Notes under the pieces: model-generated | The model's input: only the letters and a program-made list of their open reading frames with translations | Database searches by the model: none | Told to the model about the DNA's origin: nothing | NCBI GenBank assembly: GCA_903862245.1 | Contig: CAIOXL010000068.1 | Span: 1 to 35,606 of the forward strand | Direction of reading: 5' to 3' | Source: an uncultured Geobacteraceae bacterium | GTDB taxonomy: Bacteria > Desulfobacterota > Desulfuromonadia > Geobacterales > Pseudopelobacteraceae | DNA: 35,606 bases | Shown: in pieces, positions 1 to 35,606 of the stretch | How positions within the stretch are numbered: the stretch's first letter is position 1 | How the letters are laid out: each line of letters begins with the position of its first letter | Made by a program: the position numbers and the translations under genes

Positions 1-71
1 CGGAAGCACCACAAACACAGGAAAGTTGCGTTCATGTCACCATAAAATGGCTAAAAAACCACCAGAATAAA

Positions 72-105
72 CCAAAAAGCTAAGTCAGGCTTTCAACGCA
101 GCCTG
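72..105 (-). terminator. Possible intrinsic terminator after ymdB
   Basis: Read on the minus strand, CAGGCT (105-100) pairs with AGCCTG (91-86) across an 8-base loop. A short CTTTTT run follows at about 79-73. It lies about 40 bases past the ymdB stop. The stem is only 6 bp and the T-run begins several bases after it, so termination may be weak. The rest of bases 1-142 shows nothing else clear. Confidence 0.4.
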
Positions 106-142
106 TTCAAACTGATGGAAAAACGTTTTGCAAGAACCTCTC

Positions 143-928
143 CTAACAGGAAATATTTACCCGTTCAATACTCACCGCCTTGCCGCTGGTTTCGTCAATT
201 CCGATCACCACGGCATTGAGACGGATATCCTTCTTGGCAACTTCAAACTTGGCCGGCAGCTGGGTCAGAAAGCGGTGGATGGTTTCTTCCTTCCCCATGC
301 CGATGACTGAATCAAAGCTGCCGGTCATACCGGCGTCTGACAGAAATGCGGTCCCCTGGGTGAGGATGCGCTCGTCCGCCGTCTGGACGTGGGTATGGGT
401 GCCGACCAGAGCGCTGATCCGGCCATCCAGATACCACCCCAGGGCGGATTTTTCCGATGTGGCCTCGGCGTGGAAATCAACGAAGATAATCGGTGTTTCC
501 TCTCTGAGACGTTTGATTTCACGATCAGCAACCAGAAAGGGGCACTCGATGGTTTTCATAAAAACCCGCCCTTCCAGATTCAGAACGCCGACCTTTACTC
601 CGCCGGGAGTCGTCAGAACCGTACTGCCGAACCCGGGTGCCCCGGCCGGATAATTGGCCGGACGCAGAATGCGCCGGTCTTCAAAGACCAGCGGCACCTG
701 CTCTTTTTTGTCCCAGATGTGGTTGCCGCCGGTCAGCAGGTGAATACCCTGACTGAACAGTTCCTTGGCCACTTCCACCGTCAATCCGAAACCGCCGGCG
801 GCATTTTCACCATTGGCAATTACGATATCAATCGTGTGCCGGTCCACAAGCCGGTGCAGTTCCCGGGACAGCGCCTGCCGCCCCGGTTTACCGACGATAT
901 CCCCCACAAATAACAGTTTAACGGGCAT
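143..928 (-). CDS. ymdB: YmdB-family metallophosphoesterase (TIGR00282)
   Basis: Predicted cytoplasmic metal-dependent phosphodiesterase of 261 residues, the usual length for the family. In Bacillus, YmdB hydrolyses 2',3'-cyclic nucleotides and affects biofilm and motility decisions. Visible metal-site motifs are GD (residues 9-10), NGEN (39-42), GGNH (about 66-69), DFHAE (about 150) and GTHTHVQT (about 177). The ATG at 928 lies inside the last codons of rny, an 11-base overlap that suggests translational coupling. The rny-ymdB pairing is common in many bacteria and supports a link to RNA turnover. The product ends in a TAG stop at 145-143. The family assignment is secure; the physiological role here is inferred. 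Confidence 0.93.
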
Positions 929-2480
929 ATTCTACTGAACGGGTTTCGCGGATGACGTTGACTTTGATCTGGCCCGGATAGGTCATCTCGGCTTCAATCT
1001 TTTTGGCAATGTCACGGGCCATGACCACCGACTGATCATCGCTGACCTGCTCGCTGGAAACCATGACGCGGATTTCGCGACCGGCCTGGATGGCAAACGA
1101 TGACTGCACACCGGTGAACGAGGTGGCGATTCGTTCCAGATCGCCAAGGCGCTTGACGTAGGTTTCCATCATCTCGCGCCGGGCGCCGGGACGGGCGCCG
1201 GACAGTGCGTCGGCAGCCTGCACCAGAATCGCCAGCACGGAATTCGGTTTTTCGTCCTCGTGGTGCGCCATGATGGCATGGACGATCTTCGGTGTTTCGC
1301 CGTATTTACGGGCCAGCTCCGCGCCGATTACGGCGTGGGAACCTTCGACCTCATGGTCAACCGCTTTGCCCAGATCGTGCAGCAGACCGGCACGTTTTGC
1401 CTGTTTGACGTTAATGCCCAGCTCGGCAGCCATGATGCCGCAGAGGAATGCGACCTCCAGCGAATGGAGGTAGACGTTCTGGGTGTAGGAGGTCCGGTAT
1501 TTGAGACGGCCGATCAATTTGAGGATTTCCGGATGGATGCCGTGGACCCCCAGGTCGAAAGCGGCCTGTTCGCCGGCCTCTTTGATGGAGAGATCCACCT
1601 CTTCGGTGGACTTTGCCACAACCTCTTCGATGCGGCCCGGATGTATCCGGCCATCGGCAAGGAGTTTTTCGAGGGATAGGCGCGCCACTTCCCGGCGAAC
1701 CGGGTTAAAGCCGGACAGGATGACCGCTTCAGGGGTGTCGTCAATAATCAGGTCAATACCGGTAGCAGCTTCCAGAGCGCGGATATTGCGCCCCTCACGG
1801 CCGATGATGCGCCCCTTCATTTCGTCTGAAGGGAGCGGCACGACTGAAACGGTCCGCTCGGCCACGTATTCACCGGCATAGCGCTGAATCGCCAGTGCCA
1901 TGATTTCTTTCGCTTTTTTGTCGCCGGTTTCACGGGCTTCATCTTCGATAGCCCTGATTATCTTGGCGGCGTCGTGCTTCGCCTCGCTCTCCATGGCATT
2001 CATCAGCTCTTTTTTAGCTTCGCCCGCCGACATGCCGGAAATCTGCTCCAGCTTGGCGTTCTGGATATCAACCGCTTTTTTCAGCTCCACATCCCGCAGG
2101 TCGAGAGCCTGTTCTTTCTGCGAAACGGTCTGCTCTTTTTTGAGGATATCCATCTCTTTCTGGTCGATCAGGCCGGCTTTTTTGTCGAGATTCTCTTCCT
2201 TCTGAGTCAGTCTCTTTTCCAGTGCCTGGAGGTCCTTGTTCTTTTCATTGGTTTTACGCTCATGCTCTTCCTTGGCCTGGAGAGCTGAATCCTTGGCCTT
2301 GAGCTGCGCCTCTTTGGTAATGGTATCCGCTTCGCGGCGCGCATCGTCAAGAACCTTGCTGGCAAGCTCTTCAGCTTGTTTCAGAATTGATCCGGAATCC
2401 TTTTTGTTGAGCTTGTTACCGGCAAAATAGGCCCCGGCAGCAACAATCAAAGTTATAACAACACTGATAATTACTTCCAT
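918..2480 (-). CDS. rny: Ribonuclease Y
   Basis: Membrane-anchored endoribonuclease that starts mRNA decay; 520 residues, typical of RNase Y. The order of parts is canonical: one N-terminal membrane helix (about residues 3-21), a long charged coiled coil (about 30-190), a KH domain with [10 protein letters not shown] at 223-232, and an HD domain with the metal-binding HDLGK at 368-372 followed by [10 protein letters not shown] near 401-410. The ATG start is preceded by a strong GAGGAGG ribosome site about 7 bases upstream. It sits between ygfA and ymdB on the same strand and overlaps ymdB. No separate promoter was evident in the 97-base gap upstream, so it is probably read from the promoter in front of zapB or from the 6S/ygfA region. 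Confidence 0.97.
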
Positions 2481-2577
2481 ACTGTCAACCTCCTCTATAT
2501 AAAATCCGGGCTGTCTGGCAACTCCGGTTACTTCTCCGCATCCGAATCCCGATCAGCAGGATATGCGCAGTGACACA

Positions 2578-3144
2578 CTACTGCGAAATGCGAATAACTC
2601 GTATATCGGTCACAACAATTTCCATCGGAATGTCATGATGATCGGTCGGCAGCGCTCCATCGGTCAGCTGAAAATCATGACACAGCCCGACAAGTCGGGC
2701 GGTACGCCCCGGATGATGCAGAAACCGGTCATAGAAACCTTTGCCATACCCGAGCCGGTGCCCCGTCAGATCAAAGGCAACCCCCGGAACGACGATCAGA
2801 TCCGCTGCATCAGCCTGATGATCCGCACCGCCAGGAGCCGGCTCCAGGAGGCCGAACGCCCCTTTGTGAAGATCCTCATGCCGTTGGACGCGGCGCAACA
2901 CCATGTGGTGACCGCAGACCGCCGGATACAGCACCCGCTTTCCCGCGCCGATTGCCGCCGCCAGAATCAGCCCCGTGTCGGTTTCATTATGGGCAGGTGC
3001 ATACAGCGCAACACTGCCGGCACGGGCGAACTCATCAAGAGCGAGCAGATTAAGCTGCGCGGCATGGCTTGCTGCGAGCCACGCATCATGGCTGAGCGCA
3101 CGGCGCTGTGCCAGCAGCTGCGATCGGAGCGTACGCTTGGGCAT
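2578..3144 (-). CDS. ygfA: 5-formyltetrahydrofolate cyclo-ligase
   Basis: Converts 5-formyl-THF to 5,10-methenyl-THF using ATP, returning stored folate to one-carbon metabolism in the cytoplasm. The 188-residue product matches the family length. It carries the diagnostic C-terminal block VVPGVAFDLTGHRLGYGKGF with YDRFL, which holds the ATP/metal-binding and glycine-rich substrate loop. The N-terminal KRTLRSQLLAQRRAL region fits the basic first helix. The ATG at 3144 directly follows the 6S-like RNA region. This zapA-ssrS-ygfA order is also found in E. coli, where the RNA and ygfA are co-transcribed. Confidence in the enzyme call is high. Confidence 0.95.
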   Translation of the reverse strand: MPKRTLRSQLLAQRRALSHDAWLAASHAAQLNLLALDEFARAGSVALYAPAHNETDTGLILAAAIGAGKRVLYPAVCGHHMVLRRVQRHEDLHKGAFGLLEPAPGGADHQADAADLIVVPGVAFDLTGHRLGYGKGFYDRFLHHPGRTARLVGLCHDFQLTDGALPTDHHDIPMEIVVTDIRVIRISQ

Positions 3145-3150
3145 ACAATT

Positions 3151-3410
3151 TCTTTCAGTTGAGACGTGCGGGATTGCCCCGAAACGGATCGGGAAGGACT
3201 GCCAGGGAGGGCTGAAGAGGAAAAAATGCGAGAGTACCGTGGGTAAGTGTACTGGTTACATTACGCTACTCGGAAGCATTATTCCCTTCATCAGTGAGGA
3301 TATATTCAACGGGCGAATCATTATTTCAATCATACGTGCAAATCACAGCGTTTGACGAGCCCGACCGGTGGTGCATTCATGCGAATATATGATCAAGTCT
3401 CCCTGAGAGA
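3151..3410 (-). ncRNA. ssrS: Putative 6S RNA (ssrS-like) between zapA and ygfA
   Basis: The 276-base gap between zapA and ygfA holds no ORF but can fold into a long rod. On the minus strand the 5' segment TCTCTCAGGGAGAC (3410-3397) pairs with the 3' segment GTCTCAACTGAAAGA (3165-3151): GAGAC/GTCTC, a GG/AA internal loop, CAG/CTG, then further pairs with one C-A mismatch. Further in, CGGTCGGG (3367-3360) pairs with CCCGATCCG (3193-3185) with one bulged base. A closed rod with a central opening is the 6S architecture that mimics an open promoter and binds sigma-70 RNA polymerase. The zapA-ssrS-ygfA location is the known E. coli arrangement. The span (about 260 nt) is longer than the usual 180-200, so the exact ends are uncertain. 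Confidence 0.5.
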
Positions 3411-3420
3411 CCATGTAAAA

Positions 3421-3693
3421 TCAGACTGTTTCCAGCGCAGCGACCATCGCGCTGATTTTGCCGTCGAGATCGGCATCGTGCTCCCGGTGGGAACGGAGTT
3501 CAAGCAGTTCTTCCGAGGTATTCAGCAGGGCAAGTATCAGCACCAGTTGGGCATCACCGCTTTTCAGAGCGCTGCCGATCTCCTGCAGCGTGCCGTTCAC
3601 AAAGGTTTCGACCGCCCTTACTTTTTCTTCCGGCGCGGAACTCCGTACGGATAGTTCGCGGCCGAGTACTGTCACTGCATGGCTTGTTTTCAT
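3421..3693 (-). CDS. zapA: Cell division protein ZapA
   Basis: Small cytoplasmic FtsZ-associated protein that promotes bundling of FtsZ filaments at the division ring. The 90-residue product has the ZapA pattern: a short N-terminal beta region (VTVLGRELSVRS), the EEKVRAVETFVN helix, then a C-terminal coiled coil beginning VLILALLNTSEELLEL. It lies 20 bases downstream of the small coiled-coil gene on the same strand and immediately upstream of the 6S-like RNA, as in many proteobacteria. The length and the LGRELSVRS block are characteristic. Expression is likely driven by the promoter at 3918-3946. Confidence 0.9.
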   Translation of the reverse strand: MKTSHAVTVLGRELSVRSSAPEEKVRAVETFVNGTLQEIGSALKSGDAQLVLILALLNTSEELLELRSHREHDADLDGKISAMVAALETV

Positions 3694-3713
3694 ACAATGA
3701 CCATGGCTGCGTC

Positions 3714-3890
3714 CTAAATCCCGTCCAGCTTGCCAAGAATGGCATCAACACGCGACTTGATCCCTTCGCGATCATGTGAGAGCCGCTGAATTTCTTCATT
3801 CAGCCGGGCATTTTCTTCTTTCAGGGCGCTGTATTTTTCGACAATAGCGCTGATTTTCTTTTCGAGCACTTCTATGAGTTCAGGGTTCAT
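3714..3890 (-). CDS. zapB: ZapB-like small coiled-coil cell division protein
   Basis: A 58-residue protein that is almost entirely heptad-like coiled coil (LIEVLEKKISAIVEKYSAL, then KEENARLNEEIQRL). ZapB proteins are short coiled coils that bind ZapA and help organise the Z-ring. The start chosen is the ATG at 3890 because GAAAGGA lies about 10 bases upstream and the frame before it runs through a promoter. A longer reading to 4124 would overlap ftsY and cross that promoter. Coupling to zapA supports the division role. Coiled coils carry little family signal, so the name rests on size and position. Confidence 0.75.
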   Translation of the reverse strand: MNPELIEVLEKKISAIVEKYSALKEENARLNEEIQRLSHDREGIKSRVDAILGKLDGI

Positions 3891-3917
3891 TGGTTCTGTT
3901 TCCTTTCGAGGTGGCAC

Positions 3918-3946
3918 ACTATACGAAGGGGCAGGCACAAAGTCAA
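3918..3946 (-). promoter_or_regulatory. Sigma-70 promoter for zapB-zapA-6S-ygfA-rny-ymdB
   Basis: On the minus strand TTGACT (3946-3941) and TATAGT (3923-3918) are separated by exactly 17 bases, each one base off consensus. The predicted start is near 3911, giving about a 20-base leader that contains the GAAAGGA ribosome site of zapB. It lies in the 118-base gap after ftsY, so the zapB group can be expressed apart from ftsY. Confidence 0.75.
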
Positions 3947-4008
3947 GCCCTAATTGATTGAAATCGCAGAGTTCCGTGACGTCGGGCGCCGTACGGCGGC
4001 GGTTGTTT

Positions 4009-5061
4009 TCAGGCTTGGAAAAGGGCATCCGTGAACTCCTGCGGGTCAAAGTCGCGCAGATCTTCAATTGATTCGCCGACACCGATATAGCGGACCGGCA
4101 GGGCAAATTCATGACTGACGGCAACCACGATCCCCCCCTTGGCGGTTCCGTCCAGTTTGGTCAGGGCCAGTCCGGTAACACCGGCCGCATCCTTGAAGAG
4201 CCGCGCCTGGGAGGTCGCATTCTGACCGGTTGCCGCATCCAGCACCAACAGCGTTTCATGAGGCGCGCCGGGAATTTCGCGATCAATGACGCGGCGGATC
4301 TTTTTCATCTCCTCCATCAGGTTGACCTTGGTATGCAGGCGGCCTGCCGTATCAATAATCAGCAGATCAACATCACGGGCAACAGCCGCCTTGCAGGCGT
4401 CAAAGACAACCGCCGACGGATCGGCACCCTCCTTGTGGCGGATGACATACACTCCGGAACGATTACCCCAGGCGATCAGCTGCTCCGCTGCGGCAGCCCG
4501 GAAGGTATCCGCCGCCGCCAGCAGCACCCTGCTGCCGGATGCGGTGAACCGGGAAGCCAGCTTGCCGATGGTGGTTGTCTTGCCGACGCCGTTGACACCG
4601 ATCACCAGCATGACGAACGGCTTTCGGCTGCCGATATCGAGCGGTTGATGGTGGGCAGTCAGCCGGGACAGAATCTCGTCCTTCAGGGCCCCCCGCAGCG
4701 CCTCGCCATCTTTCAGCTCGCTGCGCCCCAGGCGCTGCTCCAGGGTGCGGATCAGTTCCACGGTGGTCTTGACGCCGATATCCGAGGTAATCAGAATCTC
4801 TTCCAGCTCTTCAAGCGTATCGGCATCGATGGTCTTTTTACCCAGCACCAGAGCATCGATACGCCCCACCAGGCCGTCTTTCGTTTTCTTCAGCCCCGAC
4901 TTCAGTCGTTCAAAAAAGCCCGGTTTCTCTATCGTCTCCATCACCGGCGATGAGTGAACGGGGGCAGCTTCCGAAGTTTCGGTCACCGTTTCCGGCTGTT
5001 CAGTACCGGAGATTTTGTCCATCAGCCCCCGAAAAAATCCTTTTTTCTCATGCGGTTCCAT
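4009..5061 (-). CDS. ftsY: Signal recognition particle receptor FtsY
   Basis: GTPase that docks SRP-ribosome complexes at the inner membrane for co-translational insertion. The short acidic N-terminal segment (about 45 residues) contains two similar basic/aromatic motifs, [12 protein letters not shown] and [12 protein letters not shown], which resemble membrane-contacting amphipathic helices. The NG domain follows: P-loop [10 protein letters not shown] (about 155-164), [16 protein letters not shown] and [10 protein letters not shown]. The start at ATG 5061 is preferred because AGGGAG lies 5 bases upstream. It shares one base with the TGA of the roadblock gene (TGATG). A GTG at 5064 is the alternative and would give 351 residues. 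The overlap implies translational coupling to the roadblock protein. Confidence 0.97.
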
Positions 5062-5417
5062 CACATCTCCCTTTTCAACCGCCCGACCGCCTGACGGAAC
5101 TGGTGGAGCGCCTGCGCCACCGGACAGGTGCGTTCAATATTCATAACCAGCGAATAATCCTGGTCGATGGAGCCGATAATCAGATGCCCACCGGTGGAGG
5201 TAACAACAACATCCTGCACCGCCCCGACCTGCGCAGCACTCTGCATCCCTTTGAGATGCGCCAGGATAATGCCCTTATGGGCGGCCATCACGCGCAGGTC
5301 ATAGGGGTCACAGTGGCACTGTTCCATGACCGCTTCACCCTCCCAATCCACCAGGATGGCGCCCACCGCCTGCGGCACCCGCTCCACCAGATCTTTCAAA
5401 ATCGTTTCCAATGACAT
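5061..5417 (-). CDS. Roadblock/LC7-domain protein
   Basis: Compact single-domain protein of about 118 residues with the roadblock/LC7 pattern: an N-terminal helix (LETILKDLVERVPQAVGAIL), a central beta segment (AILVDWEGEAV), and paired strands VVVTSTGGHLIIGSI and YSLVMNIE. The family includes MglB, a GTPase-activating partner of the polarity GTPase MglA, and other regulators of small GTPases. No small Ras-like GTPase is seen nearby; its direct neighbour is the GTPase FtsY, with which it overlaps by one base. ATG 5417 is favoured over GTG 5420 because AGGAG sits 5 bases before it. Function is unknown; the domain call is fairly secure. Confidence 0.82.
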   Translation of the reverse strand: MSLETILKDLVERVPQAVGAILVDWEGEAVMEQCHCDPYDLRVMAAHKGIILAHLKGMQSAAQVGAVQDVVVTSTGGHLIIGSIDQDYSLVMNIERTCPVAQALHQFRQAVGRLKREM

Positions 5418-5664
5418 CACAACTCCTGATTATCATATCTGCACGGTTCAGACAGCTTTTATGGCAAGCATCTATATCACAGATGCCGGGAAAAGGTGAA
5501 TGGCAAATGAATAGCACGCGGTTTTTCAGGGGCCCGTGCAGCCGTTTTCACGCGGCTTACCGCACAAAACTGACAAAAATACATTTGCAAGTTTTTATAA
5601 AAACTGATAGGTGCTCTTTTCGTAGTCTCCGGCTGTTCTGACTTCATACAGGGGGGGGTAATCC

Positions 5665-6720
5665 ATGGTGTATAGCCGACGCACGGTTATAAAAACATTT
5701 TGCCTGCTGCCGCTCTGGCTCATGGCGGCACGAATCGGGAGCGCCCGGGAAGGAATGGATCTGCTGCGCCTGAAAGCCGGCTATGCACGACGCCTCAAGA
5801 AAATCCTTTCTTCCGGCGGACTGCCCTATATCGACATCGAAAGTTCCTGCAATTCCACAAAAGTTGATATTGACGATGTGGCGGAGAGTATGGATCGTCT
5901 CAATATCGGGTTGATGGCGCTTTCCGCAGATATCGGCAGGGGACAGTTTGAGAAGGGTGTCCGGTATGACAATTTATCAGAGAAATTAATTGCACGGTAC
6001 CCGACTCACTTTATTGCCGTGGGTAACGGCGGCCAGCCGCCGGTGCTGACCGAGACGCCCGACAGTTTTCTTGACGCGCAGGGGGAGGCGGCCCGTGACG
6101 GCAGGATCGCGCTGCTGGGCGAATTCGAATTCCGTCATTACGCTTCGCCGCGGCAGGTCAAGCGCGGTCAGCTGGACCGTGATGTGGCCATTCCGATCGA
6201 CGGAGTTACCGGGCACCGCCTGTTCAGTTTGAGCGAGAAGAGCGGCATGCCGTTTCAGCTCCATTATGAAGTTGAGGATGCCCTGCTTGCCCCGCTGGAA
6301 AAGATGCTCAAGCAGTACCCGAAGGCAAAGGTGATCTGGTGTCACGTTGGTCAGGTGCGCTATGCCGAACGGGCATCACGCTATTCCCCGGCCTATGTGA
6401 ACGACCTGCTGAAGCGTTTCCCGAACCTCTATTTTGATACGGCTTTTGGCGATGCTTATTCCGTCTATCCTCTGAGCAACCAGCGGCATGCGCGTGTGTG
6501 GGGCACCAATGGCGGCCTTCGCCCCGACTGGCGCGATGTTCTGGTCGCCAACCCCGGGCGTTTCCTGTCTGCCCTTGATCTGGGAGGGGACCGCATGGAG
6601 CAGATCGCGGAATATGATCAGAAACACCGACTTTTTTTGAAACAGCTGCCGCTTGAAACGCAGCATCAGATAGCGTACCGGAGTGCCTGGTCATTGCTGT
6701 TCGGGGAGGAATTTGCGTAA
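5665..6720 (+). CDS. Exported amidohydrolase-fold protein (PF04909-like)
   Basis: A 351-residue protein with a twin-arginine type signal: SRRTVIK at residues 4-10, then a hydrophobic stretch ending near GSA (about 25-27), so probably Tat-exported. The mature part looks like a TIM-barrel amidohydrolase-related protein: a GEFEF strand (about 151-155), FQLHYE (about 197-202), WCHVGQ (about 224-229), YFDTAFGDA and DLGGDR. The usual N-terminal HxH metal motif is not seen; the matching place reads YIDIESS (55-61), so metal binding or catalysis may differ. ATG 5665 follows a G-rich stretch. It is flanked by divergent ftsY/roadblock and convergent smc, so it is likely a single-gene unit. Substrate unknown. 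Confidence 0.8.
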   Translation: MVYSRRTVIKTFCLLPLWLMAARIGSAREGMDLLRLKAGYARRLKKILSSGGLPYIDIESSCNSTKVDIDDVAESMDRLNIGLMALSADIGRGQFEKGVRYDNLSEKLIARYPTHFIAVGNGGQPPVLTETPDSFLDAQGEAARDGRIALLGEFEFRHYASPRQVKRGQLDRDVAIPIDGVTGHRLFSLSEKSGMPFQLHYEVEDALLAPLEKMLKQYPKAKVIWCHVGQVRYAERASRYSPAYVNDLLKRFPNLYFDTAFGDAYSVYPLSNQRHARVWGTNGGLRPDWRDVLVANPGRFLSALDLGGDRMEQIAEYDQKHRLFLKQLPLETQHQIAYRSAWSLLFGEEFA

Positions 6721-6805
6721 GGAGAAGTGCAGGTTGGGCTGATCTGCTGATTTCCTGTCCTGAGTGGAACGAATCTCCCCCTCATTTCTACTGACACTGT
6801 ACCGG

Positions 6806-9800
6806 CTAATGCAGCCGCACGGAAACAACCCGCGACGCCCCCGGTTCTTCCATGGTGATGCCGTACAGGGTATCGGCCACCTGCATGGTAGCCTTGTTGT
6901 GGGTGATGATGATGAACTGCGACAGGGTGCTCATTTCCCGTACCATTTCGTTGAAGCGGCCGATATTGGCGTCGTCCAACGGCGCGTCAACCTCATCCAG
7001 CAGGCAGAACGGGGTCGGCTTGATCAGGAAAATTGAGAAAATCAGCGCCACCGCCGTTAACGCCTTTTCCCCTCCGGAAAGCAGCGTCACATTCTGCAGT
7101 TTCTTGCCGGGGGGCTGCACGATGATATCGATGCCGGTCTCCAGCAGGTCCTCTTCATCCGTCAGGCGCAGCTCCGCCCGTCCGCCGCAGAACAGGCGCG
7201 GGAAAACTTCCTGAAACTTGGCATTAATCAGGTTATAGGTCTCCTGAAACCGCTGGCGGGTGGTGCGGTTGATCCGCTGGATGGCCTGCTGCAGACCGCG
7301 CAGGGATTCTTCCAGATCCTCCTTCTGCCCGGTCAGGAACGTGTAGCGTTCCTCCATCCCGGCACATTCATCAATTGCCATCAGGTTGACCTCACCCATC
7401 TCGTCAAGCAGGCGCTGCAGCTCCCCTTGACGTGACCGGCAGGATGTCTCGTCAAAAGCGGTCCCCTCCAGTCGTGCCAGAGCCTCGGCCATGGTGATAC
7501 GGCTCCGTTCCAGCAGGGAACGTTCCAGATGCTCCCCCTGCATGGTCAATGTGGAGAACCGGAGGCTGAGTTCGCTCAGCGCCACCCGGACAGTATCGTT
7601 TTCTTCGCGCCCCTTCTTGAGCTCTGTTTCCACCTGAGTCAGCGCAGCGCCCGCTTCTTCGAAACGGCTGCGGATAACCGCCAGCCGGTTCTCCGACTCC
7701 ACCTGCTCCCGCACCAGCCCTTCCAGGCGCCCCGTTGCCGTCCCGATTTCCGCCTGCAGCTGCAGCCTGGCGGCGTCACCGGCTTCCAGCTCCTGCCGGT
7801 CGGCAGCCATACGCCCCACGACCTCCTCCACCTGACGTTCCAGCTCCGCAAGGGTGCGCAGGCCGGAATCATGCTGCTCCCGTATGGTGGCGGCCTGTAT
7901 CCTGGCGGCGGTCATCTTCTCACGAGCGGCAGCCAGCTGAACACGGCGGGCATCAAGCTCCCCCTTCAAGCGGGACGTTTCCTGTTCCAGCCCCTTTGAC
8001 GCCTCTCCGGTCCGGGTCATCTCCTCCCCGGCCAGCTTCAGTTCCGCTTCCAGCGCTGCCTGTTCCTCCTGAAGATTTGCGGCCTCCAGCGACTGCACCT
8101 CCAGCCGTTCGGCACTGCGGCTATTTTCATCAGCCGCCTGCTGGCGATCCTTGAGCAGACCGGCCAATTTCAGTTCCGCCTGGTGCAGCTGCATTCCGCC
8201 GCTTTTGAGAGCTTCAGCCACCTCAAGGCTCTGGCGCTTCAGATCATCACGCTGCTTGCCAAGAGATGCGGTTTCCTCTTCCAGCCGGGCCACGGTCAGC
8301 CCCAGTTCCCTGATTTCACGCTTCTTGTGGATCAGCCCGTTATCAACCTGTTCGCCGGAGCCGCCGCTGACAATTCCGCCATGGGCGACCGTATCGCCAC
8401 TGCGGGTGACAAACAGCAGCGCCGGGTGCTGACGGGCCAGCCGGAGAGCCAAACCGATATCGTCCACCAGCAGAACCGGGGCCAGCAGGTTATTGATCAA
8501 ACCGGCAAACGGACCTTTCACCTCCACCTGCTCCGCCAGCGGCAGAGCCCCCGTCACCGGTGGCGGCGCGTCCATGCAGACGTCCAGCGGCAGAGCGATG
8601 CCGGCCCGCCCCCCCTTGCCCGCTTTCAGAAACGCCAGCGCCCCGATGGCATCTTGTTCATCAGAACAGAGAATGCACTGAAGGCGCTCCGCCAGAGCCG
8701 CTTCCAGCGCCGCTTCCAGTTCAGGCGGAGCCTGAATGGCATCCGCCAGCACGCCGCTGAAACGGGGACGCATGGCGGTGTCCTTCATCAGCGTACGGGT
8801 CCCTTGGCCAAATCCGGCAAACTGTGCTTCCAGTTCCTTGATGGAATGGAGGCGTGAGGAACCACGATTCAACTCATCCCGACGGGACTGCCATCCTTTT
8901 TCAATCTCCGGCAGCCGCCGCTTCAGATCATCCTCATGCCCCCGCAGAGAGGAGAGGCGCACCTGATACGTTTCCTGCTCCCGCTGCCCCGCACCTATCT
9001 CCTTTTCCAGAGCATCGGCCCGCTGGCGCAGATATTCACGCCGTTCAGCCAACTGCGTCGCTTCACGGGCATGACGGTCGGTCCGTTCACGGAGTGCCGC
9101 CAACCGTTTCTGGGCGTTTTCAAAGCGGTTCTTGAACTGGGACGCCTCCGCCAGAGCGGTAAAAAGCTCCCGCCGGCGGTTCTCCAGCTCCTGGTTAAGC
9201 GCCTCTTCAGCCTGCTGATGCCCGGCCAGCACAGCTTCGGACTGTTCCAACTCCGCCTGCGTCCCGGCGGCATCCACCGCACCGGTGTCACGGCGAAGCT
9301 CCAGCAGCCCGCGTTGTTCACCGTACTCTTTCAGCCGTTTATCCAGTTCGCCACTCTCGGCGGACAGGCGAGCCAAGCGCCCGTCCAGTCCGGCCAGCTC
9401 CTTGCGCTGGAACTCCAGGCCGTTACCGGTCGAACTGAACTCGCTCCTGACACGAAAAATATCTTCCTGGGCGGTCGTCAGCTCTTTTTCCACTTCAAGA
9501 TGAGCGACACGGGCCTCTTCAGCCCGGGCTTCACCAAGGGCGGACGAGGCAAGCAGCGCGCGCATCCGGTCATTAAGCCCTGCCAGTTCACGCTCTGTCG
9601 CGCTCCGCTGCAGTTGCGTCTCACGAAAATCCCGCGCCGCAAAAAGCAATTCAATTTCACGCAGCTCATCACGATATTCCCGGAACTTTTCCGCTTTTTT
9701 TGCCTGGCGCTGCAGTGACGCCAGCTGCCGCCGGATCTCTCCCAGCACATCTGCCAGACGGGCCAGATTCTGCCGGGTTCCTTCAATCTTTTTGAGCGCC

Positions 9801-10336
9801 AGCTGCTTGCGCGACTTGAATTTGGTAACCCCGGCCGCTTCCTCAATGAGAAAGCGGCGTTCCTCGGGTCGGGAATGGAGGATCTGGCCGATTTTTCCCT
9901 GTTCGATGATTGAATAGGCGCGGGTACCGACGCCGGTGTCCATAAAAAGTTCGGTTATATCCAGCAGACGGCAGGGGATTTTGTTTATCAGATAATCACT
10001 TTCACCATCCCGGTACAGGCGGCGGGTGAGCTGGATTTCAGAATAATCCAGATATTTGGCCGGAGCACGACCATCCTCGGTGGAGAATACCAAAGATACT
10101 TCGGCAACCCCCAACGGTTTCCGGGTCTCGCTGCCGACGAAAATAACATCTTCCATCGCCTTGCCGCGCAGGTTCTTGGCGGACTGCTCCCCCATACACC
10201 AGCGGATGGCATCAACGATATTGGACTTCCCGCAGCCGTTCGGACCGACCACACCGGTCACGTCCTGCTGGAAATCCAGCACCGTTTTCTCGGCAAAACT
10301 TTTGAAGCCGGATATTTCGAGTCGTTTTATCTTCAT
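6806..10336 (-). CDS. smc: Chromosome segregation protein SMC
   Basis: ATP-dependent chromosome condensation and segregation protein, acting with ScpA/ScpB (not in this window). The 1176-residue length is normal. Walker A GPNGCGKSN lies at 31-39. Two long coiled-coil arms flank a hinge around 510-665 (RFSGVLADAIQ through HGGIVSGGSGEQ). The ABC signature LLSGGEKAL starts near 1085 and Walker B LLDEVDAPLDD near 1112, followed by the D-loop. The start ATG at 10336 matches the family N-terminus MKIKRLEISGFKSF. No Shine-Dalgarno sequence is present upstream (TTCCTCCCC precedes the ATG), which fits the leaderless mRNA predicted from the adjacent promoter. It is convergent with the amidohydrolase gene; the 85-base gap 6721-6805 shows no clear terminator. 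Confidence 0.98.
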   Translation of the reverse strand: MKIKRLEISGFKSFAEKTVLDFQQDVTGVVGPNGCGKSNIVDAIRWCMGEQSAKNLRGKAMEDVIFVGSETRKPLGVAEVSLVFSTEDGRAPAKYLDYSEIQLTRRLYRDGESDYLINKIPCRLLDITELFMDTGVGTRAYSIIEQGKIGQILHSRPEERRFLIEEAAGVTKFKSRKQLALKKIEGTRQNLARLADVLGEIRRQLASLQRQAKKAEKFREYRDELREIELLFAARDFRETQLQRSATERELAGLNDRMRALLASSALGEARAEEARVAHLEVEKELTTAQEDIFRVRSEFSSTGNGLEFQRKELAGLDGRLARLSAESGELDKRLKEYGEQRGLLELRRDTGAVDAAGTQAELEQSEAVLAGHQQAEEALNQELENRRRELFTALAEASQFKNRFENAQKRLAALRERTDRHAREATQLAERREYLRQRADALEKEIGAGQREQETYQVRLSSLRGHEDDLKRRLPEIEKGWQSRRDELNRGSSRLHSIKELEAQFAGFGQGTRTLMKDTAMRPRFSGVLADAIQAPPELEAALEAALAERLQCILCSDEQDAIGALAFLKAGKGGRAGIALPLDVCMDAPPPVTGALPLAEQVEVKGPFAGLINNLLAPVLLVDDIGLALRLARQHPALLFVTRSGDTVAHGGIVSGGSGEQVDNGLIHKKREIRELGLTVARLEEETASLGKQRDDLKRQSLEVAEALKSGGMQLHQAELKLAGLLKDRQQAADENSRSAERLEVQSLEAANLQEEQAALEAELKLAGEEMTRTGEASKGLEQETSRLKGELDARRVQLAAAREKMTAARIQAATIREQHDSGLRTLAELERQVEEVVGRMAADRQELEAGDAARLQLQAEIGTATGRLEGLVREQVESENRLAVIRSRFEEAGAALTQVETELKKGREENDTVRVALSELSLRFSTLTMQGEHLERSLLERSRITMAEALARLEGTAFDETSCRSRQGELQRLLDEMGEVNLMAIDECAGMEERYTFLTGQKEDLEESLRGLQQAIQRINRTTRQRFQETYNLINAKFQEVFPRLFCGGRAELRLTDEEDLLETGIDIIVQPPGKKLQNVTLLSGGEKALTAVALIFSIFLIKPTPFCLLDEVDAPLDDANIGRFNEMVREMSTLSQFIIITHNKATMQVADTLYGITMEEPGASRVVSVRLH

Positions 10337-10345
10337 GGGGAGGAA

Positions 10346-10374
10346 ACAATAACCGCCAAGGCCTGCACTGTCAA
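10346..10374 (-). promoter_or_regulatory. smc promoter, nearly abutting the ATG
   Basis: On the minus strand a perfect -35 TTGACA (10374-10369) and a -10 TATTGT (10351-10346) are separated by 17 bases. Only 9 bases separate the -10 from the smc ATG. Transcription should therefore begin 0-3 bases before the start codon, giving a leaderless or near-leaderless smc message. Confidence 0.65.
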
Positions 10375-10429
10375 CCCGATAAAATTCACCGTTTGGTGCA
10401 TGAACTGATGTATGTTCCTGACCTGCTGG

Positions 10430-10438
10430 TGGTATGAT
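10430..10438 (+). promoter_or_regulatory. Possible extended -10 promoter for yheU-like gene
   Basis: TGG-TATGAT is a TGn extended -10 element about 42 bases before the ATG at 10481. No good -35 is seen 16-18 bases upstream, so the call depends on the extended motif alone. Confidence 0.3.
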
Positions 10439-10480
10439 TCAGCCAGGGTGTTTCAGGAGCCTCAGAGGAGAACAAACCGT

Positions 10481-10699
10481 ATGGATGAAGAGGGAATCGT
10501 TGTGCCGTGGGAGCGGATAGATCCGGAGACCCTGCGGAGGATGCTGGAGGAGTTTGTCACCCGGGAGTGGTCCGAGTTAACCGACAGCGGCTTCAGCATG
10601 GATGAGAAGATCGGACAGGTCATCGCTCAGTTGCGGGACAAGCGCGCCAGGGTCGTTTTTGATCTGACCACCGAAACCTGTAATATTGTGGTATGCTGA
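10481..10699 (+). CDS. yheU: YheU/UPF0270 family small protein
   Basis: A 72-residue cytoplasmic protein matching the YheU family over its whole length. It has the VVPWERIDPETLRRMLEEFV core (family form: IPW..LDPETL...I..FV.REGT), then the helical MDEKIGQVIAQL segment and a terminal VVFDLTTETCNIV that resembles the family ending 'ELHETVNI'. The start is ATG 10481, with AGAGGAG about 10 bases upstream; the frame is open further upstream but lacks family similarity. It is divergent from smc. The family has no firmly established function, although structures exist for E. coli homologues. Confidence 0.8.
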   Translation: MDEEGIVVPWERIDPETLRRMLEEFVTREWSELTDSGFSMDEKIGQVIAQLRDKRARVVFDLTTETCNIVVC

Positions 10700-10729
10700 A
10701 TATACTACCGCTCTGTGGCAGCTAAATAC

Positions 10730-10809
10730 TAACCCCCCTCAGTCCCCCCTTGCTTGAGGGGGGATGCCTTGTAGTCTCCCCTTAGATAAGGGGAGATTTA
10801 GAGGGGTTA
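10730..10809. repeat. Palindromic REP/MITE-like GC-rich repeat, copy 1
   Basis: An 80-base element bounded by TAACCCCCCTC and GAGGGGTTA. It contains two stems: CCCCCC (10744-10749) with GGGGGG (10758-10763), and a perfect 10-bp stem TCTCCCCTTA (10775-10784) with TAAGGGGAGA (10787-10796) around a 2-base loop. It lies after yheU and could act as an mRNA-end hairpin. It resembles the shorter elements at 12131-12180 and 21839-21930. Confidence 0.7.
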
Positions 10810-10810
10810 T

Positions 10811-10855
10811 CCGCGAAAAAAAAGAATTACATGGCACGACCGTGTAATTGCGCGG
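10811..10855 (-). terminator. Palindrome upstream of OYE gene; terminator-like on minus strand
   Basis: AATTACATGG (10825-10834) pairs with CCGTGTAATT (10840-10849) around a 5-base loop, with one G-U pair. Outer CCGCG (10811-10815) and CGCGG (10851-10855) can also pair. Read on the minus strand the stem is followed by CTTTTTTTT, the form of an intrinsic terminator, yet no minus-strand gene ends here. It may instead be an operator for the Old Yellow Enzyme gene. Confidence 0.4.
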
Positions 10856-10888
10856 TTCAGCATCAACTACAACAAAGGAGAACATACC

Positions 10889-12007
10889 ATGACGCATCTG
10901 TTTGAACCACTTACACTCCGCGGCGTGACACTGCCGAACCGGATCGCAGTTTCACCCATGTGCCAATATTCGGGCGAAAACGGCCATGTCAGCGATTGGC
11001 ATCTGATCCATTACGGCGCCCGGGCCGCGGGCGGAGCCGGCCTGGTGCTGACCGAGGCCACCGCCGTGACCCCGCAGGGACGCATCAGCCCGAAAGACCT
11101 GGGCATTTGGGACGATGCCCACATTGAACCGCTGGCGCGCATAGTCCGTTTCATCGACCAACAGGGGAGTGTGGCCGGTATTCAGCTGGCCCATGCCGGT
11201 CGCAAGGCCAGTGTGGCCGCACCGTGGGAGAACCGGCCGGGAACCCTTGGCGAGACAGAAGGTGGTTGGCCGGTGGTGGCGCCCAGCGCCATCGCTTTTG
11301 AGGGCGGCTGTGCCCTGCCGTGCGCCCTGTCGCCAGAGGGTATCGACGACATTATCGCTGCCTTTGTTCAGGCGGCGCGCCGGGCACTTCATGCGGGCTT
11401 CCGCGTTGCGGAGGTTCATGCCGCCCATGGCTATCTGCTCCACCAGTTTCTTTCTCCGCTCAGCAACCAACGCACCGACCGGTACGGCGGCAGTTTTGAA
11501 AACCGTACCCGGCTGCTGCGCGATATTGTTTCCGCCATTCGGGAAGTCTGGCCGGAGCATCTGCCCCTGTTTGTGAGGATTTCAGCAACGGATTGGACTG
11601 ACGGCGGCTGGGACCTTGACCAGTCACTGGCACTCGTCCATCAGCTTGCATTACTTGGTGTTGATCTGATCGACTGTTCTTCCGGGGGAAATCTGCCAAG
11701 CGCACGGATTCCGCTTGGCAGCGGATACCAGACCGCATTTGCCGAAAAGATCCGCCGGGAATCCGGGATTGCTACCGGTACGGTGGGGATGATCACCAGC
11801 CCGGCCCAGGCCGACCATATTGTGCGCAGCGGTCAGGCCGACCTTGTGCTGCTCGGCAGGGAGCTGCTCCGAGACCCCTACTGGCCGTTACGGGCAGCAC
11901 GTGAACTCGGCCATCTTACGCCCTGGCCGGCCCAATATACCCGAGCGGCACCTGCAAATACTCCGGCCCATCTGCCCGAGGCTCCGTACAGTACGTGTAG
12001 GTCATAA
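10889..12007 (+). CDS. namA: Old Yellow Enzyme, YqjM/NamA class ene-reductase
   Basis: FMN-dependent NAD(P)H oxidoreductase that reduces activated C=C bonds of alpha,beta-unsaturated carbonyls; cytoplasmic, 372 residues. The N-terminus LFEPLTLRGVTLPNRI and SPMCQYS with Cys25 mark the 'thermophilic-like' YqjM class, in which this Cys tunes the flavin. IQLAHAGRKAS (about 98-108), the GYLLHQFLSP/SNQRTDRYGG region (substrate and FMN loop) and the C-terminal LVLLGRELLRDPYWP phosphate-binding segment are all present. AAAGGAG sits about 8 bases before ATG 10889. It stands alone between palindromic elements, so it is probably a single-gene unit involved in electrophile detoxification. A second OYE-domain enzyme (fadH) occurs at 25892. 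Confidence 0.9.
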   Translation: MTHLFEPLTLRGVTLPNRIAVSPMCQYSGENGHVSDWHLIHYGARAAGGAGLVLTEATAVTPQGRISPKDLGIWDDAHIEPLARIVRFIDQQGSVAGIQLAHAGRKASVAAPWENRPGTLGETEGGWPVVAPSAIAFEGGCALPCALSPEGIDDIIAAFVQAARRALHAGFRVAEVHAAHGYLLHQFLSPLSNQRTDRYGGSFENRTRLLRDIVSAIREVWPEHLPLFVRISATDWTDGGWDLDQSLALVHQLALLGVDLIDCSSGGNLPSARIPLGSGYQTAFAEKIRRESGIATGTVGMITSPAQADHIVRSGQADLVLLGRELLRDPYWPLRAARELGHLTPWPAQYTRAAPANTPAHLPEAPYSTCRS

Positions 12008-12030
12008 CGCTATCCCGCCGGACCTGAAAC

Positions 12031-12064
12031 AGCATCGGGGAACTCATGTGAGTTCCCCGTTGCT
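12031..12064 (+). terminator. Strong hairpin after namA
   Basis: CGGGGAACTC (12036-12045) pairs perfectly with GAGTTCCCCG (12050-12059) around ATGT. AGCA/TGCT extend the stem beyond one mismatch. No T-run follows, so it is more likely a factor-dependent terminator or an mRNA-protecting hairpin than a classical intrinsic terminator. Confidence 0.5.
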
Positions 12065-12130
12065 GCAAACAGATATCATTTGTGTATCTTGCAAATGCCT
12101 AAAATGAATTTTCCACTCCCTTAACGGGCT

Positions 12131-12180
12131 ATTGAATCTCCCTCCCTTTCAAGGGGAGGGCCGGGGTGGGGATGGGGTTA
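12131..12180. repeat. GC-rich palindromic repeat, copy 2 (partial)
   Basis: CCCTCCC (12140-12146) pairs with GGGAGGG (12154-12160), extended by a T-G and two T-A pairs. The right flank continues GGGGTGGGGATGGGGTTA, ending in GGGGTTA like copy 1, but a matching left flank is missing. It lies between the convergent namA and lipocalin genes. Confidence 0.55.
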
Positions 12181-12231
12181 CAGTTGCTGAACCGTCAAAC
12201 CATATTATTTGTCAGTCAGCACAACACCTGA

Positions 12232-12783
12232 TCACGGCTTGCCCGGCAACGGTTTGCAAATCAACCGTCCCGTATCAAACCCCTGTCGCGCTATCCGCTG
12301 CACGATTCCGTTGTAGACAGAAGCCTCCATAACCGGTTGGCGTGCCAACACCCAGAGATAGTCACGCTTCGGCGCACCGACCACCGCATATTCATAGTCC
12401 CCGCCCAGCTCCATGATCCAGTAGTCTCCCCGGAACGGCCAGAAAAAACTCACTTTAAGACGTGCGTTCCCGACCGGGTCAACGGACCAGGCACGCCCCT
12501 TCGCCTCGCGAAGTGCTCCATCCGCTTCATTCACGCAGCGGTTGATCACCTCAACCTCTCCATTGGGCAGCAGTGTATAAGTAGCACTGCTCCCCAGACA
12601 CCCCTTCTGAAAGAAATGTTCAATCCGGGCGATTTCGTACCAAACCCCCGAATAGCGGGTAAGGTCAACATGCGGAACGGTCATCAGCTGCGGTGGATTA
12701 CCTACCGCACGGCACGTACCGGCAGAGAGAAACAGCATCGACACCAAAACGGCGGCGGGAATGGTAAAATAGAACGTACGCAT
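12232..12783 (-). CDS. blc: Blc-like bacterial lipocalin
   Basis: A 183-residue exported lipocalin. The first 26 residues form a signal peptide (hydrophobic AAVLVSMLFLSAG then TCRA). A Cys lies at position 24, but AGTC is not a good lipobox, so either periplasmic or lipoprotein sorting is possible. GVWYEIAR (46-53) is the first lipocalin signature. NARLKVSFFWPFRGDYWIME and YEYAVVGAP/DYLWVLARQP match the Blc/ApoD core. E. coli Blc binds lysophospholipids and fatty acids at the outer membrane. It follows the SCP2-like gene by two bases on the same strand, so both are probably one operon, downstream of the lipase and FadL genes. A lipid-carrying role fits this context. Confidence 0.88.
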   Translation of the reverse strand: MRTFYFTIPAAVLVSMLFLSAGTCRAVGNPPQLMTVPHVDLTRYSGVWYEIARIEHFFQKGCLGSSATYTLLPNGEVEVINRCVNEADGALREAKGRAWSVDPVGNARLKVSFFWPFRGDYWIMELGGDYEYAVVGAPKRDYLWVLARQPVMEASVYNGIVQRIARQGFDTGRLICKPLPGKP

Positions 12784-12785
12784 AA

Positions 12786-13091
12786 TTACTTGCCAAACGC
12801 AGTCAGCAGTTGCGGCAGAAGAAACGGCGCGTTGGAGGTGATGGCACCACTCATAAAATCCATCATGCCGGGGCGATAACCGTCATGCCAGATTCTGTTA
12901 AACATCTCCAGGCTGGTTTTGCAGAAACAATCGGCATTTTCAACCGTTTTCCCGTCTTCGATACGGCAGCTGTCCGCGTCCAGTGTCACCGTTTTCTTGA
13001 TATCATCAATTGAGAAGTAGAATGTCGTCGGGACGGTGAAGACACCCTTCTGATAGCTGCCCTGCAATGTTGCAAAAATATCTTCCTGCAT
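12786..13091 (-). CDS. SCP2-like (sterol carrier) domain protein
   Basis: A 101-residue protein with no signal peptide. It shows the SCP2 pattern: FYFSIDDIKKTVTL, a polar turn, then CKTSLEMFNRIWHDGYRPGM, MDFMSGAITSNAP and a terminal LLPQLLTAFG. The KTS...F..I..G...P...FMSG...........L...F signature is the hydrophobic-ligand-binding half of SCP2 domains, which bind acyl-CoA or other lipids. GGAGG lies about 7 bases before ATG 13091. It overlaps nothing and is spaced 2 bases from the lipocalin gene. The ligand is unknown. Cys residues at about 42, 54 and 56 are of unclear meaning. Confidence 0.72.
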   Translation of the reverse strand: MQEDIFATLQGSYQKGVFTVPTTFYFSIDDIKKTVTLDADSCRIEDGKTVENADCFCKTSLEMFNRIWHDGYRPGMMDFMSGAITSNAPFLLPQLLTAFGK

Positions 13092-13122
13092 AAGTTCCTC
13101 CGGTGTATTTGATTTCTTACAT

Positions 13123-13149
13123 AAAAAAAGGCGGGGCCGAAGCCCCGCC
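13123..13149 (-). terminator. Intrinsic terminator after the VolA-like lipase gene
   Basis: Read on the minus strand, GGCGGGGC (13149-13142) pairs perfectly with GCCCCGCC (13137-13130) around a TTCG tetraloop, followed by seven T (13129-13123). This is a textbook intrinsic terminator about 33 bases past the lipase stop. The SCP2 gene begins 32 bases further on, with no obvious own promoter, so some read-through is likely. Confidence 0.9.
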
Positions 13150-13182
13150 GTCTGTGTAGCATTCTTATCTGGTTCGAGTCAA

Positions 13183-15558
13183 TCAGTAGCCCAAGATTTT
13201 GAACGTAGCCGGGAAGGAGATATCCAATGCCGGAGCGGTTATTGTTTTTCCTGCCTGTTTGGTGGGCGAGACGACTACTGTCGGATCAACCACTGCACCG
13301 CGAAGGAGGAAATTTAACATCTGCGTCTGTGCCAGCGTTATGTTGGCCGGAACGGAAGGATCAATCAGGAATCCGTGGCTGATGCCAGCCTGATCAAACT
13401 GGAAGTACCCCTCCGACGGTGTGCTGGTTGTCGCATTCAGCACGGCGGCAAAAGCTGTTTTCGGCACCGCACCTCCCGCTGCCAGCGTGTACATGAATGT
13501 TGTCGGAATACGCGGCGTAGCGGCGCCCAGGTAACCAAGCTGGCTGAAACCGGGTGCAACCGCAGCGCCGGCAATTCCCAGGACCTCACGCCCGCCAAGG
13601 GCATTACCAAGGTACCGAGTGTTGGCATTGGGGATGACCTGATCGCCCACCGCTTCCTGGATGGCGATACGTCCCGACAGACGTGACGGCAGACCGCTTG
13701 CAAGCGGCGTCGTCATGGTGGCCGGGTCAACCGGATCGAAAACACTCTGGGTTACCTGGAAGAAATTGTGATACGTGGGGCTGTTCTTGGCGATGCCCAC
13801 AGCCAGGAGTCCGGCATCTATAGTGCTGGAAAAAGCCGGGCTGTTCTGCATTAGGTACGCAACGCGGCCACCAGGGACACTCAGAAAACCTTTCATGTCG
13901 CTGTTAAGGGTCGTCTGGGTGTAGGGATAGCCGGTTGTGGCAAGGGTGGTATTGCCGGCCAGATAGTAAGAACCAACTATGGACCCGAGACTGAGGCCGA
14001 CGTACTTGATGTCAACCGTTGGCGCGGGTACGATCCCTTGTGCACCAAAGCCTCCTGTCCTCATGGTTAATTCCAGTCGGTTGAGGTTAACCGCGGCCTG
14101 CTGGACGTTTGAACGCGTGGCCAATGGTGCGCCAATCGCCATGAAATCCTGGCCCCAGACAGCTCCAGTAGTATGCCCTGCAACCGCAAGAGCCCCATGG
14201 AGCGGGAGATCAATCGCTGCGACAGTGTACCCTGCGGCTGTCAGCGAACCTGCAACGGCAACAACCTGTTCTTTCTGTCCAGTTATTCCGTGTTGGAAGA
14301 TGACTACTTTCCCGTTTGAAGTTGTCGGAGTGATAAGAACAAACGGTACTGAGCGAAGCGTGTGATAGTAACCGGTCAGATTAGCACCGGTCCGGAACGC
14401 CTGTACCACCCCTGCAGCCGGATTGTAGGCGCCGGCAACGGCAGAAAGATCCATAGTGGCGGCGTTGGCTTTTGCCACTACCGGATCAATCGAGAGGTCG
14501 GCGCTGTTGATGGTTCCGTTTACGACGCTCTTGACTGTTGCAGGCGCAGTCGTTGCCGCTTTCATAACCGCAGACCAGTACGCGTCTGGCGAGGGATTTA
14601 CCCCCCCCTTGTCAAACGTGGTCGTCACGGTAACCGTGTTGGTCCATGTTTTGCCTGTCAGCCCCCCAAGAGCCGCCCCGGCGGAGAAGGCACGCAGGGC
14701 GCTTTCCACCGGCATCATGGATGCGGTTGAACCGGTACCGTCTTTGGAAACGTACCCTGCGCCGGTGGTTATAAAACGACCCAGGAGCGAGATGTCGTTA
14801 CGGCTGGCAACTTTGGTGGTGGCAGAAGCCGTGATCAGATCATCCATAACCTTTGCGTAGCCTGAAAGCTTTACAATGGTTTTTCCCGCATCGGCATACA
14901 CGTTGTCACGAATAGCCTCCAGCCCGGCGAATGCCCCGAGCAGCGGTGTTGTAGCCTTAAGCGCTTCAAAATAGAACGAACCGCTTAGCGATCTACCTGA
15001 AGCGGCGTCCTTGACACCGCTGGTGACTACGTACAGATAGCGGGTACCGGGAAGCAACGGAAATTTCGGGAAGAGATGGAGATTGGGATACACTGTCGTA
15101 CCGACGGTGTCAGCGCTGTAGCTATAATCAAACAGGGCTGAAATATCGGTAAAACCCAACGAGCTGTTTTCTGTCAAGCCGTTTGAATCAATGCCAAGCT
15201 GAAACACCTTGACGGTTGCCGGCGTAACGGTGGCCGGATCTACCGGCTGTTGAAAGCGGATGTAGATCGGTGCATTCAGGCCGGATACGGCACTGGTCCC
15301 ACCCATTTCGTACTGGTTTACATATGCCAGCGCCGCTGAGGGGTCCATCGGTTTATTAACCGCTCTATTCAAAAGCGGATCGGCGGCGGTGGCAGTTGCC
15401 AAAATATTGGGAAGCGGCACATTGCCAAGACTCGGGTCAAAAACGGCGGTATTGGCACTGACTGTAGAAGCTGGTGGCGGGTCTGTTGCGGCGGCACTGC
15501 AGCCAAAAGCGACCAAAATCGGCAGGAGTAACAGAAAATTTCTAACGGTCGTGTACAT
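13183..15558 (-). CDS. VolA/Pla-1/cef-type extracellular lipase (lipoprotein)
   Basis: A 791-residue exported alpha/beta-hydrolase. The signal is MYTTVRNFLLLLPILVAFGC with a lipobox-like AFGC (Cys20), so it is probably a lipoprotein. The N-terminal part (PLPNILATATAADPLLNRAVNKP..., PIYIRFQQPVDPATV) resembles the virulence-factor lipase N-terminal domain. The catalytic triad is visible: oxyanion region IFQHGITG, nucleophile GLSLG with Ser523, Asp639 in VGDQV, and His728 in GISHG. ATG 15558 is chosen because AGGGGA sits about 6 bases upstream; a TTG at 15573 is in frame. In Vibrio, VolA is a surface lysophospholipase encoded beside a fadL gene, as here. Substrate is inferred. Confidence 0.85.
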   Translation of the reverse strand: MYTTVRNFLLLLPILVAFGCSAAATDPPPASTVSANTAVFDPSLGNVPLPNILATATAADPLLNRAVNKPMDPSAALAYVNQYEMGGTSAVSGLNAPIYIRFQQPVDPATVTPATVKVFQLGIDSNGLTENSSLGFTDISALFDYSYSADTVGTTVYPNLHLFPKFPLLPGTRYLYVVTSGVKDAASGRSLSGSFYFEALKATTPLLGAFAGLEAIRDNVYADAGKTIVKLSGYAKVMDDLITASATTKVASRNDISLLGRFITTGAGYVSKDGTGSTASMMPVESALRAFSAGAALGGLTGKTWTNTVTVTTTFDKGGVNPSPDAYWSAVMKAATTAPATVKSVVNGTINSADLSIDPVVAKANAATMDLSAVAGAYNPAAGVVQAFRTGANLTGYYHTLRSVPFVLITPTTSNGKVVIFQHGITGQKEQVVAVAGSLTAAGYTVAAIDLPLHGALAVAGHTTGAVWGQDFMAIGAPLATRSNVQQAAVNLNRLELTMRTGGFGAQGIVPAPTVDIKYVGLSLGSIVGSYYLAGNTTLATTGYPYTQTTLNSDMKGFLSVPGGRVAYLMQNSPAFSSTIDAGLLAVGIAKNSPTYHNFFQVTQSVFDPVDPATMTTPLASGLPSRLSGRIAIQEAVGDQVIPNANTRYLGNALGGREVLGIAGAAVAPGFSQLGYLGAATPRIPTTFMYTLAAGGAVPKTAFAAVLNATTSTPSEGYFQFDQAGISHGFLIDPSVPANITLAQTQMLNFLLRGAVVDPTVVVSPTKQAGKTITAPALDISFPATFKILGY

Positions 15559-15578
15559 GGCGTCTCCCCTCAATTAAA

Positions 15579-16946
15579 TTAAAATTTTACGGTTATGTTG
15601 GCGCCGAAGAGATGAGCATCACTCTTGTACGTGCCATTTTGACCGGTCAGTTCTGTCATGTTCTGGTTACTCGAAGTTCTGTCAACCCAATGCACCCACA
15701 TATACGCGCAATCAAGGGCAACAGAATCGTTATGGATACCCATCCCCATGGCAAAATTGTGCCGATCACTGTCAGGGAGTTCCGGTCCGAGGGTTTCGTT
15801 GGGAATCGGATTGACGTCATAGGAGTACCCAGCTCGTAGGTCGAGATTTTTGTTATAAGAGTACTGCCCCCCCACCTTGTAAGCCCAGACATCCTTCCAA
15901 TTTTTAGCTGCGGGTTTACCGTTAAATACATTGAGCTTTGATGCGGGACCAAAAGCGATTTCAAGTTTATTGTAGGAACTCCAACCGGTCCGTTCGGCGT
16001 CAAATTCAAGCGTCAGCTGGTCAGTCGGCTTCCAGGCTACCCCCAAAATCAGGCTGTCAGGCAGCGTAATGGTGGTTGAGGCGGTGGAGGTGAAACGTGC
16101 TCGGGTAAATGGTATCGCACTTGACGGGAGAACGGTGTAATCGATCCCCATGGCGCTCAGACCGGCAGGGCTTGTGGCCAGGAAGTTTGCATCACCATCG
16201 ATATGGAGGGTAATCTCGCTACGATAGGCGGCTCCAAACGACAGCTCTTTCAGCGGTTTCCAGAGGATGCCGGCATTCCATCCCACATCGGTGGCGGTGC
16301 CATCCACACCAAGCTCACCAAGCTCAAACGCGCCGTAAGGCGCGCCGCCGGTTATTGTACTCACGTGGGCGCTCTTTTGAAGCGTCACGATCGTATGGGT
16401 TATGTCAACACCGGCGGCAACCGCGAGATTCATGCTATCAAAGCGATATGCCGCCGTTGGCTGAAAGTTGATCGGTTTTATGGCCAGATTCTCTATCTGG
16501 TTGCGGAACGAACTGCTGTTGTCCCAGCTCTTGGCAAGTGGATAGATCGAGTTGACGCCCAGACCGACGGTGAGCGGCATTGCTTCAAATGAATAGGTTG
16601 CATACAGTGACGGTGCAATGAAAAGATCCCGCTTGGCCTTCTCAAAGACCGGCGATGTGCCGTTACCGAGGGGGTTATTTCCGGACAAGGGGGTTGTCCC
16701 GATATACTCAGTCTGGGGCACCGCTATTATCAGCGATCCCAGGCTGATCTGCGTACCTTTCAGAAAGGCAATACCGGCCGGATTGTAGAAAAGGGCTGTT
16801 GGATCATCTGCCTGAGCGACAAACGCATTTGCCATCCCCATAGCTTTGGCACCCTGTTCGTTCACTTTGAAACCTGCCGCCACCGCCAGGGAAGCTGCCC
16901 CAGTCAGAGTTGCCAATATACCCGCGAGAATCAGTCCTTTTTTCAT
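15579..16946 (-). CDS. fadL: FadL-family outer-membrane fatty acid transporter
   Basis: A 455-residue outer-membrane beta-barrel that takes long-chain fatty acids or other hydrophobic compounds across the outer membrane. The signal peptide ends near AVAA (about 24), and the mature N-terminus GFKVNEQGAKAMGMANAFVA followed by ALFYNPAGI is the FadL hatch signature (NEQG and YNPA). The protein ends NITVKF with a terminal Phe, the usual barrel-insertion signal. The ribosome site AAGGAG lies within the end of the RHH gene, whose TGA is one base before this ATG, so the two are coupled. Twenty bases separate it from the lipase gene downstream. The pair matches a VolA-FadL module. Confidence 0.94.
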   Translation of the reverse strand: MKKGLILAGILATLTGAASLAVAAGFKVNEQGAKAMGMANAFVAQADDPTALFYNPAGIAFLKGTQISLGSLIIAVPQTEYIGTTPLSGNNPLGNGTSPVFEKAKRDLFIAPSLYATYSFEAMPLTVGLGVNSIYPLAKSWDNSSSFRNQIENLAIKPINFQPTAAYRFDSMNLAVAAGVDITHTIVTLQKSAHVSTITGGAPYGAFELGELGVDGTATDVGWNAGILWKPLKELSFGAAYRSEITLHIDGDANFLATSPAGLSAMGIDYTVLPSSAIPFTRARFTSTASTTITLPDSLILGVAWKPTDQLTLEFDAERTGWSSYNKLEIAFGPASKLNVFNGKPAAKNWKDVWAYKVGGQYSYNKNLDLRAGYSYDVNPIPNETLGPELPDSDRHNFAMGMGIHNDSVALDCAYMWVHWVDRTSSNQNMTELTGQNGTYKSDAHLFGANITVKF

Positions 16947-16947
16947 T

Positions 16948-17130
16948 TCAACACTCCTTTCTGTATGTAAGATCTACAGCCTGCTGCATGTACATTTTCA
17001 ATGCATCTCTCATGATTTCTGACACACGTGCGCCTCTTTCCAGCGCACAGTTTTTAATCACCCCCCATTCAGCATTGCTGACTCTCATGGATAATACGTG
17101 GTTGCGAAGATATCTTGAATTCGGTTTCAT
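16948..17130 (-). CDS. Ribbon-helix-helix (Arc/CopG-like) DNA-binding protein
   Basis: A 60-residue basic protein with the RHH layout: a short strand (HVLSMRVSN), helix A (AEWGVIKNCALERG), the turn ARVSE, then helix B (IMRDALKMYMQQAV). Such proteins act as dimeric repressors. It is the first gene of the fadL-lipase unit, and its stop codon is separated by one base from the fadL ATG, so it is co-translated with fadL. A clear Shine-Dalgarno sequence is not seen before ATG 17130. Position suggests an autoregulator of fadL and perhaps of the divergent beta-oxidation operon through the palindromes at 17199-17216 and 17543-17566. DNA target and ligand are unproven. Confidence 0.75.
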   Translation of the reverse strand: MKPNSRYLRNHVLSMRVSNAEWGVIKNCALERGARVSEIMRDALKMYMQQAVDLTYRKEC

Positions 17131-17186
17131 GGCAATTTAGTTTTTACCGCCCGTCTTTTTATTATTTTTAGAACAGTATTTTCTGT

Positions 17187-17216
17187 AAACTATGACAGCT
17201 TGACACTCATGTCAAG
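17187..17216 (-). promoter_or_regulatory. Promoter and operator palindrome for RHH-fadL-lipase
   Basis: The perfect palindrome CTTGACA-CTCA-TGTCAAG lies at 17199-17216. On the minus strand its TTGACA (17215-17210) forms a perfect -35, with TAGTTT (17192-17187) 17 bases further as a modest -10. The leader would be about 50 bases. A protein bound to the palindrome would cover the -35 box. The core CTTGAC-N6-GTCAAG is identical to that at 17543-17566. Confidence 0.65.
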
Positions 17217-17542
17217 GACTAATTATTTCAATTTTATGTCCGGCTTATGATGGCAAAATACCGTAAACTTTTTTCAAATAATACCGGGGCGTAACCGCAT
17301 AGTTAATTACAAATATAATCATTTAATTTCAAGTTCTTATTTCAATTATTACCGTATTATGGCTATACGTATGTAAGTAAAAACTTCGATAATATTCAAA
17401 AATATTCTTCAGTATTATGAACCTCTGACAAGAGGCAACTAATAATAGTATGTCCATACGCAGGATGCTGAAGCGGGATTGTTTTTAGAAAAGCTCGTCA
17501 CTTCAAAACAAAAATAGAATTAAATTATATAGAATAAAATTT

Positions 17543-17566
17543 ATACTTGACATGAAGGTCAAGTAT
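17543..17566 (+). promoter_or_regulatory. Operator palindrome in front of the fadD operon
   Basis: ATACTTGAC (17543-17551) and GTCAAGTAT (17558-17566) form a perfect 9-bp inverted repeat with a 6-base spacer. TTGACA at 17547-17552 could be a -35, with a poor -10 TAGCGT 17 bases on. Alternatively TATACT at 17542-17547 could be a -10 with a weak -35. Either way the palindrome overlaps the promoter, as expected for a repressor site. It is 41 bases before the fadD ATG. Confidence 0.7.
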
Positions 17567-17606
17567 ATATAGCGTTACTCAAAAGGAAGTACCTGGAGGT
17601 GAACGC

Positions 17607-19418
17607 ATGAACAGCGCGATATTTCAGTCCGTACCAGACATGCTCAGAAGTAACGCCGGTGAATTCAGCAACAGGCTTGCCCTTAAATACCGCAAGCAGG
17701 GCACCCTTGTTACCCTGACGTACGCTGCCCTCTACGAGCGGGTGCTGATGGTTTCCAGGGGACTCGGCAAGATGCGTGTCAAGCCGGGCGACCGGATTGC
17801 GATTCTTTCTGAAAACAGGGCCGGCTGGGTTATCGCTGACATGGGGATTCTCTCCGCCGGCGGCATTACCGTACCGATTTATCCCACCAACACCCCCGAG
17901 CAGATCCAGCATATGATTAACCACTCGGGAGCCAGAATCATTTTCGTCTCCGGGAAATTCCAGTACACCAAACTCCTGAAGATACGGGATGAGATCCCGG
18001 GACTGGAACTGGTTGTTTCGTTCGAGCGTTTTCTCGGCGAACCTTCACTGCCGGTCACAACCTTCTACCAGCTTTCGGAGATAGATTCCGTCATCACGCC
18101 GGAAGAAAAGAAGGATCTCGAGGCAGGAATCGACCGGATCGAGCCGGGCGATGTGCTGACACTGATTTACACCTCCGGCACCACCGGAGTGCCAAAAGGG
18201 GTCATGCTGTCACACAACAACATTCTCACCAATACCGAGTATCTGACAACACAGAGCAAAGCCATCACCAAAGAAGACACCCTGCTGAGTTTTCTCCCCT
18301 TAAGCCACATTCTGGAAAGAACCGCCGGCTATTACATGACCATCCGCAATGGCGCCCTGCTGGCATTTGCCGACAGCATTGAAAAAGTTGCGGAAAATAT
18401 GGCCGAAATCAGGCCGACCGTCATGGTCTGCGTGCCGCGCCTGTTTGAAAAAATTTACCACCGCATATTCGAGAATGCCCACCAGATGCCGGCCATAAAA
18501 CGGGCCCTGTTCCACTGGGGGGTCGACATCGGCAAAAAATATGTCGCGGCAACCTACATAGAAAAACAGCCTTCCACGGTGCTCAATATCAAATACGCCA
18601 TTGCAAACCGCTTGATTTTCAGCAAGATCAGGGCAAAGTTCGGCGGCAATATGAAACTGTTCTGCTCAGGCGGCGCCCCTCTGGATAAAACCATCAACGA
18701 GTTTTTCTGGGTCCTCGGTATCCCGATTTTTGAAGGGTATGGCTTGACTGAAACCAGCCCGGCTCTCTGCTTCAATACGTTTGAGCATATCCGCTTCGGC
18801 TCGGTGGGTGTCGCCCTGGACCAGACGGAGTTCAAAATCGCCGAGGACGGTGAAATCCTGGTGAAGGGGCCGCAGATCATGCTCGGTTATTACGAAGATC
18901 CGGCTGCCACGGCCGACGCTATTCAGGGAGGGTGGTTCAAAACCGGAGATATCGGCCACATTGAAGACGGCTTTGTCTACATTACCGACCGCAAAAAAGA
19001 GCTGATTATCACGGCAGGGGGTAAAAACATCGCCCCGCAACCGATCGAAAATGCGTTGAAGATGGACAAGTATGTTTCCTCAGCATTTGTCTACGGCGAC
19101 GGCAAACCATATCTGACCGCCCTGATCGTGCCGAATCTGGAGCGCCTGCTGGAGTTTGCCAAGGATAAACATGTTAACTATTACGAACTGGACGATCTGG
19201 TTATGCATGAGCCGGTTCAGAAGCTGTTCGAGCAGCGGCTGGCGGAAATTAACAGCCACCTGGCGCCGTATGAAACCATCAAGAAGTTTGTACTGCTGGT
19301 CCACGATTTTTCCATTGAAGGGGGTGAACTGACGCCGACACTGAAGCTAAGGCGTAAGATCATTTATGAAAAATACAAGCACCGCATCGAGGATTTGTAC
19401 ATTGATCACAACAATTAA
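17607..19418 (+). CDS. fadD: Long-chain fatty acyl-CoA synthetase
   Basis: Activates fatty acids to acyl-CoA with ATP and CoA; 603 residues, membrane-associated or cytoplasmic. The ANL-superfamily motifs are complete: P-loop YTSGTTGVPKG (188-198), GYGLTETSP (about 376-384), GWFKTGDIG (about 435-443) and the C-terminal DRKKELIITAGGKNIAPQ hinge region. The length and LSHILERTAGYY segment fit the 'FadD15/long-chain' subgroup. GGAGGTGAACGC precedes ATG 17607, giving a strong ribosome site. It is the first gene of a 12-gene run and is preceded by an operator-like palindrome. This enzyme would trap fatty acids brought in by FadL. Confidence 0.95.
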   Translation: MNSAIFQSVPDMLRSNAGEFSNRLALKYRKQGTLVTLTYAALYERVLMVSRGLGKMRVKPGDRIAILSENRAGWVIADMGILSAGGITVPIYPTNTPEQIQHMINHSGARIIFVSGKFQYTKLLKIRDEIPGLELVVSFERFLGEPSLPVTTFYQLSEIDSVITPEEKKDLEAGIDRIEPGDVLTLIYTSGTTGVPKGVMLSHNNILTNTEYLTTQSKAITKEDTLLSFLPLSHILERTAGYYMTIRNGALLAFADSIEKVAENMAEIRPTVMVCVPRLFEKIYHRIFENAHQMPAIKRALFHWGVDIGKKYVAATYIEKQPSTVLNIKYAIANRLIFSKIRAKFGGNMKLFCSGGAPLDKTINEFFWVLGIPIFEGYGLTETSPALCFNTFEHIRFGSVGVALDQTEFKIAEDGEILVKGPQIMLGYYEDPAATADAIQGGWFKTGDIGHIEDGFVYITDRKKELIITAGGKNIAPQPIENALKMDKYVSSAFVYGDGKPYLTALIVPNLERLLEFAKDKHVNYYELDDLVMHEPVQKLFEQRLAEINSHLAPYETIKKFVLLVHDFSIEGGELTPTLKLRRKIIYEKYKHRIEDLYIDHNN

Positions 19419-19442
19419 GTGGTACAGACGGGGAGGGATATA

Positions 19443-21830
19443 ATGAAACAGATTAACAAAGTAGCAGTTCTGGGAGCGGGTGTGATGGGGGCGACTATCG
19501 CCGCACACCTCGCCAACGCAGGAATTCAGGTTCTTCTGCTCGATATCGTACCGAGGGAGCCGAACGAGGCCGAACAGGCAGCAGGTCTCACCGTCGCCGA
19601 CAGCGCGGTGCGCAATCGCATCGCCGCCGCCGGACGGGACGGGTTGCTGAAAATGAAGCCGGCCCCCTTCTTCCTGCCGGGGTATGCGGGCAACATCGAA
19701 ATCGGCAATTTTGACGATGACATGCACAAACTGCAGGAGTGCGACTGGGTTGTGGAGGTTGTCATTGAGAACATGGCGATCAAGAAGCGGCTCTTCACCG
19801 AAAAGGTCGCCCCGAACATGAAGGAGGGGGCGATCCTCTCCACCAACACCAGCGGCCTCTCTGTCAACGAGATGGCAGAATGCCTCCCGGAGGGTCTCCG
19901 GAGGAACTTCCTGGTCACGCATTTCTTCAACCCGCCGCGCTATATGCGCCTGTTGGAGATCGTCCCCTGTTCTGCAACCGATCCGGCCGTCACCGCATTC
20001 ATGGCCGATTTCATCTCCCGGCGACTCGGCAAGGGGATTGTCTATGGCAAGGACACCCCCAACTTCATTGCCAACCGGATTGGTGTGTATGCCATCTGCA
20101 ACTGCGTACGGAGCATGTTGGAGAACGACATGACCGTTGAGGAGGTGGACGCCGTCGCCGGACCGGCCACCGCCCGCCCAAAAAGTGCGGCCTTCCGCAC
20201 CGCCGATCTGGTGGGGATTGATACGCTCCGCCATGTGGCCGACAACTCCCATGAGCTGTTGAACAATGACGAACAACGCGACATTTTCAAACTGCCTGAC
20301 TTTGTCGGCGAAATGGTGGCCAAGGGACTGCTGGGCAACAAAAGCAGAGGGGGATTCTTCAAGAAGACCAAAGGGGCAAAAGGGCAGGAGTTTTTCTATT
20401 ACGATTACAAAACCGGCGAGTATGCACCATCGCTCCGCCCCAAATTTGCATCCGTTGAAGCGGCCAAAGCGATCGACGACCCGGCCAAGCGCCTTCAGGC
20501 GGTCATCACCGGGAGCGACAAGGGGGCCCGCTTTGCCTGGAGCAACCTGCGCGACACCCTGATCTACGCCTATAACCGGATTCCGGAGATCGCCGACGAC
20601 ATCGTCAACATCGATAATGCCATGAAATGGGGCTTCAACTGGGAACTCGGGCCGTTCGAGATGCTGGATGCGATCGGGGTACCCTATTTCGTTGAGCGGG
20701 CCGAACGGGACGGCGTCCCGGTCCCGGCCGGGCTCAAAACGGTGGAGCGGTTCTACAAATTCGAGGGGGGACGTACCTGCTACTACAGCCTCCCTGACGG
20801 AGAATACCGCGAAGTGCCGCAGAAAAAGGAACAGATCAGCCTTTCCATCCTCAAAAGGAACAACAGGGTACTGGAAAAGAACAGCGGAGCGTCCCTGATC
20901 GATCTTGGTGACGGCGTATTCTGCCTTGAGTTCCACACCAAAATGAACGCCATCGGCGGCGAAATTCTTGCCATGGTTCACAAAAGCATCAAGCGGACAG
21001 AAGATGAAGGTATCGGTCTGGTCATCGCCAACGAAGGGAGTATGTTCTCGGCCGGCGCCAACCTGATGCTGCTAGTGATGGCCATCGCCGAGGGGGAATT
21101 TGATGAGATCGCCATGACGGTCCGGGCCTTCCAGAAAGCGATGATGGCGATCAAATACTCCAAAATTCCGGTGGTGGCCGCGCCGCACAATCTGGTCATG
21201 GGTGGCGGCTGCGAAACCTGCCTCCACGCGGACGCCATCATTCCCCACGCTGAAACCTACATGGGGCTGGTGGAACTCGGGGTCGGCCTGCTCCCGGCCG
21301 GGGGGGGGACCAAAGAGATGGCGGTTCGCGCCATCCAGCTCGCCGAAACATACGAGCTTGACGCAGCACCCTTCATCTTCAAGAACTTCATGAATATCGC
21401 CATGGCAAAGGTCAGCATGTCCGCCGCTGAACTGGCGCCCATGGGCTTCATGCGCCAGGGGGATGCCATCACCATGGATCTGGAAAAGCGCATCCATGAT
21501 GCCAAGCTGAAGGCAATCTCACTGGCCGCCAACTACCGTCCCGGCCGGCCATTGACCGGCCTGAAAGCGCCCGGCCGCAGCGTGGCCGCCTCCATCAAGT
21601 CCCAGCTCTGGAACATGCAGAAGGGCGGCTTCATCTCCGAATATGACCAGTATCTGGCCGGCATGGTCGCCGATGTCATTACCGGCGGAAATGTTCCGGC
21701 CGGCACAGTCATCACGGAGGAATATCTGCTGGATCTGGAGCGCGAAGCCTTTGTCCGCCTCTGCGGGCAGAAAAAAACCCTGGAGCGCATCCAGCACATG
21801 CTCAAGAAGGGCAAGCCGCTGCGCAATTAA
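19443..21830 (+). CDS. fadN: 3-hydroxyacyl-CoA dehydrogenase / enoyl-CoA hydratase fusion (FadN type)
   Basis: Bifunctional beta-oxidation enzyme of 795 residues that hydrates enoyl-CoA and oxidises 3-hydroxyacyl-CoA with NAD. The dehydrogenase half comes first: Rossmann GAGVMG (11-16), LSTNTSGLSV, THFFNPPRYM and KDTPNFIANRIG. The crotonase half is C-terminal, with GGGCE (Glu591) and ELGVGLLPAGGGT (Glu611); the 20-residue spacing equals that of the two catalytic Glu in classical hydratases. This HAD-then-ECH order is that of Bacillus FadN, not of E. coli FadB/FadJ. ATG 19443 is chosen for GGGAGG 7 bases upstream; a GTG at 19419 is in frame. The following fadA and fadE complete a fadNAE-like set. 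Confidence 0.93.
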   Translation: MKQINKVAVLGAGVMGATIAAHLANAGIQVLLLDIVPREPNEAEQAAGLTVADSAVRNRIAAAGRDGLLKMKPAPFFLPGYAGNIEIGNFDDDMHKLQECDWVVEVVIENMAIKKRLFTEKVAPNMKEGAILSTNTSGLSVNEMAECLPEGLRRNFLVTHFFNPPRYMRLLEIVPCSATDPAVTAFMADFISRRLGKGIVYGKDTPNFIANRIGVYAICNCVRSMLENDMTVEEVDAVAGPATARPKSAAFRTADLVGIDTLRHVADNSHELLNNDEQRDIFKLPDFVGEMVAKGLLGNKSRGGFFKKTKGAKGQEFFYYDYKTGEYAPSLRPKFASVEAAKAIDDPAKRLQAVITGSDKGARFAWSNLRDTLIYAYNRIPEIADDIVNIDNAMKWGFNWELGPFEMLDAIGVPYFVERAERDGVPVPAGLKTVERFYKFEGGRTCYYSLPDGEYREVPQKKEQISLSILKRNNRVLEKNSGASLIDLGDGVFCLEFHTKMNAIGGEILAMVHKSIKRTEDEGIGLVIANEGSMFSAGANLMLLVMAIAEGEFDEIAMTVRAFQKAMMAIKYSKIPVVAAPHNLVMGGGCETCLHADAIIPHAETYMGLVELGVGLLPAGGGTKEMAVRAIQLAETYELDAAPFIFKNFMNIAMAKVSMSAAELAPMGFMRQGDAITMDLEKRIHDAKLKAISLAANYRPGRPLTGLKAPGRSVAASIKSQLWNMQKGGFISEYDQYLAGMVADVITGGNVPAGTVITEEYLLDLEREAFVRLCGQKKTLERIQHMLKKGKPLRN

Positions 21831-21838
21831 TTGCTAGC

Positions 21839-21930
21839 TTCCCCTCCCGCAAGGGGGCGGGGGAACTTTAAAAGTTACACCACACCAGTTCCTGATTCAT
21901 TCAATAGTCCCCACTTTAAAAGGGGGATGT
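21839..21930. repeat. GC-rich palindromic repeat, copy 3, between fadN and fadA
   Basis: The 120-base fadN-fadA gap holds TTCCCCTCCC pairing with GGGCGGGGGAA around a GCAAG loop, then AACTTT-A-AAAGTT, and further on CCCCACTTT with AAAGGGGG. The first stem resembles copies 1 and 2. Located inside an operon, it may set an RNA-processing or stability boundary. Confidence 0.55.
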
Positions 21931-21950
21931 ATCCGTTACGGAGGCCGTAC

Positions 21951-23123
21951 ATGAGAAAAGCATATATTCTTGCTGCATACCGCACCCCCGCCTGCCGGGC
22001 TAAAAAAGGGAAACTGAAGGATGTCCGCCCGGACGATCTCGCCGCCGTCGCCATCAAGGGACTGCTGGAGAGGACCGGCATAGATCCTCACGATATCGAT
22101 GACATCATCATGGGGTGCGCCTTTCCCGAAGGGGAACAGGGAATGAACTTCGCACGGGTGGCCGCACTGAAGGCCGGCGTGCCCATCGAGGTCCCGGCCC
22201 AGACGGTCAACCGTTTCTGCTCCTCCGGCCTGCAGACAATCGCGTCGGCAGCGGAACGGATCATGGCCGGATTTGCCGACTGCATTATCGCCGGCGGAGC
22301 CGAAAGCATGAGCATGATCCCCATGGGCGGGGGGAAATACAGCGCCAACCCGTCCCTCATGGCCAGTTGGCCGGAGGCCTTTGCTTCCATGGGGATTACG
22401 GCGGAACTGGTTGCGGAAATTTATGGCGTCAGCCGCGAGGATCAGGACGCCTTTGCCGCCGCCAGCCACACCAAAGCCGCCGCAGCCATCGCCGCAGGAA
22501 AATTCAGGGACGAAATTATCCCGGTAGCAACGGAGATCTGCACGCTGGTCAATGGGAAGATGAAATGCCGTACGGAACTGGTGGAGGGTGATGACGGCGT
22601 GCGCAGTGACACAACCGCCGCCGGACTGGCTAAATTGAAACCGGCCTTCAAGGCGAACGGCACCGTTACCGCCGGAAACGCATCCCAGATGACCGACGGA
22701 GCCGCAGCGGTACTGGTGGTCTCGGAAGAGTACCTGGAAAAGATCGGTAAAAAAGCGCTGGCCCGTTTCATCGCCTTCGCCGTCAAGGGAGTGCCGCCGG
22801 AACTGATGGGAATCGGTCCGGTAGCTGCCATCCCTGCGGCACTGAAGCTGGGGGGGCTGTCGCTGGAGGATATCGGCCTGTTCGAACTGAACGAGGCATT
22901 TGCAGCCCAGTCCCTGGCCTGCGTCAAGGAGCTGGAGATCGACCCGGCCCGGGTCAACGTAAACGGTGGGGCGATAGCCCTTGGTCACCCCCTTGGCTGT
23001 ACCGGCGCCAAGCTGACCGCCTCTCTCCTTCAGGAGATGCGCCGCAGCAATACCCGTTACGGCATCGTCTCCATGTGCATCGGCGGCGGCATGGGTGCTG
23101 CGGCAATTTTCGAAAATATATAA
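21951..23123 (+). CDS. fadA: Acetyl-CoA acyltransferase (thiolase)
   Basis: Cleaves 3-ketoacyl-CoA with CoA to release acetyl-CoA, the last beta-oxidation step; cytoplasmic tetramer or complex partner. The 390-residue length is typical. The nucleophile Cys90 is in [18 protein letters not shown], His346 in [16 protein letters not shown] and the second Cys at 376 in [12 protein letters not shown] 21951 with GGAGG 8 bases upstream is preferred over an in-frame extension to 21831 that would run through the repeat. The start [13 protein letters not shown] is normal for the family. It follows the FadN-type gene and precedes fadE. Confidence 0.95.
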
Positions 23124-23148
23124 CTATATTCCCGTGCGAGGTGACATC

Positions 23149-24927
23149 ATGGCGACAAAACTCTACAAAGGTGCAGAATATCTGATCACAGCAACAGACA
23201 GGAACGACATCTTCACTCCGGAGGACTTCAGTGACGAGCAGCGGCAGATCGGCGACACGACCGAACAGTTCGTCCTGAACGAAGTGCTGCCGCACCGTGA
23301 CGAGATCGAGCATCACAACCTGCCGTTGACGGTTGAACTGATGAAAAAATGCGGCGAGCTGGGACTGTTGATGATCGACGCTCCCGAAGAGTACGGCGGG
23401 CTTGAACTGGACAAGGCCACCAGCATGCTGGCGGCTGAAAAGCTGTCTCAGGCCGGCTCGTTTTCCGTCACCTACTCGGCTCACACCGGTATCGGCACGC
23501 TGCCGCTGGTTTATTACGGCACCAGAGAGCAGAAAGACAAATATCTCGGCAAAATTATTTCCGGGGAGTGGATTGCGGCCTACTGCCTCACCGAACCGGG
23601 CTCCGGGAGTGATGCTCTGGGGGCGGCGGCAACCGCGACGCTCTCTGCCGACGGCACGCACTATATTCTCAACGGCACCAAGCAGTTCATCACCAACGGC
23701 GGCATAGCCAACCTCTACACCATTTTTGCCAAGATCGATAAACAGCACTTCACCGCCTTCCTGGTGGAGCGGAGCACCGAAGGCTTGAGCGTCGGCATGG
23801 AAGAAAACAAGATGGGGGTGCGGGGGTCGTCCACCACCCAGATCATCCTGGAAGACGCGGTCGTTCCGGTGGAAAACCTGCTGGGAGATATCGGCAAGGG
23901 GCACAAAATCGCCTTCAATGTCCTCAACGTGGGGCGCTTCAAGCTGGGGGCCGCCACCACCGGTGCAGCAAAAGTCGCACTGGCCACCGGAATCCGCTAT
24001 GCCAACGAGCGCAAGGCCTTTGGCGTCACGATCGGGACGTTCGGTGCCATCCAGGAAAAGATCGCCGACACCAGCGCCTCCATTTTTGCGGCGGAATCGT
24101 TGGTCTACCGTCTGGCCGGCCTGATCGACGACCGTCTTGCCACTCTTCCGAAAGATACGGCCAACTACTATGAAGCGTACCAGCAGGGGATTGAAGAGTA
24201 TTCTGTTGAATGCGCCGTTGCCAAGGTGTACTGCAGCGAGGTGCTGGCAGACGTGGTTGATGCCGTTGTCCAGATTCATGGCGGCTACGGCTTCATTCAG
24301 GAATATGCCGCCGAGGGTTACTACCGCGATGAACGCATCAACCGGATCTGGGAAGGAACCAACGAAATCAACCGTCTGCTGATCCCCGGCATCATCCTGC
24401 GGCGGGCCCTGAAGGGTGAAATCCCGCTCCAGAAAGAGGCGATGAAGGCGTTTGAATCACTGATGTCACCCTCATTTGACGAGCGGGACGATTCGATCCC
24501 CTTCGCGGCGGAAAAAGTGCTGGTCGCCGGCCTGAAGCAGGCGTTCCTGGTGCTTGCCGGCAGCGGAGTACAGAAATTCACCGACAAAATCAAGGACGAG
24601 CAGGAGATTCTGCTTGCCGTAGCCGACCTTGCCATATACATTTTTTCCATCGAAAGCTCCCTGCTGCGCGCCGAAAAGATCCTGCCGAAGCTGAGCGAAA
24701 GCAAAAAAGCCGCCGTATCAGCAGCAGTGAAGGTAATCACCTTCAACGGCGCCGAAAAGGCCGCCTCTGCCGCCCGCCGGGCCGCCTATTACATCGAGGA
24801 GGGGGACACCCTGACCATGCTGCTGGCCGGTATCCGCAGGTTCACCAAATACGATGCCACCGGGCTGCTCACGGCAAAACGCCACCTGGCTGCCGCCGCC
24901 CTTGAAGCGGAGAAATATATTTTCTGA
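23149..24927 (+). CDS. fadE: Acyl-CoA dehydrogenase
   Basis: FAD enzyme that makes the first double bond of beta-oxidation and passes electrons to ETF (etf genes are not in this window). The 592 residues are longer than the usual 380 because of a C-terminal helical extension of about 160 residues, as in Bacillus FadE (about 594). Motifs include AYCLTEPGSGSDA, TKQFITNGG, ERKAFG and the catalytic base Glu, about residue 402, in RIWEGTNEINR. GAGGTGA precedes ATG 23149, and an upstream in-frame ATG lies inside fadA. The fadN-fadA-fadE order equals the Bacillus fadNAE operon. Confidence 0.94.
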   Translation: MATKLYKGAEYLITATDRNDIFTPEDFSDEQRQIGDTTEQFVLNEVLPHRDEIEHHNLPLTVELMKKCGELGLLMIDAPEEYGGLELDKATSMLAAEKLSQAGSFSVTYSAHTGIGTLPLVYYGTREQKDKYLGKIISGEWIAAYCLTEPGSGSDALGAAATATLSADGTHYILNGTKQFITNGGIANLYTIFAKIDKQHFTAFLVERSTEGLSVGMEENKMGVRGSSTTQIILEDAVVPVENLLGDIGKGHKIAFNVLNVGRFKLGAATTGAAKVALATGIRYANERKAFGVTIGTFGAIQEKIADTSASIFAAESLVYRLAGLIDDRLATLPKDTANYYEAYQQGIEEYSVECAVAKVYCSEVLADVVDAVVQIHGGYGFIQEYAAEGYYRDERINRIWEGTNEINRLLIPGIILRRALKGEIPLQKEAMKAFESLMSPSFDERDDSIPFAAEKVLVAGLKQAFLVLAGSGVQKFTDKIKDEQEILLAVADLAIYIFSIESSLLRAEKILPKLSESKKAAVSAAVKVITFNGAEKAASAARRAAYYIEEGDTLTMLLAGIRRFTKYDATGLLTAKRHLAAAALEAEKYIF

Positions 24928-24943
24928 TTGCCACCGGAGCTCA

Positions 24944-25879
24944 ATGCACCAGCACACCGTACAGACCCCCTACATGGTCGGGGAAGTTCATTTTTACAGC
25001 ACCGAGCTCGATTGCGGCCCTGTACTGTTCGACACCGGCCCTCCGACACCGGAGGGCGAAGCCGCCCTGCTTCGGCACGTCGACCTTGCACGCCTGAAAT
25101 ACCTGTTCATAACCCATTGCCACGTGGACCACTACGGGCTGGCCAATTTCGTCACCCGCCAGAGCGATGCCGAGGTATTCATCCCCCGCAGTGACGCCAT
25201 CAAATTTCAGCGCCACGACGAGCGGATGGAGCGGATGTCCGCGCTGCTGGGGAGTTACGGCTTCGGCAGCGAACTGACCGTGCCGCTGAAAGAGTCATTC
25301 GAGCGGAACAAGGTTTTCCCCGCCGTGCCGGAGCGGTTCCGTATTGTGGAGGACACACCCGGACTGGCCGAACTCGGCATCAGCTACCTTCCCTGCCCGG
25401 GTCACTCCCAGAGCGACCTGGCCTACCTGGTGGGCGATGCGGCGGTCACCGGCGACATCCTCCTCAGGAATATCTTTCAGGCGCCGCTGCTGGATGTTGA
25501 CCTGAACACCTTTTCAGGACGCTTCCGCAACTACGATGCCTACTGCAATTCGCTGCTGGCTCTGGCACAGCTGCGTGGCCGGCGCATCATGCCGGGGCAT
25601 CGCCAGTATGTGAAAGGGGTTGACCAGGCAATTTTTTTCTATGTACGGACCCTGCTGGAACGTGCCGTACAGATCCGACCTCTGAGGATGCTCCCCATCA
25701 GCAGCATTCTGGATCAGCTCTTCAAGGGGAGGCTGGCCGAGCCGTTTTTTATCTATCTGAAAATTTCTGAGATCATCTTCATGCTCGACCTGCTGGAGAA
25801 TCCGGCGCCGCTCAAGGCGTCTCTGGAACAGATCGGCCTGTTCGATCAGGTGTACGCTCTGTATGAAGCTGTTGCATAA
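24944..25879 (+). CDS. MBL-fold metallo-hydrolase
   Basis: A 311-residue metallo-beta-lactamase-fold protein. The dinuclear metal motif THCHVDH gives His58, His60, Asp62 and His63. A further His is in CPGHSQSDL (about 155), Asp in VTGDILLRN, and a last His in MPGHRQY (about 225). It has no signal peptide, so it should be cytoplasmic. The start ATG 24944 has CGGAG 5 bases upstream; the longer open frame overlaps fadE. It lies 16 bases after fadE and 12 before fadH. A thioesterase or lactonase acting on acyl-CoA-type intermediates is one possibility given the operon; the sequence alone does not show the substrate. Confidence 0.85.
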   Translation: MHQHTVQTPYMVGEVHFYSTELDCGPVLFDTGPPTPEGEAALLRHVDLARLKYLFITHCHVDHYGLANFVTRQSDAEVFIPRSDAIKFQRHDERMERMSALLGSYGFGSELTVPLKESFERNKVFPAVPERFRIVEDTPGLAELGISYLPCPGHSQSDLAYLVGDAAVTGDILLRNIFQAPLLDVDLNTFSGRFRNYDAYCNSLLALAQLRGRRIMPGHRQYVKGVDQAIFFYVRTLLERAVQIRPLRMLPISSILDQLFKGRLAEPFFIYLKISEIIFMLDLLENPAPLKASLEQIGLFDQVYALYEAVA

Positions 25880-25891
25880 CGGGAGGAACCC

Positions 25892-27895
25892 ATGATCGAC
25901 CCGCTTTTTCAACCAATCGTCATCAACCGGATGGCGGTCAAAAACCGCATCTTCATGCCGGCCATGCATATGAACATGGCCGGCAACTACGCGGTGAGCG
26001 ACCGACTGGTTGACTTCTACGCCGAACGGGCCCGGGGCGGAGCCGGAATGATCACCGTCGGCTACGCGACCGTGGATGAGCTTTCCGGTAACCCCGGCAA
26101 CATAGGCGCCCACAAGGATATCTACATTCCGGGGCTGGCCCGTCTGGCAGCAGCAATCCGGGACAACGGCGCCCGCTCCTCGGTCCAGCTGAACCATGCC
26201 GGCCGCTACAACCACTCCATGCTGACCGGAGGGCGGCAGCCGGTGGCCCCCTCACCCATCGCGTCACGCATGACCCGTGAAACGCCCCACGAGCTTGACC
26301 TGGCTGAGATCGAAGAAATCATCGCCTGTTTCGCCCGGGCGGCGGGACGCGTCAAAGCGGCCGGCTTCGATGCCGTTGAGATACTCTCCGGCACCGGCTA
26401 CCTGATCAGCGAATTTCTTTCACCGCTCACCAACAAACGGGAGGACCGCTACGGTGGCGACTTTGACGGGCGTATCCGCTTCGGCCTGGACATTATCAGA
26501 GCAGCCAGAGCGGTCGTGGGGGACGACTTTCCACTGTTGGTCAGGATGAACGGCAACGAATTCATGGCCGGTGGTTCGAATCGCCAGGAGCTTCAGGATT
26601 ACGCCGTTCGGCTGGAGGAAGCCGGAGTAGACGCCCTCTGCATAAACGTCGGCTGGCATGAAGCGCAGGTGCCGCAGATTGTCACCAAGGTCCCCCGTGG
26701 CGTCTTCGGCTATCTGGCCCGGGGCATCAAGGAGCGGGTCGCCATTCCGGTCATTGCCAGTCACCGCATCAATGATCCGGAGCTTGGCCGCAGTATGATC
26801 GCCGACGGCTACTGCGATATGGTGGCGCTTGGCCGGGCACTGATCGCCGACCCTTACTTCCCTGAAAAGGCCCGCAGCGGACGTGACGCCGATATCGTTC
26901 ACTGCGTCGCCTGCGCCCAGGGGTGTCTGGACAACCTCTTCAAAATGAAAGCGGTGGAATGCCTCTGCAACCCACGGGCCGGCTACGAACGGGCACGCGC
27001 CCTCACCAGAGCCGATTCACCGCTGACCGTCACCATTGTCGGCGGCGGCGCGGCCGGAATGAGCGCGGCTGTTTCCGCTGCCGAGCGGGGACACCGTGTG
27101 ACGCTCCATGAGGCCGGGGACCACCTTGGGGGGCAGCTCCTCCTCGCAGGCGCTCCTCCCGGACGTGAAGAGTTCCTGGAACTGGCCGCCGATCTGGAAC
27201 GGCAGCTGCACGTATCCGGTGCGACGGTCGTGCTGAACTCCACCGTCGATGCCCGGCTGCTGGAAAAAACAGAACCGGATGCACTGATTATCGCCACCGG
27301 CGGCCGACCGATCGCCCCGGCCATTCCGGGTGCTGACCTCCCCCACGTCGTCCAGGCCTGGGATATTCTGACGGGACATGCTATAACGGGACGACGGGTC
27401 GTTATCATTGGCGGCGGTGCCGTCGGCATCGAAACCGCTCTTTTCCTGGCGGAAAAGGGGACCCTTTCGGGAGAGGCTCTCAAATTCCTGCTGGTGCACC
27501 GGGCCGAGTCGCCCGAAGAGCTGTACCGCCTGGCAACCAGCGGGAGCAAAGATGTCACCGTTATCGAAATGCTGGGGGAACTGGGCAAGAATTTCGGCAG
27601 GAGCACCCGGTGGGGAATGATGCAGGATGTGGAACGGTACGGCATCAAGAGCCGGGCGACTGCCACGGTTGTGGAGATTACCGCCGATTGCGTCAGGATC
27701 GAGCAGGACGGCACGGTGGAAGAGATTGCGGCCGACTCCGTGGTGCTTGCCGTGGGAACGCGTTCCCATAACCCGCTGGGGGAAGCGGCAGCCGCCGCCG
27801 GCATCCCCTGTCTGATTGCGGGGGATGCTCTCAAGCCTGCCATGGTCTATGATGCTGTTCATCAGGGTTTTACAGCCGGCCGCACTATCGGCTGA
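25892..27895 (+). CDS. fadH: 2,4-dienoyl-CoA reductase (NADPH), FadH-like
   Basis: Removes double bonds at even positions during oxidation of polyunsaturated fatty acids; 667 residues. The N-terminal OYE-type barrel carries Tyr170 (GTGYLISEF) and His256 (GWHEA), which match the E. coli FadH catalytic Tyr166 and His252 with the same offset of four. The [4Fe-4S] ligands are Cys338, Cys341, Cys345 and Cys357 (CVACAQGC then C12 later), the same spacing as E. coli. The C-terminal half has FAD/NADPH Rossmann motifs (IVGGGAAGMSAA, IIGGGAVGIETA). GGGAGG sits before ATG 25892. It is embedded in the beta-oxidation operon, so the dienoyl-CoA role is favoured over other OYE-like reductases. Confidence 0.92.
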   Translation: MIDPLFQPIVINRMAVKNRIFMPAMHMNMAGNYAVSDRLVDFYAERARGGAGMITVGYATVDELSGNPGNIGAHKDIYIPGLARLAAAIRDNGARSSVQLNHAGRYNHSMLTGGRQPVAPSPIASRMTRETPHELDLAEIEEIIACFARAAGRVKAAGFDAVEILSGTGYLISEFLSPLTNKREDRYGGDFDGRIRFGLDIIRAARAVVGDDFPLLVRMNGNEFMAGGSNRQELQDYAVRLEEAGVDALCINVGWHEAQVPQIVTKVPRGVFGYLARGIKERVAIPVIASHRINDPELGRSMIADGYCDMVALGRALIADPYFPEKARSGRDADIVHCVACAQGCLDNLFKMKAVECLCNPRAGYERARALTRADSPLTVTIVGGGAAGMSAAVSAAERGHRVTLHEAGDHLGGQLLLAGAPPGREEFLELAADLERQLHVSGATVVLNSTVDARLLEKTEPDALIIATGGRPIAPAIPGADLPHVVQAWDILTGHAITGRRVVIIGGGAVGIETALFLAEKGTLSGEALKFLLVHRAESPEELYRLATSGSKDVTVIEMLGELGKNFGRSTRWGMMQDVERYGIKSRATATVVEITADCVRIEQDGTVEEIAADSVVLAVGTRSHNPLGEAAAAAGIPCLIAGDALKPAMVYDAVHQGFTAGRTIG

Positions 27896-27920
27896 ACTTA
27901 CAACACGGGGGGAACCTAGT

Positions 27921-28475
27921 ATGAAGAATTTGTGTGCGGCACTTGCGCTCATCCTGCTTGTTACCGGCAGCTCGTATGCTCTGGAAGTGGCGGGGGTGCA
28001 ACTGGACCAGACCGTATCGGCACAGGGCCAGCAGCTGAAGTTGAACGGCTACGGTCTCAGGAAAAAGTTTTTTGTCAAAGTGTATATCGGTTCACTGTAC
28101 GCGTCCAAACGCCTTGCCACCGCCGCTGAAGCGCTGCGCGACCCGGGCGGAAAACTGATCAGGATGAATTTTCTCCACTCAAAGGTGGAAAAAGAAAAAA
28201 TCATCGAAGCCTTCAGCGACGGTTTTGCCAACAACTCGCCTGATCTGGTCGGCGCCCCCGAAGTGAAAAAATTCCTTTCACTCTTCACGGCCGACTTTAA
28301 CCGGGGAGATGTGGTTGATCTGGTTCTCGGCGCCGACGGCAGTGTCTCGGCAACTCACAACGGCACGTCGCTCGGCACGGTTCCATCCACCAAACTTGCC
28401 AAAGCGGTTCTTGCCATTTATCTGGGCGACAAACCGGCGGACGACTCCCTGAAAAAAGGGATGCTCGGGAATTAA
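27921..28475 (+). CDS. Secreted chalcone isomerase-like (CHI-fold) protein
   Basis: A 184-residue protein with a signal peptide (hydrophobic LCAALALILLVTGSS, probable cleavage after SYA near 20). The mature part fits the CHI-like family: LEVAGVQLDQTVSAQGQQLKLNGYGLRKKF, then FVKVYIGSLYASKR, a helical middle, and ALEKFLSLFTADFNRGD-like and FLGTVPSTKLAKAVLAIYLGDKP regions. Bacterial CHI-fold proteins are mostly without assigned function; plant relatives include fatty-acid-binding proteins, and this operon context fits lipid binding. ATG 27921 is chosen with a G-rich GGGGGAA site upstream; the longer reading overlaps fadH. The enzyme activity of flavonoid isomerases is not implied. Confidence 0.82.
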   Translation: MKNLCAALALILLVTGSSYALEVAGVQLDQTVSAQGQQLKLNGYGLRKKFFVKVYIGSLYASKRLATAAEALRDPGGKLIRMNFLHSKVEKEKIIEAFSDGFANNSPDLVGAPEVKKFLSLFTADFNRGDVVDLVLGADGSVSATHNGTSLGTVPSTKLAKAVLAIYLGDKPADDSLKKGMLGN

Positions 28476-28490
28476 TCTAAAAAAGCTTTT

Positions 28491-28631
28491 ATAACTCGGA
28501 GCAACAAAGCAACGGAGTGAACACAAAAGAAAGATTTTTTTGAAACTGCCTTTTTGATGTGCACCGTACCGGTGATAGCTGTTTCTGTTGTAAGACCTTG
28601 ACTTCTCCGTTGCTCCGTTGCTCCGTGTTAT
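28491..28631. repeat. 141-bp MITE-like inverted repeat
   Basis: Left arm 28491-28517 and right arm 28605-28631 are 27-base inverted copies with three mismatches (left ATAACTCGGAGCAAC..., right ...GTTGCTCCGTGTTAT). The right arm is also a short tandem of CTCCGTTG. The 87-base centre contains a smaller CACCG-TAC-CGGTG stem and a T-run. It fills most of the 197-base gap between the CHI-like and thioesterase genes. It has no ORF, so it is a non-coding palindromic element. Confidence 0.8.
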
Positions 28632-28672
28632 TCGAACTACCGATTCCAGCTAATACCAGGGAGCCCACGTTC

Positions 28673-29059
28673 ATGTCCCAATCATTTTCCACCCCCATTG
28701 AACTGCGCTTTTCCGATCTGGACCTGTACGGCCATGTGAACAGCGTCGTCTATTTTTCCTATCTTGAAACAGCCCGGGTAAAACTGTTCGCCCGGTTTTT
28801 TCAGGCACTGACCGAACAGCAAATCTTCACGCTGGTCGCCCGTGCCGAGTGCGATTACCGGCTGCCGATCCTGTTCGGCGACCCGCTGATCGTTACTGTC
28901 GGCATAGCCAGGATCGGCACCACCAGTTTTGACCTGGAATACCACCTCCACAACGGCTCCGGAAAAACCTATGCCACCGCCCGCACCGCCATGGTATGCT
29001 TCGACAATGTCCGGAAAGTCACCGTCCCGGTGCCGGAATGCATCCGGACCATGGCCTGA
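28673..29059 (+). CDS. Hotdog-fold (4HBT-type) acyl-CoA thioesterase
   Basis: A 128-residue single hotdog domain. RFSDLDLYGHVNSVVYFSYLETAR carries the 4HBT signature DxDxxGHVNxxxYFxYxE, with Asp17 as the likely active acid. It probably hydrolyses a CoA thioester, which would relieve CoA or remove dead-end acyl-CoAs. ATG 28673 is preferred, with GGGAG about 9 bases upstream; the longer frame crosses the inverted repeat. It follows the inverted-repeat element and precedes the crotonase gene by 27 bases. The acyl preference cannot be read from the sequence. Confidence 0.88.
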   Translation: MSQSFSTPIELRFSDLDLYGHVNSVVYFSYLETARVKLFARFFQALTEQQIFTLVARAECDYRLPILFGDPLIVTVGIARIGTTSFDLEYHLHNGSGKTYATARTAMVCFDNVRKVTVPVPECIRTMA

Positions 29060-29086
29060 TCAGACACCACAAAGGGGAAATGAACG

Positions 29087-29872
29087 ATGAACAGCGCCTG
29101 TAGCGGTGATCAGATACAAACTGAGCTTTCGGAGGGGATTTTCACGATCAGGATCAACCGCCCCGAGAAGAAAAATGCGCTCACGACCGCCATGTATGGG
29201 GCCATGGCGGATGCACTGCAGCGGGGTGACAGCGATCCGGCCGTGCGGGTTATCCTTCTCTGCGGCTCTGCCGACTGTTTTACCAGCGGAAACGACATTG
29301 CCGATTTCATCAATTTTCCACCGACCGGACCGGAGAGCCCGGTGCTCCGTTTCCTCACCGCCATCGCCCGGGCAGAGAAGCCGGTTATGGCTGCGGTCAG
29401 CGGCACTGCCGTTGGAGTCGGCACGACCCTGCTGCTCCATTGTGATCTGGTGTACGCCGCCGACACGGCGCTCTTCCAGATGCCGTTCGTCTCCCTGGGG
29501 CTCTGCCCCGAAGCCGGCTCAACCCTGCTGCTTCCCCAGTTGATGGGACACCGCCGGGCTTCGGAACTGCTGCTGTTCGGCGAGTCATTTACCGCCGCCC
29601 GCGCTGAACAGCTCGGCATCGTCACCGCTCTGCTGCCGCAGGAAGATCTTCTCCGGACCGTACGGGCCAAAGCCCTTCAGCTTGCGGCACAACCGGCGGC
29701 AGCGGTCCGGCTGACCAAATCACTCCTGAAACGGGACAATGCCGAAAAACTCCTGGAAACGGCTGCCTGTGAAATTTGCTGTTTTCTGGAGCGGCTCGCC
29801 TCGCCGGAAGCCGGAGAGGCGCTGCGGGCGTTCATGGAACGAAGAAAACCGGACTTCTCGCAGTTCGACTGA
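29087..29872 (+). CDS. Crotonase-family protein, likely delta3-delta2-enoyl-CoA isomerase
   Basis: A 261-residue crotonase-fold enzyme. The usual hydratase Glu in GGGCE is replaced: GVGTT has Thr114. The second position, 20 residues on, is Phe134 in place of Glu. A Glu does occur at 142 in LCPEAGS, the arrangement of peroxisomal-type enoyl-CoA isomerases (SPEG motif). This suggests isomerisation of cis/trans-3-enoyl-CoA to trans-2-enoyl-CoA, needed for unsaturated chains and complementing FadH. Other features: NRPEKKNALTTAMY, SGNDIADF (oxyanion region) and a C-terminal helical section. The start ATG 29087 has AAAGGGGA upstream. It lies 11 bases before the aldehyde dehydrogenase gene. Confidence 0.85.
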   Translation: MNSACSGDQIQTELSEGIFTIRINRPEKKNALTTAMYGAMADALQRGDSDPAVRVILLCGSADCFTSGNDIADFINFPPTGPESPVLRFLTAIARAEKPVMAAVSGTAVGVGTTLLLHCDLVYAADTALFQMPFVSLGLCPEAGSTLLLPQLMGHRRASELLLFGESFTAARAEQLGIVTALLPQEDLLRTVRAKALQLAAQPAAAVRLTKSLLKRDNAEKLLETAACEICCFLERLASPEAGEALRAFMERRKPDFSQFD

Positions 29873-29883
29873 AGGAGAATGCC

Positions 29884-31458
29884 ATGCCTGAAGCCATCTG
29901 GACCTCACGGATCACCCCCCCCCTGCTGGAAGAGTTGTCCCGCCGCGTACCGCTGGCAGACGGCTCAAACCCCGCTCAGATCGCCGTGGATGCCCCGGCA
30001 ACCGGTCAGATCATCGGCCATACCCCCGCCTGCAGCGTCACCGACCTTGCCCACGCCTTCACGCTGGCCCGGAAAGCCCAGAAACAGTGGGAAGCCGTTT
30101 CGCTGGCCGAACGGCGCCGGATATTCCTCCGCTACCATGATCTGCTGCTTGAGCAGCAGGAGACCCTGCTTGACCTGCTCCAGATCGAGACCGGCAAGGC
30201 GCGGCGCCACGCCCTGGAAGAGGTGCTGGATGTGGCAATCACCTGCCGCCACTATGCACTCCGGCTGGAGGGTTTCCTGCGGCCGCAGCGCCGCAACGGA
30301 GCACTGCCGTTCCTGACCCGCTGCCGCGAACACCATCTCCCGGTGGGGGTAGTGGCGGTAATTGCCCCCTGGAACTACCCGCTCTCCCTGTCGGTATCCG
30401 ATGCCGTGCCGGCGCTCTTGGCCGGCAATGCCGTAATCCTGAAGCCGGACAGCCAGACCCCCTTTATCGCCCTGCTGGCGGGAAAACTGCTCAGCGAGGC
30501 CGGCATGCCGGCCGATCTGTTTCAGGTGGTTACCGGTTCCGGCCGCGAACTGGGTGAACCGCTGATTGCCGGCAGCGATTTCCTCAGTTTTACCGGGAGC
30601 ACCGCCACCGGACGGATTGTGGCGGCGCAGGCGGGACAGAACCTGATCAAATGTTCCCTTGAGCTGGGGGGAAAAAACCCCGCACTGGTGCTCGACGATG
30701 CCGATCTGGAGCGGAGCGTGGAAGGGCTGCTGCGCGGCTGTTTCTCCAATGCCGGCCAGCTCTGCGTCTCCTTCGAGCGGCTCTATCTGCAAAGCGGCAT
30801 CCATGGCCGTTTTCTGGCGGCCTTTGTCCGGCGCGTCAAGGCGCTGCAGCTGGGACATGACTATAGCTACACCCCGGAGATGGGCTCCCTGATCTCGGCC
30901 GGGCAGCTGGCCGCGGTACAGCGTCATCTGCAGGATGCCCTTGACAAGGGGGCGGTCCTGCTGGCGGGGGGAGCGCACCGGCCTGACATCGGCCCGTATT
31001 TTTTCGAGCCGACGCTGCTGACCGGTGTGACGGAAGAGATGGCCCTCTGCCGGGAAGAAACCTTCGGTCCGATTGTTGCGGTCTATCGTTTTGAGCGGCT
31101 TGATGATGCCGTAGCACTGGCCAACGACTCCGCATACGGGTTGAACGCTTCCGTCTGGACTGACAATATCCCTCTGGGCGAAGCGCTGGCGGCCCGCCTC
31201 CGCTGTGGAACGGTCAACGTCAATGAGGCGTATGCCGCCACCTGGGCCTCGGTGGATGCGCCCATGGGCGGCATGAAGGGATCGGGGCTCGGACGGCGGC
31301 ACGGGATCGAGGGGATTATGAAGTACACCGAGTCCCAAACTGTTGCGACGCAGCGGCTCCTGCCGGTAGGACCTCACCCCGCCCTTGAGGTCGGCAGATA
31401 TGCCCGGATCATGACTGCGGCCCTGACCCTGTTGCGACGCATTCCCGGATTGGGATAG
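29884..31458 (+). CDS. NAD(P)-dependent aldehyde dehydrogenase (succinate-semialdehyde dehydrogenase-like)
   Basis: Oxidises an aldehyde to a carboxylate; 524 residues. The ALDH catalytic residues are present: Cys294 in NAGQLCVSFERL and Glu260 in LELGGKNP; the Asn for the oxyanion hole is in IAPWNYPL. It resembles the GabD2/succinate-semialdehyde subgroup, but substrate assignment by eye is unsafe. A C-terminal tail (RLLPVGPHPALEVGRYARIM then TAALTLLRRIPGLG) extends beyond the usual end and could contact membrane. ATG 29884 with GAAGGAG upstream is chosen. It is separated by 9 bases from the GMC oxidoreductase gene, which suggests an alcohol-to-aldehyde-to-acid pair. Confidence 0.88.
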   Translation: MPEAIWTSRITPPLLEELSRRVPLADGSNPAQIAVDAPATGQIIGHTPACSVTDLAHAFTLARKAQKQWEAVSLAERRRIFLRYHDLLLEQQETLLDLLQIETGKARRHALEEVLDVAITCRHYALRLEGFLRPQRRNGALPFLTRCREHHLPVGVVAVIAPWNYPLSLSVSDAVPALLAGNAVILKPDSQTPFIALLAGKLLSEAGMPADLFQVVTGSGRELGEPLIAGSDFLSFTGSTATGRIVAAQAGQNLIKCSLELGGKNPALVLDDADLERSVEGLLRGCFSNAGQLCVSFERLYLQSGIHGRFLAAFVRRVKALQLGHDYSYTPEMGSLISAGQLAAVQRHLQDALDKGAVLLAGGAHRPDIGPYFFEPTLLTGVTEEMALCREETFGPIVAVYRFERLDDAVALANDSAYGLNASVWTDNIPLGEALAARLRCGTVNVNEAYAATWASVDAPMGGMKGSGLGRRHGIEGIMKYTESQTVATQRLLPVGPHPALEVGRYARIMTAALTLLRRIPGLG

Positions 31459-31467
31459 GAGCTGAAT

Positions 31468-33105
31468 ATGGGTGATGCCATGGATTACGATTTCATAGTG
31501 GTCGGTTCCGGTTTCGGCGGTTCAGTTGCTGCGCTCCGCCTTGCGGAAAAGGGGTACCGGGTGGCGGTTCTGGAAATGGGCAAGCGGTTTCGGGCGGAGG
31601 ACTTCCCCAAAACCAGCTGGAACCTGCGCCGCTTCCTCTGGCTTCCCTCTGCCAAACTGCATGGGTTCTTCCGCATGACCGTGCTGCAGCACGCCTTTAT
31701 ACTCTCCGGCTGCGGTGTGGGGGGCGGTTCGCTTGTCTATGCCAACACCCTGCTGGAGCCTCCGGACAAGGTCTGGGATGACCCTCAGTGGAGGGGGCTT
31801 GCCGAGTGGAAGCGGGAGATGCCCGAATGCTATGCGACTGCGAAGCGGATGCTGGGGGTGGTCACCAATCCCTCCTTCGGCGAAGCTGACCATCTGCTGC
31901 ATGCGGCGGCCACCTCCTGCGGCGTCGGCCACACCTTTTACCCCACCGATATCGGGGTCTACTTTGGCGCAAAGGGGGAGAAGGCGCCTGACCCGTTCTT
32001 TGGAGGGGAAGGGCCGGAGCGCACCGGCTGCGAACTGTGCGGCGGCTGCATGGTAGGGTGCCGCTATGACGGCAAGAACACCCTGGACAAGAACTACCTC
32101 CACCTGGCTGAAAAGCGGGGGGTACGGATTATTCCCGAGACCAGAGTTGTGGATGTGTCCCCCCTGAACGGCCATGACGACGGGAGGGATGGCTATGCGG
32201 TCAAAACCGTCTCTGCAACCGCTCCCTGGTTCGGCCCACGCCTGAACCTCAAGGCCCGGGGGATCGTCTTTGCCGGCGGGGTTCTGGGCACCGTGCCGCT
32301 GCTGATGGCTCTCCGGGAATCCGGGTCGCTCCCGGAGCTGAGTGACCAACTGGGGCAGTGCGTCAGGACGAACTCCGAATCAATCATCGGCGTCAAGCTG
32401 CGCGCTAAGAAAGCTGATGTCTGTGACGGGGTGGCGATCGGTTCCGGCATCTATCTCGACGAGCACACCCATGTAGAGGCGGTCCGTTACCCCAAAGGTT
32501 CCGACGCCTTGGGCTTCCTCCTAACCCCGTTGACCGACGGCACCCCCGGTCCGCTCCGGATCTTAAGCTGGCTCGGCATGATCCTGCGCCGGCCAATGGA
32601 TTTTTTGCGCCTGCTCAACCCGTTCGGCATGGCAACCTCCACAGTGATTCTGCTGGTTATGCAGACCCTGAGCGGTAGAATCCGCATGGGGCTCCGGCGG
32701 TCATGGTGGTGGCCGTTCGCCCCGCGACTGGTGACGCTGGGTGACAAGGTGCCCGCCTACATTCCCCAGGCCAACCGGTTCGCCCGGAGCATGGGTACGC
32801 TGCTGAATGGAGTGCCCGCCACCGCCATCACCGAAATACTGCTGGATATCCCGACCACCGCCCACATTCTGGGGGGGGCCGTCATGGGGGCATCCCGCAA
32901 GGAAGGGGTTATTGACGGCCAAAGCCGGGTGTATGGCTATTGCAATATGTACGTCTGTGACGGCAGCATGGTCAGCGCCAATCTGGGGGTAAATCCCAGC
33001 TTGACCATTACGGCGCTGGCAGAAAAAGCCATGAAGGGGATCAGCCCCGCATCCGCAGCGGAATGGCACGCGTCTGCCCTACCAAATAAGAAAGGGGAAC
33101 GGTAG
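31468..33105 (+). CDS. GMC-family flavoprotein, cholesterol-oxidase-like
   Basis: A 545-residue FAD-dependent GMC oxidoreductase related to ChoD-type 'cholesterol oxidases'. The N-terminal Rossmann motif GSGFGG lies at 13-18, followed by SGCGVGGGSLVYANT (FAD contact). The C-terminal HILGGAVMG and MYVCDGSMVSANLGVNPSLTITALAE are the GMC end motifs. A four-Cys cluster CX2CX2CX3C (Cys188, 191, 194, 198) lies before RYDGKNTLDKNYL, which is conserved in ChoD-like proteins but is ferredoxin-like in spacing. AGGAG sits about 7 bases before ATG 31468. Sterol activity is not established; an alcohol or other lipid substrate is equally possible. Confidence 0.85.
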   Translation: MGDAMDYDFIVVGSGFGGSVAALRLAEKGYRVAVLEMGKRFRAEDFPKTSWNLRRFLWLPSAKLHGFFRMTVLQHAFILSGCGVGGGSLVYANTLLEPPDKVWDDPQWRGLAEWKREMPECYATAKRMLGVVTNPSFGEADHLLHAAATSCGVGHTFYPTDIGVYFGAKGEKAPDPFFGGEGPERTGCELCGGCMVGCRYDGKNTLDKNYLHLAEKRGVRIIPETRVVDVSPLNGHDDGRDGYAVKTVSATAPWFGPRLNLKARGIVFAGGVLGTVPLLMALRESGSLPELSDQLGQCVRTNSESIIGVKLRAKKADVCDGVAIGSGIYLDEHTHVEAVRYPKGSDALGFLLTPLTDGTPGPLRILSWLGMILRRPMDFLRLLNPFGMATSTVILLVMQTLSGRIRMGLRRSWWWPFAPRLVTLGDKVPAYIPQANRFARSMGTLLNGVPATAITEILLDIPTTAHILGGAVMGASRKEGVIDGQSRVYGYCNMYVCDGSMVSANLGVNPSLTITALAEKAMKGISPASAAEWHASALPNKKGER

Positions 33106-33106
33106 T

Positions 33107-33547
33107 ATGAAAAAACTGATTATGGCAGTTCTGGCAGGAATGCTGTTCACTGCGGTCAATGCAGAAGCCGCTTCACTGCACGGGTTCTGGAAAACCGATG
33201 GCGGCAAGTCCCTGGTGGAAATCCACCCCTGTGGCGAGACCCTCTGCGGCAGGATCACCTGGCTGAAGGAGCCAGCCTATCCCGCCGATGACGCCATGGC
33301 CGGAAAGCTTAAAGTTGACCGGGAAAACCCTGACAGCGCCCTGCAGGGGCGCCCCATTGTCGGTCTCCAGATCATGCGCGGCTTCCGGGTCACCGGTGAA
33401 CAGGTGTGGGGCGACGGCACCATCTATGACCCGGAGAACGGCAAAACCTACAAGTGCCGCCTGACCCTGGCCGCACCGGACCGCCTGGAGGTGCGCGGCT
33501 ACATAGGCATGGCCCTGTTCGGCCGCACAACGGTCTGGAACAGGTAG
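33107..33547 (+). CDS. Secreted DUF2147 protein
   Basis: A 146-residue periplasmic protein with a signal peptide (MKKLIMAVLAGMLFTAVNAEAA). The mature part fits DUF2147: HGFWKTDGGKSLVEIHPCGETLCGRITWL, then a polar middle, GTIYDPENGKTYKCRLTLA and RLEVRGYIGMALFGRTTVW. The domain is a lipocalin-like beta-barrel in known structures of the family, possibly ligand-binding. It begins one base after the GMC stop, with AAAGGGGA as ribosome site, so it is the last gene of the run. The 53-base gap after it, before the convergent MerR gene, shows no clear terminator. Confidence 0.88.
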   Translation: MKKLIMAVLAGMLFTAVNAEAASLHGFWKTDGGKSLVEIHPCGETLCGRITWLKEPAYPADDAMAGKLKVDRENPDSALQGRPIVGLQIMRGFRVTGEQVWGDGTIYDPENGKTYKCRLTLAAPDRLEVRGYIGMALFGRTTVWNR

Positions 33548-33600
33548 TGCTGACGTGCGGTATGGCCGGTTATACGGGGGGAGTGCCGTTGTGAGGGGAG

Positions 33601-33999
33601 TTATTTGAGCAGGTTGAACTGATCGACGATTCTCTGGCGGTAGGCGGTAATATCCTTTTCCAGCGATTGGAGGGTTGACACCTTCTGCCGGATGCTTTTG
33701 AGGTGGGTATCCAGAAGTTCGGTCAGACGCGGCATGATCTTCTCCGGCACCTGATGCTCCTGGTCGTACAGCTGGGCCAATTCCTTCATCTCTTCCAGAG
33801 AAAGCCCCAATTCCTTGACCTTCAGAACAAACTTGAACCGTTTTACGTCCGCTTTTTCATAATACCTGACCCGGCCGTCCGTCCGCTTGGGAGGGTCCAC
33901 CAGCCCCAGTTTTTCATACAACCGGATTGTCCGGGTGGTAATTCCCAGCATATCGGCCAGATCACTGATCTGCATATGTTCTTCGTTACTCAACCTCAT
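33601..33999 (-). CDS. MerR-family regulator, LiuR-like
   Basis: A 132-residue transcription regulator. The N-terminal winged helix-turn-helix reads MQISDLADMLGITTRTIRLY then EKLGLVDPPKRTDGRVRYY, and is followed by KVKELGLSLEEMKELAQLYD and a long dimerisation coiled coil to residue 132. No metal-binding Cys is seen, so it is not a metal sensor. It resembles LiuR, which regulates branched-chain and fatty acid degradation in other proteobacteria. The ATG 33999 has GAGGTGAAG upstream; an internal Met9 is an alternative start. It faces the end of the beta-oxidation operon. Regulation of that operon is inferred from family and position. Confidence 0.82.
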   Translation of the reverse strand: MRLSNEEHMQISDLADMLGITTRTIRLYEKLGLVDPPKRTDGRVRYYEKADVKRFKFVLKVKELGLSLEEMKELAQLYDQEHQVPEKIMPRLTELLDTHLKSIRQKVSTLQSLEKDITAYRQRIVDQFNLLK

Positions 34000-34024
34000 A
34001 CTTCACCTCTGCGTCAATAACGGA

Positions 34025-34054
34025 TATATAGAACCATGCCCGTTTTAATGTCAA
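34025..34054 (-). promoter_or_regulatory. Promoter for the MerR gene
   Basis: On the minus strand TTGACA (34054-34049) and TATATA (34030-34025) are 18 bases apart, with a predicted start near 34018 and a leader of about 18 bases. AACGG and CCGTT flank the spacer as a loose inverted repeat, which could be an autoregulatory MerR site. Confidence 0.6.
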
Positions 34055-34107
34055 TATTTTTCCCGCTGCGGCACCTGCCGAGCGGAACGGCAGACGCCGA
34101 TACGCAG

Positions 34108-34139
34108 AGCGCCCCTGCCGTTTTTCCGGCAGGGGCGCT
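34108..34139 (-). terminator. Strong hairpin after the DUF1566 gene
   Basis: AGCGCCCCTGCCG (34108-34120) pairs perfectly with CGGCAGGGGCGCT (34127-34139) around a 6-base loop. It lies 28 bases past the DUF1566 stop and ahead of the MerR promoter. No T-run follows, so termination would need another factor, but its position suggests an operon end. Confidence 0.65.
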
Positions 34140-34166
34140 GCTGTTACTGTCCCGGTATTTCCTGGT

Positions 34167-34661
34167 TCAGCGTGAGTTGTTTCCCCGGACCGGCCAGAGG
34201 TAGTACGGTTTGTTTTCCTGTTTCGGAGCGACGACGCCGCTGGCCAGGTCGGCGGTCCACATTTCGGTGGGTGACTGTCGCGTCGCTGTCCAGTATTCGT
34301 AGTCGCGTACGTCGATAAAACCGAGCTGGCGGAGTTTCTGATAGGGCCAGCTATCCATTTTTGCCGGATCATACCCCATGGCTTTGGCATACTCGATCAG
34401 CTGCGCCAGTTCCTCTTTAGCCGGCACCCGCCAATCGGCATACCCGGCATAATTAGTGTCATTCAGGCGCTTCATGTATTCATACACATTGTCGTCACCG
34501 CGCCAGATAAGCTGGTGGCCGGGCAGATTGGCATTCAGGGTCCAGACAAGCCCGGTATTCTGGTCTACAGCCGTTTTTTCGAGAAAGACAAAGTTCGGCT
34601 TGGCAGCGGAACAGGCTGCAAGAAACAGTGCAGCGGTCAGTACCAGCAACAGTTTTCTCAT
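34167..34661 (-). CDS. DUF1566-domain lipoprotein
   Basis: A 164-residue predicted lipoprotein: LVLTAALFLAAC with lipobox LAAC (Cys17). The mature part matches the DUF1566 (Lcl) domain: DQNTGLVWTLNANLPGHQLI, then YMKRLNDTNYAGYADWRVPA and KEELAQLIEYA, plus YEYWTATRQSPTEMWTADLA and YYLWPVRG. The domain is related to C-type-lectin-like surface proteins; a precise function is not known. Its ATG is 3 bases from the lpoB stop, so it is co-transcribed with lpoB. Confidence 0.87.
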   Translation of the reverse strand: MRKLLLVLTAALFLAACSAAKPNFVFLEKTAVDQNTGLVWTLNANLPGHQLIWRGDDNVYEYMKRLNDTNYAGYADWRVPAKEELAQLIEYAKAMGYDPAKMDSWPYQKLRQLGFIDVRDYEYWTATRQSPTEMWTADLASGVVAPKQENKPYYLWPVRGNNSR

Positions 34662-34664
34662 ACC

Positions 34665-35267
34665 CTACCCCCCAAAAGTACCGCGCTTGAACACCTTGCG
34701 GATTTCTTTTTCGTCTGACCATTCCAGAATGCCGGTTTTAAGATTTTTCATGGACATGGTGAATTTGTAGTACACATCGGTGGTACTCCCCTCCTTCTGC
34801 CTGATCTCCGAGAAGTTTGCGGTCAGCAGAAATTCGGCGCCGACCTGCTGGCCGAATTTGACGGCACTGTTTTTATCAACCAGGCCGCTGTCCTGCTGGG
34901 TCTTGATCTCTTCGATAGTCTGGGCATCGGTGGTGCGGTCAATAAAGCGGAATTTCCCGGAACGGATCAGCTTCGTCCGGATCGAGTCGGTTACCGACTC
35001 GGTGTCGATATGCTGCATCGTCTTGTTCTTGACCTTGTCCACGCTGACAACCGGCCGGCGTGACGCAGTCAGCTGCACCATCGGCGGAAAGGTAATCATT
35101 GAGTCGACCATGGCTTCGGCGATCTGCTGCAGATCTGATGAGCCGAATTCCGTCGAAATCGGCTTGGCCGAACCGGCGTCACCGTATTGAATGGTTGAGG
35201 CACACCCGGAAAGTGATGCTGCGCCCAGTGCTACTGCTGCCAAAAGTACTTTCATGCCGTTTTTCAT
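34665..35267 (-). CDS. lpoB: LpoB, penicillin-binding protein activator
   Basis: A 200-residue outer-membrane lipoprotein that activates peptidoglycan synthase PBP1B in other Gram-negatives. The signal ends in the lipobox LSGC (Cys22 with the chosen start). The LpoB core is visible: RPVVSVDKVKNKTMQHIDTE, then SVTDSIRTKLIRSGKFRFID, a variable region, FGQQVGAEFLLTANFSEI and YYKFTMSMKNLKTGILEWS. The start ATG 35267 is preferred because GAGGA lies about 8 bases upstream; a GTG at 35282 is in frame and a further ATG occurs at residue 5. The neighbour ycfL-like gene is its usual partner. Confidence 0.9.
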   Translation of the reverse strand: MKNGMKVLLAAVALGAASLSGCASTIQYGDAGSAKPISTEFGSSDLQQIAEAMVDSMITFPPMVQLTASRRPVVSVDKVKNKTMQHIDTESVTDSIRTKLIRSGKFRFIDRTTDAQTIEEIKTQQDSGLVDKNSAVKFGQQVGAEFLLTANFSEIRQKEGSTTDVYYKFTMSMKNLKTGILEWSDEKEIRKVFKRGTFGG

Positions 35268-35334
35268 CGGTTCTGTCCTCACTGAAGGTTGGATTTATAC
35301 TCCGGGATCATCTGATCCCCTCATGTACTGCCGT

Positions 35335-35606
35335 TTATTCCGCTTCCCGTATCTTCAGCAGAAACGACTTCGCCCGGGGGTCCGGCGCAACCGCCTGCAC
35401 GGTTTTGCTTTCCCGCCCGGTGAGAAGCAGCGGCTTCCACGAGCCGCCCCCTGAATTTATTTCAAGACCGCCGCCATCAAACCAGTCAAAGCGGTACTGA
35501 AACGGCAGGGTATCCTTGTCCTTGGAGCGGAGTGTTGCCTGTACCCTCATTGTATCACCCGCCATGGCACTTTTCACGTCGACAATCTCAATATCGCCGG
35601 CCAGAG
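35335..35606 (-). CDS. ycfL: YcfL-like (DUF1425) protein, 5' end cut by window
   Basis: The C-terminal about 90 residues of a YcfL-like protein. The frame stays open to the window edge (LAGDIEIVDVKSAMAGDTMR at the start), so the true start and its probable signal peptide lie beyond base 35606. The DUF1425 core LPFQYRFDWFDGGGLEIN, WKPLLLTGRE and VAPDPRAKSFLLKIRE is plain. It is followed by a 67-base gap to lpoB on the same strand, the arrangement found in many proteobacteria. Confidence 0.82.
   Translation of the reverse strand, partial: LAGDIEIVDVKSAMAGDTMRVQATLRSKDKDTLPFQYRFDWFDGGGLEINSGGGSWKPLLLTGRESKTVQAVAPDPRAKSFLLKIREAE

Follow-up and report, generated by a model that had tools for sequence, protein, structure and literature searches.

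Two 18-bp palindromes separate the divergent fadL and fadD operons of the window, the term used here for the whole 35,606-nt stretch of DNA that was analysed. They are probably operators of a MerR-family protein encoded at the end of the fadD operon. Repression by this protein would be lifted by acyl-CoA or a related intermediate, and fatty-acid uptake, beta-oxidation and a presumed ETF:menaquinone oxidoreductase (EMO) would come under joint control. From sequence comparisons we infer that the protein binds the sites directly, that it represses instead of activating, and which ligand it responds to; acyl-CoA is suggested as the signal by the nature of the target genes.

The fadL operon lies on the minus strand. 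Its first gene encodes a small RHH-like protein of 60 aa (16948..17130), for which only a sub-cutoff match to DUF6290 was obtained. A FadL-type outer-membrane fatty-acid transporter (15579..16946; Pfam Toluene_X/FadL) and a VolA/Pla-1-like lipase (13183..15573; NCBIfam TIGR03502, E 3e-38, under the curated cutoff) follow. Beyond the lipase gene, positions 12232-13091 of the same strand encode a lipocalin (Pfam Lipocalin_2) and a 101-aa protein that is SCP2-like by eye and has no Pfam match; both may belong to the fadL operon. In Vibrio, FadL occurs with a VolA-type lipase. The neighbourhood of fadL and a VolA/Pla-1-like lipase gene is the same here, although the lipase falls below the family cutoff and the proposed regulator differs. 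On the plus strand, the beta-oxidation operon begins with a FadD-like acyl-CoA synthetase (17607..19418; Pfam AMP-binding), followed by a 3-hydroxyacyl-CoA dehydrogenase/enoyl-CoA hydratase fusion (19419..21830; Pfam), a thiolase (21831..23123; Pfam) that likely starts at an internal ATG near 21942, an acyl-CoA dehydrogenase (23095..24927; Pfam) and a metallo-beta-lactamase-fold protein (24854..25879; Pfam Lactamase_B). Next come an Old-yellow-enzyme/pyridine-nucleotide oxidoreductase (25892..27895; Pfam Oxidored_FMN and Pyr_redox_2), presumably 2,4-dienoyl-CoA reductase-like, a thioesterase (28559..29059; Pfam 4HBT_2) and an enoyl-CoA hydratase family protein (ECH, 29087..29872; NCBIfam). The merR gene (33601..33999, minus strand) is convergent to the fadD operon and located at its end.

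The operator-like palindrome of the fadD operon, CTTGACATGAAGGTCAAG, occupies positions 17546-17563 of the plus strand and is enclosed by a 24-bp extended palindrome, ATACTTGAC-N6-GTCAAGTAT, at 17543-17566. That of the fadL operon, CTTGACACTCATGTCAAG, lies at 17199-17216 and reads CTTGACATGAGTGTCAAG on the minus strand. The initial annotation had reported palindromes at 17199-17216 and 17543-17566 with a common core, CTTGAC-N6-GTCAAG, each overlapping a TTGACA box and facing opposite directions. Both palindromes were found at these positions, with the TTGACA boxes at 17547-17552 on the plus strand and 17215-17210 on the minus strand. The free N6 centre described there has to be corrected: the central bases are constrained across relatives, in which the consensus of the site in gene orientation is about CTTGACAYG-nn-YGTYAAG, an 18-bp dyad. 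The exact core occurs only twice in the whole window, 347 bp apart and between the two divergent operons. It was absent from 300 dinucleotide shuffles of the window and from 3000 shuffles of the 476-nt intergenic stretch. With up to two mismatches allowed, the window contains 6 matches compared to 1.2 expected.

Both sites have the same relation to a predicted promoter: the left arm holds the -35 hexamer TTGACA and is followed, exactly 17 bp on, by TAnnnT. The predicted fadD promoter spans 17547..17575 on the plus strand, with TAGCGT at 17570-17575 as its -10 box, and the predicted fadL-operon promoter spans 17187..17215 on the minus strand, with TAGTTT at 17192-17187.

Conservation of the two sites was assessed in 39 genomes of the genus, with a threshold of E<=1e-100 for fadD orthologues. 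These were found in 20 of the 39 genomes, at 23 loci. All 23 carry the fadD site, which ends 38-46 nt before the fadD start and is exact in 11 loci and altered at one of the 12 core bases in the other 12. The fadL-side site is present with at most two mismatches in 21 of the 23 loci, four of which have two; at the remaining loci, L126 and L127, neither a fadL-side site nor a fadL gene was found beside fadD. The earlier proposal to look for the motif before fadL and fadD orthologues was thereby carried out, and the site persists at both operons. The suggestion of one factor for import, lipase and beta-oxidation is supported. A common operator-like site, conserved across species, thus stands before several fad operons, as in a fad regulon. 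The TA of the -10 box at 17-bp spacing is invariant in the 23 loci. In a site-anchored alignment, the right arm GTYAAG, with mostly C or T as its third base, is conserved to roughly the same degree as the -35 arm. Since a promoter has no need of GTYAAG, this conservation counts for an operator.

The bare pattern is not over-frequent: in the 39 genus genomes it gives 55 matches compared to 72 for the reversed-pattern control. Bare-pattern counts showed no excess and were dropped as evidence; the case therefore rests on the place of the sites and on their conservation. The absence of enrichment, together with a left arm that is a consensus -35 box, is what could be expected if the palindromes were due to chance, as two ordinary -35 boxes with accidental symmetry. 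The probability of this explanation is practically nil, since the core never arose in the 300 window shuffles, the right arm is kept like the left one in 23 loci, and the motif recurs at three unrelated promoters; conservation already refutes it.

The third of these promoters was located outside the window. Across the whole genome the exact pattern occurs at 13 places, which are nine copies of one contig-end repeat, one site inside an open frame, the window pair and one site on contig C187. The nine repeat copies and the site in the open frame, ten matches altogether, were left out of the regulon. The repeat carries CTTGACAGCGGGGTCAAG and has an identical left edge at nine contig ends of G000 (C19, C28, C51, C79, C84, C90, C96, C131 and C192; loci L001-L003, L006-L010 and L013). 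It is probably a mobile element collapsed in the assembly and unrelated to the operators. The C187 site stands before a gene whose product is a membrane Fe-S protein containing a nitrate-reductase-gamma-like domain; the genes of EtfB and EtfA come next. We take the Fe-S protein to be EMO, that is, ETF:menaquinone oxidoreductase-like. EtfD, a presumed EMO homologue, is discussed in the accessible part of PMC13083937. The EMO-etfBA operon is the third conserved target of the motif, away from the fad locus. The same dyad and the same geometry (TTGACA, N17, TA-hexamer) are found at all three promoters, in 23/23 loci for fadD, 21/23 for the fadL side and 16 anchored loci for EMO.

Which protein reads the sites was approached by comparing genomes with and without an orthologue of the MerR protein. 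At E<=1e-40, the orthologue is present in 23 of the 39 genus genomes (MerR+). All 20 fadD genomes are MerR+, and fadD was found in none of the 16 MerR- genomes of the genus. Outside the genus, the fadD site is present in all 14 testable MerR+ genomes out of 15; in the remaining one, G112, fadD is cut at a contig end, and G056 was counted as MerR+ on account of a fragment of 66% identity at the end of a contig. Conversely, in 16 of 19 MerR- genomes outside the genus the 700 nt before fadD contain no site with fewer than two mismatches; G074, one of the 16, has a two-mismatch match at -636. At a MerR cutoff of E<=1e-45, the three exceptions are G058 and G067, which keep fadD sites, and G135, which keeps two-mismatch sites. 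The contigs of these three genomes and of G105 end before the usual place of merR, and an assembly gap is a possible explanation for the missing gene. Second fadD copies exist in G083, with an exact core, and in the MerR+ genome G084, with no site. Since merR, fadD and usually fadL sit in one locus, their co-occurrence partly reflects shared inheritance.

EMO provides a natural control, because it is present both with and without MerR. With one EMO copy per genome and 30 of 37 EMO matches examined, 16/22 MerR+ genus genomes have a site with zero or one mismatch before EMO, versus 0/8 MerR- genus genomes (Fisher p 5e-4, relatedness ignored). In G005, EMO is split and its start, with a one-mismatch site, lies on another contig; counting this genome brings the MerR+ genus genomes with a site to 17. 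As for MerR+ genomes scored as lacking it, the site position holds three mismatches in G052 and G008, only 67 nt are available upstream of EMO in G048, and G046 has an EMO paralogue only. The nearest relative, G007, is MerR+ and has no site before EMO. Outside the genus, all MerR- genomes with EMO were compared (38 genomes, best EMO copy each, two copies for G105), and a site with at most one mismatch was found in a single one, before the G105 copy on a 4.5-kb contig. Over the MerR- genomes of the order, in and out of the genus, this amounts to 1/46. In the MerR- genomes G066 and G072 a match with two mismatches occurs, though as far as 360-470 nt upstream of EMO. Ten MerR+ loci outside the genus include the EMO start. 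In seven of them a site with zero or one mismatch lies at a distance of up to 400 nt; in two of these seven, G084 and the G111-like L154, it lies at -297 and -129 and not near -65. The other three, G076, G082 and G128, have a two-mismatch EMO site at -53 to -59. The EMO control is largely free of the shared-locus effect, though related genomes are not independent.

The arrangement of the genes in several genomes also counts for merR. In G083, G089, G091, G112 and G017, merR and EMO are divergent with the site between them, and in G035 the site lies between merR and etfB. These sites between merR and a divergent neighbour in several genera, and the way in which site presence tracks the MerR orthologue, both argue against an unlinked regulator, such as a TetR or GntR analogue of FadR, that would read the sites. 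In favour of such a factor, the fatty-acid degradation regulators tabulated elsewhere are GntR or TetR proteins, as given in the part of PMC5343134 consulted, and only MerR and RHH candidates were screened in these genomes. On balance we regard an unlinked regulator as decidedly unlikely. The initial annotation had listed a MerR factor among its candidates, and from the comparisons above the MerR protein at 33601-33999 (minus strand) appears to be the likeliest regulator, ahead of the RHH protein.

The RHH protein, encoded at 16948-17130, had been the other candidate named. Its gene adjoins the fadL site in many loci, and the 16 of 39 genus genomes in which it was detected at E<=1e-6 are all MerR+. 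At this threshold no RHH match was obtained in G005, G017, G045, G046, G008 and G019, and in G003, G039 and G052 (L171, L176 and L175) the gene contains an in-frame TGA and looks to be decaying. All nine genomes keep the fadD site with 0 or 1 mismatch, and EMO sites persist in the RHH-less G045, G019 and G017. Binding of the RHH protein to the palindromes is thus highly improbable and this candidate was rejected, undetected or broken as it is in nine genomes that keep the fadD site. The protein may modulate fadL.

This genome, which is 92.65% complete, encodes three MerR_1 proteins at E<=1e-5. A second MerR lies at C187:34178-34546 of G000. In G000, G017 and G023 it shares its contig with an ACAD2-EMO-etf cluster; G020 and G013 encode a 59% relative immediately next to the first MerR (L035, L042, L056 and L057 are the loci concerned). 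Orthologues of the second MerR with 71, 82 and 74% identity occur in the MerR- genomes G001, G018 and G023, respectively, where EMO has no site. The second MerR was rejected as the regulator for this reason.

The candidate regulator is a protein of 132 aa that belongs to the MerR family, with matches above cutoff to Pfam MerR_1 (E 5e-19) and MerR-DNA-bind (E 2e-12). A phmmer search with it returned CueR, CadR and MerR chains, with which it shares its domains. It differs from these metal activators by its scores far below the NCBIfam cutoffs, its lack of cysteine and the 17-bp spacer of its putative target promoters. The best equivalog score against the metal-sensing families (CueR, CadR, ZntR, MerR) is 87, compared to a 151-bit cutoff. 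Cysteine is absent from the protein and from all 18 aligned MerR proteins (17 orthologues and one 48% relative), and a metal sensor of the CueR kind is therefore unlikely. Five actinobacterial loci with 24-35% identity were left out of one 22-locus set. A tblastn search of plasmids gave matches below 60% identity, the ten among the matches listed all being CadR.

In the part of PMC5045206 consulted, MerR-family sites are numbered so that symmetric positions sum to 19, which corresponds to 18 bp, and MerR activators are described as occupying the interval between the two boxes, at promoters whose spacers measure 19-20 bp, and as untwisting the DNA. This long-spacer arrangement is not what we find: at fadD, fadL and EMO the predicted promoters have a 17-bp spacer and the dyad covers the -35 box. 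The same MerR protein could also depend on a ligand to activate transcription, as classical MerR proteins do. Activators are the best-known members of the family, the -10 boxes of fadD and fadL (TAGCGT and TAGTTT, for example) are weak, and the offset between operator and promoter is identical at all three promoters. We consider activation unlikely, since the spacer is 17 bp instead of the 19-20 bp described in that part of PMC5045206 and the dyad is placed over the -35 box instead of in the interval between the two boxes. Several EMO -10 boxes, moreover, are near consensus (e.g. TATATT and TATAAC), and the operator position is fixed because the site includes TTGACA.

With a predicted 17-bp spacer and a dyad over the -35 box, blocking of the polymerase is the simplest action, and repression is the mode that we favour. 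A MerR dimer would most likely occupy each 18-bp dyad. Because the dyad overlies the -35 hexamer and extends into the 17-bp spacer, of which it takes up the upstream part, bound MerR would exclude RNA polymerase. Acyl-CoA, or a related intermediate, would release the protein. Release would turn on uptake and the lipase through the RHH-fadL-lipase operon, activation and beta-oxidation through the fadD operon, and the unlinked EMO-etfBA operon, by which electrons would pass to menaquinone.

Control of merR itself through the same site does not appear to be general, as the 300 nt before merR contain a dyad with no more than one mismatch in just one of the 25 genus loci. A degenerate palindrome (ATTGAC-N6-GGTRAAG) stands directly before the merR ATG, for instance at 1898-1915 of L014. 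Located at -19, it has two mismatches in 17 of the 25 loci and three in 6. It overlaps the likely ribosome-binding site and was excluded as an operator; autoregulation may act weakly through it, or it may serve ribosome binding only.

Regulators of comparable role are known. In the available part of PMC5343134, the regulators named are FadR, PsrA and FadP where fatty acids are concerned, and LiuR in the case of branched-chain amino acids. FadR (GntR), PsrA and FadP (TetR), as far as these descriptions go, resemble the present case in that one regulator serves dispersed operons of fatty-acid degradation, among them fadL in the case of FadR. The protein family differs, being MerR here; this comparison is one of role, operators aside. 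According to the parts of PMC3223726 and PMC5343134 consulted, LiuR belongs to the MerR family and represses the breakdown of branched-chain amino acids in Proteobacteria. By these descriptions it shares with our candidate the MerR family, the repressor role and a breakdown regulon that yields acyl-CoAs. Its targets differ from those here, which are fatty-acid uptake, activation, beta-oxidation and ETF:menaquinone oxidoreductase, LiuR being compared by description only. In the literature searched, with RegPrecise and most subscription journals outside its scope, we came across no regulator of long-chain fatty-acid breakdown that belongs to the MerR family, nor any account of the operator, of a LiuR motif or of a Geobacter fad regulon. 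Within that scope, a fad regulon under a protein family different from those described would be new.

Geobacter relatives respire fatty acids anaerobically. The same search, again with RegPrecise and most subscription journals outside it, returned no description of their fatty-acid switch. The candidate regulator, its readable operator and the regulon by which uptake, beta-oxidation and the ETF:menaquinone step would be coupled make up a directly testable model. It would also be a clear case of a MerR protein in a role held by GntR or TetR proteins elsewhere. A wider proposal is tentative and, in our estimate, falls slightly short of even: these proteins might form an undescribed class of MerR-family acyl-CoA sensors, acting as plain -35 repressors at promoters of normal spacing and replacing FadR, PsrA and FadP in Geobacterales. 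As part of the same tentative proposal, this class might be the master switch of fatty-acid uptake, beta-oxidation and a dedicated electron exit to menaquinone.

On contig C4 of G002 (L067), a site with an exact core, TTGACA, 17 bp and TATATG precedes an enoyl-CoA hydratase-like gene. A neighbouring frame is EtfB-like by eye, making this a further candidate target in G002. In the window, positions 29776-33547, between the ECH gene and merR, contain genes for an aldehyde dehydrogenase, a cholesterol-oxidase-like GMC oxidoreductase and a small protein that is presumably DUF2147-like. These genes have the same place in G007 and were not seen between ECH and merR in the other genus loci mapped. 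In G128 the aldehyde dehydrogenase gene is close to merR, and G135 has it on its fad contig; the gene of the small protein adjoins merR in G084.
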